Assembly (NCBI RefSeq): GCF_001984195.1
Contig: NZ_MTQN01000012.1
Coordinates: 1,736,001 to 1,800,000, forward strand
Direction: 5' to 3'
Length of the DNA stretch: 64,000 bases
Source of the DNA: Kribbella sp. ALI-6-A
GTDB taxonomy: Bacteria > Actinomycetota > Actinomycetes > Propionibacteriales > Kribbellaceae
The translations under genes were made by a program, and so were the position numbers. This document shows positions 1 to 64,000 of the stretch, piece by piece. Position 1 is the first letter of the stretch, and every line of letters starts with the position of its first letter. The notes beneath the pieces were generated by a model, which was not told the DNA's origin, did not search any database, and saw nothing but the letters and a program-made list of their open reading frames with translations.

Positions 1-1532
1 GCCCGGGTCCGAACCGGCGCGCCGGGCCGTGACACGTAGTCCACGGTCCGGAAGTCCGCGGTCCAGCCGGCCGGCGTGACGACGTTGCGGACGTACCCGC
101 GCTCGCGGTTGATGAACTTCAGATGCGGGTTCTCGGCCAGCTGGCGGGCGTCACCGGCGGCGTTGGGATCGCTGTCTCCGCCCGAGCTGATCGACGTCCC
201 GACCAATTCGGTGCCGACCACCGCGGCCGTCGGGTCGTCGAAGTCCGCGGTGATGTCCGAGACGTAGTTCATGTGGACGTCGCCGGTCAGCACCACCGGA
301 TTGCCCGCGCGAGCGAGCTGGTCCCGCAGCCGGTCACGTGCGATCGGGTAGTTGTCCCACGAGTCGTCGTTGAACCCCTGCTCGGGACCGACGGTGAAGT
401 CGCGCTGCGAGAACACGACCTGCTGGGCCAGCACGTTCCAGCGCGCGGTCGGTCCGGCGAGGGCGTCGGTCAGCCACTTCTCCTGAACGTCGCCGAGCAT
501 CGTCCGGCCGGGCTCGTACCGGCGGGCCGGGCCGACCTGGTCGCTGCGGTACTGCCGGGTGTCCAGCAGGTAGAAGTCGACCAGGTCGCCGAACGTCAGC
601 CGCCGGTAGAACTGGATGTCGGCACCGCTCGGACGCTGCGCACGGCGTACGGGCATGTGCTCGTAGTAGGCCTGGAAGCCGGCCGCGCGGCGGGCCAGGA
701 ACTCGTCCACCGGTACGTTCGGGTCCACGTCGGTGCCGGCCCAGTTGTTGGCGACCTCGTGGTCGTCGAACGTCATCAGCCACGGGAACGCCGCGTGCGC
801 GGCCTGCAGATCGGCGTCGCTCTTCACCTGAGCCAGCCGGACCCGGTAGTCGGGCAGCGTCTGGACTTCGCGGACCGGCACGTACCCGCGGCCGATCGTG
901 CCCTGACCGTCCCCGGTGTAGAGGTAGTCGCCGAGAAACGCGACCAGATCCAGGTCCTCCGCCGCCAGATGCCGGTACGCCGTGTAGAAGCCGGCCGGGT
1001 AGTTCTGGCAGCTCGCGAACGCGAAGGAGAACCGGTCCAGCCGGTCGGTCGGCCGGGGCGCGGTCTTCGTTCGGCCGACGGGGCTCAGCTCGGCGCCGGT
1101 GCGGAATCGGTAGAAGTACGTCGTCCGCGGCTGCAGTCCCGAGGCGTCGACGTGGACGGAGTGGGCCTCCTCCGGGCGGGCCAGCTCCATGCCGCGCGCG
1201 ACGATTCGGCGGAACGTCTCGTCCTCGGAGATCTCCCAGTGCACCGGGACCGGCCGGTTCGGCATGCCGCCGGAGCCGTCCTCGGCCAGCGGCTCGGGGG
1301 CGAGGCGGGTCCAGAGCACCACGCGGTCGGGCAGCGGGTCGCCAGATGCCACGCCGAGGGTGAAAGGCCCACGCACGGGGCCGTGCCCGGTCGTGCCGGC
1401 TCGGCTCGTCCCCGCCGAGGCAGGGCCGGGCGACAACGTCCCCAACGCGGCGGCCCCGAGGGCTCCGCTCCACAGCAGGCGCCGCCGGCTCGGCGTCCAC
1501 GGCGTGGCGGGGGTGACGCTCGGGTCCTGCAT
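1..1532 (-). CDS. phoD: PhoD-family alkaline phosphatase, Tat-exported (3' end outside window)
   Basis: Secreted metal-dependent phosphatase/phosphodiesterase of the PhoD family, expected to release phosphate from organic esters outside the cell. The ATG at 1532 opens a twin-arginine signal (SRRRLLWSGALGAAALG, residues 15-31). The family hallmark GVASGDPLPDRVVLWTRL follows at about residue 60. The last codons inside the window read WTADFRTVDYVSRPGAPV, typical of the PhoD C-terminus, so only some 10-30 residues of the usual 520-540 should lie beyond the left edge. No stop codon is seen because the gene is cut by the window edge, not because it is broken. It is divergent from the DinB/esterase gene at 1710. 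I see no Pho-box consensus that I can defend. Confidence 0.88.
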   Translation of the reverse strand, partial: MQDPSVTPATPWTPSRRRLLWSGALGAAALGTLSPGPASAGTSRAGTTGHGPVRGPFTLGVASGDPLPDRVVLWTRLAPEPLAEDGSGGMPNRPVPVHWEISEDETFRRIVARGMELARPEEAHSVHVDASGLQPRTTYFYRFRTGAELSPVGRTKTAPRPTDRLDRFSFAFASCQNYPAGFYTAYRHLAAEDLDLVAFLGDYLYTGDGQGTIGRGYVPVREVQTLPDYRVRLAQVKSDADLQAAHAAFPWLMTFDDHEVANNWAGTDVDPNVPVDEFLARRAAGFQAYYEHMPVRRAQRPSGADIQFYRRLTFGDLVDFYLLDTRQYRSDQVGPARRYEPGRTMLGDVQEKWLTDALAGPTARWNVLAQQVVFSQRDFTVGPEQGFNDDSWDNYPIARDRLRDQLARAGNPVVLTGDVHMNYVSDITADFDDPTAAVVGTELVGTSISSGGDSDPNAAGDARQLAENPHLKFINRERGYVRNVVTPAGWTADFRTVDYVSRPGAPVRTR

Positions 1533-1641
1533 GGGGATTCTCCTCGGGTCGGCCGCCACGAGGGCGGGCCGAGCCAGCCGATCACTGCCGCGGCAACGAC
1601 TTTCCGCCGTGGTGTGAACGCCCGGGGAACGACTGGCGTCC

Positions 1642-1688
1642 ACGCCGGTGGATTGCGCAAGTTCGTCAGTCCAAGACGCCACCGGCGT
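1642..1688. promoter_or_regulatory. 10-bp inverted repeat in the phoD/hydrolase divergent region
   Basis: The arms ACGCCGGTGG (1642-1651) and CCACCGGCGT (1679-1688) are perfect complements separated by 27 bases. They lie 22 bases before the ATG of the rightward gene and 110 bases before the phoD ATG. The position between two divergent starts suits an operator, or an RNA hairpin in the leader of the 1710 gene. The function is inferred from position alone. Confidence 0.4.
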
Positions 1689-1709
1689 TCCGGGTGGTCG
1701 ACTGACGCC

Positions 1710-3170
1710 ATGCACACACCGACGATGTCCGCGGCCGGCGCCGCGGAGCTGATCCGCGCCGATCGGCAGCTGTTGCTGGAGTTGGCCGACGGGCTGTCCG
1801 AGGCTCGGCTCCGCGAGCCGTACCGCGTCACGGCAGGACCGCTCGGCCACTTCTGCGACTCGCTGCACGACCTGATCGCGCACATCCTGATGTGGGACGA
1901 GATCACCCTCGCTGTCCTGCGCGAGGCGGCCGCCGGTCGCGCGCACTGGAGCCTCGACCCAGGGTGGGAGACAGCGGACGCCGGAAGCGCGCTCAATCTC
2001 GGTGGCGTCGCAGCCGGACGGCACGTGTCGTCGGCGCTGCTGCTGCACCGGTTCCGCGCCGGGGTGGACGCTCTGATCGACGAGATCTCCCGGTACGACG
2101 AGGACGCGTGGCTGGATCCGGCGACGGGCGGCGGCTTCGACGGCAGCATCGGAGCGCTGGCCGAGTACGCGGCCTCGCCGCCCGACTGGACGCCGTACGC
2201 GCATGTCGGCCGTCATCTCGGCAAGCCGGCGCGGGAGATCGTCGCGCGGCCGGGGTTTCGGGCCGAGACCGACGAGCTGCTGGCGCGATTCGCCGCCCAG
2301 GCGCCCGGCGAGGAGCTCGACCCGTACGCCGCGCTGCTCCGGGACCGGCAGGAACTGCCCGATCCCGAGCTCGCCGGAGTGGTCGACCTGTCGACCCGGC
2401 CGGAGGACCTCGAGCTGCGGCTGCCCGGGCGAACGCTGCAGGCCAGGGTCTACCGGCCGCGGACCGGGGAACCACGGCCGGTGGTGCTCTGGCTGCACGG
2501 CGGCGGGTTCGTCGGCGGGGACCTGCGCGACATCGAGTACGCCACCTCGGGCATTGCCACGGCCGGCCAGGTCGTCGTGGTGTCGCTCAACTACCGGCTG
2601 GCTCCCGAGGACCCCTTTCCCGCCGCCCTCCACGACGCCCTCGATGCACTCGACTGGATCCGCGAGCACCGCGAGGAGCTCGGCGGCGACGGTCGGGTGG
2701 TGATCGGTGGACAGAGTGCGGGAGCGGCCCTGGCTGCCGGGGCCTGTCTGGTCGCGCGCGACGAGCATCGGCCGCTGCCCGATCGGCAGGTGCTCTGCTA
2801 TCCGTCGTTGGACGACGGCCAAGACACCGAGTCGTACCGGCTGTTCGACGGTGTCTTCCACAGCATCGCTCCCGGCGGCTGGGCCGATGCGCAGTACTTC
2901 CCGGCCGGCGACATGCCCGCGGCCGCGGTGCCGTTGCGGGCCAAGGACCTGTCCGGCCTGCCGCGCGCGCTGATCCTCGCCGCCGGCCGCGACCCGCTGC
3001 GTGACGACGCCCGGACGTACGCCGACCGGCTCGCGGCGGACGGCGTACCGGTGCGGCTGGTCGAGTACGCCGAGACCATGCACGCCTTCCTCAACTTCCC
3101 CGGCGTGCTGTCGGCCGGACGGCACGCGGTCGAGCTGATCGGCGCCGACCTCCGGTCCGTTCCGGCCTGA
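1710..3170 (+). CDS. DinB-like helical domain fused to HSL-type alpha/beta-hydrolase (esterase)
   Basis: A 486-residue fusion. Residues 7-170 look like a DinB/DfsB-type four-helix bundle, with candidate metal-ligand histidines H53/H58 in DSLHDLIAHILMWDE and H165/H169 in YAHVGRHLG. Residues 230-486 are a hormone-sensitive-lipase-family esterase: oxyanion motif HGGGF (263-267), nucleophile elbow GQSAG with Ser336, an acid at Asp428 or Asp433, and His458 in METMH-like context (AETMHAF). The reading frame stays open upstream to 123, but that stretch lies antisense to phoD. The ATG at 1710 is the first start outside phoD and begins the recognisable helical domain. The substrate is unknown. DinB-like domains usually bind a divalent metal and can act as thiol-dependent transferases. 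Confidence 0.85.
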   Translation: MHTPTMSAAGAAELIRADRQLLLELADGLSEARLREPYRVTAGPLGHFCDSLHDLIAHILMWDEITLAVLREAAAGRAHWSLDPGWETADAGSALNLGGVAAGRHVSSALLLHRFRAGVDALIDEISRYDEDAWLDPATGGGFDGSIGALAEYAASPPDWTPYAHVGRHLGKPAREIVARPGFRAETDELLARFAAQAPGEELDPYAALLRDRQELPDPELAGVVDLSTRPEDLELRLPGRTLQARVYRPRTGEPRPVVLWLHGGGFVGGDLRDIEYATSGIATAGQVVVVSLNYRLAPEDPFPAALHDALDALDWIREHREELGGDGRVVIGGQSAGAALAAGACLVARDEHRPLPDRQVLCYPSLDDGQDTESYRLFDGVFHSIAPGGWADAQYFPAGDMPAAAVPLRAKDLSGLPRALILAAGRDPLRDDARTYADRLAADGVPVRLVEYAETMHAFLNFPGVLSAGRHAVELIGADLRSVPA

Positions 3171-3311
3171 CGGCCGACCTCCACCACTGACCAACCTTCG
3201 CGATCACCGCTCAGACCGCCTACGTCACGCTCGGTGCCCGGTTGAGACTGCGGTGAGGTCGGTGGTGGGGGTCCGGCAGGTGAAGTAGGCCCGACCAGGG
3301 AGAATGGCAGC

Positions 3312-4748
3312 GTGCCGAACTCCAGCAAGCCCCGGATCCCGAACGTTCTCGCGTCGCGCTACGCCAGTGTGTCGATGGCCCAGCTGTGGTCGCCGGAGCA
3401 CAAGATCGTGCTCGAGCGGCAGCTGTGGCTGGCGGTGCTGAGCGCGCAGAAGGAGTACGGCGTCGACGTGCCGGACGGCGTGCTGGAGGACTACCAGCGG
3501 GTGCTGGAGCAGGTCGACCTGGAGTCGATCGCGGCCCGCGAGCGGGTCACCCGGCACGACGTGAAGGCGCGGATCGAGGAGTTCAACGCGCTCGCCGGGC
3601 ACGAGCACATCCACAAGGGCATGACGAGCCGGGACCTGACCGAGAACGTCGAGCAGCTGCAGATCCGGGCCGGGCTGGAACTGGTCCGCGATCGCGCCGT
3701 CGCGACGGCGGTGCGGCTCGGTCAGAAGGCCGCCGAGCACGCCGCGCTGGTGATGACCGGCCGGTCGCACAACGTCGCCGCGCAGGCGACCACGCTGGGC
3801 AAGCGCTTCGCCTCGGCCGCCGACGAGCTGCTGGTCGCGATCGCCCGCCTGGAGGAGCTGATCGACCGCTACCCGCTGCGCGGCATCAAGGGCCCGGTCG
3901 GCACGTCGCAGGACATGCTCGACCTGTTCGGGGGCCAGGACAAGCTGCTCGCCGGCCTGGAGTCGGAGGTCGCCCAGCATCTCGGCTTCCGCCGTACGCT
4001 CACCAGCGTCGGTCAGGTTTACCCGCGGTCGCTCGACTACGACGTGATCTCCGCGCTGGTCCAGCTGGCGGCCGGGCCGTCGAGCCTGGCGACCACGATC
4101 CGGCTGATGGCCGGGCACGAGCTGGTCACCGAGGGCTTCAAGGAGGGCCAGGTCGGCTCGTCGGCGATGCCGCACAAGATGAACACCCGGTCCTGCGAGC
4201 GGGTCAACGGCCTCGCGGTGATCCTGCGCGGCTACGCGTCGATGGCCGGAGAGCTGGCCGGCAACCAGTGGAACGAGGGCGACGTCTTCTGCTCGGTCGT
4301 CCGCCGGGTCGCGCTGCCGGACGCGTTCTTCGCGCTCGACGGGCTGTTCGAGACGTTCCTCACCGTGCTGTCCGAGTTCGGCGTGTTCCCGGCGGTGGTG
4401 GACCGCGAGCTGGAGCGGTACCTGCCGTTCCTCACCTCGACGAAGATCCTGATGGCCGCGGTGAAGAACGGCGTCGGCCGGGAGACCGCGCACGAGGTGA
4501 TCAAGGAGCACGCCGTCGCGACCGCGCTCGACCTGCGCAAGGGACTGCCCAGCAACGACCTGTTCCGCCGCCTCGGCGCCGACGGCCGGCTCGGCCTGAC
4601 CGAGGAGCAGATCGCCGGCATCGTCGGGGAGCCGCTCAGCTTCACCGGCGCGGCCGTCGCGCAGGTCAACGCGGTGGTCGCCAAGATCGACCAGCTCGCC
4701 AAGCGCTACCCCGACGCGGCGACGTACGCGCCTGGTGACATCCTCTAG
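3312..4748 (+). CDS. purB: Adenylosuccinate lyase
   Basis: Cytosolic enzyme that splits SAICAR to AICAR plus fumarate and adenylosuccinate to AMP plus fumarate, so it acts twice in purine synthesis. The 478-residue length is normal. The fumarate-lyase signature GSSAMPHKMN is present at about residue 281, and the substrate-binding TSRDLTEN and GRSHNV motifs are intact. It starts with GTG at 3312, nine bases after an AGGGAG ribosome-binding site. Two small membrane-protein genes follow closely. The other pathway genes (purC, purSQL) lie 8 and 15 kb downstream in the same direction. Confidence 0.97.
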   Translation: MPNSSKPRIPNVLASRYASVSMAQLWSPEHKIVLERQLWLAVLSAQKEYGVDVPDGVLEDYQRVLEQVDLESIAARERVTRHDVKARIEEFNALAGHEHIHKGMTSRDLTENVEQLQIRAGLELVRDRAVATAVRLGQKAAEHAALVMTGRSHNVAAQATTLGKRFASAADELLVAIARLEELIDRYPLRGIKGPVGTSQDMLDLFGGQDKLLAGLESEVAQHLGFRRTLTSVGQVYPRSLDYDVISALVQLAAGPSSLATTIRLMAGHELVTEGFKEGQVGSSAMPHKMNTRSCERVNGLAVILRGYASMAGELAGNQWNEGDVFCSVVRRVALPDAFFALDGLFETFLTVLSEFGVFPAVVDRELERYLPFLTSTKILMAAVKNGVGRETAHEVIKEHAVATALDLRKGLPSNDLFRRLGADGRLGLTEEQIAGIVGEPLSFTGAAVAQVNAVVAKIDQLAKRYPDAATYAPGDIL

Positions 4749-4751
4749 CTC

Positions 4752-5108
4752 GTGTACGAACCGCTCACCTGGACGCTTGTCGGGCTGTCGCTGGCCGCGA
4801 TGGTCTTCGCGATCGTGCTGGCGGCACTGGACCGCCGGATCAACTGGACCCTGCTCGGCGTCCTGGGCGTGATCGAGGTCGGGCTGCTCGCGCAGCTCGT
4901 CGTGGGAATCGTGCAGCTGGCCGGGACCTCGCGGGACGTCTCCGGACCGTTTTTCGTCGGCTACCTGATCGGCGCGCTGCTGGTGCTGCCGCTCGGCGCG
5001 CTGTGGGCGCTGGCGGAGAGCAGCCGGTGGGGCGCGGGCGCGCTGGCCGTCGCGTGTCTGGTGGTCCCGGTGCTCGAGCTGCGCATGCACGAGATCTGGG
5101 TCGCGTGA
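4752..5108 (+). CDS. Small integral membrane protein, four predicted helices
   Basis: A 118-residue, very hydrophobic protein with about four membrane segments and short loops. Its GTG start is 3 bases after the purB stop, so it is very probably cotranscribed with purB. It resembles small conserved actinobacterial membrane proteins of unknown function. There is no catalytic motif. The downstream gene begins 1 base after its stop, and the two may form a paired complex (inference). Confidence 0.75.
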   Translation: MYEPLTWTLVGLSLAAMVFAIVLAALDRRINWTLLGVLGVIEVGLLAQLVVGIVQLAGTSRDVSGPFFVGYLIGALLVLPLGALWALAESSRWGAGALAVACLVVPVLELRMHEIWVA

Positions 5109-5109
5109 G

Positions 5110-5502
5110 ATGACCGACGCCGCCGCCACGCGGCACGGCCCGGGACGGATCCTGATTCTCGTGTACGGCGTGTTCGCGCTCGCCGCGACCGCGCGGGCGG
5201 CGGTGCAGATCGCGACCCAGTTCGACCGGGCTCCGATCGCGTACCTGCTGTCGGCCGTTGCCGCGGTCATCTACTGCCTGGCGACCTTCGCGTTGGCGAA
5301 GGCAACCAACCTGTCCCGGCGGGTGGCGACGGTGGCGATCGTCGTCGAGCTGGTCGGGGTGGTCGGCATCGGCGCGTTCAGCTACGCCGTACCGGAGGAC
5401 TTCCCGGACGCGACGGTCTGGTCGCACTTCGGCCAGGGCTACGGATTCGTCCCGCTGGTGCTGCCGATCCTCGGCCTGCTCTGGCTCCGCCGTACGGCCT
5501 GA
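5110..5502 (+). CDS. Small integral membrane protein, four predicted helices
   Basis: A 130-residue membrane protein with a short hydrophilic N-terminus, then about four hydrophobic segments (residues 13-33, 44-64, 72-92, 108-126). It starts with ATG at 5110, directly after the stop of the preceding small membrane gene. The family resembles conserved actinobacterial proteins with no assigned role. The tight arrangement purB, 4752, 5110 suggests one transcript. Confidence 0.75.
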   Translation: MTDAAATRHGPGRILILVYGVFALAATARAAVQIATQFDRAPIAYLLSAVAAVIYCLATFALAKATNLSRRVATVAIVVELVGVVGIGAFSYAVPEDFPDATVWSHFGQGYGFVPLVLPILGLLWLRRTA

Positions 5503-5565
5503 TTCCCAGGCAACTCCCAGCCGCGCGCAGGGACCGCCTCAGGTTGGCCCGACAGCCTGGGTGGC

Positions 5566-6792
5566 ATGCAGAACTCAGGTCGTCCGCGGGTCGAGATCGT
5601 CGTACCCGTTCGCAATGAGGAGTACGACCTCGGCCCGAACATCCGGCGGCTCCGGGACTTCCTGGACACCTCCTTTCCGTTCCCGGCCGAGGTCTGCATC
5701 GCCGACAACGGAAGCACCGACGCCACCTTCGAGATCGGCTCGCTGCTCAGCACGGAGCTGTCCGGCGTCCGGATCGTGCGGATCGAGCAACCGGGGCGTG
5801 GCCGGGCGCTGAAACAGGTCTGGTCCGGCAGCACTGCCGAGGTCGTGGCGTACATGGACGTCGACCTGTCGACGAACTTGAACGCCCTGCTTCCGCTGGT
5901 CGCCCCGCTGCTGGCCGGCCACAGCGACGTCGCGATCGGCACCAGGCTGGCGCGCGGGTCGCGGGTGGTTCGGCGGCCGAAGCGGGAGATCATCTCGCGC
6001 GGTTACAATCTGTTGCTCAAGGCAACACTCGGGACGCGGTTCTCGGACGCGCAGTGCGGGTTCAAGGCGATTCGGCGTGACGTGGCCGAGGCGTTGCTGC
6101 CGCTGGTCGAGGACACCGGCTGGTTCTTCGACACCGAACTGCTGGTGCTCGCCGAACGGTCCGGCCTGCGGATCCACGAGGTCCCGGTCGACTGGGTCGA
6201 CGACCTGGACTCGCGGGTCGCGATCGCCCGGACGGTCGCCGACGACCTGCGCGGCATCGCCCGGTTGCACCGCACGCTCGGGCGGCTCCCACTGGATCCA
6301 GTGCGCAGAGCTTTCGGGCGCCCGGCCGTCGCCGATCCCCGGACGGCGCTCGCCGCGCGAGTGCTGAGATTCGCGAGCGTCGGCGTACTCAGCACGATCG
6401 CCTACGCCTTGCTGTACCTGCTGCTGCGGCAGACGATGCCGGCGCAGGTCGCCAACGTGCTGGCCCTGCTGGTGACGGCGATCGGCAACACCGCGCTGAA
6501 CCGCCGGGTCACCTTCGGCGTCCGCGGCATCCAGAACCGGGGCCGGCACCAGTTGCGCGGCCTCGTCACCTTCTTCATCGGCTGGAGCCTGACCGCGTCG
6601 TCGCTGTGGCTGCTGTACACGTCGGTCGCCGTACCGGCCACGGCGGTCGAGGTCACCGTGCTGACGATCGCCAATCTGGCCGCGACGGTGGTCCGGTTCA
6701 GCCTCTTCCAGAGCTGGGTCTTCGACGACGAGGCGCCCACCTTGCCCACCTTCGAACCCCCGGCGGTTCTCGACCAGACCCGGAGCCACTGA
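5566..6792 (+). CDS. GT2 glycosyltransferase fused to a GtrA-like membrane domain
   Basis: The N-terminal 240 residues are a family 2 glycosyltransferase of the dolichol-/polyprenyl-phosphate mannose synthase type: VEIVVPVRNEEYDL, ADNGSTDAT, and the metal-binding MDVDLST in place of the usual DADLQ. Residues 265-390 form a GtrA-like four-helix membrane domain thought to flip or handle the polyprenyl-phosphate sugar. Its stop codon overlaps the start of the ArnT-like gene by one base, so it probably makes the lipid-linked sugar donor that the neighbour uses on the outer face of the membrane. Confidence 0.9.
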   Translation: MQNSGRPRVEIVVPVRNEEYDLGPNIRRLRDFLDTSFPFPAEVCIADNGSTDATFEIGSLLSTELSGVRIVRIEQPGRGRALKQVWSGSTAEVVAYMDVDLSTNLNALLPLVAPLLAGHSDVAIGTRLARGSRVVRRPKREIISRGYNLLLKATLGTRFSDAQCGFKAIRRDVAEALLPLVEDTGWFFDTELLVLAERSGLRIHEVPVDWVDDLDSRVAIARTVADDLRGIARLHRTLGRLPLDPVRRAFGRPAVADPRTALAARVLRFASVGVLSTIAYALLYLLLRQTMPAQVANVLALLVTAIGNTALNRRVTFGVRGIQNRGRHQLRGLVTFFIGWSLTASSLWLLYTSVAVPATAVEVTVLTIANLAATVVRFSLFQSWVFDDEAPTLPTFEPPAVLDQTRSH

Positions 6793-8678
6793 TGAGCACC
6801 CTGACCGAACCCGTGACCAGACCTCGCGCAGTCGCCACGTCGTACCGGATCGGCCGGGACAAGGCCCTGTACGGCGGACTGCTGATCCTGACCGCGCTCG
6901 CCTACCTGTGGGGACTGTCGAAGAACGGCTACGCCAACGAGTACTACGCGGCCGCCGTGCAGGCGGGATCGACGAGCTGGAAGGCCTGGTTCTTCGGGTC
7001 GTTCGACGCGTCGAGCTTCATCACGGTGGACAAGACACCGGCCTCGTTGTGGGTGATGGGGCTGTCCGGGCGGATCTTCGGCTTCGGCGTCTGGAGCATG
7101 CTGGTCCCGCAGGCGTTGATGGGCGTGGCGAGCGTCGGCTTCGTCCACGTCTCCGTACGGCGGTGGTTCTCCGCTCCGGCGGCGTTGCTGGCGGGCGGGA
7201 TCCTGGCGCTGACCCCGGTGGCGGTGCTGATGTTCCGCTTCAACAACCCGGACGCGCTGCTGGTTCTGCTGCTCGTCGCCGCGGCCTGGGCGGTGACGCG
7301 GGCGATCGACTCGGAGCGGTTCGCGTGGCGGTGGATGGCGCTGGCCGGCCTGCTGGTCGGGTTCGGGTTTCTGACGAAGATGCTGCAGGCATTCCTGGTG
7401 CTGCCGGCGTTCGGGCTGGCGTACCTGATCGCCGGCCGGCCCGCGCTCGGGAAGCGGGTCGTCCACAGCCTGGTCGCGCTCGGCACGATGATCGTCGGTG
7501 CCGGCTGGTGGATCGCGATCGTCGAGCTGCTGCCGGCCTCGGCGCGCCCGTACGTCGGTGGGTCGCAGACGAACAGCGTGCTCGAGCTGACGCTGGGCTA
7601 CAACGGTCTCGGCCGGTTGACCGGCAACGAGGCTGGATCGGTGGGTGGCGGGACTGGCAACCCGGGCTGGGGTGGGGCGACCGGGGTGCAGCGGTTGTTC
7701 GGTGGGGAGTTCGCCGGGCAGATCGCGTGGTTGTTGCCTGCGGCACTGATTGCGACAGTGGTGCTGGTGGTCGCGGCCGGTCGTGCTGCGCGGACCGACC
7801 GGACGCGGGCGTTCGCGGTCCTGTGGGGCGGGTGGCTCGTGGTCACCGGCCTCGTCTTCAGCTACATGCAGGGGATCATCCACAGCTACTACATGGTGGC
7901 GCTGGCACCCGCGATCGCGGCGCTGATCGGCGCGGCCGCGATGGTGCTGTGGCGGCGGCGAGCCGAATGGTTGCCGCGGGTCGTGCTCGCCGGTGGGATC
8001 TTGCTGACCGCCGGGTGGAGCTTCTCGCTGCTGTCGTCCGCGACGGACTATCTGCCCTGGCTGCGCTGGACCGTCCTGGTTCTCGGTGCAGCGGCCGCGG
8101 GCGCGGTGATGCTGCTGCCGGAGCTCACTTTGCGGCGTACGGCGATGCGGCGGGCCGGGGTGGTCGCGGGAACGTTGCTGGTGGTGACCGCTCTGGCCGG
8201 TCCGGCGGCGTACTCGGTCTCAACCGTCGACTCGGCGCACGCCGGTGCACTCCCGACGGCGGGTCCCGCGAGCGCGGGCGGCTTCGGAGCACGAGGTGGC
8301 GGTGGATTCCTCGGCGGCGGTGGGACCCGCGGAGCCTCCAGCGAACTGGTCGCACTCTTGCAGCAAGGAGCGAGCGGCTACACCTGGGCCGCGGCCGCCG
8401 TCACCGCGAACGGCGCCGCTCCACTCCAGATCGCCGCGAAGGTTCCGGTGATGGCGATCGGCGGGTTCAACGGCACCGACCCGGCGCCGTCGCTGGCCGG
8501 GTTCCAGCAACTGGTTGCCGAGGGCAGCATCCACTACTTCGTCGGATCCGGCGGCGGTGGCTTCGGCGGCCGCGGCGGCGGCACCTCGAGCGAGATCTCC
8601 ACCTGGGTCGAGCAGAACTTCCAGGCCCAGACCATCGGCAGCACGACCATCTACGACCTGACCAGCAACGGAGTGTGA
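6792..8678 (+). CDS. GT39/ArnT-like polyprenyl-phosphate-sugar glycosyltransferase
   Basis: A 628-residue multi-pass membrane protein of the PMT/ArnT superfamily, which transfers a sugar from a polyprenyl phosphate carrier on the outside of the membrane. The first loop carries NEYYAAAVQAGSTSWKAWFF and the conserved VDKTP motif after about eleven hydrophobic segments begin. The C-terminal extracellular part (from about residue 480) has two Gly-rich runs (GGFGARGGGGFLGGGG and GGGGFGGRGGG), as in many actinobacterial members. The ATG at 6792 overlaps the stop of the GT2-GtrA gene, which likely supplies its donor. Confidence 0.88.
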   Translation: MSTLTEPVTRPRAVATSYRIGRDKALYGGLLILTALAYLWGLSKNGYANEYYAAAVQAGSTSWKAWFFGSFDASSFITVDKTPASLWVMGLSGRIFGFGVWSMLVPQALMGVASVGFVHVSVRRWFSAPAALLAGGILALTPVAVLMFRFNNPDALLVLLLVAAAWAVTRAIDSERFAWRWMALAGLLVGFGFLTKMLQAFLVLPAFGLAYLIAGRPALGKRVVHSLVALGTMIVGAGWWIAIVELLPASARPYVGGSQTNSVLELTLGYNGLGRLTGNEAGSVGGGTGNPGWGGATGVQRLFGGEFAGQIAWLLPAALIATVVLVVAAGRAARTDRTRAFAVLWGGWLVVTGLVFSYMQGIIHSYYMVALAPAIAALIGAAAMVLWRRRAEWLPRVVLAGGILLTAGWSFSLLSSATDYLPWLRWTVLVLGAAAAGAVMLLPELTLRRTAMRRAGVVAGTLLVVTALAGPAAYSVSTVDSAHAGALPTAGPASAGGFGARGGGGFLGGGGTRGASSELVALLQQGASGYTWAAAAVTANGAAPLQIAAKVPVMAIGGFNGTDPAPSLAGFQQLVAEGSIHYFVGSGGGGFGGRGGGTSSEISTWVEQNFQAQTIGSTTIYDLTSNGV

Positions 8679-8680
8679 CG

Positions 8681-9025
8681 ATGACCGAGAACACGAACAA
8701 TCCAGTGCCCCCAACCCCGACGCCGGCCCCGGGGTGGGCTGCGGGGGACGGTAGCCAAAGAGGGTTCAAGAAGCCCAGTGGGCTGGCGCTGGCCGGCGCG
8801 GGATCGGTGCTGGCGGCACTGGCTTTCCTCGGCGGGACCGCGGTGGGCCATGCCTGGGGGAGTGGATCCAGCGGCACCGAGCAGACGCAGTTCGGTGGGC
8901 CTGGTGGTCGAGTGCGGCAGTTCCCCGGCACCCAGCCGGGCACCCAGCAGCAGGACCCGAACCAGCAAACCCCGGACCAGCAAACCCCGGACCAGCAACT
9001 CCCCGGCCAGACCCGAACCAGCTGA
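8681..9025 (+). CDS. Small single-pass membrane protein with Gln/Pro-rich tail
   Basis: A 114-residue protein beginning 2 bases after the ArnT-like gene and probably in the same operon. It has a Pro-rich cytosolic N-terminus, one membrane helix at about residues 31-54, and a low-complexity outer tail with near-exact repeats of the pentamer PDQQT. No family is recognised. It could be an accessory subunit or an acceptor of the neighbouring glycosyltransferase, since Thr/Gln/Pro-rich tails are typical O-mannosylation targets in actinobacteria (inference). Confidence 0.65.
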   Translation: MTENTNNPVPPTPTPAPGWAAGDGSQRGFKKPSGLALAGAGSVLAALAFLGGTAVGHAWGSGSSGTEQTQFGGPGGRVRQFPGTQPGTQQQDPNQQTPDQQTPDQQLPGQTRTS

Positions 9026-9103
9026 CGAAACACCAGACGGCGTGCCGGTCCACCGCCAACCCAGCTGACGAAACACCCGACGGCGTGCCGGTCCACCGCC
9101 AAC
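9018..9103. repeat. 43-bp tandem repeat, two copies
   Basis: A 43-base unit occurs twice head to tail (9018-9060 and 9061-9103) with two neighbouring mismatches (ACACCAGA versus ACACCCGA). The first copy starts inside the last codons of the small membrane protein and includes its stop, so the second copy repeats those codons after the stop. This looks like a recent slippage or duplication event. Confidence 0.85.
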
Positions 9104-9119
9104 CCAGCGGACCGGCACG
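9084..9119 (+). terminator. Hairpin, 11-bp stem
   Basis: CGTGCCGGTCC (9084-9094) and GGACCGGCACG (9109-9119) form a perfect 11-bp stem with a 14-base loop, 59 bases after the end of the glycosyltransferase operon. There is no T-run, as is common in actinobacterial terminators. The left arm also occurs in the first copy of the tandem repeat (9041-9051), so two alternative foldings are possible. Confidence 0.6.
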
Positions 9120-9160
9120 TCGTGCGTTCGGTCCGGCCCCGGCGGGGTAATGATCACCTC

Positions 9161-9583
9161 GTGGAATGGTCGAACGTCACCTGGTTCCTGACCGCCTTGG
9201 GTGCTGTTGTCGTGCTGCTGACGCGGATCCGGCTCGGCGGTGAGAGCGCGGGTGAGCAGAATCGCGCCAGCGGCGTCGCGGGATATTCCTCGGCGCTGTT
9301 GCGGCTGCACACGATCGTCGGCGTGCTGACGCTGGTGGCCTGGGTCGTTGCCTTGGTCACCGCTCGCCGGGAGCTCGCGCTCGGAGCCCTGGCCGGCTGG
9401 TGGTTGCTGGCGATCATCGGATTGTTGCTGCTGGCCCGTTGGCTGCCGAGCGGCGGCCGGCACGCCGAGGAGAAGGCCGCCGACGCCTGGGGATCGGGCG
9501 CCGGACTGTCGTTGCTCGGTCACCTCGGCATGGTGGCCGGCGTTGCCTACTTCACCTTCGTCACCCTCACCGATCGCCTGTAG
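9161..9583 (+). CDS. Integral membrane protein of unknown function
   Basis: A 140-residue protein with a short N-terminus and four hydrophobic segments (about residues 7-23, 48-66, 76-92 and 116-135). GTG at 9161 is preferred because the hydrophobic first helix starts right after it. An upstream GTG at 9122 would add a basic, non-conserved-looking 13 residues. Its 3' end overlaps the 3' end of the convergent flavin oxidoreductase by 17 bases. No family function is recognised. Confidence 0.65.
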   Translation: MEWSNVTWFLTALGAVVVLLTRIRLGGESAGEQNRASGVAGYSSALLRLHTIVGVLTLVAWVVALVTARRELALGALAGWWLLAIIGLLLLARWLPSGGRHAEEKAADAWGSGAGLSLLGHLGMVAGVAYFTFVTLTDRL

Positions 9584-10976
9584 CCGCCACCGGAACCGGA
9601 CGAGGGATCAGCCCGCGCAGCGCCCGCGCGAGCGTTTTCGGCTGCGCCAGCAAGTTGGGATGCGCGAGCATCGTCGTCACCCGGGCGAAGTCGTCGTTCA
9701 GGCGGGCGTCGTACAGGGACGCGCTGAAGATGAGGCCGGTGAACCACTTGGTCAGCCGGTAGCCGCGCGGGAACGGCCCGTTGACGTGCGGCAGGGCGAG
9801 ATCGGCGAAGGTGGAGATCTGCCACGCGGCGTCGACCACCACCCGCACGTCCCGCAGATAGCCCCAGGCCGGCTGGTCCAGCGGCGGGTTCGAGCGCAGG
9901 TACGCCGACAGGCAGGACGCGTGCAGGGTCGCCGAGGTCATGCCCTGGCCGTAGATCGGGTTGAACGACGCGACCGCGTCCCCGGCGACGATCAGCCCGG
10001 CCGGGAACCGGTCGAGCTCGTCGTAGTCGCGGCGCCGGCTGTCGGCCTGGTGGTAGGTGACGACCTCGCCGGCCATCGCGTTGTTGTCGACGACGTGCGA
10101 GTACACCCACGGGAAATCCTCGCGGCACCGCCGCTGGAAGTCCTCGAACTCGCGGCTCGGGCGGTCCTCGGCGAACCCGGCCACGAGCACCAGCCACCGG
10201 TTGTTCTCGACCGGTAGGACGCCGCCCATCCGCGGCTTCTGCCCGGTTCCGGCCATCGTCTGGGCCGTGGACAGCAGGACTTCGTCGGGCTTGCGGTCGA
10301 ACAGCGCCGAGGCGTAGTTGAGCTTGATCGGCATCCGCGTCAGCCGCGGCTGCGGCCAGCCCGCGGCGCCGAGCCAGTCGCTCAGCCGGCTGGATCGCCC
10401 GGTCGCGTCCACCACCAGGTCGGCGTCGACGCTGACCTTCTCCGTTGATCCGGCCGGCACGTACTGCGCGCTCGTGACCCGGTCGCCGGTGAAGCCGATG
10501 CCGTCGGCGCGACCGTGAACCAGCCGTACGTTCGGCCGGGCGAGCGTCCGCTGCCGTACGCGGGACTCCAGGAACGGCCGGGTGCTGATCAGCGTCCGGC
10601 TCTCGGTCAGCGGCGGCGGCGTCACCCGCCGTACGCCGTTCACGTACGTGTAGGCCTGGTCCGGCGTCGGCTCGACCAGCCCTTCGGCGATCGTGTCGGC
10701 GTAGAAGCCGGGGAACCACCGGTCGAGCTGCGCGGCTCCGGACGGCAGCAGCGCGTGCACCTGCGTCCCCTGCGGTACGCCGGGCCGCGGCTCGTCATTG
10801 GCGGGAGTCTCGTCGCGCTCGATCACCAGCACCTCGTCGGCATGGTCGCTGAGCACCCGCGCCGCCATCAGCCCGGCCATGCTCGACCCCAGCACGACGG
10901 CTCGGCCGAGGATCACGTCGGTCCGCGCGGGACGCTCCGTCGTGGTGATGGCGGCGAAACGGTCGGCGAGTGACAC
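9567..10976 (-). CDS. FAD-dependent oxidoreductase
   Basis: A 469-residue flavoprotein of the PHBH/geranylgeranyl-reductase-like fold. The Rossmann dinucleotide motif is slightly altered: VVLGSSMAGLMAARVLS at about residues 27-43 (GxSxAG rather than GxGxxG). The second FAD motif is GLIVAGDAVASFNPIYGQGM at about residue 325, and DLVVDATGRSS is at about residue 187. It is probably a hydroxylase, epoxidase or halogenase-type enzyme on an unknown hydrophobic substrate. It starts with GTG at 10976, preceded by GGGGGT. It overlaps the convergent membrane gene by 17 bases. A TetR regulator follows upstream on the same strand but with its own promoter region. Confidence 0.85.
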   Translation of the reverse strand: MSLADRFAAITTTERPARTDVILGRAVVLGSSMAGLMAARVLSDHADEVLVIERDETPANDEPRPGVPQGTQVHALLPSGAAQLDRWFPGFYADTIAEGLVEPTPDQAYTYVNGVRRVTPPPLTESRTLISTRPFLESRVRQRTLARPNVRLVHGRADGIGFTGDRVTSAQYVPAGSTEKVSVDADLVVDATGRSSRLSDWLGAAGWPQPRLTRMPIKLNYASALFDRKPDEVLLSTAQTMAGTGQKPRMGGVLPVENNRWLVLVAGFAEDRPSREFEDFQRRCREDFPWVYSHVVDNNAMAGEVVTYHQADSRRRDYDELDRFPAGLIVAGDAVASFNPIYGQGMTSATLHASCLSAYLRSNPPLDQPAWGYLRDVRVVVDAAWQISTFADLALPHVNGPFPRGYRLTKWFTGLIFSASLYDARLNDDFARVTTMLAHPNLLAQPKTLARALRGLIPRPVPVAATGDR

Positions 10977-11060
10977 ATGACCCCCAGAGCGCGAAAGTGA
11001 CAGTGACTTCCACGTTAGAGACGAAATGACGGCTCCGCCTGACTCCGCATGTCGCCGGGG

Positions 11061-11663
11061 TCAGTCCGTGCGGAAGCCCTCGAGCAACGCGCGGACGGCC
11101 CGGCGTACGGCGGCCTCGAAGGCGTGCTCGGACAACGTCCGCCCGGCGCCGGCGACGCGGTCCCAGAGCAGTCCGTCGAGCATCGCGGCGAACGGCCAGG
11201 CGACCTGCTCGGGATCGCGGATGCCGAGCGGGCCGAGCAGGCCGGCGAGGTGTTCGCGCAGGACCCGGCCGCCGTGGGTGATGGCGTCGAGCAACTCCGG
11301 GCGTCGGCTCGCTTCCAGGGAGAGCTCGTAGCGCGCGAGCTGGTCCTCGGCTCGGTGCCGGATGAGCTGCAGCACCATCCCACTCAGCAGGTCGGCGGTC
11401 TGCTCGCTCGAACCGCCGTGGTCGGTCTCGGCGGCGGCCGGAGGCGCGGCGGCGAGGTCGCGTTCGAGCATGCGGCTGACACAGGCGGTGAGCAGGGCGT
11501 CCCGGGTCCGCAGGTAGTACGACGTGGAGCCGGGCGGCAGGCCGGCTTCGGTGTCGACGGCGCGATGCGTCAGGCCGCGCAGGCCCCGGGTGGCGACCAG
11601 ATGAATGGCGGCGTCGGCGATCGCGGCGCGACGGTCGTCTCCGCGTGGGGGGTTCTTCGGCAC
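11061..11663 (-). CDS. TetR-family regulator
   Basis: A 200-residue repressor. The N-terminal helix-turn-helix spans about residues 10-55, including GLRGLTHRAVDTEAGLPPGS and the recognition-helix tail STSYYLRTRDALL. The remainder is the helical ligand-binding domain. It is transcribed divergently from the flavin monooxygenase at 11705, with a perfect palindrome between them, so it very probably represses that gene and itself. The GTG start at 11663 lies 7 bases after a TAGAGT hexamer, the spacing expected of a leaderless actinobacterial mRNA. Confidence 0.9.
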   Translation of the reverse strand: MPKNPPRGDDRRAAIADAAIHLVATRGLRGLTHRAVDTEAGLPPGSTSYYLRTRDALLTACVSRMLERDLAAAPPAAAETDHGGSSEQTADLLSGMVLQLIRHRAEDQLARYELSLEASRRPELLDAITHGGRVLREHLAGLLGPLGIRDPEQVAWPFAAMLDGLLWDRVAGAGRTLSEHAFEAAVRRAVRALLEGFRTD

Positions 11664-11684
11664 GGCGCCAACTCTACCCAGCCG

Positions 11685-11704
11685 GACTCTACAGATGTAG
11701 AGTC
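11685..11704. promoter_or_regulatory. TetR operator: perfect 20-bp palindrome
   Basis: GACTCTACA-GA-TGTAGAGTC is a perfect inverted repeat with 9-base arms. It ends one base before the ATG of the flavin monooxygenase and lies 22 bases from the TetR start. A further half-site ACTCTAC is at 11671-11677, where its complement forms the putative -10 (TAGAGT) of tetR. One bound dimer would cover both start regions. Confidence 0.8.
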
Positions 11705-12790
11705 ATGAGCATGAGGACAGCGATCGTGGTGGGTGCGGGCATCGGTGGCGTCGCGGCGGCGCTCGGGCTGGAGCGGTCCGGCTGGCAGGTGACGGTGCTG
11801 GAACGGGCGCCGGAGCTCGGCGAGGTCGGCGCGGGCATCTCGCTCTGGCCGTCGGCGGTGAAGGCCTTGCATGAGCTGGGCGTGACCGGAGTCGAGCAGG
11901 CGGCTGCGGTGTCGGCACCGGCGGGGATGCGCCGGCCGAACGGGCAGTGGGTGGTCAAGGCGTCGGCGCTGGGCATGGAAGCGCCCGTCATGATTCACCG
12001 GGCGCAGTTGCACGAGCTGATCACCAGCCGGTTCGGGGCCGGCGTGACCGTGCGGACCGGCGTCACGGTCGACGGTTTCGCAGGCGGCGCGGTGCTTGCC
12101 GGTGGCGAGGAGTTGCGTGCCGATCTGGTGGTCGCGGCCGACGGCCTGCGTAGCGTCGTACGGGATGCTGTCGCGCCGCAGTACGCCGGACCGCGGTACT
12201 CGGGCTATGCGGCGTACCGGGGGATCGCGGAGGTGGAGGTCGACGACGGCGGCGGTGAGACCTGGGGGCGGGGGCGCCGGTTCGGCTTCGCGCGGCTGAT
12301 CGACGGGCGGTACTACTGGTACGCGACGGAGAATCGGGCGGCCGGGACCGTCGGCGACGTCTGGTCGGGCTTCGGCGGGTGGCACGACCCGATCCCGAAG
12401 TTGCTTGAGGCAACCAAGCCGGACGCCGTGCTGCAGAACGACATCTACGACCTGACGCTGCCGCTGGTCCCGTTCGTGCACGGCACCGTCGTCCTGCTCG
12501 GCGACGCCGCCCACGCGATGACACCCAATCTCGGCCGAGGAGCCTGTACGGCGATCGAGGACGCCGCCGCCCTCGCCCGGCACCTGCAAGACGGAGGCGA
12601 CCTCACCGCGGCACTGACGGCGTACGACGCCGAACGCCGCCCGATCGCCACCAAGCTGGTACGGCAGTCCCGCGGGATCGGCTGGGTCGGCCAGCTGGAC
12701 GGCCGAATCGCCAACGCCGTACGCGACGGGCTGCTGGTGACCGGCGGAAAGGTCGCCGGCGTGCTGGCCCGGCGACGGGTCGCTCAGTGA
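11705..12790 (+). CDS. FAD-dependent monooxygenase (PHBH fold)
   Basis: A 361-residue class A flavin monooxygenase. GAGIGGVAAALGLERSGW near residue 10 is the FAD Rossmann motif, DLVVAADGLRSVVRD (about 141-155) is the DG motif, and LLGDAAHAMTPNLGRGACTA (about 262-281) is the GD motif that binds the FAD ribityl chain. Such enzymes hydroxylate aromatic or cyclic substrates with NAD(P)H and O2. ATG 11705 is chosen over an upstream frame extension because it directly follows the palindromic operator. GTAGAG inside the operator would serve as a weak ribosome-binding site. Induction through release of the divergent TetR protein is expected. Confidence 0.92.
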   Translation: MSMRTAIVVGAGIGGVAAALGLERSGWQVTVLERAPELGEVGAGISLWPSAVKALHELGVTGVEQAAAVSAPAGMRRPNGQWVVKASALGMEAPVMIHRAQLHELITSRFGAGVTVRTGVTVDGFAGGAVLAGGEELRADLVVAADGLRSVVRDAVAPQYAGPRYSGYAAYRGIAEVEVDDGGGETWGRGRRFGFARLIDGRYYWYATENRAAGTVGDVWSGFGGWHDPIPKLLEATKPDAVLQNDIYDLTLPLVPFVHGTVVLLGDAAHAMTPNLGRGACTAIEDAAALARHLQDGGDLTAALTAYDAERRPIATKLVRQSRGIGWVGQLDGRIANAVRDGLLVTGGKVAGVLARRRVAQ

Positions 12791-12832
12791 GGCGGTGCGC
12801 CCGGATGCCGAGACGGATGGAAGAATCGGCTC

Positions 12833-13708
12833 GTGACCACACCTCCGCAGGCGGTTGAGATTCCCGGGGCCAAGCATCTGCACTCGGGCAAGGTGCGGGA
12901 CCTGTACGAGCTCGAGTCCGGTGACCTGCTGATGGTCGCCAGTGACCGGATCAGCGCGTTCGACTGGATCCTCGAGACGCCGATCCCGGACAAGGGCAAG
13001 GTGCTCACCGCGATGAGCCTGTGGTGGTTCGAGCAGCTCGGCGTGCCGAACCACATCGTCTCGACCGACGTCCCGGCCGAGGTCGCCGGGCGCGCGGTGG
13101 TGTGCGAGAAGCTGGAGATGTTCCCGGTCGAGTGCGTCGCCCGCGGGTACCTGAGCGGCTCCGGCCTGCTCGACTACAACGCCACTGGCGAGGTCTGCGG
13201 CATCCCGCTGCGCGCGGGACTGGTCGAGGGCTCGCGCCTGGACGAGCCGATCTTCACCCCGGCGACCAAGGCCGAGCTGGGCGAGCACGACGAGAACGTC
13301 TCGTACGACGCGGTGGTGGCCACCGTCGGCGCCGAGACGGCCGCGCGGCTGCGTGACTTGACGCTGGAGATCTACTCCCAGGCGCACGCGATGGCCGAGC
13401 AGCGGGGCATCGTCCTGGCCGACACGAAGTTCGAGTTCGGGGCCCGCGCGGACGGCACGATCGTGCTTGCCGACGAGGTGCTGACGCCCGACTCCAGCCG
13501 GTTCTGGCCGGCCGACCAGTGGTCGCCGGGCCGGCAGCAGCCGTCGTACGACAAGCAGCTCGTCCGGGACTGGCTGCAGTTCGAGTCCGGCTGGGACCGC
13601 AAGTCCGGGGACGCTCCGCCGCCGCTGTCCGACGAGGTGATCGAGCGCACCCGCTCGGCGTACGTGGACGCCTACGAACGCCTGACCGGCCGCACCTTCA
13701 CCGCCTGA
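12833..13708 (+). CDS. purC: SAICAR synthase (phosphoribosylaminoimidazole-succinocarboxamide synthase)
   Basis: Cytosolic enzyme that joins CAIR and aspartate with ATP to form SAICAR. The 291 residues are the usual length for actinobacteria. Diagnostic stretches are SGKVRDLYE near residue 18, the ATP-site SDRISAFDW near residue 39, VECVARGYLSGSG near residue 99, and the second signature LADTKFEFG at about residue 197. It starts with GTG at 12833. It stands alone between accessory genes, although purC often adjoins purS/purQ/purL in related genomes. The convergent XRE gene ends only 3 bases away. Confidence 0.97.
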   Translation: MTTPPQAVEIPGAKHLHSGKVRDLYELESGDLLMVASDRISAFDWILETPIPDKGKVLTAMSLWWFEQLGVPNHIVSTDVPAEVAGRAVVCEKLEMFPVECVARGYLSGSGLLDYNATGEVCGIPLRAGLVEGSRLDEPIFTPATKAELGEHDENVSYDAVVATVGAETAARLRDLTLEIYSQAHAMAEQRGIVLADTKFEFGARADGTIVLADEVLTPDSSRFWPADQWSPGRQQPSYDKQLVRDWLQFESGWDRKSGDAPPPLSDEVIERTRSAYVDAYERLTGRTFTA

Positions 13709-13711
13709 GCC

Positions 13712-14548
13712 TCAGATCAGCTCGTAGCGCACGGCCGAGAGGAACGTCAGCTTCTCCTCGCTCTCGCTGCCCGGGTCGGCGGTGTAGACGACCAGGTGCT
13801 GGGAGCGGTCGGGGCTGTAGAGCGTCTCGCGGTAGAGGTGCACGTCGCCGACCTCGGCGTGCCTGACCAGCAGCGGCGCCGGATCGGTCTCGGTCACCGG
13901 GTGCTCGTGCCACAACGCCTCGAACTCGCGGCTGGTGTGCAGCAACGACCCGATCAGAGCGGCCAGCCGTGGCTCGGTTCTGTTCTGGGTGTGCGCGAGC
14001 AGCAGATGGGCGACGATCGTGCGCGAGTGCCGCGCGTGGTCCTCGACCGGGAACGGCGCGCGCTCGGCGGCCGGATCGGTGAACCACCGGTACGACAGCG
14101 CCCGCCGCAGCCCGGGGAACTTGGTCTGGTCGCCGAACAGGATGGTCGACAACCGGTTCTGCACGACCTTCTCGGTCAGCAGGTTGATCACTTCGGCCGG
14201 TGATCCGTCGAGCTGCTCGAAGATCCGCCGTACGCCGGGCGTGAGCCGGCCGTGGTCCTCGACCTGCAGCGGCTGGGCGTAGCCGGCGATCCGGAACAGG
14301 TGCTCACGCTCGGCCTGCGTCAGCCGCAGACCGGTCGCGATCGCGGCGAGCAGCTTCTCGGACGGCTGTGGTCCGCGCTGTTGCTCGATCCGGCAGTAGT
14401 AGTCGGTGGACATCCCGGCCAGGGCGGCGACCTCCTCGCGGCGCAGCCCGGTGGCGCGGCGGCGGCGTGCCCGCGGCAGTCCGACGTCCTCGGGCTGCAG
14501 CGCCTGGCGGCGGGCGCGGAGGAAGTCGGCGAGGACGGCCCGGTCCAT
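13712..14548 (-). CDS. XRE-family regulator with MmyB-like ligand-binding domain
   Basis: A 278-residue DNA-binding regulator. The helix-turn-helix covers about residues 30-62 (GLRREEVAALAGMSTDYYCR), followed by the large C-terminal domain of the MmyB type (about 105-270) that is thought to bind a fatty-acid-like ligand. It starts with ATG at 14548. It is divergent from the secreted tannase-family esterase, which makes that gene a possible target, although the 162-base gap shows no clean palindrome. Confidence 0.9.
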   Translation of the reverse strand: MDRAVLADFLRARRQALQPEDVGLPRARRRRATGLRREEVAALAGMSTDYYCRIEQQRGPQPSEKLLAAIATGLRLTQAEREHLFRIAGYAQPLQVEDHGRLTPGVRRIFEQLDGSPAEVINLLTEKVVQNRLSTILFGDQTKFPGLRRALSYRWFTDPAAERAPFPVEDHARHSRTIVAHLLLAHTQNRTEPRLAALIGSLLHTSREFEALWHEHPVTETDPAPLLVRHAEVGDVHLYRETLYSPDRSQHLVVYTADPGSESEEKLTFLSAVRYELI

Positions 14549-14710
14549 CTCGGTCTGTCCTTTCGGGCACCACGGCGATGTCTGACACGGAAGCTACTGC
14601 GGATCCAGGGTAACCCCTTAGCAGGGTGACGGCGAAATTAGCGATGTGGTCCGGATCACGGGATCGATCGACCCTGTTTCACAGCCTCGAGCCTTGTTTC
14701 GATCGACGTC

Positions 14711-16279
14711 ATGAAACGACTTGTGATGATCCTGGCAGCGGTGGTCCCGCTGTCGGCGCTGGTGCCCGTCGCGGCCGGCTCGGCCACGCAGGCGGTCGCC
14801 GAGACCGCCCCGCAGGCCTGCTCCACCTTCGCGGTCCCGGCTCCGGCCGGCGCCCGCATCGAGTCCGTCGTGGCCGCGGACCAGGCGGCCGGCGACGTGA
14901 CCTTCCCGGCCGCCCCGCCGTTCCCCGCGCCACAGCCGGTGCCGGGCGTGCCGGCCCACTGCGACGTCACGGTGACGCTGACCCACGGCACCGACCACGT
15001 GAAGGTCAAGGTCCTGCTGCCCACGCAGGACTGGAACAACCGGTTCCAGGCCGTCGGCGGTGGCGCGTACTACGCCGGCGACTTCACCACCAAGCTCTAC
15101 GCGGGCGTGAAGAACGGCTACGCCGTCGCCACCACGGACGGCGGCCTCGGCCCGTCGCCGATCATCCCCAGCTGGGCGCTCACGTCGGCCGGCAGCGTCG
15201 ACAAGACCCTGCTGACCAACTTCGCCTACCGCGCGCCGCACGAGCTGGCCCAGGTCGGCAAGGCGGTCACCCAGGCGTACTACGGCCGCGCCGCGGCGTA
15301 CAACTACTGGAACGGCTGCTCGACCGGTGGCCGCCAGGGCTACTCCGAGGCGCAGCGGTACCCCGGCGACTTCGACGGCATTCTCGCGGCGTCCCCGGCG
15401 ATCAACTGGGACCGCTGGGCGGTCGCCGCGGCCTGGCCCGCGGTCGTGATGAACGCCGAGAAGACCTACCCGACCAGCTGTGAGCTGGCCGCGTTCAACA
15501 CCGCCGCTGTCGCCGCGTGCGACACCAACGACGGTGTTCGCGACGGCGTCATCGACGAGCCCGGCAAGTGCGACTTCGCGCCGGAGTCGCTGGTCGGCAA
15601 GACCGTGCTGTGCGAGGGGCAGCAGGTCACGATCTCGGCCGCAGACGCCCGTGTGGTCCGGCGGATCTGGGACGGCCCGCGCGGCCTCTGGTACGGGCTG
15701 AACCGGGGCGCGCCGTTCGGCGGCCTGGTCTCGGCCGGCACCACCGGCGGCTCGACCGGTGCGCCGTTCATCGTGGCCGACAGCTGGATCAAGTTCTGGC
15801 TGCAGCAGAACCCGCAGTACGACACCAAGATGATCGGGTACGCCGAGTTCGTGAAGCTGTTCCTGCAGTCGCGGGTCCAGTACAACCAGGTGATCGGCAC
15901 CGACAACCCCGACCTGTCGGCGTTCAAACGGGCCGGCGGCAAGTTGCTCAGCTGGCACGGCGGCAACGACGAGCTGGTCTTCCAGCAGGGCACGGTCGAC
16001 TACCGTAAGCGGGTCGAGCGCACCGTCGGCGGCGACGTGAACAGCTTCTACCGGCTGTTCCTCGCGCCGGGCGCGCAGCACTGCGGCGGTGGCGTCGGTC
16101 CGGCTCCGACCGATCCGCTGGCCGCGCTGGTGAGCTGGGTCGAGCAGGGCAAGGCGCCGAAGACGTTGCCTGCGGCAACCGCCGACGGCGCGACGCGCAA
16201 CCTCTGCGCCTACCCGCTGACCGCCCGCTACACCGGCCAGGGCGACCCGAAGCAGGCAGCGAACTTCGTCTGCCGCTGA
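14711..16279 (+). CDS. Secreted tannase / feruloyl-esterase family protein
   Basis: A 522-residue exported serine esterase that should hydrolyse aromatic carboxylic esters from plant material. It has a Sec signal peptide at residues 1-30 (KRL followed by a long hydrophobic core and an AxA-like cleavage region). The nucleophile motif GCSTGGRQGY lies near residue 200, with the paired cysteine that often bonds near the catalytic histidine. The acid is in WHGGNDELV (about 418-426) and the histidine in PGAQHCGGG (about 454-462). A calcium-loop-like CDTNDGVRDG sits near residue 270. The ATG at 14711 is close to a run of TGTTTC repeats. It is divergent from the XRE regulator. Confidence 0.92.
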   Translation: MKRLVMILAAVVPLSALVPVAAGSATQAVAETAPQACSTFAVPAPAGARIESVVAADQAAGDVTFPAAPPFPAPQPVPGVPAHCDVTVTLTHGTDHVKVKVLLPTQDWNNRFQAVGGGAYYAGDFTTKLYAGVKNGYAVATTDGGLGPSPIIPSWALTSAGSVDKTLLTNFAYRAPHELAQVGKAVTQAYYGRAAAYNYWNGCSTGGRQGYSEAQRYPGDFDGILAASPAINWDRWAVAAAWPAVVMNAEKTYPTSCELAAFNTAAVAACDTNDGVRDGVIDEPGKCDFAPESLVGKTVLCEGQQVTISAADARVVRRIWDGPRGLWYGLNRGAPFGGLVSAGTTGGSTGAPFIVADSWIKFWLQQNPQYDTKMIGYAEFVKLFLQSRVQYNQVIGTDNPDLSAFKRAGGKLLSWHGGNDELVFQQGTVDYRKRVERTVGGDVNSFYRLFLAPGAQHCGGGVGPAPTDPLAALVSWVEQGKAPKTLPAATADGATRNLCAYPLTARYTGQGDPKQAANFVCR

Positions 16280-16311
16280 TCCCCGGCGGCCCGTCCGCCG
16301 CCGGCCCCCCA

Positions 16312-16353
16312 GCTGGCTCTCGGCGTCAGAACAGACCGACGCCGAGAGCCAGC
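16312..16353. terminator. 16-bp perfect hairpin shared by convergent genes
   Basis: GCTGGCTCTCGGCGTC (16312-16327) and its complement (16338-16353) enclose a 10-base loop. It terminates the tannase-family gene and also covers the stop codon and last eight codons of the leftward membrane gene, so its right arm is coding. A smaller CGGCGG/CCGCCG hairpin just upstream (near 16285-16301) adds to it. Confidence 0.8.
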
Positions 16354-16817
16354 GTCACGAAGCGCGCCAGCCGTCCGGCCAGCACCGACAGGCTGAACGT
16401 CATCACTCCCATCCGGCTGGCGCCCGCGATCAGTGCCACGCCGTACAGCGGGGGAATCCCGACCGATGCGCTGAGCAACGTCACCGGGATGCCCCAGCGC
16501 CGGTCGCTCAACGCGTCCAGCAGCCGCTTGCTCAGATCGCGGTTCCACTGCACGAACCGTCCCCAGCGGCTGTCCAGGTCGACCGCCTTCGGCTCCTTGG
16601 TCTTCTTCTTCGCGGTGTAGCCCGGCCGGTACCGCACGGCCAGGAACATCGCCACCTTGCCGATCGTCTGCCCGACCGAGACCCCGACCGCCGCGACCAC
16701 CGGGTCGAGCGCACCGGAGACCCCGACCCCCAGCACGTACGCCTCGGCGTTCATCACCGGTACGACGGCCGACCCGATCCCGAAGCCGACCGCCAGCACC
16801 AACTGCCACACCCACAT
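16326..16817 (-). CDS. DedA/VTT-like small membrane protein
   Basis: A protein of 163 residues from the ATG at 16817, with hydrophobic segments at both ends and a charged central part (KKKTKEPK). The motif GIPPLYGVALIAGASRMG near the C-terminus resembles the re-entrant region of VTT/SNARE-associated (DedA-like) proteins, which move lipids across the membrane. A GTG at 16892 would add 25 residues. Both starts have a G-rich site unusually close (GGAGG-C-ATG, GGAGGG-GTG), so the start is uncertain. It is the last gene of the PadR-ABC-CDP-alcohol phosphotransferase run. Confidence 0.7.
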   Translation of the reverse strand: MWVWQLVLAVGFGIGSAVVPVMNAEAYVLGVGVSGALDPVVAAVGVSVGQTIGKVAMFLAVRYRPGYTAKKKTKEPKAVDLDSRWGRFVQWNRDLSKRLLDALSDRRWGIPVTLLSASVGIPPLYGVALIAGASRMGVMTFSLSVLAGRLARFVTLALGVGLF

Positions 16818-16932
16818 GCCTCCGAGGCTAGACGTAACGATCAGACCGGTCACGGTCGCCAGCACCACCCCAGGGACGAACCAGGGACCCACCCCTCCGG
16901 GGTCCTGGCGCCCTTGACACCGTGCGTACCGG

Positions 16933-17553
16933 TCACAGGCCCACCGCCGGTACGGCGGGACGACGGCCGCGCAGGATCGCGACCAGCCGGGCGAGCGAGG
17001 CGACCTTGACCACGGCAGCCGCGCAGGCGACCACGTACGGGAACCAGAACAGGTGCAACTGGTGCCCGACGATCAGCGAGATCACGACCGCGCCGGTGTT
17101 GACCGCCTTGGCCGGCCGCGACCAGTTCCACCGGTAGATCAACTGGTCGACCTTGTAGAAGTAGTTCGGGCTGATCGTGTCCTTCCAGAGCAGGAACGAC
17201 AGCGACAGCATCGTGTCCAGCACCCCGAACTGGACCAGGTAGATCGCCAGCGGCCCGATCGTCTCGGGGTACGTCGCCATGAACGCCGCCGCCAGCAGGA
17301 ACGAGCAGGCCCGGTCGCACACGATGTCGAACACCGCGCCGGCGACGGTCTCCTCATCGCGGATCCGGGCCACCGCGCCGTCGAGCGAGTCGCCGAACCA
17401 GTAGACGACGTACCCGATGACCAGCAGTCTGAGATCGCCGGTGGCGAAGGCGAAGGTCGCGACCAGCATCGACACCACGGTCCGGACCAACGTGATCCGG
17501 TTCGGGATCCCGAGCAGGTGCGCCGGCGAGATGGCGACGTGAACAGTACTCAT
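16933..17553 (-). CDS. CDP-alcohol phosphatidyltransferase family protein
   Basis: A 206-residue membrane enzyme with the complete family signature DxxDGxxARxxxxxxxxGxxxDxxxD, from DSLDGAVAR at about residues 55-63 to VCDR at about 78-81. It should join a CDP-activated lipid or alcohol to a second alcohol, releasing CMP. About five or six membrane segments are visible. The acceptor is not predictable. Its ATG at 17553 shares one base with the stop of the FtsX-like permease, so translation is coupled. The reading frame is open far upstream, but that part is a shadow of the permease gene. Confidence 0.9.
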   Translation of the reverse strand: MSTVHVAISPAHLLGIPNRITLVRTVVSMLVATFAFATGDLRLLVIGYVVYWFGDSLDGAVARIRDEETVAGAVFDIVCDRACSFLLAAAFMATYPETIGPLAIYLVQFGVLDTMLSLSFLLWKDTISPNYFYKVDQLIYRWNWSRPAKAVNTGAVVISLIVGHQLHLFWFPYVVACAAAVVKVASLARLVAILRGRRPAVPAVGL

Positions 17554-18884
17554 CAGGCGGCCCTCAGATTCTCGGGATCGAGTGCGTCCCGTAGCTGGTA
17601 ACGCAAGAGGAATCCGGCCAGCGCCGCCCCGGCCGAGGCCACGGCCCAGCCGAGCACGAGCAGCACCAGTGCGGCGTACAGGGTGTTGATGGGGGTGTCG
17701 TCCTCGGTGAAGCCACCGACCAGCCGGGCCAGCCCCATGCACACCCCGGCGACGAGTCCGAGACACAAGGTGGGGCCGGCGGTGATCAGCAACTGGCGGC
17801 GGATCACGCGGCGGAGCAGAGCGGCGTCGACGCCGAGTGCGGTGAGCGAGGCGAACTGCCGTCGCTGGTCGACCAGTTGGTCGGCCACGCCGACGGTGAA
17901 CGAGGCCAGCGAGATGGCGGCGATCAGCAGGATGCCGATCATGCTCAGCGCGAAGCCGGTGAGGTAGAACTCGCGATCGCTCCAGTCCGGCCGGTCGGTG
18001 GTGACACCGATCGCGGAGGCGACCAGGGCGCCGATCACGAAGCCGCAGCAGAACAGCAGCGACCCCATCCGGGCCGTGGCCCTGGCGTCCGCGACCAGCC
18101 GGGCCCCGGTCAGCAGGCTGACCGGGTCGTCCGAGCGCATCAGTTTTCGCCCGGCCTTCCGGCCCAGCCAGGGAAGGCTGTTCCACCACACTGTCCCCAG
18201 GCCGATGATGGTCGCCGCGGAGCCCACGTAGCCGAACAGTGGGGCCGACGCGAGACCCACCAGCAGCAGTACCGCTCCGACCATGACTCGCAGCCGCGCG
18301 GGAACGAGGACAGGTTGCTCGGTCGTGCTCCGCAGATCCCCGAGCAGGTAGCCGATCGAGGCCCCGCCCAGTGTGAGCAGCCCGACGATCACGAGCCAGA
18401 CCAGCACGTCCCACGCGCTCAGGCCCGGGAACAGCCTCGCCATCCGCGGCAGCTGCCCGAAGACAGCTGTCAGCAGCACGTAGAGCGGTCCGGCCAGCAG
18501 TCCACCGACGAGCCCGACCAGACCGGCGTCAGCGACCGACAGGCGGCGTACCTGGCGCTCGGATGCGCCGGCGAGGCGGAGTGCGGCCAGGCGGCGTTCG
18601 CGGGCGGCGGTGCCGATCCGCAGCGCCTGGAACGCCAGACCGCCGGACAGCAACGCCAGGATGACCAGGATGGCGGCCAGCCCGGAGCGCAGGCCTATCT
18701 CGGCGATGTAGTTGCTGTAGACGCTGTTGTCGAGGTCGCCAGGTCCGATCCGGACGACCCCCACGGCGTTGATGACGAGCGCCCCGCTGAACGCCAGCGC
18801 CGCCGTGGCCAGCCTGACTCGGCTGCGGTCGGCCGGCGTACGGGTTCTGGCCAGGTGGAGGGTGGTGCTCAGCGGGAGGCTCAT
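17553..18884 (-). CDS. FtsX-like ABC transporter permease
   Basis: A 443-residue permease with about eight membrane segments arranged as two FtsX/MacB-type halves. The first ends in the coupling-type sequence RLAALRLAGASERQVRR (about residues 95-111), and the second has RRQFASLTALGVDAALLRR (about 333-351). It is the membrane partner of the ATPase encoded just upstream, whose stop overlaps its start by 4 bases (ATGA). Systems of this type export peptides or lipids or sense antibiotics. The PadR gene in the same run fits a drug-response role. Confidence 0.9.
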   Translation of the reverse strand: MSLPLSTTLHLARTRTPADRSRVRLATAALAFSGALVINAVGVVRIGPGDLDNSVYSNYIAEIGLRSGLAAILVILALLSGGLAFQALRIGTAARERRLAALRLAGASERQVRRLSVADAGLVGLVGGLLAGPLYVLLTAVFGQLPRMARLFPGLSAWDVLVWLVIVGLLTLGGASIGYLLGDLRSTTEQPVLVPARLRVMVGAVLLLVGLASAPLFGYVGSAATIIGLGTVWWNSLPWLGRKAGRKLMRSDDPVSLLTGARLVADARATARMGSLLFCCGFVIGALVASAIGVTTDRPDWSDREFYLTGFALSMIGILLIAAISLASFTVGVADQLVDQRRQFASLTALGVDAALLRRVIRRQLLITAGPTLCLGLVAGVCMGLARLVGGFTEDDTPINTLYAALVLLVLGWAVASAGAALAGFLLRYQLRDALDPENLRAA

Positions 18885-19564
18885 CGCAGCGTCACCTCGT
18901 GCTGGATCTTGCCGTCGCGGAGCCGGATCTCCCGGTCGGCGCTGGCGGCGAGCAGGTTGTCGTGCGTGACCATCACCAGCGCGGCGCCGCGGTCCCGGGT
19001 GGACTGCAGCAGCACCTTGAGCAGGTCCTGTCCGGCCTGGCTGTCGACGCTGCCGGTCGGCTCGTCCGCCAGTACGACGGACGGATCGGTGATCAGCGCC
19101 CGGGCGATAGCGGCCCGCTGGGTCTGCCCGCCGGACAGCTGAGCCGGTACGGCGTCGGCGTGGTCAGCGATGCCGACCCGGTCGAGCCACTGGACAGCGG
19201 CGGCCCGGGCGGGGTCGCGCCTGGCGCCACCGAGCAGCAGGGGCAGCGCCACGTTGTCGGCGAGCGAGAGGTCCGGCACGAGCTGGCCGAACTGCAGCAC
19301 GATGCCGATCCGCGTCCGGCGCAGTGCGGAGCGGTCCTGCTCGGCCAGCGCGGACAGGTCCTGGCCGGTGACCCGGACCGTCCCGGCGTCGGGTTCGAGG
19401 ATGCCGGCCGCGCAGTGCAGCAGCGTCGACTTCCCGCAGCCGCTGGCGCCGGTCACCGCGACCACCTCGCCCGGTGCGACCACGACGGTCACCCCGCGCA
19501 GTGCGACGTTGCGGCGGTAGGCGTACTCCAGACCGGTGAGTTCCAGGGCCGGCGTGAGCGTCAT
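18881..19564 (-). CDS. ABC transporter ATP-binding protein (MacB/LolD type)
   Basis: A 227-residue ATPase with Walker A GASGCGKST (about 39-47), Q-loop LQFGQL, signature LSGGQTQRAAIARAL, Walker B VVLADEPTGSVD and switch histidine VTHD. The signature has Thr at a position where Arg or Gln is usual. The ATG at 19564 overlaps the PadR stop by one base, and its stop overlaps the permease start. Together they form a PadR-ATPase-permease transport operon. Confidence 0.95.
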   Translation of the reverse strand: MTLTPALELTGLEYAYRRNVALRGVTVVVAPGEVVAVTGASGCGKSTLLHCAAGILEPDAGTVRVTGQDLSALAEQDRSALRRTRIGIVLQFGQLVPDLSLADNVALPLLLGGARRDPARAAAVQWLDRVGIADHADAVPAQLSGGQTQRAAIARALITDPSVVLADEPTGSVDSQAGQDLLKVLLQSTRDRGAALVMVTHDNLLAASADREIRLRDGKIQHEVTLR

Positions 19565-20085
19565 CAGCTGGACTCCTTGTCGTCGGTGAGGCGGTCCAGC
19601 GCGAGGTCGAGCCAGCGCAGGTCGGCGTCGAGATGGGTGACGAGGTAGGACCGGACCAGGTTCGTCGTCGGGTCGCCGGAGGCTGGTGGCAGCTCCTGCA
19701 GTTCGCGAATCCGGCGCAGGTGGCCGGCCCGTTGCCGGGCCAGGAACGAGGTCGCGTCGCCGCCGGTACGCAGCGCGGTGACCAGCTTGCGGATCATCTC
19801 GTCGGCCGTGCCCCAGGCGGGCGGGACCGGGTCGGCGAGCCAGTCGTCGAGGTGCTTGCGGCCCTTCTCGGTGATCGCGTACACGGTCCGGTCCGGTCCG
19901 CCGCCCGAGGTCTTCTCGGTCACCTCGACCAAGCCGTCGCGCTCCAGCCGCGCCAGCGTCGTGTAGACCTGCCCGAACGCCAGCGGCCGCCCGTCGGGGA
20001 ACCACGCGTCGTGGCCCCGCTTGACGTCGTACCCGTGCGCCGGAGCGCGGGACAGCAGTCCCAGAACCAGCTCCGCGGTCGCCAT
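19564..20085 (-). CDS. PadR-family transcriptional regulator
   Basis: A 173-residue winged-helix regulator. MATAELVLGLLSRAPAHGYD at the start is the classic PadR N-terminus, followed by FGQVYTTLARLERDGLVEV (recognition helix and wing) and a C-terminal dimerisation helix. ATG 20085 is preferred over an upstream frame extension to 20175, which would run through the operator. A TATAGT hexamer ends 7 bases before this ATG, the spacing of a leaderless mRNA. It heads the ABC transporter / CDP-alcohol phosphotransferase run and probably controls it. Confidence 0.92.
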   Translation of the reverse strand: MATAELVLGLLSRAPAHGYDVKRGHDAWFPDGRPLAFGQVYTTLARLERDGLVEVTEKTSGGGPDRTVYAITEKGRKHLDDWLADPVPPAWGTADEMIRKLVTALRTGGDATSFLARQRAGHLRRIRELQELPPASGDPTTNLVRSYLVTHLDADLRWLDLALDRLTDDKESS

Positions 20086-20092
20086 GCCGGCG

Positions 20093-20120
20093 ACTATACA
20101 CTCAATGTATGTACTGAGTG
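20093..20120 (-). promoter_or_regulatory. PadR operator and leaderless promoter
   Basis: CACTCA (20099-20104) and TGAGTG (20115-20120) are inverted arms around a 10-base AT-rich core. On the minus strand the -10 hexamer TATAGT (20098-20093) abuts the palindrome, 7 bases before the padR ATG. A protein bound here would block the promoter, giving autoregulation of the whole operon. Confidence 0.7.
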
Positions 20121-20223
20121 AATAGCCGCCGGACGAGCGTGCGGTGGACCGCCGATGCGGGGACGCTGGGCCCAAGTCGGTAGGATTCGCCTCGTCACCC
20201 CGGATCGAAACCAGGAGTAGTCA

Positions 20224-20475
20224 GTGGCTCGCGTTGTCGTCGACGTCATGCTCAAGCCCGAGATCCTCGACCCGCAGGGCAAGGCGGTGCACGGCGCGTT
20301 CGGCCGGCTCGGCTTCGACGGCGTGGCCGACGTCCGTCAGGGCAAGCGCTTCGAGATCACCCTCGAGGGCGAGGCGACCGAGGAGCGGGTCGCCGAGATC
20401 CGCAAGGCCGCGGACACCCTGCTGGCCAACCCGGTGATCGAGGACTACACCCTGCACGTCGAGGCTGACCGATGA
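20224..20475 (+). CDS. purS: Phosphoribosylformylglycinamidine synthase subunit PurS
   Basis: An 83-residue small subunit that bridges PurQ and PurL in the FGAM synthase complex. It carries the characteristic [20 protein letters not shown] start and the RQGKRFEI strand. It has a GTG start at 20224 with AGGAG seven bases upstream. A TAGGAT hexamer at 20181-20186 is a plausible -10 for the purSQ transcript. Its stop overlaps the purQ start by 4 bases. Confidence 0.96.
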
Positions 20476-21143
20476 AGATCGGGGTCGTCACCTTCCCGGG
20501 CTCGCTGGACGACGCCGACGCCCGTCGCGCGGCCGCGGTGGCCGGCGCCGAGGCGGTCGCGCTGTGGCACGGCGACGCCGACCTGCACGGGGTCGACGCG
20601 GTGATCCTGCCCGGCGGTTTCTCCTACGGCGACTACCTGCGGGCCGGTGCGATCTCGCGGTTCGCGCCGGTGATGGAGACCGTGATCAAGAAGGCCGGCG
20701 AGGGCCTGCCCGTGCTCGGCATCTGCAACGGCTTCCAGGTGCTCTGCGAGGCCCACCTGCTGCCCGGCGCCCTGATCAAGAACCACGTGCGCAAGTTCGT
20801 CTGCAAGGACCAGCCGCTGCGGATCGAGAACAACCGCACCGCCTGGACCAGCGACTACGACGCGAACCACGAGATCACCATCGTGCTGAAGAACCAGGAC
20901 GGTTCGTACGTCGCGGACGAGGCGACCCTGGACCGGCTCGAGGGCGAGGGCCGCGTGGTCGCCCGCTACCTCGGCCAGAACCCGAACGGCTCGTACCGCG
21001 ACATCGCCGGGATCAGCAACGAGCGCGGCAACGTCGTCGGCCTGATGCCGCACCCCGAGCACTGCGTCGAGACCCTGACCGGTCCGAGCACGGACGGCCT
21101 GGGCTTCTTCACCTCGGTGCTGAAAGCCGTCGTCGCCTCCTGA
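20472..21143 (+). CDS. purQ: Phosphoribosylformylglycinamidine synthase subunit PurQ (glutaminase)
   Basis: A 223-residue class I glutamine amidotransferase that releases ammonia for FGAM formation. The catalytic Cys is in GICNGFQ (about residues 83-89), and the His/Glu pair in MPHPEHCVE near residue 196. It overlaps purS by 4 bases. Its stop shares one base with the start of the membrane protein gene at 21143, so purL is not its immediate neighbour, which is unusual. Confidence 0.97.
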
Positions 21144-23263
21144 TGAGCCTCACCCGGGTGCGGCGCACTGTTGCCCGCACCCTGTTCCTGGCCGCGACCG
21201 GCGCGCTGTTCGCAGGCGCAGCCGGCCCGGCAGCGGCCCAGCCGCTTGCCGCCGCGGAGGCTCCGGCGCCTTCCTCTTCCTCGGCGCCTTCCGCGCCGCA
21301 GGCGCGGGAGGCGCCGGCGGCGAAGGTCGTGGTGATCGGCGTACCGGGCATCACCTGGTTCGACGTGCAGAACTCGCCGGAGCTGACCGCGCTGGTGGGT
21401 GAGGCGAACGTCGGGTCGATCACCGTGAAGACGGCCGGCCCGCACACCTGCCCGGTCGACGGCTGGCTCACCGTCGGTGCCGGGACCCGCGCGTGGGGCA
21501 GCGTTCCCGACGAGCCCTGCGGCGACCTGCCCGCGGTGGTCGGCGGCAGGATCCAGAACTGGCAGACCTACGTCGACCGGCAGGCCGAGCATCACACCGG
21601 CGCCCCGATCGGCCGGCTCGGTCAGGCCGGCTACCCGATCTGCGGCTTCGGGCCCGGCGCGGCGATCGCCCTGGCCCGCACCGACGGCACGGTCACCAAC
21701 TGGCGTCCCACCTTCACCCCCGCGGCCCTCAGCGGCTGCTCGGACGCGATCGTCGACGCCGGGGCGATGCCGATCCGCGAAGGCCGGACCGAAGCGCGCG
21801 AGAAGGTCGCCGACCTGGTCTCCCAGGCGAAGGCGGCCGGCGCTTGGGTTGTGCTCGCCGGGATCAGCCAGGAAGTGGAGTGGGCCCACCAGGAACCTCT
21901 TGTGGCCCTCCAGCTCCCGCCCGACGGCGAGCCCCGCTGGCTGACCAGCGACTCCACCCGCCGCCCGGGGCTGATCCAGCTCACCGACCTCACCGCGACG
22001 ATCCTGCGCGGCCGCCAGGCGGCGAACGTCGACCCGGCCGGCGAGCAGAAGGCCGGTCCGCTCGACGGCACCGCGATCACCGTGACCGGCGACGTGCACA
22101 CCGACTCGGCCGCGGTGATCGAGGACCGGATGGACACCAACCAGCGCTTCAGGTACCCGCGCCCGATGCTGGTCGCCGTCTCGATGACGATCCTCGCGGC
22201 CGAGCTGATCGCGCTCGGCTGGTTCCTGAAGACCCGCAGCCGGCGGTCCCGCGGTGCGTTCACCTTCACGCTGCTCACCCAGGGCGGCTTCTTCGTCGCC
22301 GTCTTCCTCTCGACCGCGACCGTCTGGTGGCGCTGGCCCGCGCCGCCGCTCTCGCTGTACTTCGTCGTCCTGGGGATCAGCGCGTTGTTCGCCGGGCTGG
22401 CCAAAGTGCTGCTCGGCCGGTACGCGTACGTCGGGATCGCGCTCGCGGCGTACCTGATCCTGCTGGTGGACGGCGTCCTGGGGACGCCGCTGCAGTTCGG
22501 CAGCATGTTCACCGACGGGCCGGTGATCGGCGGCCGGTTCTACGGCTTCGGCAACTCGACTTTCGCGACCCTGGCCGTCGCGGCGCTGGTCGTGGCCGGC
22601 GTGGCCGCGCAGAAGCTGATCGACCGCAGCCGGGTCCAGGCGGCGCTCGCCGTCCTGGCGATCGGCGGCGCCGCGATCGTCGTCGACGGCCGGCCGGGCT
22701 GGGGCACCGACTTCGGCGGCATCATCGCGCTGACGCCGGCCGTCCTGCTGATGGCCTGGCTGACCTGGCGGGGCGGGATTTCGCTGCGCGCTCTGATCGG
22801 CATAGGCGTGGCCGGTGTGCTCGCCGTGTCCGCGGTCGCCTACCTGGACTACTTGCGGCCCGAGGACCAGCGCAGCCACTTCGGCACCTTCGTGGCGCGG
22901 CTGCTCGACGGTGACGTGGCGGACGTGCTGATCCGCAAGCTGGAGATGGCCGTGCAGTTCTTCTCCGGACCGGCCGGCTGGGCGATGCTGGTCGCGGTGA
23001 TCCTCGCGATGCTCGCCACCGTGCTGCCCGACCGGGTGCCGTCGGCGGCGTACCGGGAGTTCTTCGCCAGCCGGCCGATGGTCCGGCCCACTTTGCTCGC
23101 ATTGTCGACCTGCGGTCTGGTCGGCATGCTGCTCAACGACGCGGGCGTCGCCCTGCCCGCGATCATGACCGGCTTCGCCGTCCCGCTGCTGGTCGCCCAT
23201 CTCGTGGCCTCGCCCCGGCCAGCTACCGTTTCTCCCGAGTCCCATCTAGTTCAGGAGCACTGA
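21143..23263 (+). CDS. Exported-domain plus multi-pass membrane protein between purQ and purL
   Basis: A 706-residue protein. It has a signal peptide-like start (residues 1-35), an Ala/Ser/Pro linker, then an extracytoplasmic domain to about residue 335 that resembles a degenerate alkaline-phosphatase-superfamily fold ([14 protein letters not shown], then [17 protein letters not shown]). About ten membrane segments follow. I do not recognise a named family with confidence; similar large proteins occur in actinobacteria without a proven role. The ATG overlaps the purQ stop, and purL starts 4 bases after its stop, so it is translated within the purine operon. Confidence 0.8.
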
Positions 23264-23267
23264 AATC

Positions 23268-25529
23268 GTGTCGACCGACACCGTGAGCAACGCCTCCAGT
23301 ACGCCGGACGTCGAGCAGCCGTGGGCGGAGCTCGGCCTCAAGCCGGACGAGTACCAGCGGATCCGGGACATCCTCGACCGGCGGCCGACCAGCTGCGAGC
23401 TGGCGATGTACTCGGTGATGTGGAGCGAGCACTGCTCGTACAAGTCGTCCAAGGTGCACCTGAAGAAGTTCGGGGACATCCCGCAGGAGACCCCGGCGGG
23501 CAAGATGCTGGCCGGCATCGGCGAGAACGCCGGCGTGATCGACATCGGTGAGGGCTACGCGGTCACCTTCAAGGTCGAGTCGCACAACCACCCGTCGTAC
23601 GTCGAGCCGTACCAGGGCGCGGCGACCGGGGTCGGCGGCATCGTGCGCGACATCCTGGCGATGGGCGCCCGGCCGGTCGCGGTGATGGACCCGCTGCGGT
23701 TCGGCCCGCTGGACGCGCCGGACACCAAGCGCGTGCTGCCGGGCATCGTGTCCGGCGTCGGCGGCTACGGCAACAGCCTCGGCCTGCCGAACATCGGCGG
23801 CGAGGTCGTGTTCGACTCGACGTACCTGGGCAACCCGCTGGTCAACGCGCTGTGCGTCGGCGTGATGAAGCACGAGGACCTGCACCTCGCGAACGCCACC
23901 GGCATCGGCAACCAGATCATCCTGTACGGCGCCAAGACCGGCGGCGACGGGATCGGCGGCGTCTCGGTGCTCGCGTCGGAGACCTTCGCCGAGGGCGGCC
24001 CGACCAAGCGCCCGGCGGTCCAGGTCGGCGACCCGTTCATGGAGAAGCTGCTGATCGAGTGCACGCTCGAGCTGTTCGCGGCCCGGCTGGTCGAGGGCAT
24101 CCAGGACCTGGGCGGCGCGGGCCTGTCCTGCGCGACGTCGGAGCTGGCCAGCGCGGGCGACGGCGGCATGTACGTCTCGCTCGACAAGGTGCCGCTGCGG
24201 GATGCCTCGCTCGCTCCGGAAGAGATCCTGATGAGCGAGTCGCAGGAGCGGATGATGGCGGTCGTCACGCCGGACAACGTCGAGGCGTTCCTGAAGATCT
24301 GCGCGAAGTGGGACGTCCAGGCCGACGTGATCGGTGAGGTGACCGACACCGGCCGCCTGCAGATCGACTGGCACGGCGAGCGCGTCGTCGACGTACCGCC
24401 GCGCACCGTCGCGCACGAGGGCCCGGTCTACGAGCGCCCGTACGCGCGGCCGTCCTGGCAGGACGAGCTGCAGGCCGACGGCGCCGAGAAGTTGCCTCGG
24501 GCAACCACCGGCGAGGAGTTGCGGGACACGCTGCTCACGCTGATCGCCTCGCCGAACCTGTGCGACAAGTCGTGGGTCACCGACCAGTACGACCGGTACG
24601 TGCTCGGCAACTCGGTGCTCGCGCAGCCCGAGGACAGCGGCATGATCCGGGTCGACGAGACCAGCGGCCTGGGCGTCGCGGTCTCCACCGACTGCAACGG
24701 CCGCTTCGCCAAGCTCGACCCGTACACCGGCGCGAAGCTGGCGCTGGCCGAGTCGTACCGCAACGTCGCGACCACCGGCGCCCGGCCGGCCGCGGTCACC
24801 GACTGCCTGAACTTCGGCTCGCCCGAGGACCCGGCGGTGATGTGGCAGTTCTCCGAGGCGATCCGTGGACTGGTCGACGGCTGCATCGAGCTGGGCATCC
24901 CGGTGACCGGCGGCAACGTCTCGTTCTACAACCAGACCGGCGAGACCCCGATCCTGCCGACGCCGGTCGTCGGCGTACTGGGGGTCATCGACGATGTCAC
25001 CCGGCGGACGCCGATCGGCTTCACCGCCGAGATGGAAGGCCACCAGCTCTACCTGCTGGGCGAGACCGACGAGGAGCTGTCCGGCTCCGAGTGGGCGCAC
25101 GTCGTGCACGGTCACCTCGGTGGCCGCCCGCCGGCGGTCGACCTGGCCGCCGAGCAGCAGTTGGCCGACATCCTGATCAACGCCTCCCGCGACGGCCTGA
25201 TCGACGCGGCCCACGACGTCAGCGACGGCGGCGTCGCCCAGACGCTCGTCGAGTCAGCCCTCCGCGGCGGCGTCGGCGCCCGGGTCTGGGCTCCGGACGG
25301 CCTCGACCCGTTCCTGTTCCTCTTCGCCGAGTCGGCCGGCCGCGCGGTCGTCGCCGTCCCGCGCACCGAAGAGGTCCGCTTCACCGACATGTGCACCGCA
25401 CGCCGCTTCCCGCACGCCAAGATCGGCGTCATCACCGGCGACACGCTGGATGTGCAGGACCAGTTCGAGATCCCGCTGGCCGAGCTGCAGGCGACCTGGA
25501 GTGCGACGCTCCCGGCCGCTCTGGGCTGA
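23268..25529 (+). CDS. purL: Phosphoribosylformylglycinamidine synthase subunit PurL
   Basis: The 753-residue small-type PurL, the ATP-dependent synthetase that converts FGAR to FGAM with ammonia from PurQ. Family landmarks include [12 protein letters not shown] near residue 51, KVESHNHPS near residue 104, [15 protein letters not shown] near residue 165, and [14 protein letters not shown] near residue 281. It starts with GTG at 23268, four bases after the membrane-protein stop, preceded by AGGAG within that gene's last codons. A strong hairpin lies 19 bases after its stop. Confidence 0.97.
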
Positions 25530-25547
25530 CGGCGAGCAGGAGCATGA

Positions 25548-25581
25548 GTTGGGCCCTGGCCGATGCCGGCCAGGGCCCAAC
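25548..25581. terminator. 14-bp perfect hairpin after purL
   Basis: GTTGGGCCCTGGCC (25548-25561) pairs with GGCCAGGGCCCAAC (25568-25581) around a 6-base loop. It sits between the convergent purL and SDR genes and should stop transcription from both sides. It has no T-run. Confidence 0.85.
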
Positions 25582-25586
25582 GCTTG

Positions 25587-26312
25587 TCACCAGGGGATGA
25601 CGCCCTCGTCGTCGAAGAAGCCGCCGCGAGGGCCGTCGTCGGGCAGAGTGGCCAGCCGGATCGCGATCGCGGCGCCCTGCTCAGGGGCGCGGGAGCCGCT
25701 GAAGCCGGTGAAGTCGGTGGCGACGTAGCCGGGGCAGGCGGCGTTCACGATGACGTTGGTGTCGGCGAGCCGCCGGGCGTACTGGACGGTGATGCTGTTG
25801 AGCATCGACTTCGACGGTGCGTACGCGGCCATCACCGGGCCGGTCCGCAAGGTCAGCGAACCCATGTTGCTCGACATGTTGACGATGCGCGGCGAGGTCG
25901 CGCGGCGCAGCAGCGGCAGCATCGCGTTCGTCACCCGGACGACCCCGAACACGTTCGTGTCCAGGACGGTGCGGACGACGTCGAGGTCGAGCGTCGTCGG
26001 GTCCTGCACGGTGCCGTCGGTCCGGCCGGAGATCCCGGCGTTGTTGACCAGTACGTCGAGCCGTCCCGCCGTCTGCTCGATGGTGGCGGCCGCCGTGGCG
26101 ACGCTGTCCTCGGACGTGACGTCGAGCTCGACCACGAACGCGTCGACGTCCGCGGCGCGCAGCCGCTCGACCGCCTCCTCGCCCCTGGCCTTGTCCCGCG
26201 CGCCCACCGCGACCATGAAGCCGCTCGCTCCCAGCCCCTGGGCGATGGCGAAACCGATTCCCTTGTTGGCGCCGGTGACCAGCGCGATCTTCGTGTCGTT
26301 CACGCGCTCCAT
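25587..26312 (-). CDS. SDR-family NAD(P)-dependent oxidoreductase
   Basis: A 241-residue short-chain dehydrogenase. The cofactor motif TGANKGIGFAIA lies near residue 13, NNAG near residue 89, the catalytic Ser in VNMSSNMGS, and the YxxxK pair in YAPSK near residue 163. The substrate is unknown; the closest pattern is that of carbonyl reductase-like SDRs of the kind often paired with LysR regulators. It is divergent from the LysR gene at 26396, across a clear palindrome, and is its likely target. Confidence 0.92.
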   Translation of the reverse strand: MERVNDTKIALVTGANKGIGFAIAQGLGASGFMVAVGARDKARGEEAVERLRAADVDAFVVELDVTSEDSVATAAATIEQTAGRLDVLVNNAGISGRTDGTVQDPTTLDLDVVRTVLDTNVFGVVRVTNAMLPLLRRATSPRIVNMSSNMGSLTLRTGPVMAAYAPSKSMLNSITVQYARRLADTNVIVNAACPGYVATDFTGFSGSRAPEQGAAIAIRLATLPDDGPRGGFFDDEGVIPW

Positions 26313-26353
26313 GCTCGGCGCGCCGCGCGTTCGCTGTCCAAGACCGGTTCGGC

Positions 26354-26384
26354 ACTTGCTGATGCCCTTCAGGTATCAGCAAGT
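26354..26384. promoter_or_regulatory. LysR operator: inverted repeat with 11-base spacer
   Basis: ACTTGCTGAT (26354-26363) and ATCAGCAAGT (26375-26384) are perfect 10-base arms separated by 11 bases, fitting the T-N11-A rule for LysR-type sites. It ends 11 bases before the lysR GTG and lies 41 bases from the SDR start, so one site can control both genes. Confidence 0.85.
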
Positions 26385-26395
26385 ACTCTGCGCTC

Positions 26396-27265
26396 GTGGA
26401 CGATCTCGAGACCCGCGAGCTTCGCTACTTCGTCGCGGTCGCCGAGGAACTGCACTTCGGCCGCGCCGCCGACCGGCTCGGGATCGCCCAGCCGGCGCTG
26501 TCCCGGGCGATCCGCCAGCTGGAGCATCGGCTCGGCGTCCAGCTGCTCGACCGTGACCGGCGTGGCGCGGCGCTCACCGACGCCGGCCGGGTGTTGCTCC
26601 GCGAAGCGGGCGCGGCCCTCGACGCGGTCGCGGCCGCCGCGCGCCGTACCCGACGTGCCGGTGACGAGAAGCGGCCGCTGATGCTGGTCACGAAGGCCGG
26701 AGCGTCTCACGAGCTGCTGCAACGACTCCTCGTCGCGCACGCGAGCGCACCCGATGCGGCGCCGGTCGAGGTCGTCCTGTGCGAGGTCGGCGAGCAGGCG
26801 CGGTTCCTGCGCGACGGGCGCGCCGACGTCGCCATCATGCACCGGCCGTACGACGATCTCGCCGGGTTCGACACCGAGGACCTGTACGTCGAAGGCCAGG
26901 TCGCGCTGCTTCCCGCCGGGCATCCGCTCGCGGCACGCGATCAGCTCACGCTGGCGGAGGTCCGCGACGTACCGGGCCTGCCGATCGCGCGCTGGCCCCA
27001 GCTCGACGGGACCTACCCGGACGGGCCCGGTCCCGAGGTGCACACCCAGTCCCAGCTCGCTCAGCTCGTCGCGCTCGGCAAGACGCTGCTCGTCATCCCC
27101 GCGTCGAGCCGTGCCTGGCAGTGGCCCGATCACGTCGCCGTACCCGTCGTGGACGCGCCGGAGGTCACCACGGTGATCGCCTGGCCGCCGAGCGGCTACT
27201 CACCGGCGGTCGCATCGCTCGTCCGGTCAGCGGCTGGGCTTCACCGCGTCGCGCCGACAAGCTGA
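26396..27265 (+). CDS. LysR-family transcriptional regulator
   Basis: A 289-residue regulator. The N-terminal winged helix (ELRYFVAVAEELHFGRAADRLGIAQPALSRAIRQLEHRLG, about residues 6-45) is a canonical LysR reader. The C-terminal periplasmic-binding-like domain senses an effector. It starts with GTG at 26396, immediately after the palindromic site. Activation of the divergent SDR gene is expected. No effector can be named from the sequence. Confidence 0.94.
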   Translation: MDDLETRELRYFVAVAEELHFGRAADRLGIAQPALSRAIRQLEHRLGVQLLDRDRRGAALTDAGRVLLREAGAALDAVAAAARRTRRAGDEKRPLMLVTKAGASHELLQRLLVAHASAPDAAPVEVVLCEVGEQARFLRDGRADVAIMHRPYDDLAGFDTEDLYVEGQVALLPAGHPLAARDQLTLAEVRDVPGLPIARWPQLDGTYPDGPGPEVHTQSQLAQLVALGKTLLVIPASSRAWQWPDHVAVPVVDAPEVTTVIAWPPSGYSPAVASLVRSAAGLHRVAPTS

Positions 27266-27310
27266 CCACCGGGACAGCTTCTGAAGACCTTCGTCTGCTT
27301 GGGTAGGTGC

Positions 27311-28000
27311 ATGCGTGAGCTGAAGTGGGACGGAGTCGTCAATGCCCGAGACCTCGGCGGACTGCCGGCATCCGGTGGGACGATCCAGTACGGGCGGGTC
27401 TACCGGTCGGCTCACCCGGACGCCCTGACCGAGCAGGGTCGGGAAGCCTTGGCGGAGGCGGGAGTCAAGACCGTCGTCGACCTGCGCAACGCCGACGAGC
27501 GCCTTGGCGTGCAGGTGATCGACGGAGTGACGGTCCACCACCAGCCGGTCGAGGACCAGGCCGATGCGGCGTTCATGGCCGAGTGGGGTGAGCGGCTGAA
27601 CAGTCCGGCGTACTACAGCGCCGTACTGCATCGCTGGCCTGGCTTCGTCACCAGCGTCTTCGCCCGGATCGCGGACGCCCCACCCGGCGGCGTCTTGATC
27701 CACTGCCGAGCAGGCTGCGACCGCACCGGCATGATCGTCGCGATGCTGCTCACCCTCGCCGCTACGCCGGTGGCCGACATCCTCGACGACTACGAACTCG
27801 CTGTCCGCACCTACGCCGAACACGGCGACGACCAGGCCCCGGCGGACCAGACCCTCGACCAGCACTGTGCCCAGGCCTGCGCCGAACTGGTGGGGTTTCT
27901 CGGCTCGGTGGACGTGGCCGGGTTCCTCACCGCCAGTGGGCTGAGTTTCGAACAGCTGGACCGGCTGAGAGAGCGGTTGGTCGCAGCAGACTTCGCATGA
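27311..28000 (+). CDS. Tyrosine/dual-specificity protein phosphatase (PtpB-like)
   Basis: A 229-residue phosphatase whose P-loop HCRAGCDRTG contains the Cx5R signature (Cys at about residue 133). The N-terminal NARDLGG (about 10-16) and the RVYRSAHPD stretch are typical of the atypical tyrosine phosphatases related to mycobacterial PtpB, which also act on phosphoinositides. ATG 27311 is preferred over a TTG 12 bases earlier because AGG precedes it at normal distance. It stands alone between the LysR and TetR units. Confidence 0.88.
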   Translation: MRELKWDGVVNARDLGGLPASGGTIQYGRVYRSAHPDALTEQGREALAEAGVKTVVDLRNADERLGVQVIDGVTVHHQPVEDQADAAFMAEWGERLNSPAYYSAVLHRWPGFVTSVFARIADAPPGGVLIHCRAGCDRTGMIVAMLLTLAATPVADILDDYELAVRTYAEHGDDQAPADQTLDQHCAQACAELVGFLGSVDVAGFLTASGLSFEQLDRLRERLVAADFA

Positions 28001-28016
28001 CGTAGGGAGCTGCCGG

Positions 28017-28592
28017 TCAGGTGAAGATGCCGGCCGTCGCCACCCGCACCCGGTTGCGTGCGGTTCGCTCGTCGTCGCCGAAGCGGTCCACACCCCAGGA
28101 CAGCGCGAGGGCCAGCTCGTACACCTCATCGGCGGTGACGGTGTCGACCGCGTCGCCTACGGCCTTCGCCGCGTCGAGCAGGACGCCGGTCTGCTCTTGC
28201 AGGGTGTTGCACGTGGTGTTCACGGACGAGTCCGGCTGCTCCCGGGCGGTGGCGACGCAGTACGGCAGGTCGTGCCAGATGCGCAGTTGCCAGGTCAGTC
28301 GCATCAGCCACTCGGCCAGGGCCTCACGCGGACTGCGGGTGCGGGCCAGCTCGTCCGCCTCAACCAGTGCCGCCTCGATGCTGGTCTGCATGACCGCGGC
28401 GAGCAGCTCGTCCCGGGTCGGGAAGTTCCGGTAGAGCGTCGCGTTGCCCACCCCCGCCCGCAGGGCAATGCCGTCGAGCGAGGCGAGCACGCCTTCTTCC
28501 TCGAACTTCTCGCGCGCTGCGGTCAGGATCGCGTCCCGGTTGCGTTGGGCGTCGGCCCGCAGCGGGCGCGACGCCTTGGCGGCGGCAGTCAC
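28017..28592 (-). CDS. TetR-family regulator
   Basis: A 191-residue repressor. RDAILTAAREKFEEEG, SLDGIALRAGVGNATLYRNF and PTRDELLAAVM form the complete TetR DNA-binding domain, and the C-terminus matches the SbtR-like ligand domain. GTG 28592 is chosen because AAGGGAG precedes it by 7 bases. The frame stays open to 28655, but that extension would cover both operator sites. It is divergent from the SDR gene at 28673 and probably represses it. Confidence 0.9.
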   Translation of the reverse strand: MTAAAKASRPLRADAQRNRDAILTAAREKFEEEGVLASLDGIALRAGVGNATLYRNFPTRDELLAAVMQTSIEAALVEADELARTRSPREALAEWLMRLTWQLRIWHDLPYCVATAREQPDSSVNTTCNTLQEQTGVLLDAAKAVGDAVDTVTADEVYELALALSWGVDRFGDDERTARNRVRVATAGIFT

Positions 28593-28612
28593 CAGATCGC
28601 TCCCTTGCAAAA

Positions 28613-28655
28613 GTGGGGACGGTCCCCACATACTGGATTCGGGGATAGTCCCCAC
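28613..28655. promoter_or_regulatory. Two TetR operator sites between tetR and SDR
   Basis: Site 1 is the perfect palindrome GTGGGGAC-G-GTCCCCAC (28613-28629). Site 2 is a weaker copy, GGGGA-TAG-TCCCC (28641-28653), whose right half continues as GTCCCCAC to 28655. The centres are 26 bases apart, close to 2.5 helical turns. Both lie between the divergent starts. Confidence 0.85.
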
Positions 28656-28672
28656 TTATCCAGGGAGTATAG

Positions 28673-29407
28673 ATGAACCAGTCACTCGAGCACCGGACGC
28701 TTCTCGTGACGGGCGCGAACGGTGGTCTCGGGCAGGAGTTCGTGGCCCAGGCACTCGACCGGGGAGCGGCCAAGGTCTACGCCGCGGCGCGTGGCCCCGA
28801 GCGGTGGGACGACCCCCGCGTCCAGCCGCTGGCGCTCGACATCACCGACGCCGAGGCCGTCGCCCGCGCGGTCGCAGCCGCACCCGACGTCGACCTGCTG
28901 ATCAACAACGCGGCGATCGCGCCGGACGGCGACTCGATCGCGGGCCCGGAAGAGGAGCTTCGCCGGATCTTCGAGACGAACTTCTTCGGCACGCTCCGGG
29001 TGGCGAACGCCTTCGGCCCGGTGCTCGGCGCCAACGGCGGCGGGACCCTGCTGAACATCTTGTCCGCCGCGAGCTGGATCAACGTGCCGACCGGGTACGC
29101 GGCGTCGAAGGCGGCGATGTGGTCGGCCACCAACGCGCTGCGGGTGCACCTGCGGGCGCAGGGCACGCAGGTGATCGGCCTGCTGGTCGGCATGATCGAC
29201 ACTCCGATGGCGCAGCGGTGGGACGTTCCGAAGGTCAGCCCCGCCGACGTCGTCGCTCAGGCGTACGACGGGGTCGCGGACGGCTCGATCGAGGTCCTGG
29301 CCGACGAGCCGACCCGGGAGCTGAAGTCGCGGCTGAGTCAGAAGGCCGAGGAGTTCTACCCGTGGCTCGACGAGCAGCTCAAGGGGCTGGTGCCGGCGCC
29401 TGCCTGA
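28673..29407 (+). CDS. SDR-family oxidoreductase
   Basis: A 244-residue short-chain dehydrogenase with TGANGGLGQEF (about residues 13-23), NNAAIA in place of NNAG-I, catalytic Ser in ILSAASW, and YxxxK in YAASK near residue 143. The ATG at 28673 has GGAG five bases upstream. It lies directly beyond the paired TetR operators, and induction by a reactive or toxic carbonyl compound is plausible (inference). Confidence 0.92.
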   Translation: MNQSLEHRTLLVTGANGGLGQEFVAQALDRGAAKVYAAARGPERWDDPRVQPLALDITDAEAVARAVAAAPDVDLLINNAAIAPDGDSIAGPEEELRRIFETNFFGTLRVANAFGPVLGANGGGTLLNILSAASWINVPTGYAASKAAMWSATNALRVHLRAQGTQVIGLLVGMIDTPMAQRWDVPKVSPADVVAQAYDGVADGSIEVLADEPTRELKSRLSQKAEEFYPWLDEQLKGLVPAPA

Positions 29408-29484
29408 CCGAGCGGACGGCGCAGCGGCTTTTGGCTGACCAGGGGTCTGGCACACTCGAAGGACGCTAGTGGGGAGTGTGTCGG

Positions 29485-30003
29485 ATGGCTGACAGAGACT
29501 GGGAACGGCGGCCTGATCTGCGCTCGGGCCGGGCTGGTCAGCTGGGGAATCTGGCGGGGATGGCGGCTGCGGCTGGGCAGGAGGCCCGGGTGGTGGCGGC
29601 TCGGCGGCGATTGGCTTCGGTGCGGTTGACCGACGAAGAGCGCCGGGTCTGTTTCGACGAGTTGGCTGAGCAGTTCGCGGTCGGCCGGTTGGACGAGCAG
29701 GAACTGCACCGGCGGGTGGACCTGGTGCAGGAAGCGGTGACGCACGGGGATCTGCTGGTGGCGTTCGCGGGACTGCCGGCGCCGGGGTTCTATGCGCCGC
29801 AACCGAAGGCGCCCGGGCGCTGGCGGTGGGCGGCGTTCGTGGGAGCGGTGTGGCTGGCGCTGCCGTTTTTCCTGACCGGCTTGGTGTTTCTGGTGTTCGG
29901 GAGGGAGATCGCGGCGGCGATCTTCGGGTTGCCGGCGGTCTTCTGGGTGCTGGCGACCTGGCGCTGGGCGTCGGCGCCGAAACGGGAAGCCCGCCGCCGC
30001 TGA
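29485..30003 (+). CDS. DUF1707-type membrane protein
   Basis: A 172-residue protein. Residues 47-100 match the DUF1707 pattern (RLTDEERRVCFDELAEQF, then GRLDEQELHRRVD and DLLVAFAGLP). It is followed by PRWRW-type basic residues and two membrane helices at about residues 120-137 and 139-160. ATG 29485 is chosen because GGGGAG is 8 bases upstream; the GTG at 29476 overlaps that site. The function of DUF1707 is unknown. A paralogue lies at 31654, on the other side of the sigma-factor pair. Confidence 0.82.
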   Translation: MADRDWERRPDLRSGRAGQLGNLAGMAAAAGQEARVVAARRRLASVRLTDEERRVCFDELAEQFAVGRLDEQELHRRVDLVQEAVTHGDLLVAFAGLPAPGFYAPQPKAPGRWRWAAFVGAVWLALPFFLTGLVFLVFGREIAAAIFGLPAVFWVLATWRWASAPKREARRR

Positions 30004-30030
30004 GTTGGTACGACGGCGGGCCGCCCGGGG

Positions 30031-30879
30031 CTACTTGTCGGGCGACTCGCCGACGAAGAACACGACCTCGCCGGGAGCGAACGGCGTGACGTCGTGCACA
30101 TACCAACTGCCGGGGACCGAATCGTGGCCCTGCAGGTTCGGTCCGGGTCCGGAGTTGTAGCCGACGACCTTCAGGCCGCGCGCCCGGAGCTGCGGAAGAA
30201 CCTCCGCCACCGGCCGGTTCCTGAACTTCAGGCCGGCCATCGGCTCGCCGGGGTCTCCGGCCGAGGACGAACTGTGCCGGTACATCTCCCCGGGCTCGGC
30301 GGCGCGGCCGAAGTCGATCTCGGCCCAGCCCTTCAGGTCCTTCGGGACCTCGACGCCTTCCTGGCAGCCGGGGTCGGCGGCATTCAGGGTGCCGTTGCAC
30401 TTCTCGCCCGGGTCGAGCAGCCGCAATCTCGTTTCCTCGTTGGGCACCGAGTAGCCGGCGAACTTGCCGACCAGCGACGGGCTGACCGGCACCGCTGCCA
30501 CCTTCACCCTCAGGCCCATCGCCTTGAACTCCGCGTTGTACCGCGCGGGGTCCGCGGCCGGGTCGACGACCCGGACGATGACCGAGTTGCCGGTGTCGGT
30601 GAACGACAGCGCCTGCGGCTGATCCTGCCCGGGACTCCGGACGACCGTCGCCGCGACGACGCCGAGGATCAGCAGGCTGAACGCACCGGCCAGCACCAGC
30701 CGTGGCCGGGCCGTGCGGCTCGATCGGCTGCGGTCCGGCGTACTGGCTGTGGCCGCCAGCGGATCCGGGGTGGTCCTGACGATGTCGTCGGACAGACGGC
30801 TCCAGGTGCCGGCATCGACCTCGGTGGTGGTGCTGGGCTTCAGGGCGCGGGTGGCCGCGTCGATGTCAGACGTCTTCAT
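30031..30879 (-). CDS. Single-pass membrane protein cotranscribed with ECF sigma factor (putative regulator/sensor)
   Basis: A 282-residue protein with an 80-residue cytosolic N-terminus, one membrane helix (about residues 60-82) and an extracytoplasmic domain to the end with two cysteines (CNGTLNAADPGC). Its start overlaps the sigma-factor gene by 14 bases. This layout is that of an anti-sigma or sigma-associated membrane protein in actinobacteria, but no zinc-binding HxxxCxxC anti-sigma motif is present. The role is therefore inferred from position. Confidence 0.75.
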   Translation of the reverse strand: MKTSDIDAATRALKPSTTTEVDAGTWSRLSDDIVRTTPDPLAATASTPDRSRSSRTARPRLVLAGAFSLLILGVVAATVVRSPGQDQPQALSFTDTGNSVIVRVVDPAADPARYNAEFKAMGLRVKVAAVPVSPSLVGKFAGYSVPNEETRLRLLDPGEKCNGTLNAADPGCQEGVEVPKDLKGWAEIDFGRAAEPGEMYRHSSSSAGDPGEPMAGLKFRNRPVAEVLPQLRARGLKVVGYNSGPGPNLQGHDSVPGSWYVHDVTPFAPGEVVFFVGESPDK

Positions 30880-31501
30880 GGGAAACCTCTCCTCTCACCG
30901 CGGCCGGTGGGCGGGTGGTGAGCAGCTTGGCGAATCGTTTGCGGGCGCGATGCAGGCGGATCCGTACGGCGTTGCGGGAGCAGCCGAGCACGGTCGCGAT
31001 CTGGGCGGTGTCCAGGTCCTCCCAGGCGACCAGCGTCAGCAGTTCGCGGTCCTGCTCGGGCAGGGCCCGGAACGCCCGCGCGGTGGCCGAGTCGCCGTCG
31101 ACCGGCTCCGGGCTGGGCGTCGAGGTCTCCACCAGTTCGTCGCGGAGCCGGTCGGCCAGCGCGTTGCGCCGTCCCTCACCCCGCCGGTGGTTGGCCAGCA
31201 CGCGCCGCGCGACGCCGTACAGCCAGGGCTTGGTCTGGTCACCGCCGGGAACCTCGTCGAGCCGCCGCCACACCACCACGAACGTGTCGGCGAGCAGGTC
31301 GGCAGCGTCGTGACTGGAACCGGTACGCCGCAGCAGGTAGCCGAGCACCGCCTCCCGATGGGTGCCGAACACCTCCTCGAACCGTTCCCGGCGCCCGTCC
31401 CCCGGCGGGTCGTGCACAGCTGCCTCGCTCACTGGCCCGGGATGGGGCCTGATCGGTGTCTGCGTCATACCTCGTACATGTCCGCCACCCTGCTCATCCA
31501 T
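30866..31501 (-). CDS. ECF-type RNA polymerase sigma factor
   Basis: A 211-residue sigma factor. Region 2 is FEEVFGTHREAVLGYLLRR plus DAADLLADTFVVVWRRL; region 4 is LPEQDRELLTLVAWEDLDTAQIATVLGCSRNAVRIRLHRAR. It has no extra C-terminal domain. An ATG at 31468 (11 codons in) is an equally possible start. It is followed by its probable membrane partner, with overlap. Genes of the DUF1707 type flank the pair on both sides. Confidence 0.9.
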   Translation of the reverse strand: MDEQGGGHVRGMTQTPIRPHPGPVSEAAVHDPPGDGRRERFEEVFGTHREAVLGYLLRRTGSSHDAADLLADTFVVVWRRLDEVPGGDQTKPWLYGVARRVLANHRRGEGRRNALADRLRDELVETSTPSPEPVDGDSATARAFRALPEQDRELLTLVAWEDLDTAQIATVLGCSRNAVRIRLHRARKRFAKLLTTRPPAAVRGEVSHEDV

Positions 31502-31653
31502 TTCACCGCACCGCAGTGTCAGCCCGTGATGACGCCATCGCGGAGCGTGGCAGCTGCAGCTTCCTGCAGTTGCGCAGGCGGAGCGGTGACCGGCGGTGAG
31601 TGGGAAACTACTGGGACCGGCCTGGGGTGGCCGCTTGTTCCTGGGGGAGTTCG

Positions 31654-32382
31654 ATGCTCGAAGACGACGACAGCGCGGTCGAGTACAGCGTGCTGACCGC
31701 TCTCAGCCGGCAGACGCTGACCGAGGCGGAGCTGGTCCAAGCCGTCGGCGCCGAGCCGCGCCGCCTGGCCCGGCTGCTGCGCGGCCTGGTGCGGGACACC
31801 TACGTGACCGAGCTGCCCCAGGACATCCGTGAGCCGGAGTACCAGCTGGCACCGGCGGGGATCGCGCGGCTGTCGCTGAGCAACCAGCTGGCCACCAACG
31901 GATCGGTCGGGTTCGGTACGTTCATCGGGATGACGGCGGCGGCTCACGCCGAGGCCGAGCAGGCGGTGGTTCGCCAGCAGCAGTCCAAGCTCCTGCTGAC
32001 CGACCAGGACCGCAGCGTGTGCTCGACCGCCCTGTCCGAGCAGGTGGGACTCGGCCGCATCGACATGGCCGAGCTGCACCGCCGGACCGAACTCCTGTAC
32101 GCCGCGAAGACGCGTGCCGACCTCGAGCCGGTCTTCCTGGGTCTGCCTCGTCCACAGCTGCACGGTGAGCAGATCGAGCCGAAGCGCCGCACCTGGCGCT
32201 GGGTGGTCTTCGGGGTGGCCGCGGGCATGTCAGTGCCCTTTCTGCTGTCCGGTCTGCTCTTCCTGCTGGCCGGCTCGGACGCGGGCGATCGGGGGTTCGG
32301 CGCCTTTCTCACCGTCGGTGCCGTGCTGTGGACGCTCTTCGCGTTCGGCTGGGTCCGGCGAGGGCGCTCCCGGCGGACCTGA
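31654..32382 (+). CDS. Winged-helix-like plus DUF1707-type membrane protein
   Basis: A 242-residue protein. Residues 1-75 look like a MarR/DprA-style winged-helix fold (YSVLTALSRQTLTEAELVQA, then a second helix pair ending in a short beta hairpin). Residues 110-170 match DUF1707 (LTDQDRSVCSTALSEQVGLG, DMAELHRRTELL), followed by two membrane helices. ATG 31654 follows GGGGGAG at normal distance. It is a longer paralogue of the 29485 protein: the Cys, ELHRR and GLPxP positions and the WRW boundary before the helices are shared. Confidence 0.8.
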   Translation: MLEDDDSAVEYSVLTALSRQTLTEAELVQAVGAEPRRLARLLRGLVRDTYVTELPQDIREPEYQLAPAGIARLSLSNQLATNGSVGFGTFIGMTAAAHAEAEQAVVRQQQSKLLLTDQDRSVCSTALSEQVGLGRIDMAELHRRTELLYAAKTRADLEPVFLGLPRPQLHGEQIEPKRRTWRWVVFGVAAGMSVPFLLSGLLFLLAGSDAGDRGFGAFLTVGAVLWTLFAFGWVRRGRSRRT

Positions 32383-32410
32383 TCGCCCCAAGCTGAAATA
32401 ACCTGACGGC

Positions 32411-32944
32411 GTGACTCCTGTTCAACGGCCGGCGGTGCCCGGTGACGCCGGCGCGATCGCCGAGCTGATGCGTGCCTCGGTCGTCGAGCTGTTCCCGGCG
32501 TACTACGACGAGCGGCAGACGGCCAGTGCGGCGGTGCACATCGCGGCGCTGGACCTCGCGCTGATCGAGGACGGCACGTACTACGTGCACGAAGCCGCCG
32601 GGGAGATCGTCGCGTGTGGTGGCTGGAGCCGGCGCAACAAGCTCTACAACGGGACCGACGCCGGTGCGGACGCACGGCTGCTCGATCCCGCGACCGAGCC
32701 GGCCCGGATCCGGGCCATGTTCGTCCGGGCCGACTGGACCCGCCGCGGGCTGGGCCGGGCCATCCTGACCGCCTGCGTGGACGCCGCGCGGGCGGAGGGG
32801 TTCACTCAGCTCGCGCTGATGGCCACGCTGCCCGGCGTACCGCTGTACAAGTCCTTCGGCTTCACCGAGCTCGGTGCGGAGAAGCTGACCATGCCTGACG
32901 GCGTCGTCCTGGACGGCATCGCGATGCAACGGTCCGTCGACTGA
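32411..32944 (+). CDS. GNAT-family N-acetyltransferase
   Basis: A 177-residue acetyltransferase. The acetyl-CoA loop is RADWTRRGLGRAIL (about residues 106-119), matching the R/QxxGxG/A rule, and the C-terminal YKSFGFTELG is the family's beta-bulge region. It starts with GTG at 32411. The substrate is unknown. The cupin gene starts 13 bases after it, probably in one transcript. Confidence 0.9.
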   Translation: MTPVQRPAVPGDAGAIAELMRASVVELFPAYYDERQTASAAVHIAALDLALIEDGTYYVHEAAGEIVACGGWSRRNKLYNGTDAGADARLLDPATEPARIRAMFVRADWTRRGLGRAILTACVDAARAEGFTQLALMATLPGVPLYKSFGFTELGAEKLTMPDGVVLDGIAMQRSVD

Positions 32945-32957
32945 TCGGAGATCCACC

Positions 32958-33614
32958 ATGACCGCTGGAACCACCGTGCTCGCCCCCGACGGCACCGAGG
33001 TCGTGCTCGGCGAGATCGGCACCCGGGTGCTGCTGGAGAACCCCCGGGTCCGGGTCTGGGAGGTCGCGCTGGACCCAGGGGAGGCGCAGGGCTGGCACCT
33101 GCACCACAACCCGTACGTCGTGCTCTGCCTGTCCACGTCGCCTTGCCACATGGACTGGCTCGACGGCAGCCCGGCCCGGCAGCTCAGCGAGACGGTCGGT
33201 GGTTCGGTCTACCGGCCGGTGTCGCCGGTGCACATGCTGACCAACGACGGCGACGCGCCCTACCGGAACCGGCTGATCGAGGTCCTGGACCTCGGCGAGG
33301 AGGCGTCCGGTGCGCCGTACGACGTACCGGAGGGTGTTGCCGCCGACAGCGGCTTCGCCGAGGTCGGGGAGGTCCCGGCGAAGGTCGTCGTCGACGAGGA
33401 CGACGTACGCGTCCAGCACGTGACACCTGAGGCAGGGGAGTCCTACACCTGGCGGACCGGTGCCTACCCCGCGCTGGTGGTCGACCTGGACCTGGCGACC
33501 GAGCCGCTGAGCGGTCTGGTCTACCTGGAGCCGGGGGAGTCGTACACGCTCCCCGCCAAGCCCACTCGGACCTCCGGCTACAACCTGGTCGAGCTGCGCT
33601 ACTACAGCCGCTGA
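32958..33614 (+). CDS. Double-cupin protein
   Basis: A 218-residue protein with two related beta-barrel halves. The first has GWHLHHNPYVVL (about residues 36-47), with histidines placed as in metal-binding cupin motif 1. The second (from about residue 150) keeps the fold pattern, with repeats of PGESYTL/AGESYTW, but has lost the histidines. It may be a dioxygenase, isomerase or sugar-binding protein; the chemistry cannot be assigned. Its 3' end overlaps the convergent dhaM end by 13 bases. Confidence 0.8.
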   Translation: MTAGTTVLAPDGTEVVLGEIGTRVLLENPRVRVWEVALDPGEAQGWHLHHNPYVVLCLSTSPCHMDWLDGSPARQLSETVGGSVYRPVSPVHMLTNDGDAPYRNRLIEVLDLGEEASGAPYDVPEGVAADSGFAEVGEVPAKVVVDEDDVRVQHVTPEAGESYTWRTGAYPALVVDLDLATEPLSGLVYLEPGESYTLPAKPTRTSGYNLVELRYYSR

Positions 33615-36127
33615 CGGACGGCTGCTGCGCTGTCCAGGGTCAGTGCGGTCGCTGCCGCCATCGCAGCGTCGACCGCACTGACCTGACGGAGCTTTGCCTT
33701 CACCAGCGGTACCTGCGGCCCGACCGCGCTGAGCTCCTGCACGCCCAACCCCACCAGCAGCGTCGCAGCGAGCGGATCGCTCGCCAGGTCTCCACACACG
33801 GCGACATGCACGCCCAGCGGGACCTGACGCACGACGCGATCGATCAGCCGCAGTACGGCGGGATCCAGGCCGTCGGCGAGCGCCGCGACGGCTGTGTTCG
33901 TCCGGTCAGCCGCGGTCGTGTACTGCGTCAGGTCGTTGGTGCCGATGCTGACGAAGTCGAGCCCGGCGGCCAGCGTCTCGATCCGGAGCGCCGCCGCGGG
34001 CACCTCGACCATGATCCCGACCTTGAGCCCGTCCGGCCGCGGTCCGAGCTGCTGGAGCGCCCAGGCGACCTCCTCGGCCGTCGTCACCATCGGAAACATC
34101 ACCTGCACAGGGGTTTCCGCCGCGACCTCGCGGATCGCCTCCAGCTGCGTCGCCAGCAGCTCGGGCCGGCGACGGAACGTGCGCAGGCCACGGTCGCCGA
34201 GGAACGGGTTCGCCTCGGCGTCCTGCGGGAGGAACCGCAACGGCTTGTCGCCGCCGACGTCCCAGGTCCGGATCGTGATCGGCTTGCCGCCCAGCGCGGC
34301 CGCGATCTCCCGGTACGCCGCCGCCTGCTCGGCCGCGGTCGGCGGAGTCCGCCGGTCCCCGAACAGCACCTCGGTCCGCACCAGTCCCGACCCGTCCGCG
34401 CCGCGCGCGTCCCGCGCGTCCTGCACCGAGCCGACATTGACCATCACCGGGATCGTCCGCTCGTCCAGCGTCGTCGCGGGCTCGTCGACGGCGGCCAGAG
34501 CCACGTCCCGTTCGCCCGTCCGCTCCCGGATGGTCAGCTCGAACGCCCGCTGGTCCGGCTCGACCACGAACGACCCGGTCCGCGCGTCGAACCCCACCGT
34601 CGCACCATCCTCGACGGCGACGTCCCCGATCCCGGTGATCAACGGGATGCCTCGCGACCGCGCGACGATCACGCCGTGCCCGGTCGTACCCGCTGCCCGG
34701 ACGGCGATCCCGGCCACGCGGCCTCCGTCGACGGACGCCGCGGTGGCCGCGTCGAGCTCCGGTACGACGAGGATGCTGCCCGCGGCAGGTTCGACGGGTT
34801 CCGCGGCGCCGGTGAGGGCGCGCAGCACCCGGTTGCGCACGCTGCGGACGTCCTGCGCGCGCTCGCGCTGGTACGGATCGTCAAGGCCGTCGAAGGTCTC
34901 CGCCAGCGAGTCCAGCGCCTGCTTCCAGGCCGTCGCCGCATCGGTGCCTTGGGCAACTGATCGGAACACCGGGTCGAGCACGGCCACGTCACCGAGCAGG
35001 CCGGCCTGCGCGGCGAAGATCCCCGCCTCACCGACTCCGAGCCGCCCGGCGGTCGCATCCCGCAGCCGCAACAACTGGTCCTCGGCAGCGCGTCGGGCCT
35101 GTTCGGCACGCTCGCGTTCGACCTCGTGGTCGCCGGGCAGGTAGCCGCTCAGGTCGACGTCCCCGCGGACGACGGCAGCCGGGCCCACCGCCACATCCAG
35201 CCCCGACCCACCTGCTAGGGGCGCGACGGCGCTCTCATCCGCGCCGCTCTCGCCTGCGCCGCTTGTGCCTGCGCCGCTTGTGCCTGCGCCGCTCGTGCCT
35301 GCGCCGCTCGCGCCGCCTGCGGCGGCCGCGTCCGGCTGTGCGTTCCCCGCGCCGCCGCCGCCGGCGGCCAACACCCCGCCCGGCTGGGCACTCGGCTCCG
35401 CCTCGGCGGTGTCGTCGAAGCCCCGATCCGCCAGTTCACGAATCGCCTCGAGCGCCTCAGCGGCCTGCGGACCACTCGCCGCGAACTCCAGCCGATGGTT
35501 CTGCTGCGCGTTCAACGTCGCGACCCGGCTCAGGCTGCCGGCGTCGACCGGACCCCGGCCGGTGTCCAGATCGCGCAGCGTCACCACAGCATCGAACTGA
35601 CCGACAACCCCGACAAGCTTCGCCGCCGGCCGAGCGTGCAGCCCGTGCTCGATGCCCAGGGCAACTTCCAGTGTGAGCTGCTCGGCGGATCCGATCGCGC
35701 CGACCTCATCCGGCGCGGCATCACCCAAATGCTCCTGCTTACCGGCCAACCCACGCCCGGCCTCCGCAAGCACAGCATCCAGCGTCGCCCCTGTCGACGC
35801 CGTCACGACCGCGGCGACCAATCCCTCGACCAGTGGAGCACTCGACAGCTTGACCCGCTCAGCAGTCTCCGGATCGACGAACTCCAGCGCCATCTCCGCG
35901 CTCAGCACCGCGCTGCCGAGATCCAGCAGCACCAGTACGCCGTCCGGCCCGTCCGCCGTCGCGATCGCCTCGGCGACGGCCGCGGCATCGGTGCCGAAGG
36001 TCGTCTCGTCCAGCCCGGCCGCCACCGCGATGACCGGACGGTTGTCGGAGGCAACCATTTCCGATGCCAACCCGACCGCGGCGTCGGCCAGGGCGCGGCT
36101 GTGCGACACCACCACGATTCCGATCAC
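33602..36127 (-). CDS. dhaM: DhaM-HPr-Enzyme I fusion: phosphoryl donor of dihydroxyacetone kinase
   Basis: An 841-residue multiphosphoryl protein. Residues 1-130 are the DhaM (EIIA-mannose-like) domain with active His9 in VSHSRALAD. Residues 155-240 are HPr with EHGLHARPAAK. A low-complexity linker of GAGTS repeats follows. From about residue 295 to the end is PTS Enzyme I: phospho-His in GTTGHGVIVARSRG, PEP site MVEVPAAALR and IGTNDLTQYT, and catalytic Cys in VCGDLASDP. It passes phosphate from PEP to DhaL. GTG 36127 is chosen because the DhaM core begins there, 4 bases after the dhaL stop. Confidence 0.93.
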   Translation of the reverse strand: MIGIVVVSHSRALADAAVGLASEMVASDNRPVIAVAAGLDETTFGTDAAAVAEAIATADGPDGVLVLLDLGSAVLSAEMALEFVDPETAERVKLSSAPLVEGLVAAVVTASTGATLDAVLAEAGRGLAGKQEHLGDAAPDEVGAIGSAEQLTLEVALGIEHGLHARPAAKLVGVVGQFDAVVTLRDLDTGRGPVDAGSLSRVATLNAQQNHRLEFAASGPQAAEALEAIRELADRGFDDTAEAEPSAQPGGVLAAGGGGAGNAQPDAAAAGGASGAGTSGAGTSGAGTSGAGESGADESAVAPLAGGSGLDVAVGPAAVVRGDVDLSGYLPGDHEVERERAEQARRAAEDQLLRLRDATAGRLGVGEAGIFAAQAGLLGDVAVLDPVFRSVAQGTDAATAWKQALDSLAETFDGLDDPYQRERAQDVRSVRNRVLRALTGAAEPVEPAAGSILVVPELDAATAASVDGGRVAGIAVRAAGTTGHGVIVARSRGIPLITGIGDVAVEDGATVGFDARTGSFVVEPDQRAFELTIRERTGERDVALAAVDEPATTLDERTIPVMVNVGSVQDARDARGADGSGLVRTEVLFGDRRTPPTAAEQAAAYREIAAALGGKPITIRTWDVGGDKPLRFLPQDAEANPFLGDRGLRTFRRRPELLATQLEAIREVAAETPVQVMFPMVTTAEEVAWALQQLGPRPDGLKVGIMVEVPAAALRIETLAAGLDFVSIGTNDLTQYTTAADRTNTAVAALADGLDPAVLRLIDRVVRQVPLGVHVAVCGDLASDPLAATLLVGLGVQELSAVGPQVPLVKAKLRQVSAVDAAMAAATALTLDSAAAVRQRL
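35241..35310. repeat. 15-bp coding tandem repeat in the DhaM-HPr/EI linker
   Basis: The unit GCGCCGCTTGTGCCT and near copies begin at 35241, 35256, 35271, 35286 and, partially, 35301. It encodes the pentapeptide GAGTS on the minus strand, with GAGES variants. Because the unit is a multiple of three, gains or losses would change linker length without shifting the frame. Confidence 0.9.
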
Positions 36128-36131
36128 GGGA

Positions 36132-36752
36132 TCAACCCAGCGTGCGTGCGGCCGACTCCAGCAACAGCGTCGTACTCGTCGCTCCCGGATCCTGATGACC
36201 CGCGCTGCGCTCACCCAGGTAGCTCGCGCGCCCCTTCCGGGCGACCAGCGGCACGGTCTCGTCCCGGCCCTTGGCCGCGGCCTCCGCGGCGGCGACCAGC
36301 GCGCCGCGCAGATCCGACCCGCCCGCGACAGCCTCGTCGTACGCCGTCAGCGCCGGTGCCCACGCGTCGTACATGGTCTTGTCGCCCAGCTCCGCCTTGC
36401 CACGGGCGAGAATCCCGCCGACGCCCGCCTTCAGCGCCTCGCCGACGGTTTCGGCCGTCACCTCGGCGCCGGCCAGCGCCGTACCGAAGCGCAGGAAGAA
36501 CGTGCCGTACAACGGTCCGCTGGCGCCACCGACCTTGCTGACCAGCGTCATCCCGGCCTTCTTCAGCAGCTCGTCGACCGAGTCGAAGCTGGTCTCGTCC
36601 AGCACCGCGACAACCGCCTGGAAGCCGCGGTCCATGTTGCTGCCGTGGTCCGCGTCGCCGATCGCCGAGTCGAGCTCGGTCAGGTACGCCGCGTTGTCGT
36701 GCAACGTGTTCGCCAGGTCCCGCAGCCAGTTCGCGAAGTTCTCGACAGCCAT
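36132..36752 (-). CDS. dhaL: Dihydroxyacetone kinase subunit DhaL (nucleotide-binding)
   Basis: A 206-residue ADP-binding subunit that receives phosphate from DhaM and passes it to dihydroxyacetone held by DhaK. Metal-binding aspartates sit in the hallmark DSAIGDADHGSNM (about residues 28-40). GGASGPLYGTFF and DPGATS complete the nucleotide site. The ATG at 36752 is 2 bases after the dhaK stop; a GTG six bases earlier would overlap it instead. Confidence 0.95.
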   Translation of the reverse strand: MAVENFANWLRDLANTLHDNAAYLTELDSAIGDADHGSNMDRGFQAVVAVLDETSFDSVDELLKKAGMTLVSKVGGASGPLYGTFFLRFGTALAGAEVTAETVGEALKAGVGGILARGKAELGDKTMYDAWAPALTAYDEAVAGGSDLRGALVAAAEAAAKGRDETVPLVARKGRASYLGERSAGHQDPGATSTTLLLESAARTLG

Positions 36753-36754
36753 GC

Positions 36755-37759
36755 TCACGCGCCCCAGCGTAGGCCGGGGGTGTTCACGGGCGCGTCCCAG
36801 AGCCGTACCAGGTCGTCGTCCACCTTGAGCAGCGTGACCGAGCAGCCGGCCATCTCCAGCGAGGTGATGTAGTTGCCGACCAGCGAACGCGCGACGGTGA
36901 TGCCTGCCGCGTCGAGCAGTTGGCGGACCTCGTTGTACATCAGGTACAGCTCGATCAGCGGCGTACCGCCCATACCGTTGACGAAGGCAATCACCGAGTC
37001 GCCTTGGCTGTAGGGCAGGTCCTGCAGCACCGGGTCGACCAGCAGCGCGGCGACGTCCTTGGCCGGGGCCAGCGGCAACCGTTGCCGGCCGGGCTCGCCG
37101 TGGATGCCGATGCCGACCTCCATCTCGTTCTCGGCCAGCTCGAACGTCGGTTTGCCCGCGGCCGGCACCGTGCACGAGGTGAGCGCCATGCCCATGCTGC
37201 GGCCGTTGCCGTTGACCTTCTTGGCCAGGTCGGCGACCTCCTGCAGCGACCGGCCCTGCTCGGCGGCGGCGCCGACGATCTTCTCCAGCAGCACGGTCAC
37301 GCCGACACCCCGCCGGCCGGCCGTGTAGAGGCTGTCCTGGACCGCGACGTCGTCGTCGGTCACCACCGACAGCACCTCGGTGCCGGCCTCGGCCGCGGCC
37401 AGTTCGGCGGCCATCTCGAAGTTCATCACGTCGCCGGTGTAGTTTTTCACGATGTGCAGGACGCCAGCTCCGGCGTCGACCTCCTTGGTCGCCGCCATCA
37501 TCTGGTCCGGCACCGGGGAGGTGAACACCTCACCCGCGCAGGCGGCGTCCAGCATGCCCGGCCCGACGAACCCGCCGTGCATCGGCTCGTGCCCCGACCC
37601 GCCCCCGGAGATCAGCCCGACCTTCCCGCTGCGGGGTGCGTCCTTGCGATAGACGATCCGGTTCTCGTGGTCGACCCGGACGTGGTCGGGATGCGCGAGC
37701 GCCAGCCCACGCAGCGCTTCACTCACGACATCGGCGGGGTCGTTGATGAGCTTCTTCAT
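36755..37759 (-). CDS. dhaK: Dihydroxyacetone kinase subunit DhaK
   Basis: A 334-residue substrate subunit. The covalent dihydroxyacetone-binding His is in GIGIHGEPG (about residues 210-218), and the [17 protein letters not shown] loop near residue 52 is typical. ATG 37759 (MKKLINDP) is the family's usual start; an open extension to 37834 is discarded. It is the first gene of dhaK-dhaL-dhaM. No dedicated dhaR/dhaS regulator is adjacent. Lost from the family pattern: nothing that I can see. Confidence 0.96.
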
Positions 37760-37884
37760 GCCCCCCATCTGAGCACACCGGACGCCGCGGCGGGAGTCCC
37801 CGGCGGAGGGTCCGGCGGAGAACGTGCGAAACAAGAACCGCCCCGGCAGATGTGCCCGTCCGGGCAGCTCCTGGGGGCAGTGGT

Positions 37885-37906
37885 GCGGCGGGCGGAGGCC
37901 CGCCGC
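37885..37906 (-). terminator. 9-bp hairpin after ECF sigma gene
   Basis: GCGGCGGGC (37885-37893) and GCCCGCCGC (37898-37906) pair around a 4-base loop, immediately beyond the stop of the leftward sigma-factor gene and before dhaK. This suggests that the two are separate transcripts. Confidence 0.7.
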
Positions 37907-37908
37907 GG

Positions 37909-38541
37909 TCAGTCCTTCGGCCGCAGCAGCGGGCGGACGACCTCGCGGGCGTCGTGGATGCGCGACTTCACCGTCCCCAGCGGAGCGCCGACCTCGGCCG
38001 CGATCTCCTCGTACGACAGGCCGTAGACGTCACGCAGCACCAGCGGCGTGACCATCTGCGGGCGGGACTTCTCCAGCGTCTCCAGGGCCTCGAGCAGATC
38101 GAGGCGGGTCCCGGCGATCACGCTGGTGGTGCGTGGGTCCGGCTTGTCCATCGTGTCCGGGTTGTGCGCCGCCTGCGCGGTCCGCTTCAGCTTGCGGTAC
38201 GTCGATCGCGCCGAGTTGGCCGCGACCGAGTGCACCCAGGTGGAGAAGCTGCTCCGGCCCGAGTAGCTGTTGATCTTCGTGGCGATGTTGAGCAGGGCCT
38301 CCTGCGCGGCGTCCTCGGCGTCGGCGGAGTACGGCAGCACGCTGCGGCAGATCCGCAGGACCCGCGGGTGGACCAGGCGCAACAAATCGTCCAGCGCGTT
38401 CTTGTCGCCGGCCTGGGCGCGCTCGGCCAGGACTCCGAGGTCGTCGGTCGGGCTGTTGCTGTCGCTCATCTGCGCCTTGTCTGCTCGAATCGCCATGGTC
38501 GTGCTCGGGGCCGGGCTCGTGGTGGGCTGGTCGTGGCTCAC
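37909..38541 (-). CDS. ECF-type RNA polymerase sigma factor
   Basis: A 210-residue sigma factor: region 2 around [25 protein letters not shown] and the [20 protein letters not shown] stretch, region 4 around [33 protein letters not shown] 38541 is chosen because GAGGAC stands five bases before it. An ATG at 38616 would collide with the divergent kinase start. No anti-sigma gene adjoins it. The divergent Ser/Thr kinase is a candidate partner. Confidence 0.88.
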
Positions 38542-38613
38542 TGTGTCCTCACGGTGGGCCCGGTTGTCAACCGGGTTGTTCACCGGCCCCGGAGCGCGGA
38601 ACTCCCAGTGATC

Positions 38614-38619
38614 CATAAT
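38614..38619 (+). promoter_or_regulatory. -10 element of a leaderless kinase mRNA
   Basis: CATAAT at 38614-38619 is a near-consensus -10 hexamer, followed by 7 bases and then the ATG at 38627. There is no ribosome-binding site. This is the spacing of leaderless actinobacterial transcripts. No convincing -35 is seen. Confidence 0.55.
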
Positions 38620-38626
38620 GCCTTGT

Positions 38627-40099
38627 ATGGGGGTCCCATCCAGACTAGGCCGGTACGTCGTGCGCCGACGCCTGGGCTCAGGCGGTTTCGCGACGGTGTG
38701 GCTGGCTCACGACGAGCAGCTGGACGCCGAGGTCGCGGTCAAGGTGCTGGCCGAGAACTGGGCCCACGACGACGCGGTCCGGCGGCGGTTCCTGGAGGAG
38801 GGCCGGTTCCTGCGCCGGGTCGAGTCCGAGCACGTCGTTCAGGTGCACGACGTCGGTGAGCTGGAGGACGGGCGCCCCTTCCTGGTCCTCACCTACGCCG
38901 ACCGGGGCACGCTCGCCGACCGGCTGAAGAAGGAGCCGCTCGCGCTGGCCGACGCCGTCGGCGTCGTCGTCCAGGTCGGGCGGGGCCTGCAGGCGCTGCA
39001 CCGGCGCGGATTGCTGCACCGCGACGTCAAGCCCGCGAACGTCCTGTTCCGCAGTACCGACGAGGGCGAACGGGCGGTGCTGTCGGACCTCGGACTGGGC
39101 AAGTCGCTCGACGAGGTCTCCCGGATCACCATGCCCGGCGGCACTCCGTCGTACGTCGCGCCCGAACAGGCGATGGGCGAACGCCTCGACGAACGCGCCG
39201 ACCAGTACTCGCTGGGCGCCGTCGCGTACGCCGCTCTGACCGGCCGCTCCCCACACCAGGTCGACGGCCTCGGCGCGGCCGGCCGCGTGCACGCTCCGGC
39301 GCCGCCGAGCAGCCTCGGCTTCGACATCCCCGACAAGATCGACGAGGCCATCGTCCGGGCACTCGATCCCGACCGGGCCAACCGGTGGCCGGACGTCGCG
39401 ACGTTCACCCGCGAGCTGGTCGGTGCGCTCGACGAGACCACGCACGGGTTCGTCCCGGCGTCGGTCTCCGGTCTGCCGACGCAGCAGGTCACGGTGGATC
39501 GGTCGGCCGTGGACAGTCCCACCGAGCGCCCGCCGTCGGAGGCGCCCACCGAGCTGCCGTCCGCGGAGGCAGTCACCACCCCCGTTCCCGTCGGCGCCGA
39601 CCCCGAGCCGACCGCCCCGAGCGACGCCAACGCGCCGACGCTGCTGAAGCCCGGCGAAGAGGCCGGCTCGGGCGCAGGGGCCGACAGTGCCCGGTCGCCG
39701 GAGTCCGGCTCGGTTCAGGCAGGCGGTGGCGTGGGCTCCGCCGGGGTGGATGCCGCCGCTCCAGGCGCGCAGCCCGCGGCGCCGGCGGCCGGCGCGAGCG
39801 CCTCAGGTGTTGCCCCCGCGGCGCAGGCCGCGTCGCCGGCCGGCGGCTCGGCCGTCGCCCCGGCGGCGCCAGGATCCGGCGCGGCTTCGATCGCGCCCCT
39901 CGCCTCGATCGCCGCCTCGACGGACGACATAGCCCCTTCCGACCAGCCCGCCAGGACCGGGCGGCGCCGCGGCCGCTGGGTGGTCGCGTTCGTGCTGGCC
40001 CTGCTGCTCGGTGGCGCCGCGGGCTTCAGCTACCAGCGCTACGTGGAGCCGCGGACGATGGGTGAGCTGCCCGCTCACAGCACCGTCCAACGCAACTGA
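38627..40099 (+). CDS. Transmembrane Ser/Thr protein kinase (PknB type)
   Basis: A 490-residue kinase. Gly loop GSGGFATVW near residue 17, Lys in VAVKVL, catalytic HRDVKPANV (about 128-136), DLG instead of DFG, and APEQ (about 181-184). The kinase domain ends near residue 265. It is followed by about 180 residues of Ala/Pro/Ser-rich linker, one membrane helix (about 444-466) and only some 20 residues outside, with no PASTA domains. The ATG at 38627 fits a leaderless start; the ATG at 38618 would overlap the -10. It is divergent from an ECF sigma gene. Confidence 0.92.
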   Translation: MGVPSRLGRYVVRRRLGSGGFATVWLAHDEQLDAEVAVKVLAENWAHDDAVRRRFLEEGRFLRRVESEHVVQVHDVGELEDGRPFLVLTYADRGTLADRLKKEPLALADAVGVVVQVGRGLQALHRRGLLHRDVKPANVLFRSTDEGERAVLSDLGLGKSLDEVSRITMPGGTPSYVAPEQAMGERLDERADQYSLGAVAYAALTGRSPHQVDGLGAAGRVHAPAPPSSLGFDIPDKIDEAIVRALDPDRANRWPDVATFTRELVGALDETTHGFVPASVSGLPTQQVTVDRSAVDSPTERPPSEAPTELPSAEAVTTPVPVGADPEPTAPSDANAPTLLKPGEEAGSGAGADSARSPESGSVQAGGGVGSAGVDAAAPGAQPAAPAAGASASGVAPAAQAASPAGGSAVAPAAPGSGAASIAPLASIAASTDDIAPSDQPARTGRRRGRWVVAFVLALLLGGAAGFSYQRYVEPRTMGELPAHSTVQRN

Positions 40100-40125
40100 T
40101 TCGTAAACTTTGGTGTCAGGGGGAT

Positions 40126-40154
40126 TTCACAGAGTGCGTCCGGCCGCCTACTCT
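40126..40154 (+). promoter_or_regulatory. Promoter of the 39-codon small ORF
   Basis: TTCACA (40126-40131) and TACTCT (40149-40154) are separated by exactly 17 bases, a good actinobacterial housekeeping promoter. A transcript starting near 40161 would have a leader of about 35 bases ending in GAGGAG (40183-40188), then the GTG at 40196. Confidence 0.6.
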
Positions 40155-40195
40155 GCTGCGGCCCCTGTTTCACCGCGCCGCTGAGGAGTTCCCCC

Positions 40196-40315
40196 GTGCG
40201 GGATGTTTTCGACCGGCTTCTGCCGTCGCCAGCCCTGGTTCAGTCGAGTCGTCGCCGGTTCTACCGGTTGCGCTCGGTCGTCTTCCGCACCATCTGGCCG
40301 GTCGACGCGTCATAA
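40196..40315 (+). CDS. Candidate small basic protein, 39 residues
   Basis: A short frame from GTG 40196 to TAA 40315, encoding a 39-residue Arg-rich peptide (QSSRRRFYRLRS centre, then VVFRTIWP). It has its own -35/-10 pair with 17-base spacing and a GAGGAG ribosome-binding site 7 bases before the start. About four fifths of third positions are G/C, a little lower than in neighbours. Its end overlaps the convergent anchored-protein gene by 6 bases. No family is recognised. It could instead be the leader of a longer transcript. Confidence 0.5.
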   Translation: MRDVFDRLLPSPALVQSSRRRFYRLRSVVFRTIWPVDAS

Positions 40316-41038
40316 CTCCGAGTCGCTGCGGGTGACGGTGTCCGACGCCCGTTCGAGCACCGCCCAGATCGCGTCCTTGTCCTGGATCAGCCCGGTCGAG
40401 CTGATCTCGACAGCGCAGTCACCGGAGTCGTCGAGCGCGACCCAGCGCACCACGACGTACCGCAAGGCCTGCGGGCGTGGGTCGCCGTCCGCGCGGGTCG
40501 GGATGAAGGTGTAGGTCAGCGTGGCCGACCGCCCGTCCTCGGTGACCTGCGTGTTCAGGATTCGCAGGTCCTCCCGGCTCGGCGTGTTGGCGAGCATCAG
40601 GATCCGCTGCTCCATCGACGCCTGCGGTGGACGCTCGATGGTGAACCCTGCCTCGATGCGCACGTACCGTCTTGCGGTCGGGTCGGTGTAACGGGCCTCC
40701 TTCGGCGGATCCGGCTGGGTCATCCGCCAGTTCTTGGGCACCTCGGCCGTCACCCGGGACCGCACCGCTTGCTCCGCGACGAACTCCCGCTCCTTGTACC
40801 GCAGCTCGCTGCGCCGCAACGCGGGCGTCGGATCCGGTACGGCGGTGTTCACCGGCTCGACCGGCGTCGGCGTACCGTCGCCTCCGTCAACGTGCAACGG
40901 CGCCGCCGAACCGCTCGGCTGAGCCTTCGGCTGGGTCAGATGCCCGATGCCGTAACCACCGGCGCCGCCGGCCAGCGTGATCACGACCAGCCCAGCACTC
41001 AGCAGCACCGCTCCGGCGCGTCGCCCGGCCACGGGCAT
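40310..41038 (-). CDS. Anchored extracytoplasmic protein (paralogue of next gene)
   Basis: A 242-residue protein with one N-terminal membrane helix (about residues 8-32) and an outer domain. TYTFIP, YVVVRWVALDDSGDCAVEIS and STGLIQD align with the neighbour's VYTFIP, HVIVRWVATGGDD and ITGLPQD. The ATG at 41038 follows GGGGAGG; a GTG 39 bases upstream is possible. The family is unrecognised. It is the third gene of a leftward TenA - paralogue - paralogue run. Confidence 0.75.
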   Translation of the reverse strand: MPVAGRRAGAVLLSAGLVVITLAGGAGGYGIGHLTQPKAQPSGSAAPLHVDGGDGTPTPVEPVNTAVPDPTPALRRSELRYKEREFVAEQAVRSRVTAEVPKNWRMTQPDPPKEARYTDPTARRYVRIEAGFTIERPPQASMEQRILMLANTPSREDLRILNTQVTEDGRSATLTYTFIPTRADGDPRPQALRYVVVRWVALDDSGDCAVEISSTGLIQDKDAIWAVLERASDTVTRSDSEL

Positions 41039-41145
41039 CCCTCCTCCCCGGTCCAGCCCCCGTTGGCTCTTGGACACCGTAAACCGGCGAAAGGTTCGAC
41101 CCCGCGCGGCCGGTTTCGCCGCGTGATCGACGCGGTCGTCTGCGG

Positions 41146-41850
41146 TCAGCCGGTCTCGCGAACCGACCGGGACGCCTCGAGCGCCACCGCGTTCAGTCCC
41201 GCGGCGTCCTGCGGCAGCCCGGTGATGCTCATCTCCACCGTCGCGACATCGTCCCCGCCGGTGGCGACCCAGCGCACGATGACGTGGCGCAGGGTCTTGA
41301 TCGGTATGAAGGTGTAGACCAGCGTGGAGACCGTACGAACCTCGCCGTTCGCCTCGAGCTGCCCGTCGGTCTGGGACAAAATTTTCAGGTCGTTCTCGTA
41401 CGGCTGGCTCGACTTCAGGCCGGCCACGAGCTTGTTCATCGAATCGGTGGGGGACAGCTGATCCGGCAGCGCGGACTCGACCCGGACGGCGCGCTCCCGC
41501 TCGGGATCGAGGAACTTCACCTCGCGTGGCATCTTCGGGTCCCGGGTCAGCTGCCAGCCGCGCGGGACCCGGATCGACAGCCGGACCGGCGCACCGGACT
41601 CGTCGTGGATCGTGAAGTTCTGGGTGCGGAAGCTCAACTCGTCGGCCTCGAGCGCGGCGAGCGTATTCGGCTCGGGTGTCTTCCGGGGCAGCGGCGGATC
41701 AGTGGCCGGCGGGGAGTCGTCGCCCGTGGGGTAGGTGCCGTTCGCGTTCGCAGTCGTCGTGGGCTCGGTCAGGTCCCCGACGACGTAGCCCCCGACGCCT
41801 CCGATCACTGCGACCAGTACGACGCCGCTCGCGAGGACTGCGGTTTTCAC
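41146..41850 (-). CDS. Anchored extracytoplasmic protein (paralogue)
   Basis: A 234-residue protein with one membrane helix at residues 4-25 (ending GGVGGYVVGDLTEP, matching GGAGGYGIGHLTQP in the next gene), a Thr/Pro-rich stalk and an outer domain of about 150 residues. The ATG at 41850 overlaps the TenA-like stop by 4 bases, so it is translationally coupled to a cytosolic enzyme-like protein. No catalytic motif is seen. A role linked to the nearby transmembrane kinase is possible but unproven. Confidence 0.78.
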   Translation of the reverse strand: MKTAVLASGVVLVAVIGGVGGYVVGDLTEPTTTANANGTYPTGDDSPPATDPPLPRKTPEPNTLAALEADELSFRTQNFTIHDESGAPVRLSIRVPRGWQLTRDPKMPREVKFLDPERERAVRVESALPDQLSPTDSMNKLVAGLKSSQPYENDLKILSQTDGQLEANGEVRTVSTLVYTFIPIKTLRHVIVRWVATGGDDVATVEMSITGLPQDAAGLNAVALEASRSVRETG

Positions 41851-42458
41851 CCGTGCACCAGATCCCAGAACGCGAGCTCGAAGCGCACCACCCGGTCGAA
41901 GCCGAGCTCCATCGCCGGCGTCAGCGGCTCCCGGTCCACCAGCGCGGCCAGTTGGTCGACGTACGCGGCGAACTCCGGGGACGACCAGTTCGCGATGAAT
42001 CCCGCGTACGGCGTCTCCGGGCCGGTCCGGTCGCGGACCGAGGCCCAGGCGTCGTAGTAGGCCTTTTCAACGGCGTACAGGACGGTGATCGCGACCGGCC
42101 AGCCTTCACGCACAGTGCTGAGGAGGTACGCCGAGTAGCCGACGTTCAGCAGGGACGGCTCGACGGCCAGGTCGAGTCCCCGTTCCGCGGCGGCTTTCTC
42201 GAACAGGGCGAGCTCCGGCACGAGCGCGGCGATCCCGTTCGCCAGGACCGCGTGGGCTTCGTCGTCGGGGGCGATGGCCCTCAGCTCGCGCAGGTAGACC
42301 TGGAACGACCGGACGAAGAAGTAGTCCTCGGTCAACCACCGGTCGAAGGTCTCGCGGGGCAGCGAACCGTCGGACGTCCGGAGCACGAACGGGTGCGCGA
42401 GAATCCGCTGCCAGGCGGAGCTCTGCCCGTTCACCAGTTCCTGTGCCGTCTCACCCAC
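41847..42458 (-). CDS. TenA/PqqC-like protein without the thiaminase cysteine
   Basis: A 203-residue helical-bundle protein of the TenA family, whose members hydrolyse thiamine-derived aminopyrimidines. FDRWLTEDYFFVRSFQVYL (about 38-56) and the C-terminal FELAFWDLV are typical. The stretch that normally carries the catalytic Cys reads VAITVLYAVEKAYYDAW, with no Cys, as in the Glu-dependent TenA_E group or in non-thiamine relatives. It starts with ATG at 42458 and is the first gene of a three-gene run. Confidence 0.85.
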   Translation of the reverse strand: MGETAQELVNGQSSAWQRILAHPFVLRTSDGSLPRETFDRWLTEDYFFVRSFQVYLRELRAIAPDDEAHAVLANGIAALVPELALFEKAAAERGLDLAVEPSLLNVGYSAYLLSTVREGWPVAITVLYAVEKAYYDAWASVRDRTGPETPYAGFIANWSSPEFAAYVDQLAALVDREPLTPAMELGFDRVVRFELAFWDLVHG

Positions 42459-42507
42459 CTCGCCATTCTGTCATCCGCCCACGACACCGGGGGCTGCCTG
42501 CCGATGG

Positions 42508-43959
42508 TCAGTACACCTCGATCCGGTCCACGCTGACCTGGGTGCTGGTGGAGGCGGGGTTCTTCTCGCCGGTGACCCGGATCCGGAGCGTGTGCGGGCC
42601 GGGCGGCAACGTCGGGCTGACGTAGGTGAGCTGCTCGCCGACCCGGATCGAGCTGTAGTAGTCGACCCGCTGCTCCGGGCCGCCGTCGACCGAGATCGCC
42701 GCGATGCCGTTGCCGCGGTCGACGACGCTGAGCAACGCGACCTTGGTCCCGGTGAACCGGATCGTGGCCGACGCTCCTGCGATGCCGGTCCAGTGGTCGT
42801 TGCCCCAGAAGCACTGGTTGCCGCAGCCGGAGCCGGAGTTCCACGGGCCGGCGTACTCGACCTGGTTCTGGCCGGTGCCGAGGTCGAAGTCGTTGATCAC
42901 CGAGGTCGCCGCACCGGGATCGCCGGAGGGCAGTTGCTGGGTGGCGCCGGCAGCGAGTGGGCTGCCGAGGTTCGGCGAGCCGTCGGCGTTCCAGCTGATC
43001 TTCTGCACCCGGGTGGTGCGGAACGCGTACGTGTAGGTGCTGGTGTTCTTGCCGTGGTAGGCGATCCAGTCCTCGGTGCCGTCCGGCGAGGTGAAGAACG
43101 AGTGATGGCCCGGACCCCAGACGCCGGTCGCGTCGTTGCGGGAGAAGATCGGTCCGGGGTGCTGTACCCAGTTCGCCGCGACCATCGGGTCGGCGCCGTT
43201 CGCGATGCTCTTCATCCACAACTGGTAGTCGGGTTTGCCGGTGTCGCAGGTCGAGTACGTGAGCCACGTCCGGCCGTTGCGGTAGAGCGGTGCCGGGCCT
43301 TCGCGGACCTCGGTGCATCCACCGCTGGCAGGGATCGCGACGCGGTTGCCGGTCGCCGTCCAGGGATTGCTCATCCGCACGATGTAGAGCTGCGCCGGGC
43401 CGCCCTGCCCGCGGCCCGGGCCGGTCCAGACGAAGTACTGCCGGCCGTTGTGCGTGATCGGTTCGCCGTCGATCGCGTACTCGCCGAAGTCCGCGATCTT
43501 CGCCTTGAACGTGTACGGCCCGAGCGGGTCGTCGCCGGCCGACTCCAGCACGTACATCCGGTGGTTGGCGTCGACGCCGTCGGAGGCGGTGTAGTAGATG
43601 TACCAGCGGTTGCCGACGTGCCGGAACGCCGGCGCCCACATCTGCGTGTTCCGGCTCGGATCGCTGTCCCGGAAGACCACGATCTCCGGCGCGACCAGCA
43701 GCGTGGCCAGGCTGGGCGACGACCAGATGCCGATGTGGTCGCCGGTCGTGGTCGCGACGTAGTACCTGCCGTTGTGCCAGATCATCGACGGGTCGGCGCC
43801 GGCGTTGACCGGGTTGCGGAAGGTCTGGGCCATCACATTCTCCGTCCTGGCAGGAGATCCGGATGGTTCCGGCGGTACGGCGGCTGAGGCGAGCAGCGCG
43901 GAGCCGGCCACCAGCAGCGTGGTCAGGGCGGACGTGAGCAGCGGGCGGGCGAACCTCAT
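42508..43959 (-). CDS. Secreted glycoside hydrolase family 43 with C-terminal beta domain
   Basis: A 483-residue exported enzyme. It has a signal peptide at residues 1-26. The five-bladed propeller runs from NPVNAGADPSMIWHNGRYY (general base Asp near residue 56) through MWAPAFRHVGNRWYIYY and the catalytic acid Glu in EVREGPAP (near residue 219). From about residue 355 a carbohydrate-binding-like beta-sandwich follows. GH43 enzymes remove arabinose or xylose from plant polysaccharides. A CAACGTTG-centred site lies 49 bases upstream of the start, suggesting LacI-type control. Confidence 0.92.
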   Translation of the reverse strand: MRFARPLLTSALTTLLVAGSALLASAAVPPEPSGSPARTENVMAQTFRNPVNAGADPSMIWHNGRYYVATTTGDHIGIWSSPSLATLLVAPEIVVFRDSDPSRNTQMWAPAFRHVGNRWYIYYTASDGVDANHRMYVLESAGDDPLGPYTFKAKIADFGEYAIDGEPITHNGRQYFVWTGPGRGQGGPAQLYIVRMSNPWTATGNRVAIPASGGCTEVREGPAPLYRNGRTWLTYSTCDTGKPDYQLWMKSIANGADPMVAANWVQHPGPIFSRNDATGVWGPGHHSFFTSPDGTEDWIAYHGKNTSTYTYAFRTTRVQKISWNADGSPNLGSPLAAGATQQLPSGDPGAATSVINDFDLGTGQNQVEYAGPWNSGSGCGNQCFWGNDHWTGIAGASATIRFTGTKVALLSVVDRGNGIAAISVDGGPEQRVDYYSSIRVGEQLTYVSPTLPPGPHTLRIRVTGEKNPASTSTQVSVDRIEVY

Positions 43960-44004
43960 GGCGGACCCCTTCGTGGGCGGACGGTACGGATCCCTGCCTC
44001 AGTA

Positions 44005-44018
44005 TTACAACGTTGAAG
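44005..44018. promoter_or_regulatory. LacI-type operator candidate upstream of GH43
   Basis: CAACGTTG (44008-44015) is a perfect palindrome with the central CG typical of LacI-family sites, flanked by partly symmetric TTA/AAG. It sits where a promoter for the GH43 gene would be. No LacI gene is in the window, so a distant sugar regulator would be needed. Confidence 0.45.
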
Positions 44019-44056
44019 CGGCGACCGGAACCCTTCGCACCCAGATCGAAAGGTGG

Positions 44057-44905
44057 TCACCCGCCGTAGGCGGCGGGCCGGTCCGCGGCGGACTGCGCGT
44101 TGGCGGCCCAGAACCTGTTGCGCAGGGCAATCATCGTCGCGACCAGCAGCTCGGCGCGCGGGCGGACCAGCTCGTCGTCGAGCAGCCTGGTGTCGCCGGA
44201 GGTCTCGAACTCGCGGGCGCTGGTGGCGACCAGGTTCAGCAGCTCGGTGTTGCTGCGCAGGGTCAGCCGTTGCAGGGCGATCCGGTGCGCGGCGCCACCG
44301 CGCAGTCCGAGCAGCAGTCGCTCGCCGAGCAGGATCTCGGCCCACGCCTCGGCGAGCTGGTGCGACAGTCCGTCGGTGCCCAGCCACGGCCGGACCGCCG
44401 GAGCAAGTCGTTGCTGGTAGCCCGCAAGCCAGGGTGAGCAGTCGGCCTCGATCGCCGCGGTCGTGAAGTACGCCGGGGTGGAGCCGTCGCCGACCATCGC
44501 CCGCAGCATCGCGACCTTGTCCCGCACGCCGGCGAAGCGCGGCGTCCCGGCGAACAGGTCCAGGTCGTACTCGACCAGGACTCCCAGGCTGCGCAGCACC
44601 TGAACGGCGAGGATGAGCTCGCGGACCCGCGCCTGCTCTCCGGGGACTCCGTTCAGCGTGACGTGGACGAGGAAGAGCCCACTGTCCCGGAGCTGCCGGA
44701 AGTTTGCCTGCGTCACGTCGGTCGCCGTACAGGTCGTGCTCCACAGGACCTGGCCGAGCAGGCCGTCGTCGGTGAGCTGGGTGACGGCGTCGGAGCCGAA
44801 GGGGCGGCCCGGGCGTGCTCGTGCGCAGCGCAGCTTCAGCAGAGTCGCGCCGCCGGTCCGGCCGGTGAACCGGTGTGGCAGCACGACGCTCTGATCAGTA
44901 TCCAT
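44057..44905 (-). CDS. Unrecognised protein resembling the second half of a radical-SAM barrel
   Basis: A 282-residue soluble protein. Residues 60-130 (TDVTQANFRQLRDSGL, then VHVTLNG, and AVQVLRSLGVLVEYDLDLF) follow the alternation of helices and strands of the later half of radical-SAM barrels, where the enzyme handles its substrate. There is no CxxxCxxC cluster motif and the N-terminus is too short for the first half. The rest is helical. The ATG at 44905 is preceded by GGGGGGA. Possible roles: a degenerate partner or a non-catalytic scaffold. I cannot assign a function. Confidence 0.7.
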   Translation of the reverse strand: MDTDQSVVLPHRFTGRTGGATLLKLRCARARPGRPFGSDAVTQLTDDGLLGQVLWSTTCTATDVTQANFRQLRDSGLFLVHVTLNGVPGEQARVRELILAVQVLRSLGVLVEYDLDLFAGTPRFAGVRDKVAMLRAMVGDGSTPAYFTTAAIEADCSPWLAGYQQRLAPAVRPWLGTDGLSHQLAEAWAEILLGERLLLGLRGGAAHRIALQRLTLRSNTELLNLVATSAREFETSGDTRLLDDELVRPRAELLVATMIALRNRFWAANAQSAADRPAAYGG

Positions 44906-45180
44906 GGTCCCCCCACCGACGCCGATCGTCTCCGTTCAAGGTCCGTCGGTCCGCCGGGGATGTCAACCCTCCGTGATCCGGCTGCGCAGCGTGACGGTTC
45001 GTGGCTGTCGGCAACGGTACGCAGCGTGGCTGATCGTCACTACCTGTTGGGCTGGGAGAAAGGGGTTGCCGACCATAAACTTTACGAAGATTTAGGCGTG
45101 ACGTTCCGACGACGCCGGTCGTTGAGCGGTCAGATACCTCTCACCGATCGGGGTCTCCTGGGGATCCGGAAAGGCCGCCC

Positions 45181-45414
45181 GTGCATCGCTTCAATTCACC
45201 ACCCAGCTGGCCCGAGCCGCCGACCGAGTCGTGGCGACCGCCGCTCGGTTGGCAACCCGATCCGGAGTGGCCGGACGCACCGGCCGGTTGGGGCTTCTGG
45301 CTCAACCGGCACGGCCGGCCGGCGAGTGGACCGATCGGCGCCTTCGGTGCGGTCGACGCGGGCCGCCTCGAGGTCGCCACGGCCGACCGGTCGTTGCTGC
45401 TGATGCACTGCTGA
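45181..45414 (+). CDS. Small Trp/Pro-rich protein
   Basis: A 77-residue protein. Residues 4-41 repeat a W-P pattern (Trp at 10, 18, 24, 30, 37, 40, each close to prolines), a motif usually found at the cytosolic N-terminus of larger actinobacterial membrane proteins. Here it is followed by only 36 more residues and no membrane helix. It could be a stand-alone adaptor or the remnant of a longer gene. It starts with GTG at 45181, after a purine-rich GGAAAGG. The 275 bases upstream hold only an AT-rich stretch near 45070-45095 that may be its promoter. Confidence 0.55.
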   Translation: MHRFNSPPSWPEPPTESWRPPLGWQPDPEWPDAPAGWGFWLNRHGRPASGPIGAFGAVDAGRLEVATADRSLLLMHC

Positions 45415-45437
45415 GGGATCCTCTTATCGCTTCCTGG

Positions 45438-45462
45438 TGTTATGTTACCAACGTAACTAACA
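45438..45462. promoter_or_regulatory. Operator of the FGGY/DeoR operon
   Basis: Nested inverted repeats: inner arms GTTAC (45444-45448) and GTAAC (45453-45457) around CAAC, and outer arms TGTTA (45438-45442) and TAACA (45458-45462), with one extra base on the left. It lies 15 bases before the GTG of the first kinase gene and is the only strong palindrome ahead of the operon that encodes the DeoR regulator. Confidence 0.75.
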
Positions 45463-45477
45463 TCGGGAGGCGGAACT

Positions 45478-46902
45478 GTGGCGTGGATCGGCCTTGATCT
45501 CGGCACGCAGAGCGTGCGCGCCGTACTGGTCGGCGCCGCCGGCGAGGTGCTCGCGCGAGCCGCGCGCCCGCTGACCAGCCACCGCGACGGAGTCCGCCAC
45601 GAGCAGGACCCGCGGGAGTGGATCACCACCGTCGAGCAAGTCCTCGCCGAGGTGACCCAGGCCGATGACACGCAGCGCTCGCTGGCTCAGGACCGCGAGA
45701 TCGAGGGCCTGGCGATCTGCTCGACCTCGGGCACCGTTGTCCTGACCGACCGCCAGGGCCGGCCCGCCTCCGCCGCGCTGATGTACGACGACGCCCGCGC
45801 CGCCGAACTGCTGCCGCGGGTCGTCGCCGCCGATCCGGAGCGCTGGGCCGCCGCGATGCAGCCGACCTGGGCGCTGCCGAAGATCCTGTGGCTCGGCCCC
45901 GCCGACGACCAGCTCGTTGCCCATAGCGCGGACGTCGTCGCGGCCGACCTCGCCGGCCATCCGGTCGCCACCGACACCAGTCACGCGTTGAAGACCGGCT
46001 ACGACCTCGCCGGTAGCTGGCCGGCCGAGGCGTTCGAAAAGCTCGGACTGCCCGTCGGCACGCTGCCCGAGGTGGTCCTGCCGGGAACCGTCATCGGCGC
46101 GGTCTCGAAGGCGAAGGCGCAGGTCACCGGGGTTCCCGCCGGTACGCCGATCGTCGCCGGCATGACCGATGGCTGCGCGGCCCAGATCGCCGCCGGCGCG
46201 CTCACCCCCGGCGCCTGGAACTCGGTGCTCGGGACGACGCTCGTGCTCAAGGGCGTCACCAAGGACCTGCTGCGCGACCCGACCGGCGCTGTCTACAGCC
46301 ACCGCCATCCCGACGGCGACGGCTGGCTTCCGGGCGGCGCGTCCAACACCGGCGCCGGTGCCCTCACCTCGATGCTGCCCGGCGCGGATCTCGACGCGCT
46401 CGACCGGGCCGCGGTCGAGCAGGCCCACCGGACCGGGCCGGTCGATGCCGCGATCTACCCGCTGACCAAGCCTGGGGAGCGATTCCCGTTTGTCGCGCCC
46501 GACGCCGTCGGGTTCGAGCTGGGTGACGTCCCGGACGATCTGCATCGCTACCTCGGCGTGCTGCAGGGCGTCGCGTTCGTCGAGCGGCTGGCCTTCGAGC
46601 ACCTGACCCGGCTCGGCGCCGAGCCGCCGCGGTCGGTCGCGCTCACCGGCGGCGCGGTCCGCAGCGAGCACTGGAACCAGCTGCGCGCCGACGTTCTCGG
46701 CGTACCGGTCGAGCTGCCGGAGGCCGCTGATCCGGCGTACGGGATGGCTGTGCTGGCGGCGTCCCGCGGTACGTCGGTGGCCGGGACCGCGCGGCGGATG
46801 GTCCGGATCAGCCGCGTGATCGAGCCGCGCCCGAGCGAACGCCTCACCGACCTGTACGGCGCCTTCGTGGCCGAGCTGGAGCGCCGGGGGTACCTGCGAT
46901 GA
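45478..46902 (+). CDS. FGGY-family carbohydrate kinase (xylulokinase-like)
   Basis: A 474-residue sugar or polyol kinase. The N-terminal phosphate-binding DLGTQSVRAVLVG (about 5-17) and the second-domain motif NSVLGTTLVLKG (about 249-260), followed by GGASNTGAG, are typical FGGY features; the C-terminal ALTGGAVRSEHWNQ is the adenosine loop. The substrate is not predictable, though pentulose or tetritol kinases are closest in pattern. It starts with GTG at 45478 after GGGAGG. Its stop overlaps the next gene by 4 bases. Confidence 0.92.
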   Translation: MAWIGLDLGTQSVRAVLVGAAGEVLARAARPLTSHRDGVRHEQDPREWITTVEQVLAEVTQADDTQRSLAQDREIEGLAICSTSGTVVLTDRQGRPASAALMYDDARAAELLPRVVAADPERWAAAMQPTWALPKILWLGPADDQLVAHSADVVAADLAGHPVATDTSHALKTGYDLAGSWPAEAFEKLGLPVGTLPEVVLPGTVIGAVSKAKAQVTGVPAGTPIVAGMTDGCAAQIAAGALTPGAWNSVLGTTLVLKGVTKDLLRDPTGAVYSHRHPDGDGWLPGGASNTGAGALTSMLPGADLDALDRAAVEQAHRTGPVDAAIYPLTKPGERFPFVAPDAVGFELGDVPDDLHRYLGVLQGVAFVERLAFEHLTRLGAEPPRSVALTGGAVRSEHWNQLRADVLGVPVELPEAADPAYGMAVLAASRGTSVAGTARRMVRISRVIEPRPSERLTDLYGAFVAELERRGYLR

Positions 46903-47519
46903 GGACGACCGTCGTCCTGGCGCGGCACGGGCGGACCGAGTGGCACCACGGGAACCGGTACACCGGATCGACCGACCTGCCGATCGATTCGGTCGGTGTC
47001 CGGCAGGCCGAGTTCCTGCGGACGTGGGCGGTCGAGGAGTTCCGGCCGGACGCGCTCTGGTCGTCGCCGATGCTCCGCGCCCGCCAGACCGCCGCACCGA
47101 CCGCTGAAGCGCTCGGGCTCGAACCGACCGTCGACGCGCGGCTCCGCGAGGTCGACTTCGGATCGGCCGAGGGCAAGATGCTGAGCGAGCTGCCGCCGTC
47201 GGTCGGCCAGGCCTTCGAGCTCGACCCGGTCGCGAATCCCTTCCCTGATGGGGAAAACGTCGCGGACGCGGCCGTGCGGGTGCACGGCGCCTTCGACCAG
47301 ATCGTCCGGCGGCACGCGGGCGGCAAGGTGCTCGTCGTCGCGCACAACACGCTGATCCGGCTGCTGGTCTGCCGGGTCCTCGGCCTCGCGGTCAAGGACT
47401 ACCGCAGACTTCTCCCGGCACTCGGTCCCGCGGCGCTGGTGCGCTTGCGCGAGCAGGACGGCACAGTGGGTCTCGAAGCCTTCAACGTCCCCGCACTGCG
47501 AACGGAGATCCCGCAATGA
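46899..47519 (+). CDS. Histidine-phosphatase family protein (phosphoglycerate-mutase-like)
   Basis: A 206-residue phosphatase with the phospho-His motif ARHGRTEW (about 8-15), the acid in EVDFGSAEG and the second His in VVAHNTLIR. It may dephosphorylate a sugar phosphate made or imported by the cluster. It is coupled on both sides by ATGA overlaps: with the kinase upstream and the DeoR gene downstream. Confidence 0.93.
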   Translation: MRTTVVLARHGRTEWHHGNRYTGSTDLPIDSVGVRQAEFLRTWAVEEFRPDALWSSPMLRARQTAAPTAEALGLEPTVDARLREVDFGSAEGKMLSELPPSVGQAFELDPVANPFPDGENVADAAVRVHGAFDQIVRRHAGGKVLVVAHNTLIRLLVCRVLGLAVKDYRRLLPALGPAALVRLREQDGTVGLEAFNVPALRTEIPQ

Positions 47520-48310
47520 ACGAGATCGACACCGACACCGAGCTGAGCCGCCCCGCGCGCCGCCAGGCCGAGATCGCGGCGTACGTCGTCCAGCACGGTT
47601 CGGTGTCCGCGAACGATCTGGTCGAGGCGTTCGGGGTCAGCGTGATGACCGTGCACCGCGACCTCGACGAGCTCGAGCGCCAGGGCGTCGTCCGCAAGTT
47701 CCGCGGCGGGGTGACCGCGCAGCCGACCAGCGTGTTCGAGAGCAACGTCGCCTACCGGCTGAACACCGCGCAGTCCGAGAAGACCGCGATCGCCCGGCAC
47801 GCCCGGACGAAAATCGAGCCCGGCATGTCGGTGATGCTCGACGACTCGACCAGCGCGCTGGCCCTCGTCGACCTGCTCGAGGACATCACTCCGTTGACCG
47901 TGGCAACGAATTTCCTGCCCGCGATCACCCGGCTCACGCAGCTGCGCGACGTCACCTTGCTGGCGCTCGGAGGGATCTACTCCGCGACGCACGACTCGTT
48001 CGGGGGACTGCCGTGCGCGGAGGCCGTCGGTGCCCTGCACACCGATCTGCTGTTCTGCAGCGTCTCGGCGGTCTCGCCCACGCACGCCTTCCACCAGGAG
48101 CAGGAGATCGTCCTGGTGAAGCAGGCGATGCTCCGGTCGGCGCGGACCAAGGTGCTGCTCGTCGACCACGGCAAGCTGCAGCGCACCGCGCTGCACCGGC
48201 TCGCACCGCTGACCGACTTCGACGTGGTCGTCGTCGACGAGAAGACGCCCGAGGACCTGGTCCGCGGCCTGCGCGACCAGGGCGCCACCGTTGAAGTAGC
48301 ACCACTCTAG
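47516..48310 (+). CDS. DeoR-family transcriptional regulator
   Basis: A 264-residue repressor: the N-terminal winged helix VSANDLVEAFGVSVMTVHRDL (about 31-51) and the C-terminal sugar-phosphate sensor (DeoR-C) with DDSTSALALVDLL and the KQAMLRSA loop. It is made from the third gene of the operon, with 4-base overlap upstream, and probably binds the palindrome at 45438-45462, giving autoregulation by a phosphorylated intermediate. Confidence 0.94.
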   Translation: MNEIDTDTELSRPARRQAEIAAYVVQHGSVSANDLVEAFGVSVMTVHRDLDELERQGVVRKFRGGVTAQPTSVFESNVAYRLNTAQSEKTAIARHARTKIEPGMSVMLDDSTSALALVDLLEDITPLTVATNFLPAITRLTQLRDVTLLALGGIYSATHDSFGGLPCAEAVGALHTDLLFCSVSAVSPTHAFHQEQEIVLVKQAMLRSARTKVLLVDHGKLQRTALHRLAPLTDFDVVVVDEKTPEDLVRGLRDQGATVEVAPL

Positions 48311-48319
48311 GAGGCCGCA

Positions 48320-49906
48320 GTGGAGATCGGTGTCGATGTCGGAACCACAGTCACCAAGGCCGTCGCCTTCGACGACCAGGGTCGCCAGGTCGGCGAGGCG
48401 TCCCGCCCGACCCGCCTGGTCCGCCCGGGGCCCGGCCGGTTCGAGCACGACACCGACGAGATCGTTGCTTCGGTCAACGAGGTGATCGCGGAGCTGGTGC
48501 ACCGCCTGGGTGGCGACAGGGGCGCCGGCCGAGGATCGGACGGCTCGGCGGGCGAAGCACGCCGGTCAGCCGCGGGTGGCGCTGGGCCTACCTCCTCCTC
48601 TTTCGGGGGCGAGGCCGGCGCAGCCGGCGAGCCCGTGAGTTTGGTGGCGATCACTGGACAGGGGGATGGGCTCTGGCTGGTCGACGAAGCCGGGCGTCCC
48701 GTGCGTCCTGCGATCTCCTGGCTGGACGCACGGAGCAGCTCGATCCTGGGTCGCTGGACCGACAGCGGTGTGGCCGAGCAAGTCTTTCGGCGGTCCGGGA
48801 ACCGAATGTTCCCAGGGGCGTCCGGGCCGCTGCTGGCAGCTGTCCTGGAAGAGGAACCGGACACGCTGACCCGGGCAACCACCGCCGCGTACTGCAAGGA
48901 CGTGGTGATGCAGCGGCTCACCGGAGTCCGGGCCACCGACATCTCCGACGCGTCGGCGCCGTTCCTCGACCCGCGAACCGGCGACTACGACGCGGAAGCG
49001 CTGAGCGCCTGCGGGTTGAGCGACTGGCGACATCTGCTGGCTCCGGTCGCGCCGGACGGCCCGGTCGGCGAGCTGCACGACGCGAGCATCGGCCTGCCGA
49101 AGGGCACCAGGGTTTCCTCCGGCCCGTACGACCTGCCGGCCGCGGCGATCGGCGCAGGCGTGACCGAGGTCGGCGACGCGCTGCTCACCGTCGGTACGAC
49201 GCTCGCCTGTCAGGTGGTCACGCGAGACCTCCCGGTGGACGGCGAACCGGCCGGGCTCATTCTCGGTACCTGGACCCCCGGCGTCTGGCTGCGGGCCATG
49301 CCCGCGATGGTCGGTACCGCGGCGCTCGACCGCGTCCTGCACCTCGTCGGCGCGACCACCGACCAGCTGCAGCAGCTCCTCACCGACAGCCCGCCCGGCG
49401 CGAACGGCGTGACTGTCCTGCCGTACCTGTCCGAAGCTGGTGAGCGTGCGCCTTTCGTCGACACCAACGCCCGCGGTACTTTCGACGGCATCTCCCTGTC
49501 CACGACCCAGGGTGATCTGCTGCGCGCCACCTGCGAAGGCATCGCGTATGCCGCCCGGCACTGCCTCGAGGCGGCCGGTTGGTCCGGGAAGGTCACCGTG
49601 TGCGGCGGCGGTGCCCGCAGCAACGAGTGGACCCAGATCCTCGCCGACGTGCTCGACGCCCCGCTGCACACCACCGAGGCCTCGCAGGTCGCCGCCCGCG
49701 GCGCGGTGATCGCCGCCAAGCGGGTGCTCGGCGACGTGGGTGCCGAGTGGATCGCCGAGACCCGCCAGATCGATCCCGATCCCACCCGCGCGGCCTTCTA
49801 CGCCGAGGGCTACGCGCACTACCTGCGCCGGATCGAGGCCGCCCGCCCGCGCTGGGCGGATCCGGCGCCGGCGTATCAAGCGGCAACGCTCCCAGCCCCG
49901 GCCTGA
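48320..49906 (+). CDS. FGGY-family carbohydrate kinase with low-complexity insertion
   Basis: A 528-residue kinase distinct from the first. DVGTTVTKAVAFD at residues 5-17 and DALLTVGTTLACQVV near 285-299 give the phosphate sites; TVCGGGARSNEWTQ near residue 424 is the C-terminal adenosine loop. Between about residues 60 and 97 lies a Gly/Ser/Ala-rich insert absent from usual FGGY kinases, just before AITGQGDGLWLV. GTG 48320 follows AGGAGG. Two kinases in one operon imply two substrates or two steps. Confidence 0.9.
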   Translation: MEIGVDVGTTVTKAVAFDDQGRQVGEASRPTRLVRPGPGRFEHDTDEIVASVNEVIAELVHRLGGDRGAGRGSDGSAGEARRSAAGGAGPTSSSFGGEAGAAGEPVSLVAITGQGDGLWLVDEAGRPVRPAISWLDARSSSILGRWTDSGVAEQVFRRSGNRMFPGASGPLLAAVLEEEPDTLTRATTAAYCKDVVMQRLTGVRATDISDASAPFLDPRTGDYDAEALSACGLSDWRHLLAPVAPDGPVGELHDASIGLPKGTRVSSGPYDLPAAAIGAGVTEVGDALLTVGTTLACQVVTRDLPVDGEPAGLILGTWTPGVWLRAMPAMVGTAALDRVLHLVGATTDQLQQLLTDSPPGANGVTVLPYLSEAGERAPFVDTNARGTFDGISLSTTQGDLLRATCEGIAYAARHCLEAAGWSGKVTVCGGGARSNEWTQILADVLDAPLHTTEASQVAARGAVIAAKRVLGDVGAEWIAETRQIDPDPTRAAFYAEGYAHYLRRIEAARPRWADPAPAYQAATLPAPA

Positions 49907-49994
49907 CCATCCGGTGCCCGCCCTGACCACCCGACCCCCGCCCGAGCCCCGGCGATGCGTCCCCGGAGCCCCGCCCGACGATTTCAGGAGTTCG

Positions 49995-51017
49995 ATGAGA
50001 ACCGTCAAGACCCTGCTGGCCGGCGACCACTTCGTCCGCAACGAGCTGCTCGCCGAGGCGCTGTCCGCGCTGCCGGACGTCCGGTTCGACTTCCGCGAGG
50101 TGACGCTGCCCTGGCCGCTCACGCCGTACGGGCGGGTGGCCGAGGTGGACGAGGCGAGTGACGTCGAGGACGAGCTGATCGCCGCACTGCCCGGTGTCGA
50201 GCTGGCGGTGACGCAGATGGGACCGTTCACCGAGCGGGTGCTGGAGTCCGCGCCCGACCTGCGGTTCCTGGTCTGCTGCCGGGGCGGTCCGGTCAACGTG
50301 AACGTGCCCGCGGCAACGAAGCGCGGCGTCGTCGTCGCCTCGACTCCCGGCCGCAACGCGGTCGCGGCGGCCGAGCACGCGGTCGCTCTGACGATGGGTG
50401 CCTTGCGCAAGCTTCCCCAGCTGCAGCGCACCCTGGAGCAGGGTGAGTGGCGCAGTGACCTCTACGCCTACGACGAGTGCGGTTCCGAGCTGGAGGGCGC
50501 GACCGTCGGCCTGATCGGGTACGGCGCGATCGGCAGCCGGGTCGCCCGGGTGATGCTCGCGTTCGGCGCGCACGTCGTCGTGGTCGATCCCGTGCTCGAC
50601 GCGGCGTCCCCGCCGGACGGGATCGAGGTGGTCGAGCTGGACGAGCTGCTGACCCGCTCGGACGTAGTCAGCCTGCACGCGCGACTCACCGACGACACCC
50701 GCGGCATGATCGGCGCCGACCAGTTGGCGCGGATGCGGCCGGGCGCCGTACTGGTGAACACGGCGCGCGGTGGCCTGCTCGACTACGAGGCGACCGTGGA
50801 TGCGCTGGAGTCGGGGCAGCTCGGCGCCGCCGCCTTCGACGTGTTCCCGGCCGAGCCGTTGCCCGAGGGCTCGCGGTTGCTGACGGCACCCAATGTCGTG
50901 ATGACCCCGCATCTGGCCGGTGCGACCCGGCAGACCGCTCAGCGAGCTGCCTCGATCGCCGCTGAGGCCGTCGCGGCGTACCTGGCCGGGCGCGACCCGA
51001 TCGGGGTCAAGCGATGA
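49995..51017 (+). CDS. D-isomer-specific 2-hydroxyacid dehydrogenase
   Basis: A 340-residue NAD-dependent enzyme. The Rossmann motif GLIGYGAIGSRVA (about 169-181) follows the split catalytic domain. Substrate Arg is in NTARGGLLD, Glu in DVFPAEPLP and catalytic His in MTPHLAGATRQT. It would oxidise or reduce a polyol-derived 2-hydroxyacid. The ATG at 49995 has CAGGAG seven bases upstream. The open frame back to 49740 is a shadow of the kinase end. Confidence 0.93.
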   Translation: MRTVKTLLAGDHFVRNELLAEALSALPDVRFDFREVTLPWPLTPYGRVAEVDEASDVEDELIAALPGVELAVTQMGPFTERVLESAPDLRFLVCCRGGPVNVNVPAATKRGVVVASTPGRNAVAAAEHAVALTMGALRKLPQLQRTLEQGEWRSDLYAYDECGSELEGATVGLIGYGAIGSRVARVMLAFGAHVVVVDPVLDAASPPDGIEVVELDELLTRSDVVSLHARLTDDTRGMIGADQLARMRPGAVLVNTARGGLLDYEATVDALESGQLGAAAFDVFPAEPLPEGSRLLTAPNVVMTPHLAGATRQTAQRAASIAAEAVAAYLAGRDPIGVKR

Positions 51018-51042
51018 CTCCGTGGAGGGAACAGGTCAGGGC

Positions 51043-51735
51043 ATGAGGCTGGTGTCCGACAGCACCTGGACCGAGCTCCTCCTGCTGGTGATGGCGTTCG
51101 TGCTGTCGACGGTGATCGGGATCGAACGGCAGGTGCACCAGAAGGCCGCCGGGATGCGCACGCACACCCTGGTCGGCACCGGCGCGGCCCTGTTCACGCT
51201 GGTGTCGGGGTTCGGCTTCAACACCGTGCTCGGGACGGACGTCAATCTCGACCCGTCCAGGATCGCCGCCCAGGTCGTGTCCGGTGTCGGCTTCCTCGGG
51301 GCCGGCGTGATCTTCATGCGGCGCGACGTCGTCCGCGGGCTGACCACCGCCGCCACGATCTGGATGACCGCGGCGATCGGCATGGCCTGCGGGGCCGGTA
51401 TGCCGGTGCTCGCGGCCGCGGCGACCGTGCTGCACCTGATCGCGGTCGGCGCGTTCGGCCGCCTGGCGAGGTGCCTGCCGTCGCCCGACCGGAACCGGCT
51501 GGTCGTCGTCCGGTATCTCGACGGCTCCGGAGTCCTGCGGTCGATCCTGTCGACCGCGACCGTGATGGGCTTCGAGGCGTCGATCCTCGGCACCGACGTC
51601 CGGCGCGAGGACGGCCGGCCGCAGGTCCGGGCCGAGATGCGGTTCCGCGGCCGTCCGCCGCTGCAGGACCTTGTCCTCGCGCTCGGAGAGCTGGACGGTG
51701 TGACCGCGGTCAGACGGCGCGCGGATGACGATTGA
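51043..51735 (+). CDS. MgtC/SapB-family membrane protein
   Basis: A 230-residue protein. LLLLVMAFVLSTVIGIERQ, the conserved KAAGMRTHTLVGTGAALF, GVGFLGAGVI and RGLTTAATIWMTAAIGMACG give the five-helix MgtC core; the C-terminal 80 residues are an ACT-like domain. Members act in magnesium or phosphate stress and sometimes regulate partner transporters. ATG 51043 is chosen because the conserved start follows it. It lies between the dehydrogenase and the phosphatase, 25 bases after the former. Confidence 0.9.
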   Translation: MRLVSDSTWTELLLLVMAFVLSTVIGIERQVHQKAAGMRTHTLVGTGAALFTLVSGFGFNTVLGTDVNLDPSRIAAQVVSGVGFLGAGVIFMRRDVVRGLTTAATIWMTAAIGMACGAGMPVLAAAATVLHLIAVGAFGRLARCLPSPDRNRLVVVRYLDGSGVLRSILSTATVMGFEASILGTDVRREDGRPQVRAEMRFRGRPPLQDLVLALGELDGVTAVRRRADDD

Positions 51736-51799
51736 TGTGAATTGAGTGAGAAAATCACATCCTAGGACTGTTTGAAACCATCGTTCGGTGATAATTTCA
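51734..51799. promoter_or_regulatory. Regulatory region with inverted repeats before the phosphatase/ABC genes
   Basis: This AT-rich gap holds GATGTGA (51734-51740) with TCACATC (51755-51761), 14 bases apart, then TGAAA (51773-51777) with TTTCA (51795-51799) and a nested GGTGA-TAATT-TCACC near 51787-51801. GATAAT (51790-51795) may be a -10 for the downstream genes. It suggests a second, internally controlled transcript. Confidence 0.55.
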
Positions 51800-51804
51800 C
51801 CGGC

Positions 51805-52605
51805 ATGTCCACTCCCGATCCGCGCGACCTGCTCGGCCTGGCGACCCGCCTGGCCCATGCGGCCGGGGCGGAACTGCTGTCCCGGCGGGACGAGGTGTCG
51901 CTGGAGAGCGCCCAGACCAAGAGCTCCGGCACCGACCCGGTCAGCGCAGCCGATCGGGCCTCGGAGCAACTGATCGTCGACGGGCTGCTGACCGCCCGGC
52001 CCGGTGACGGACTGCTCGGCGAGGAGGGCGCCAGGGAGAGATCCACGACCGGACTGACCTGGGTGATCGACCCGCTCGACGGGACGGTCAACTACCTGTA
52101 CGGCCGCCCGGACTGGTGCGTCAGCATCGCGGTCCAGGACGCGCGCGGCGCGCTCGTCGGCGTGGTCCACCAACCGACGACCGGGATCACCTGGTCGGCG
52201 GTGCGCGGAGCGGGAGCGTCCCGCGACGGGAAGTACCTGCGGATCCGCGACCGCCGCAAGCTCGCCGAGGCGCTGGTCGCCACCGGCTTCTCGTACCTGG
52301 CCGAGCGCCGCGCGGAGCAGGCCGAGTACCTGCGCCACCTGCTGCCCGCCGTACGGGATCTGCGGCGGGGTGGGTCGGCGGCGCTCGACCTGTGCTCGGT
52401 GGCCGACGGTTCGGCGGATGCCTACTACGAGCACGTCATCCAGCCGTGGGACGTCGCCGCCGGTGGACTGATCGCGCGGGAGGCCGGGGCGCGCACGATC
52501 GGCGGGCCGGGCACGTCGTTGCCGGGTGGGTTGCTCGCGGCCCCGCCCGACCTGGCCGAGGCCATAGAGCGTCTGTTGAGCAGGGTGAGGAGACAAGTGG
52601 CATGA
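51805..52605 (+). CDS. Inositol-monophosphatase family phosphatase
   Basis: A 266-residue magnesium-dependent phosphatase. Signature 1 is DPLDGTVNYLYG (about 86-97), and signature 2 is in the C-terminal half, IQPWDVAAGGLIAREAG. Known members act on inositol phosphate, histidinol phosphate or sugar/glycerol phosphates. In this cluster a polyol phosphate is likely. ATG 51805 begins just after the palindrome; an alternative ATG at 51772 lies within it. Its stop overlaps the permease start by 4 bases. Confidence 0.92.
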   Translation: MSTPDPRDLLGLATRLAHAAGAELLSRRDEVSLESAQTKSSGTDPVSAADRASEQLIVDGLLTARPGDGLLGEEGARERSTTGLTWVIDPLDGTVNYLYGRPDWCVSIAVQDARGALVGVVHQPTTGITWSAVRGAGASRDGKYLRIRDRRKLAEALVATGFSYLAERRAEQAEYLRHLLPAVRDLRRGGSAALDLCSVADGSADAYYEHVIQPWDVAAGGLIAREAGARTIGGPGTSLPGGLLAAPPDLAEAIERLLSRVRRQVA

Positions 52606-53552
52606 CAGTGGTCGACCTGCCGGCCCGGGCGCACCCGGACGAGGTCCGGCAACCGCCCGGGACCGACGAACGACGGCGGCGCACCCGCCGCGAGTACGGG
52701 CTGTTCGCGCTCCTGGTGGCGCCGAACCTGCTGGTGATCGCGGTGTTCGCGTACTGGCCGATCGTCTACAACGCGTGGCTCAGCCTGACCGACTGGAACA
52801 TGATCGCGGCCCGGCCGACGTTCGTCGGCCTGGACAACTACGTGAACACGCTGACCGACCCGGCCTTCCACAAGACGCTGGGTGTCACGGTCGCGTTCAC
52901 CGGACTGATCGTGGCCGGCAGCCTGGTGATCGGCCTCGCGCTCGCGGTGCTGTTCAACCAGCCGCTGAAGGGCCGCGGCCTGGTCCGGACGATCTCGTTC
53001 GCGCCGCACATCCTGTCCGGGGCGGCGGTCGCGACGATCTGGTTGTTCGTCTTCGATCCCGGCTACGGCCTGATGCGGGCGCTGATCGAGCCGTTCGGCG
53101 CCGAGCCACCGGACTGGATGAACAACTCCGACTGGGCGTTGCCCGGCCTCGTCATCGTCTACCTGTGGAAGAACGTCGGGTTCACCGCGCTGATCTACCT
53201 GGCCGGGCTGCAGGGACTACCGAAGGAACTCGACGAGGCCGCCGCGATCGACGGCGCCGGCACCTGGACCCGGTTCCGCGCGATCAAGCTGCCGCTGCTC
53301 GCGCCGATCTCGTTCTTCCTGCTGATCACCACCGTGATCGGCACCTTCCAGGCCTTCGACGTGATCGCCGTGATGACCGGCGGCGGTCCCGGTGACGCCA
53401 CCACGACGCTGAGCTGGTCGATCTACAACGAGGGCTTTCAGGCGTTCAACGCCGGCCGGGCCGCGACGTTGTCGATCATCATGTTCGCCATCCTGCTGGT
53501 GGTCACCACGATCCAGGCCCGGGTGATGGAAAGGCGGGTGCACTACCGATGA
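52602..53552 (+). CDS. Carbohydrate ABC transporter permease (MalF/UgpA type)
   Basis: A 316-residue permease with six membrane segments after a charged N-terminus. The EAA loop that touches the ATPase is DEAAAIDGAGTWTRFRAIKLP (about 211-231). It is coupled to the phosphatase and the second permease by ATGA overlaps. No ATPase gene is nearby. Actinobacterial sugar systems of this kind usually share a single MsiK-type ATPase encoded elsewhere. Confidence 0.93.
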   Translation: MTVVDLPARAHPDEVRQPPGTDERRRRTRREYGLFALLVAPNLLVIAVFAYWPIVYNAWLSLTDWNMIAARPTFVGLDNYVNTLTDPAFHKTLGVTVAFTGLIVAGSLVIGLALAVLFNQPLKGRGLVRTISFAPHILSGAAVATIWLFVFDPGYGLMRALIEPFGAEPPDWMNNSDWALPGLVIVYLWKNVGFTALIYLAGLQGLPKELDEAAAIDGAGTWTRFRAIKLPLLAPISFFLLITTVIGTFQAFDVIAVMTGGGPGDATTTLSWSIYNEGFQAFNAGRAATLSIIMFAILLVVTTIQARVMERRVHYR

Positions 53553-54364
53553 AGGTGCGTGCGGTCCAGTACGTCGTCCTGCTCGGCGTCGCGGCGATCT
53601 TCTTGGGGCCCCTGTACTGGTTGATCAGCGCGGCCGTGAAGCAGCCGGCCGAGATCTACCAGTGGCCGCCGGTGTGGTGGCCCGACGACTTCACCTGGGG
53701 CAACTTCAAGCTCGCCTGGGATGCGGCGCCGTTCGACCGGTTCTTCGTCAACTCGACGGTGATCACGGTCGCCGGCACGATCCTGAAGGTGGCCAACGCG
53801 GTCCTGACGGCGTACGCGTTCGCCTATCTGCGGTTCCCGTTCAAGAAGGTGCTGTTCCTGCTGATCCTCGGCGCGATGATGGTGCCGGGCCACGTGACGC
53901 TGCTGCCGAACTACCTGACCGTGGCGTCGCTGGGCTGGATCAACACCTACGCCGGGCTGATCATCCCCGGCATCGGGTCGGCGTTCGCGACGTTCCTGAT
54001 GCGCCAGCACTTCCTCACGCTGCCCGGTGAGGTGACCGATGCGGCCGCGGTCGACGGCGCCGGTCACCTGCGGACGCTGTGGCGGGTGGTGCTGCCGATG
54101 TCGCGGCCGATGCTGGTCACCGTGGTGGTGATCACCGCGGTCGAGGAGTGGAACAACTTCGTCTGGCCGCTGATCGTCACCAACACCGCCGAGATGCGCA
54201 CGCTGCCGGTCGGCCTGCTGATCCTCAAGGACGAAGAAGGCCTGGCGAACTGGGGCACGATCATGGCCGGCACGTTGCTGGTGCTGGCGCCGATGCTGCT
54301 GATCTTCCTGTTCGCCCAGCGCTACATCGTCGGCGGCATCACGCAAGGAGCGCTGAAGGGATGA
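53549..54364 (+). CDS. Carbohydrate ABC transporter permease (MalG/UgpE type)
   Basis: A 271-residue permease with six membrane segments. The EAA-like loop is DAAAVDGAGHLRTLWRVVLP (about 163-182), and the short N-terminus has the SAAVKQPAEIYQWPP pattern of MalG proteins. Both ends overlap neighbours by 4 bases. It forms the membrane channel with the preceding gene. Confidence 0.93.
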   Translation: MKVRAVQYVVLLGVAAIFLGPLYWLISAAVKQPAEIYQWPPVWWPDDFTWGNFKLAWDAAPFDRFFVNSTVITVAGTILKVANAVLTAYAFAYLRFPFKKVLFLLILGAMMVPGHVTLLPNYLTVASLGWINTYAGLIIPGIGSAFATFLMRQHFLTLPGEVTDAAAVDGAGHLRTLWRVVLPMSRPMLVTVVVITAVEEWNNFVWPLIVTNTAEMRTLPVGLLILKDEEGLANWGTIMAGTLLVLAPMLLIFLFAQRYIVGGITQGALKG

Positions 54365-55683
54365 CGATGCGCCGCAGAACTTTCCTCGGCCTGGCCGGTG
54401 TGGCGTCGCTGGCGGGCTGTGGGTACCGCTCGCCGGACGCCGAGTACAAGCAGCCGGCCGGCGCCGTACCGAAGCAGTACGCCGGGCGGACCAGAGTCGT
54501 GTTCTGGTCGTCGTACGGCGGGACGAACGGCAAGGCGGTCGACAAACTCGTTGCCAAGTTCAACGAGTCGCAGACCGACGTCTACGTCGAGGCTCAGTTC
54601 CAGGGCAGCTACGACGACGTCGCGCAGAAGATCGCGGCCGGGCTGATCGCGCGGCAGACCCCGGACCTCGCCGTCCTGTCCGACGTCACCTGGGAACGCT
54701 TCTTCCTGAACGACGCGCTGGAACCGCTGAACGGCTACTTCACCGACGGCTTCGGCCCGGCGGTCTTCCACTCCAAGCTGTTCAACGAGTACGTCGTGAA
54801 GGGGCAGAGCTGGTGCGTCCCGTTCGCCCGGAGTACGCCGATCCTCTACTACAACCGCGACGTGTTCGCGAAGGCGGGACTGCCCGATCGGGCGCCGCGG
54901 ACGTGGAGCGAGCTGCGGTCGTGGGGTGCCACGCTCGCGAAGGTCGACGCCAACGGCCGGCCGATGCGGACGCTGGCGCTGGCGAAGGTGGACGGCGACT
55001 GGCAGTTCCAGGGCAACGTCTGGCAGTTCGGCGGCGCGTACTCCAAGGGCCTCGACGTGACGATCGACGAGGACGGCGCGGTCGCGGCCGGCGAGTTCCA
55101 GCGGCAGTTGATCCACATCGACGGCCACGGTTACATGGCCAGCAGCCCGATGACGGACTTCGCCGGCGGCCTGGTCGCGATGTGCCAGGACTCCACCGGT
55201 GGCCTGAAAAGCGCGATGAGCAAGGCGAAGTTCAAGGTCGGCGCCGGGTTCATCCCCTCCGAGGTCGCGGCCGGACTCGCGACCGGCGGTGGCGGGATCG
55301 GGATGTTCCGCAACGCGTCGGCCGAGCGCAAGCAGGCGGCCGCGAAGTTCCTCGAGTTCCTGGCCACGCCGGAGAACTCGGCCTGGTGGACCACCCAGAG
55401 CGGCTACCTGCCGGTGGTCGACAAGGCCCGCGAGGATCCGGCGCTGAAGAAGCTGGTGGCCGACGAACCCAACTACGGGGTGGCGATCGCCCAGCTGGTG
55501 AACGCCCGCCCGCAGGACGCGATCCGGCTCTACGGGCGCAACGCGAACGTCGCGATCTACACCGGCCTGCAGCAGATCTACGCCGACAACGCAGACCCGA
55601 AGAAGGTGTTCGCTTCGGTCGCCCGACGGCTGGAGGCGATCGCCGACGAGGTGTCCCGGCTGTACGAAAGCAAGGTGCTGTGA
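54361..55683 (+). CDS. Extracellular solute-binding lipoprotein (UgpB/MalE type), Tat-exported
   Basis: A 440-residue binding protein. The start MTMRRRTFLGLAGVASLAGC has both a twin-arginine motif and a lipobox (LAGC, Cys20), so it should be a folded Tat lipoprotein. The mature part has the family-1/UgpB pattern: VVFWSSYGG, NESQTDVYVEAQ, AARQTPDLAV-like stretch, and FLATPENSAWW near residue 343. With the two permeases and the phosphodiesterase it resembles the Ugp glycerophosphodiester system, but the ligand is not proven. Confidence 0.92.
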   Translation: MTMRRRTFLGLAGVASLAGCGYRSPDAEYKQPAGAVPKQYAGRTRVVFWSSYGGTNGKAVDKLVAKFNESQTDVYVEAQFQGSYDDVAQKIAAGLIARQTPDLAVLSDVTWERFFLNDALEPLNGYFTDGFGPAVFHSKLFNEYVVKGQSWCVPFARSTPILYYNRDVFAKAGLPDRAPRTWSELRSWGATLAKVDANGRPMRTLALAKVDGDWQFQGNVWQFGGAYSKGLDVTIDEDGAVAAGEFQRQLIHIDGHGYMASSPMTDFAGGLVAMCQDSTGGLKSAMSKAKFKVGAGFIPSEVAAGLATGGGGIGMFRNASAERKQAAAKFLEFLATPENSAWWTTQSGYLPVVDKAREDPALKKLVADEPNYGVAIAQLVNARPQDAIRLYGRNANVAIYTGLQQIYADNADPKKVFASVARRLEAIADEVSRLYESKVL

Positions 55684-55729
55684 GCAACCACATCGTTGTC
55701 GAGAGCAATCGAGTCGAGGAGAACACGCT

Positions 55730-56410
55730 GTGATCGTCACCGGACACCGAGGTTCGCTCGGATCCGAACCGGAGAACACGATCCGCTCGTTCCGGCGCGC
55801 GATCGCCGACGGCTGCGACGAGATCGAGCTGGACCTGCGGGTCACCGCGGACGACCGGCTGGTGGTGTTGCACGACGCGACGGTCGGCCGGACCACGAAC
55901 GGCACCGGGCCGGTCGAGGAACTCACGTTCGACGAGCTGCGCGCATTGGACGCGGGGCTCGGTGAGCGGGTGCCGACGTGGGCCGAGACGATCGAGGTCG
56001 TCGGCGTACGGATCCAGGCCGAGGTGAAGGCGGCCCGCGCCGTACCGCTGCTGGTGGAGTCGCTGCAGGCTGATCCGGAGCTGGCCGCCCGGACGATGGT
56101 CACGTCGTCGCACGCGGAGATCCTGCTCGCGATCCGGCAGGCGATGCCGTCCGCGTCCACCGGCCTGATCTTCGGGCGGACGCCGGACGTGGCCGACGTA
56201 CTGGCTCTGACGCGCGCCGCCGAAGCCGGTACGGCGTTGTGCGGCATCGCGGGGCTGACGGTCGAGGCAGTGGCCGAGCTGCATCGCGAGGGGTTCGACG
56301 TCACCGCCTGGCCGGTGCCGGACGCGGAGACGTTCGCGCGGGCGGTTGAGCTGGGAGTCGACGGGATCACCACGGACTACCCCGAACGTCTGGCCGCCGT
56401 ACGGATCTAG
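55730..56410 (+). CDS. Glycerophosphodiester phosphodiesterase family protein
   Basis: A 226-residue cytosolic GDPD enzyme: GHRGSLGSEPENTIRSF near residue 5 (catalytic His in HRG, PENT), EIELDLRVTADDRLVVLHDA near residue 30 (Glu-x-Asp metal ligands and HD) and EVKA near residue 101. It cleaves glycerophosphodiesters to sn-glycerol-3-phosphate plus an alcohol, matching UgpQ. The GTG at 55730 has GAGGAG ten bases upstream. It lies 46 bases after the binding-protein gene. Confidence 0.93.
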   Translation: MIVTGHRGSLGSEPENTIRSFRRAIADGCDEIELDLRVTADDRLVVLHDATVGRTTNGTGPVEELTFDELRALDAGLGERVPTWAETIEVVGVRIQAEVKAARAVPLLVESLQADPELAARTMVTSSHAEILLAIRQAMPSASTGLIFGRTPDVADVLALTRAAEAGTALCGIAGLTVEAVAELHREGFDVTAWPVPDAETFARAVELGVDGITTDYPERLAAVRI

Positions 56411-56422
56411 GGAGTGGCCTGG

Positions 56423-56475
56423 ATCACATATTTCAACGTGCGGATTTGTTCTTTCGTGGAACAAAAATGTGTGAT
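56423..56475. promoter_or_regulatory. Palindromic region before the Gfo/Idh gene
   Basis: TTTGTTC (56445-56451) and GAACAAA (56459-56465) are perfect 7-base arms around 7 bases. They are enclosed by ATCACAT (56423-56429) and ATGTGTGAT (56467-56475). The ATCACAT/ATGTGA element recurs in the 51734-51761 site, hinting at one shared regulator. Confidence 0.6.
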
Positions 56476-56486
56476 TGCCTAGCGTC

Positions 56487-57683
56487 ATGAGCATCAGCAT
56501 CGGTGTGGTCGGAGCCGGCCAGTTCGCCCCCTCGTTCCTGCGGTTGTGGACCGCGCATCCCGACGTCACGGAGGTCTCGCTGACCGACGTGCTGCCGGAC
56601 CGGCTGGCCGCGATGGCCGAGAAGCAGGGGGTGAAGGTCACCTACCAGTCGTTCGAGGACATGCTCGCCTCGGACGTCGACGCGGTCGCGATCTTCACCC
56701 AGCGCTGGCTGCACGGCGAGATGGCGATCCAGGCGCTCGAGGCCGGCAAGCACGTCTACTCGACGGTCCCGATGGCGATCGAGGCCGACCAGATCGCCCG
56801 GATCATCGAGCTGGTCAAGGAAACCGGCCTGACGTACATGATGGGCGAGACCAGCTACTACTACCCGTCGTCGGTCTACTGCCGCGACCGGCTGGCCAAG
56901 GGTGACTTCGGCCGGGTCTTCTACTGCGAGGGCGACTACGTCCACGACATGGATCTCGGGTTCTACGCGGCGTACCAGTACTCCGGTGGTGAGGACTGGA
57001 AGAAGACCGCGTCGTTCCCGCCCATGCTCTACCCGACGCATGCCGTCGGCAACGTGCTGTCGGTGACCGGGCAGCACGCGACGCACGTGTCCTGCGTCGG
57101 TGTGAAGGACGACCGCGGCGACGGGGTGTTCGACAAGGCGGTCAGCCAGTTCGACAACGACTTCTCCAACGCGACCGCGCTGTTCACGCTCGCCGACGGC
57201 GGCGTGATGCGGACCAACGAGATGCGCCGGGTCGGCTACCCGTCGCACATCCGCGAGTCGCGCCTGCGGGTCTTCGGCACCGAGGGCAGCTTCGAGCAGC
57301 TCGCCACCACCACGGTCTGGCAGACCAAGGAGGGCGTCGAGGACATCAGCCACCTGATGGAGACCAAGCCGTCCGGTTCGCTCGAGGACGACGACCTGGC
57401 CAACGTCGACCCCGCGCTGCGCGACGCGTTCCTGTCGGGCCTGTCCCCGGTGCACGACCGCACCCGCCTGCCCGCCGAGTTCGCCGGCCTGCACAACGGC
57501 CACGAGGGCTCGCACCACTTCCTGGCCGACGACTTCGTCCGCGCGGTCGTCGACAAGACCCTGCCCCCGGTCAACGCCTGGGTCGCGGCCCGGTACACGC
57601 TGCCTGGTATCTACGCCCACCAGTCGGCCCTCCAGGGCGGAGTCCAGCTGGAAATCCCGGACCACGGGGACGCCCCGGCCTGA
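56487..57683 (+). CDS. Gfo/Idh/MocA-family oxidoreductase lacking the usual EKP lysine
   Basis: A 398-residue NAD(P)-dependent oxidoreductase. The Rossmann motif GVVGAGQFAPSF opens the protein. The strand that normally carries the catalytic Lys as EKP reads HVYSTVPMAIEA (about residues 90-101), with no Lys, a variant seen in some related dehydrogenases or dehydratases. GETSYYYPSS near residue 119 leads into the C-terminal substrate domain. ATG 56487 begins at the conserved strand. It is the last gene of the cluster; a strong terminator follows. Confidence 0.88.
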   Translation: MSISIGVVGAGQFAPSFLRLWTAHPDVTEVSLTDVLPDRLAAMAEKQGVKVTYQSFEDMLASDVDAVAIFTQRWLHGEMAIQALEAGKHVYSTVPMAIEADQIARIIELVKETGLTYMMGETSYYYPSSVYCRDRLAKGDFGRVFYCEGDYVHDMDLGFYAAYQYSGGEDWKKTASFPPMLYPTHAVGNVLSVTGQHATHVSCVGVKDDRGDGVFDKAVSQFDNDFSNATALFTLADGGVMRTNEMRRVGYPSHIRESRLRVFGTEGSFEQLATTTVWQTKEGVEDISHLMETKPSGSLEDDDLANVDPALRDAFLSGLSPVHDRTRLPAEFAGLHNGHEGSHHFLADDFVRAVVDKTLPPVNAWVAARYTLPGIYAHQSALQGGVQLEIPDHGDAPA

Positions 57684-57696
57684 CCTGCGGTACGAC

Positions 57697-57731
57697 GAAC
57701 GGCCGCCCGCGCTCCGCGCGGGCGGCCGTTC
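57697..57731. terminator. 16-bp perfect hairpin with 3-base loop
   Basis: GAACGGCCGCCCGCGC (57697-57712), loop TCC, and the complementary arm at 57716-57731. It closes the long rightward catabolic run and also serves the convergent htpX gene. It is the strongest hairpin in the window. Confidence 0.92.
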
Positions 57732-57803
57732 GGTGGTTGAGGGAGGAGAGGCCCCGATCAACTCCGCCTTCCCTTGCACTACCCCTCTCGCCCGGGCGAG
57801 AGT

Positions 57804-58688
57804 TCAGCGGGCGAGAACGCCTTGGCGACTCGCCTGTTCCTGCAGGCGGCGGATGCGGTTCTCCATCGGCGGGTGCGTGGCGAACAGCGCCGCGACACCG
57901 CGGCCGGTGAGCGGGTTGGCGATCATCAGGTGACTCTGGGTCGCCACGCTGGATTCGGCGGGCAACGGCAGGGCCGTCGTACCGCGGCTGATCTTGGCGA
58001 GGGCGCTGGCCAGAGCCAGCGGGTCACCCGACAGTTCCGCGCCGTCGTGGTCGGCCTGGTACTCGCGGTTGCGGCTGATCGCCAGCTGGATCAGCCCCGC
58101 CGCGAACGGCGCGAGCAGTACGGTCAGCAGCGTGGCGATCGGGTTCGGCGCCTCGTCGTCGTCACCGGAACCGAACGGCAGGAAGATCGCCAGGTTCGCC
58201 AGCATGCTGACGATTCCGGCCAGGCCGGCGGCGACGCTGGAGGTCAGGATGTCGCGGTTGTAGACGTGCGCCAGCTCGTGCCCGAGCACCGCGCGCAGTT
58301 CCCGCCGCGACAGCAGCCGCAGGATCCCGGCCGTCACCGCGACCGCGGCGTGTTCCGGGTTGCGCCCGGTCGCGAACGCGTTCGGCTGCGCGATCGGGCT
58401 GACGTAGATCCGCGGCATCGGCTGCCCGGCGCGCTGCGACAGCTCCGCGACGACGGAGTACAGCTCCGGCGCCTCCTGCGGACTCACCTGCCGCGCCGCC
58501 ATCGAGCGCAGGGCCAGCTTGTCGGAGTTGAAGTAGAGGTAGGCGTTCAGGCCGAGCGACAGCACGGTCGCCACGACCACACCCGTCGGACCGCCGACCA
58601 GGCCGCCCACGGCGATGATCAGGGCGGTCAGCAGAGCCAGCAGGGCGGCGGTCTTGACGGTGTTGCCAACGCGTCGAAGACCGGTCAT
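57804..58688 (-). CDS. htpX: HtpX-like M48 membrane metalloprotease
   Basis: A 294-residue zinc protease that degrades damaged membrane proteins. Two hydrophobic helices near the N-terminus, zinc motif GHELAHVYNRD (HExxH near residue 132), two further helices, and the third ligand Glu in NREYQADHDGAEL. IAQPNAFATGRNPEHAAVAV is the family hallmark. ATG 58688 is preferred over GTG 58700, which lies directly on the GGAGAG ribosome-binding site. Confidence 0.93.
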   Translation of the reverse strand: MTGLRRVGNTVKTAALLALLTALIIAVGGLVGGPTGVVVATVLSLGLNAYLYFNSDKLALRSMAARQVSPQEAPELYSVVAELSQRAGQPMPRIYVSPIAQPNAFATGRNPEHAAVAVTAGILRLLSRRELRAVLGHELAHVYNRDILTSSVAAGLAGIVSMLANLAIFLPFGSGDDDEAPNPIATLLTVLLAPFAAGLIQLAISRNREYQADHDGAELSGDPLALASALAKISRGTTALPLPAESSVATQSHLMIANPLTGRGVAALFATHPPMENRIRRLQEQASRQGVLAR

Positions 58689-58790
58689 GGTGTCGATCAC
58701 TCTCCATCGGAGCTAGTGGTTACATTGCTCAGAACATCGCTCTGACCTGCGGTATTCCAGGAAAATCGCCAGTCGTTCACCGCCAGACTC

Positions 58791-58819
58791 TTGCGGCCGG
58801 TAGGCCGCTGACATAGGAC
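58791..58819 (+). promoter_or_regulatory. Leaderless promoter of the NAGPA/SPOR gene
   Basis: TTGCGG (58791-58796) and TAGGAC (58814-58819) are separated by 17 bases; the ATG at 58827 follows 7 bases after the -10. The start of transcription should coincide with the start codon. Confidence 0.6.
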
Positions 58820-58826
58820 AGTGAGC

Positions 58827-60443
58827 ATGACGTCTCGACTTCGCCGGTCCTTGAGCGCGCTCGCCGTGGTGTCGCTCGCCGCCGTTCCCGCAGTAGGCGC
58901 CCGGGCTCAGTCCCAGGACGCCGCTGGACTTCCGCTGGGCCCCGCCAACCTCGCCGAGACGCGCCAGACCTCGACCCTGCAGGCCGGCGTCACCCTGACG
59001 ACGATCACGCGCGGCCAGACCGGTCCCGGCTCGACCTGGACGGTCGAGGTCGCGATCCCGTCGAGCTCGCCGGATCCCGATGCCCCGGCGACGGCCCTGT
59101 CGGACAAGGCCGGTGCCGACGCCGCCGCGGCGAAGCTGAAGGCAGCAGGACTGGAGCCGCGCGTCGAGGACGTACCGACGCCGAAGCTGGCCGACGCCGG
59201 CGGAAACAACCTCGGGTACCGGGTGCGGCTCGGATCCTTCCCGACGAAGGCCGAGGCGGACGCCCTGCGGACGAAGGTGATCGCCGCCGGATTGAGCGGT
59301 TCCAGCATCTACACCGGCTGGGACGGCGAGCCCGACGACGTCAGCGGATCGACCGGTCCGTGGCGCGTCCAGGTGCTGACGATCGACCCGAAGAAGTTCC
59401 GCGGCACGCTCGACGCGTCGTACGGGCTGGACCTGGAGGCGCGGGAGACGACCAGCACGCTGGCGACGCTGACCGGGGCCACGGCCGCGGTGAACGCCGG
59501 GTTCTTCGTGCTCGACCCCAAGGCCGGCGCACCGGGCGATCCGGCCGGCGTCGCCGTGTACGACGGCCGCCTGGTCAGCGAGCCGACAGCGGGACGGCCC
59601 GCGCTGGTGATCAGCGACAAAGCACTCGGTACGTCGGTCGAGCGCTTCCGCTGGCAGGGCGAGGTCCGCGGAATCGGCCGGCCGCTCCCGCTCGACGGGC
59701 TGAACCGCGTGCCCGGCCTGATTCGCAACTGCGGCGGCACCACCGACGACCTTCCGACGGCCAAGCCGCTGCACGACGTGACCTGCACGGACCCCGACGA
59801 GCTGATCGCGTACGACGCGTCGTACGGCGTGGCGACGCCGAGCGGACCCGGTGCCGAGGTGATCGTCGATCGCCGAGGGGTCGTCACCGCGATCCGCACG
59901 GCCACCCGCGGCGGCGCGATCCCGGAGGGCGGCCGGACCGTCCAGGCGACCGGCGACCAGGTCGCGCGGCTGCTGGCGGCCGCGAAGCTCGGTCAGCGGC
60001 TGCGGATCCGGGCCGAGCTGGTCGACCAGCGCGGCCACGATGTCCGGCTGTCACCGAAGACGACGATCGTCAACGGTGGCCCCGAGCTCGTCCGCGACGG
60101 GCGCATCACCGGGACGCCGAAGGCCGACGGCATGGCGCCGGCCGACAACGTGAACTTCTACTACGGCTGGGTGCACAAGCGGAACCCGCGCACGATCGCC
60201 GGGGTCGACGGCCAGGGCCGGACGGTGCTGATCACCGCCGACGGCCGCAGTACCGCCAGTCTCGGCCTGGGCATCGCCGAGGCCGCGGCGGTGGCGAAGT
60301 CGTTCGGGCTGCGCGAGGCGATCAACCTGGACGGCGGCGGCTCCACCACGATGGTGGCCAACGGCAAGGTCATCAACGCCCCGTCGGACGCGACCGGCGA
60401 ACGCCCGGTCGGCGACGCGCTGGTGATCACACCCCGCCGCTGA
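58827..60443 (+). CDS. Secreted SPOR-domain plus phosphodiester glycosidase (NAGPA) protein
   Basis: A 538-residue exported protein. It has a Sec signal at residues 1-28. Residues 93-165 are a SPOR-like domain (NNLGYRVRLGSFPTKAEADA), which binds denuded peptidoglycan. From about residue 170 is the NAGPA domain: VNAGFFVLD near residue 225, GGPELVRDGRIT near residue 417, and the conserved INLDGGGSTTMV near residue 502. Such domains cleave phosphodiester-linked sugars, so it may act on wall or exported polymers. ATG 58827 fits the promoter; GTG 58821 overlaps it. Confidence 0.88.
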   Translation: MTSRLRRSLSALAVVSLAAVPAVGARAQSQDAAGLPLGPANLAETRQTSTLQAGVTLTTITRGQTGPGSTWTVEVAIPSSSPDPDAPATALSDKAGADAAAAKLKAAGLEPRVEDVPTPKLADAGGNNLGYRVRLGSFPTKAEADALRTKVIAAGLSGSSIYTGWDGEPDDVSGSTGPWRVQVLTIDPKKFRGTLDASYGLDLEARETTSTLATLTGATAAVNAGFFVLDPKAGAPGDPAGVAVYDGRLVSEPTAGRPALVISDKALGTSVERFRWQGEVRGIGRPLPLDGLNRVPGLIRNCGGTTDDLPTAKPLHDVTCTDPDELIAYDASYGVATPSGPGAEVIVDRRGVVTAIRTATRGGAIPEGGRTVQATGDQVARLLAAAKLGQRLRIRAELVDQRGHDVRLSPKTTIVNGGPELVRDGRITGTPKADGMAPADNVNFYYGWVHKRNPRTIAGVDGQGRTVLITADGRSTASLGLGIAEAAAVAKSFGLREAINLDGGGSTTMVANGKVINAPSDATGERPVGDALVITPRR

Positions 60444-60470
60444 TAGCCGGACCCGTCGAAGCCCCGGCTA
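60444..60470. terminator. 7-bp hairpin between convergent stops
   Basis: TAGCCGG (60444-60450) and CCGGCTA (60464-60470) pair around 13 bases. It fills the 24-base gap between the NAGPA stop and the GntR stop and can serve both. Confidence 0.55.
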
Positions 60471-61154
60471 CGCCTGGTCGTAGATGCCGCGGAGGCGAAC
60501 CGACATCGAGTTGATCAGGTGCTGGGTCATCGAGTCCTCGGCCGCGACCGGGTCGCCGGAGCAGATCGCCTCGACCAGGTGGTGGTGCTCGGCCAGCACC
60601 TCGGGGCCGATGTCGCGGTCGTAGTGCAGCCGGAAGATGTGCAGGTGGCAGTGGGTCCGCTCGAAGGCGAGGCGGACCTGCTCGCTGCCGGACAGTTCGG
60701 CGATCAGCGTGTGGAACCGGTTGTCGTGCGCGGTGAGCGACCGGTAGCCCGCGTAGTCGACCGACGTGGGCTCGACGGCGGTGGACAGTTCGGCGGTGAG
60801 ACGCTCGCGCCCGATGTCGTCGATCAGTTCGGCGGCCCGGCGCGCGGCCCACGGCTCGATCAGGCGGCGGAACGCGTACAGGTCGTCGAACTCCTCCAGC
60901 GTCAGCAACGGCGTCGCCCGGTACCCCTTGAGCGGCTCCTTGTCGGCCAGCCCCTCCGACTCCAGCCGCGCCAGCGCCTCGCGGACCGGCGTGGACGACA
61001 CCTGGAACTCCCGCGCCAGCCCGTCGATGGAGATCCGCCCACCCGGCCGGATCGTGTGGTCCATCAGCATCGTCTTGATCGCCTCGTAGACGTCGTCCGC
61101 GAGCATCTGCCGACGCATCAGCCGCCGGTCGTGCGGCTCCAGGATGTCCGTCAT
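60468..61154 (-). CDS. GntR-family regulator (FCD domain)
   Basis: A 228-residue regulator. The winged helix covers about residues 14-80 (GGRISIDGLAREFQVSSTPVREALARLESEGL), followed by the all-helical FCD ligand domain with metal-ligand-like DNRFH and EHHHLVEAI. FCD regulators sense small carboxylates or sugar acids. It is divergent from the altronate-dehydratase-like gene across the 61221 palindrome, making that gene its target. Confidence 0.94.
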   Translation of the reverse strand: MTDILEPHDRRLMRRQMLADDVYEAIKTMLMDHTIRPGGRISIDGLAREFQVSSTPVREALARLESEGLADKEPLKGYRATPLLTLEEFDDLYAFRRLIEPWAARRAAELIDDIGRERLTAELSTAVEPTSVDYAGYRSLTAHDNRFHTLIAELSGSEQVRLAFERTHCHLHIFRLHYDRDIGPEVLAEHHHLVEAICSGDPVAAEDSMTQHLINSMSVRLRGIYDQA

Positions 61155-61220
61155 CGGCCTCTCCACACAGTGGTCTCGCCCTTGACCCGGCCGCGTGGAT
61201 TCGGCAGGGTGGCTGTCGTA

Positions 61221-61239
61221 ATCATGCATCATGCACGAT
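61221..61239. promoter_or_regulatory. GntR operator
   Basis: TGCAT-C-ATGCA (61225-61235) is a perfect palindrome; flanking ATC and GAT extend the symmetry to 19 bases with one mismatched pair. It lies 67 bases from the GntR start and 48 bases before the UxaA-like ATG. Confidence 0.82.
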
Positions 61240-61286
61240 TCGCGGTTCGACCACCAGCACCGAACGGCTTGGGAGAGGTCCACCTG

Positions 61287-64000
61287 ATGCTGAGGTTCGA
61301 CGAGATCGGCGTTGTGCCCGAGCCGGGCGACAACGCCGCGATCTGCTCCCGCCGGCTCGAGGCCGGGACCGTTGTCGACTTCGGCGGTACGCCGGTGACG
61401 CTGCCGCACACCGTGCTCGAAGGGCACCGGATCGTCGTCCGCCCGGTCGCGACCGGCGAGGCCATCACGTCCTGGAACACCCCGTTCGCCCGCGCCCTGC
61501 GCGATCTCCGGATCGGCGACTACGTCTGTACGCCGACCAGCCTGGCCGCCGTCGCCGGGCGCGGCGTGGATGGCCTGCCGGCCGAAGCCTCCGCGAGCAA
61601 CGAGCCGCTCGACCCGTACACGCTGGACGAGAACGCACTGAACTTCGGCCGCCAGGTCACCTCCGTCGAGCAGCCCGGCACGTTCCTCGGCTTCCCGCGC
61701 GCGCAAGGCCCGGCCGGGACGCGCAACCACGTCGTCCTGCTGGCAACCAGTTCCCGGTCGAGCGGGTTCGTCACCGAGCTGGCCCGGCGCTTCGACGGCG
61801 CGCCGGCCGGCGACGGCGTCGTACCGGTGGCGCACACCGAGGGCGGCGAGGACGGTACGCCGAACAACCTGCGGTTCCTGCTGTCGACGCTGGCCGGCTT
61901 CGCGCTGAACCCGAACGTCGGGGCGGTGCTGATCGTCGACACCGAGGACGACCTGGTCTCCGGACAGGCGATCCGGGACTTCATGGCCGAGGAGGGCTAT
62001 CCGGAGATCCGGGTGCCGCACGCCTACTTCACCCGGCAGGCCGGATTCGAGCAGGACCTGACTGCCGCCGGCGCGCTGATCGAGCCGTGGCTGCCGGTGG
62101 TGGACGCGCAGGAGCGGGTGGAGGTCCCGTTGGTCGACCTGCGGATCGCGCTGCAGTGCGGTGGGTCCGACGCGTTCTCCGGGATCTCGGCGAACCCGCT
62201 GGCGGGCAACGTCGGCGCCGAGGTGATCCGGCACGGCGGCGCGGCCGTGCTCGCGGAGACCGACGAGCTGATCGGCGCCGAGCAGTACGTGCTGAAGAAC
62301 GTCCGGGACCTCGCGACCGCGCGACGCTTCCTGGAGACCGTCCGCTCGTTCAAGGACCGGGTCGGTTGGCACGGGCACACCGCGGAGGGCAACCCGTCCG
62401 GCGGAAACCTGTACCGCGGGCTCTACAACATCGTGCTGAAGTCGATCGGCGCCGCCCGCAAGCTGCCGCGCGACGTCCGGCTCGACCACGTCATCGGGTA
62501 CGGCGAACCGCTGCCCGGCACCGGGTACGTCTTCATGGACAGCCCCGGCAACGACCTGGAGTCGATCGCCGGCCAGGTCGCCAGTGGCTGCAACCTGATC
62601 TTCTTCACCACCGGCAACGGGTCGATCACCAACTTCCCGTTCGTGCCGACGCTCAAGTTCGTCACCACGACGGCGCGCTACGAGCACCTCCAGGCGGAGA
62701 TGGACGTCGACGCCGGCCGCTACCTGACCGGTACGCCGATGGACGAGCTCACGGCGGAGACCTTCGACCTCACCGTCCGCGTCGCGTCCGGCGAGCGCAG
62801 TGCCGGCGAACGAGCCGGCCACAGCCAGGTCTCCATCTGGCGCAACTGGCGCCAGTCCGGTCCGCGCGAAGGCATCTCGATCACCACCGACGGCCGGATG
62901 AGCCGCCCACTGGACGACCTGCCCGCCGAAGACCGCGACGCGCTGCTGCCGGGACTTCCGCTCGACGTACCAACTGTTGAGAGGCAGGCAACAGCAGCCA
63001 GGCTTCTCTCCGTCGATGGTCGGCAACTACCCGAAGCTGTTGGCCTCATCCTGCCCACCAGCTTGTGCTCCGGGCAGATCGCCCTCCGCCTGGCCGCTCA
63101 GGCCGAAGCCGAGAAATGGGCGGGCGACGCCGTCACCCGAATGGTCGCCCTCCCGCACACCGAAGGCTGCGGGAGCTCCGGCGGCGCCTCCGAGGAGACC
63201 TTCGCCCGCACGATGCTCGGCTACCTCCTGCACCCCAACACCCGCCTGGCCCTCCTGCTCGAACACGGTTGCGAGAAGACCCACAACGACTACTTCCGCT
63301 CCAAGCTGGTCGAGGCCGGAGCGGACCCCTCGCGCTTCGGCTGGGCGAGCATCCAGGCCGACGGCGGCCTGGACGCGGTGGGCGAGCGGGTCCGCGAATG
63401 GTTCGCGAGTTTCGATCTGCCCGCACCGATCGATGTCGAGGGCAACGTCGGCGCACTGACCGTCGGCCTCGAGGCCCGCGGACCCTTGAGCGACCAGACT
63501 GCCGAGGCGATAGCGATCATCGGCAGCGAGATCGTCGGCGCCGGCGGTTCCGTCGTCCTGTCGTCCCGCGGCGGACTGCTTGCCAACAGCACGTTCCGTA
63601 CGACGGCCTTCGGCTCCACCGGCGACGTCGGCCCGACGATCGCCCACGGCCAGCGCCTGGCCGCACCGGGCTGGCACGTGATGCGCATGCCGGGCACCGA
63701 CTGGATGGAGACCGCGACCGGCTTCGGCGCCGGCGGCGTCCAGCAGATCCTGGCGCATGTTGCCGGCGGCACCTTGTCCGCACAGCGGTTCGTCCCGGTG
63801 GTGGAGTTCAGCAGCGACCCGGAGACGGTCGCCAAGTACGGCGACGACCTGGACGCGGTCGCGGCCGGTGGCCCTGCCGACCAGGCGCGCACCGGCCTGG
63901 AGGCGATCGCCGCGGTCGCGAGCCGCCTGCAGGTCCCCAAAGCAGTTGCTTCCGGCAACGTAGGTTTCCAGATCACCCGCGGTCTGCTCGGGACCTCGAT
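61287..64000 (+). CDS. Double-length UxaA/altronate-dehydratase-like protein (3' end outside window)
   Basis: At least 904 residues, open to the window edge. An N-terminal SAF-like domain (about residues 1-85) is followed by a D-galactarate/altronate dehydratase body (VAHTEGGEDGTPNN near residue 180, ALNPNVGAVLIVDTEDD, FMDSPGNDLESIAGQVASGCN, TGNGSITNFPF). From about residue 590 a second, related unit starts: PHTEGCGSSGG, LGYLLHPNTRLALLLEHGCEKTHND, AHVAGG. Normal UxaA proteins have about 495 residues. It probably dehydrates a sugar acid. ATG 61287 follows GGGAGAGG at normal distance. Confidence 0.88.
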   Translation, partial: MLRFDEIGVVPEPGDNAAICSRRLEAGTVVDFGGTPVTLPHTVLEGHRIVVRPVATGEAITSWNTPFARALRDLRIGDYVCTPTSLAAVAGRGVDGLPAEASASNEPLDPYTLDENALNFGRQVTSVEQPGTFLGFPRAQGPAGTRNHVVLLATSSRSSGFVTELARRFDGAPAGDGVVPVAHTEGGEDGTPNNLRFLLSTLAGFALNPNVGAVLIVDTEDDLVSGQAIRDFMAEEGYPEIRVPHAYFTRQAGFEQDLTAAGALIEPWLPVVDAQERVEVPLVDLRIALQCGGSDAFSGISANPLAGNVGAEVIRHGGAAVLAETDELIGAEQYVLKNVRDLATARRFLETVRSFKDRVGWHGHTAEGNPSGGNLYRGLYNIVLKSIGAARKLPRDVRLDHVIGYGEPLPGTGYVFMDSPGNDLESIAGQVASGCNLIFFTTGNGSITNFPFVPTLKFVTTTARYEHLQAEMDVDAGRYLTGTPMDELTAETFDLTVRVASGERSAGERAGHSQVSIWRNWRQSGPREGISITTDGRMSRPLDDLPAEDRDALLPGLPLDVPTVERQATAARLLSVDGRQLPEAVGLILPTSLCSGQIALRLAAQAEAEKWAGDAVTRMVALPHTEGCGSSGGASEETFARTMLGYLLHPNTRLALLLEHGCEKTHNDYFRSKLVEAGADPSRFGWASIQADGGLDAVGERVREWFASFDLPAPIDVEGNVGALTVGLEARGPLSDQTAEAIAIIGSEIVGAGGSVVLSSRGGLLANSTFRTTAFGSTGDVGPTIAHGQRLAAPGWHVMRMPGTDWMETATGFGAGGVQQILAHVAGGTLSAQRFVPVVEFSSDPETVAKYGDDLDAVAAGGPADQARTGLEAIAAVASRLQVPKAVASGNVGFQITRGLLGTS

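Follow-up and report, generated by a model that had tools for sequence, protein, structure and literature searches.

A conserved FGGY kinase core joined to a putative phosphodiester uptake module in Kribbella

The window analysed here is a stretch of 64,000 nucleotides from Kribbella sp. ALI-6-A (contig NZ_MTQN01000012.1, positions 1,736,001 to 1,800,000). Open reading frames and domain reading show twelve plus-strand genes at 45478-57683 with no opposite-strand gene between them (Table 1). Five pairs of neighbours overlap by 4 bp (FGGY1/HP, HP/DeoR, IMPase/MalF, MalF/MalG and MalG/SBP), the widest intergenic gap in the run is about 88 bp, no sigma-70-like promoter was found inside it and terminator-like sites within it are not above the chance number. 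The twelve genes very probably form one operon. This co-directional run had been recognized in the original prediction, whose domain calls for all twelve products agreed with Pfam and NCBIfam (the permeases by NCBIfam). The first codon is a GTG at 45478; the earlier start at 45438 also covers an operator-like palindrome.

Table 1. Genes of the run and its upstream site, with coordinates in the window.
Feature	Part	Coordinates	Strand	Basis
Operator-like palindrome TGTTACCAACGTAACTAACA, predicted DeoR site		45443..45462		Conservation, genome search
FGGY1 kinase, SePSK (D-ribulose kinase)-like	core	45478..46902	+	Pfam/NCBIfam, PDB relatives, tree
Histidine phosphatase (HP, branch 1)	core	46899..47519	+	His_Phos_1; Pfam/NCBIfam
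DeoR-family regulator	core	47516..48310	+	Pfam/NCBIfam
FGGY2 kinase, clade sister to L-xylulose kinase LyxK	core	48320..49906	+	Pfam, tree
NAD-type D-2-hydroxyacid dehydrogenase (DHDH), R/E/H motifs	core	49995..51017	+	Pfam/NCBIfam, motifs
MgtC/SapB family membrane protein	variable module	51043..51735	+	Pfam
Inositol-monophosphatase-family phosphatase (IMPase, Inositol_P)	variable module	51805..52605	+	Pfam
ABC permease (MalF), best NCBIfam UgpA	variable module	52602..53552	+	NCBIfam
ABC permease (MalG), best NCBIfam UgpE	variable module	53549..54364	+	NCBIfam
Tat-type lipoprotein binding protein (SBP), M. tuberculosis UgpB type	variable module	54361..55683	+	Alignment to solved relative; SBP_bac
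GDPD, cytoplasmic glycerophosphodiester phosphodiesterase family	semi-variable	55730..56410	+	Pfam
Gfo/Idh/MocA oxidoreductase, last gene		56475..57683	+	Pfam/NCBIfam

The palindrome is found 5' of FGGY1 in 19 of 20 Kribbella loci (L039-L058; background 24/3000), and a related site occurs in some Jiangellaceae loci. Because it is kept in Kribbella and is present as one exact copy in the 8.1-Mb genome, it probably marks a single DeoR-controlled operon; a wider regulon reached through this palindrome was ruled out, since no second exact site exists.

FGGY1, the histidine phosphatase, DeoR, FGGY2 and the 2-hydroxyacid dehydrogenase, defined here as the core, occur in every one of the 20 Kribbella loci compared and, in shuffled order, in Jiangellaceae, Streptomyces, Nocardioidaceae and others. 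A class-wide draw of 39 loci contained HP in 38, FGGY2 in 37 and DHDH in 35, and distances among the core proteins correlate at 0.77-0.88. The possibility that the run was a chance neighbourhood, to be accepted if gene order were not conserved, was ruled out, as the core order is kept across families far above chance. The core is almost certainly a genuine pathway unit. It is common in Actinobacteria under differing transporters and extends to other phyla. The importer/IMPase/MgtC block (UgpABE-like) and GDPD vary between loci: the block is missing from seven of the 20 Kribbella loci, three of which also lack GDPD, so the core must function without either. GDPD, IMPase, MgtC and the importer, initially taken as pathway parts, very probably belong to this operon but as a variable module and not as core. 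The Gfo/Idh/MocA oxidoreductase occurs in 20/20 Kribbella loci and was found with the core in none of the loci compared outside this genus. A literature search on this gene combination returned nothing relevant, and no paper naming the core was found.

The SBP carries a twin-arginine and lipobox N-terminus (MTMRRRTFLGLAGVASLAGC) and has M. tuberculosis UgpB as its nearest solved relative (E 3e-73). Aligned to 4mfi/6r1b, it keeps the four phosphate ligands Y78, S153, S272 and Y345 as well as G306, D102 and R385; the roles of the UgpB pocket residues, including phosphate and glycerol coordination, have been described (PMC12718374). A V replaces the second Trp of G3P-type UgpB, which fits the expectation for a diester. 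The permeases score best in NCBIfam against UgpA, with 201 bits for a cut-off of 335, and against UgpE, with 181 bits for a cut-off of 297, and GDPD matches PF03009 (2.4e-36) and NF006989 (96 bits, under its cut-off of 264). GDPD lies beside the core in 17/20 Kribbella and 15/16 Jiangellaceae loci, where about 0.03 per 20 kb would be expected from about 11 GDPD per 7 Mb among the matches listed; these counts rest on GDPD queries other than the mis-stranded L001-L003. Streptomyces core loci have a GDPD of another, secreted kind. The retained UgpB-type pocket and the recurrence of GDPD beside the core speak for the phosphodiester uptake and cleavage proposed in the original prediction, and import and cleavage of such a compound are likely functions of this module.

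For FGGY1 the best PDB relative is SePSK (E 8e-67 versus 5e-50 for XylB), whose D-ribulose kinase activity and catalytic and substrate residues have been reported (PMC4880283); the alignment shows that SePSK positions D8, T11, S72, K163 and D221 are kept. Of the E. coli FGGY kinases in the tree, LyxK is the sister of the FGGY2 clade. Against the XylB NCBIfam cut-off of 380, FGGY1 scores 151 bits and FGGY2 234 bits, and the cut-offs of the named FGGY equivalogs (xylulokinase, gluconokinase, other) are not reached. In relatives, a core-linked MFS transporter exceeds the RbtT/DalT/CsbX cut-off, the core-linked SBP is nearest a mannitol-binding protein in Streptomyces and nearest XylF in Nocardioidaceae-type loci, and the core-linked aldolase is nearest haloarchaeal ribulose-1-phosphate aldolase. 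The likeness of FGGY1 to a D-ribulose kinase, the grouping of FGGY2 with LyxK, and the RbtT/DalT transporter and ribulose-1-phosphate-aldolase-like partners speak for a pentulose or pentitol, which as the head group has about an even chance of being correct. The FGGY kinases would be likely to act next, phosphorylating the polyol or pentulose that is set free, as anticipated.

Taken as a whole, our best explanation is tentative and falls slightly short of an even chance, substrate, reaction order and regulation being read from sequence. In this DeoR-controlled operon, a UgpABE-type ABC transporter would import a glycerophosphodiester, GDPD would cut it in the cytoplasm, and IMPase would strip the phosphate if the head group comes off with one attached. 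The two FGGY kinases would then pass this head group, most probably a pentulose or pentitol, into the central pentose pool. Teichoic-acid-like ribitol or arabitol units are a possible source of it. Several points count against this explanation: FGGY1, FGGY2, the aldolase, UgpA and UgpE are all under curated equivalog cut-offs, many related core loci have free-sugar transporters and no phosphodiesterase was seen in them, the core contains no polyol dehydrogenase, and the catalytic motifs retained by DHDH are of carboxylate type and suggest an acid. Should the explanation hold, a route for polyol phosphodiesters, possibly those of teichoic acid, would join the known ways in which carbon and phosphorus are used in soil, and two orphan FGGY subfamilies would acquire likely substrates. 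A dihydroxyacetone kinase operon 8 kb away had been suggested as a possible outlet for the triose product; DhaKLM genes do exist at about 33.6-37.8 kb on the minus strand, some 7.6 kb off with unrelated genes between, but in 18 other Kribbella loci the 10 kb around the core hold no DAK, and the link was rejected as not conserved. A DHA-kinase-family gene occurs inside the core locus of two distant relatives (L067, L195).

The operon may instead be composite, the core serving a free pentulose, pentitol or pentose pathway and the Ugp-like importer, GDPD and IMPase representing a captured general scavenging module for glycerophosphodiesters (phosphorus and glycerol). The seven Kribbella loci that keep the core without the importer block favour this somewhat unlikely reading, as do the two halves in Jiangellaceae, which form divergent operons each with its own DeoR paralogue, and the MFS, XylF-like or polyol transporters that partner the core in other lineages; yet on more than one occasion phosphodiesterases of differing lineage have come to be linked with the core, and the second DeoR of Jiangellaceae retains 51% identity to that of the window. 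It is unlikely that the core handles sugar acids along the lines of the E. coli yia (2,3-diketo-gulonate) route, in which case DHDH would convert aldonates between their 2-keto and D-2-hydroxy forms and FGGY2 would phosphorylate the 2-keto form. DHDH is a near-invariant member of the core and its acid-binding motifs are intact, and LyxK, sister to FGGY2, shares its operon with the genes for 2,3-diketo-L-gulonate reductase and for 3-keto-L-gulonate-6-phosphate decarboxylase; the loci, however, share no aldonate decarboxylase, dehydratase or aldolase, their transporters are of polyol/pentose type and partner enzymes act on ribulose phosphates. A sugar-sugar phosphodiester whose cleavage yields a sugar 2-phosphate doubling as DeoR effector, a reading for which the acc-like toolkit speaks, is very improbable, given a UgpB-type SBP with glycerol-phosphate ligands, acc genes that as described in PMC4526662 include neither FGGY kinases nor DHDH, and SBP matches that are best to UgpB proteins, with no AccA entry (pyranose-2-phosphate binding) recognised among them.

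Form II RuBisCO was found in 3 of 394 Streptomyces, in every case within the core operon and at its end, and no phosphoribulokinase was found in these three. Two Streptomyces PF00485 matches checked as hidden phosphoribulokinases were pantothenate kinases (panK_bact, about 448 bits, NCBIfam), and the match in G828 looks like another; RuBisCO-less controls have similar matches. Nothing relevant was found in the literature on FGGY kinases with RuBisCO or on Form II RuBisCO in Streptomyces. The joining of the core to RuBisCO in a few Streptomyces suggests an undescribed sugar pathway, and such an enzyme without phosphoribulokinase in heterotrophs raises the question of whether FGGY kinases make its substrate. 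In one distinctly unlikely scheme, a pentulose would be phosphorylated by first one and then the other kinase, yielding a ribulose bisphosphate with no need of phosphoribulokinase. RuBisCO would consume this product in the three Streptomyces, and a phosphatase together with ribulose-1-phosphate aldolase would do so in the other family of the order that has large genomes; Kribbella, with its pentulose derived from the imported phosphodiester, would use a different exit.

Compared with RuBisCO and pentose bisphosphate pathways, to which the three Streptomyces operons and the loci with a ribulose-1-phosphate-aldolase-like protein relate, the Kribbella locus has neither a RuBisCO nor an aldolase gene. 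SePSK (Synechococcus) and AtXK-1 are the best-matching solved relatives of FGGY1, for which D-ribulose activity is predicted, but SePSK is not known from an operon like this one. As in the E. coli yia operon, a keto-acid reductase adjoins the kinase; LyxK has AQGKG where FGGY2 has GQGDG, and no equivalents of SgbH, SgbU or SgbE were seen. With the UgpABCE/UgpQ system for glycerophosphodiester uptake the locus shares an importer resembling UgpA, UgpE and UgpB together with GDPD in one operon, and the UgpB pocket ligands; it differs in its sub-equivalog permeases, in having no dedicated ATPase and in that HP, DHDH, IMPase and a pair of FGGY kinases accompany the importer. The original prediction could name no matching catabolic locus, and none described with this combination was found; nevertheless, the agrocinopine acc operon of pTiC58, which comprises a DeoR repressor, an ABC importer, a phosphodiesterase (cytoplasmic) and a phosphatase (PMC4526662), follows a parallel logic. 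When the two are compared by gene types, all four occur in Kribbella, where they are accompanied by a UgpB-type SBP, FGGY kinases and DHDH.

The twelve rightward genes form one unbroken plus-strand run in this 8.1-Mb genome, with no gap larger than about 88 bp and five overlaps of 4 bp, in agreement with the original prediction, whose domain assignments all hold. UgpA and UgpE are the best-scoring families for the two permeases. The palindrome TGTTACCAACGTAACTAACA precedes the first gene, and no further exact copy was found elsewhere in the genome. Sites of this type lie 5' of FGGY1 in 19 of 20 Kribbella loci (search-expression background, 24 of 3000 random pieces) and a related site, TGTTATC-N5-GATAAC, was found in some Jiangellaceae loci. 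The natural reading is that the twelve genes would constitute one autoregulated operon.

The core, ordered FGGY1, histidine phosphatase (HP), DeoR, FGGY2 and D-2-hydroxyacid dehydrogenase (DHDH), is kept together with the terminal Gfo/Idh gene in all 20 Kribbella loci. Thirteen carry both the glycerophosphodiester phosphodiesterase (GDPD) and the importer block, MgtC-IMPase-MalF-MalG-solute-binding protein (SBP); four have GDPD without this block and three have neither. A search within the order detected FGGY1 in 35 same-genus genomes, three being listed without it. In a sample drawn over the class FGGY1 was detected in 43 of 395 genomes, and the 39 loci outside the order encode, inside the fetched stretch, HP (38), an FGGY2 homologue (37) and DHDH (35). 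Distance matrices of the core proteins correlate at 0.77-0.88, to which shared species history contributes; FGGY2 forms a single clade with divergent FGGY2s of other lineages, and core genes also occur on acidobacterial and verrucomicrobial contigs. Gene order, proposed earlier as the check, marks the run as real and conserved, and of greater interest than a chance neighbourhood. The dihydroxyacetone kinase operon was suggested as a nearby partner, but in other Kribbella no such operon lies close to the core. Upstream of the run, a minus-strand protein recurs at the equivalent position in 8 of 20 Kribbella loci. A GntR-type regulator, found near the right end of the window, adjoins in four Kribbella loci (L041, L043, L053, L055) a run resembling sugar-acid catabolism (FAH-like, altronate/galactarate-dehydratase-like and aldehyde dehydrogenase, named by eye from sequence).

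Coordinates of features in the window and in related loci (L, fetched genomic stretches)
Feature	Position	Remark
DhaKLM-type dihydroxyacetone kinase operon	33602-37834	minus strand
Upstream protein	44057-44905	minus strand
Palindrome TGTTACCAACGTAACTAACA	45443-45462	upstream of first gene
Twelve-gene run	45478-57683	plus strand
FGGY2	48320-49906	
GntR-type regulator	60468-63026	
Form II RuBisCO, Streptomyces	L208:9127-10503; L209:8796-10169; L210:2467-3843	directly downstream of FGGY core
Acidobacterial stretches with FGGY1 and HP	L092:1110-12161; L095:10001-15951	upstream of cbbL-cbbS-cbbX
Jiangellaceae loci with genes facing core	L086:848-8959; L104:2602-9807	

The SBP matches UgpB of M. tuberculosis (4mfi, 6r1b; E 3e-73). 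Two Tyr and two Ser are the phosphate ligands kept in UgpB and in glycerophosphocholine- and U3G-binding proteins, and Gly306, Asp102 and Arg385 contact the glycerol hydroxyls in the glycerophosphocholine-binding protein (PMC12718374). In the alignment (4mfi numbering) Y78, S153, S272, Y345, G306, D102 and R385 are all conserved, the first four corresponding, in our reading, to Tyr64, Ser143, Ser266 and Tyr342 of that study. G3P-type UgpB holds G3P between two clamping Trp; one of these positions is Val in the SBP and Leu in M. tuberculosis UgpB, a replacement that would be expected for a diester ligand.

A UgpB-type SBP is also found in Jiangellaceae, where GDPD adjoins the core in 15 of 16 loci, the chance expectation being about 0.03 per 20 kb (from about 11 GDPD genes, among the matches listed, per genome of about 7 Mb). 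Two Jiangellaceae loci have an extra second GDPD plus IMPase. Facing the core in L086 and L104 are a divergent DeoR paralogue together with GDPD and IMPase, and either one or two ABC importers. A secreted GDPD from a different subfamily lies after FGGY2 in Streptomyces, where 4 of the 6 ABC-type loci in the class sample have it, and the ABC importer SBP there is nearest to mannitol-binding 4rya. Some MFS-type loci encode a secreted protein, a weak third case since its GDPD_2 match is only marginal. Judged from this anatomy, enzyme location fits the importer, secreted GDPD accompanying the polyol type and cytoplasmic GDPD the UgpB type. The proposal of phosphodiester uptake and cleavage stands, with the predicted UgpB-type pocket residues kept and GDPD recurring beside the core.

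Regarding the head group, FGGY1 matches best the profile of SePSK (8e-67, versus 5e-50 for XylB), which has D-ribulose kinase activity (PMC4880283), and E. coli LyxK is sister to FGGY2 in the tree; the core kinases missed the cut-off of every named FGGY equivalog. Elsewhere the core is accompanied by an RbtT/DalT/CsbX-type MFS transporter (510 bits, cut-off 375), a XylF-like SBP, a DHA-kinase-family protein with RpiB, and a class II aldolase nearest to ribulose-1-phosphate aldolase (177 bits, below the cut-off of 300). All of these point to pentulose or pentitol chemistry, and none proves it. DHDH, the component that this reading accounts for least, argues for an acid somewhere along the route; the Gfo/Idh enzyme is Kribbella-specific among the loci sampled. 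By eye, a Gly/Ser-rich insertion at about residues 65-98 of this genome's FGGY2 looks longer than the one in its relatives.

Of 394 Streptomyces genomes, three encode a Form II RuBisCO, which scores 872 bits against the Form II NCBIfam model and has the active-site motifs KPKLGL, KNDEP, HRAGHG and GKMEG intact by eye; in all three (as seen also at L107 and L112) it lies directly 3' of MFS-FGGY2s-FGGY1-HP-DHDH. No PF00485 match of phosphoribulokinase (PRK) strength was found in these three genomes, where the hits were limited to pantothenate kinase plus a weak uridine-kinase-like protein, controls being similar; such absence, weak alone in draft assemblies, is strengthened by the three genomes, one in four contigs. 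In the acidobacterial genomes, where FGGY1-HP lies upstream of the cbb genes, a match of PRK strength was found (about 130 bits), placed after cbbX in L092. The RuBisCO link is a lead from relatives, the window itself carrying no RuBisCO feature.

Together, the core and its relatives turn the focus to an undescribed pentulose/pentitol kinase module, possibly with a RuBisCO branch, and no description of the operon's gene combination was found in the literature searched. The agrocinopine acc operon is alike in function to the right half plus DeoR and phosphatase, but a different kind of binding protein sets the run apart from acc; the right half works, by function, like Ugp/UgpQ.
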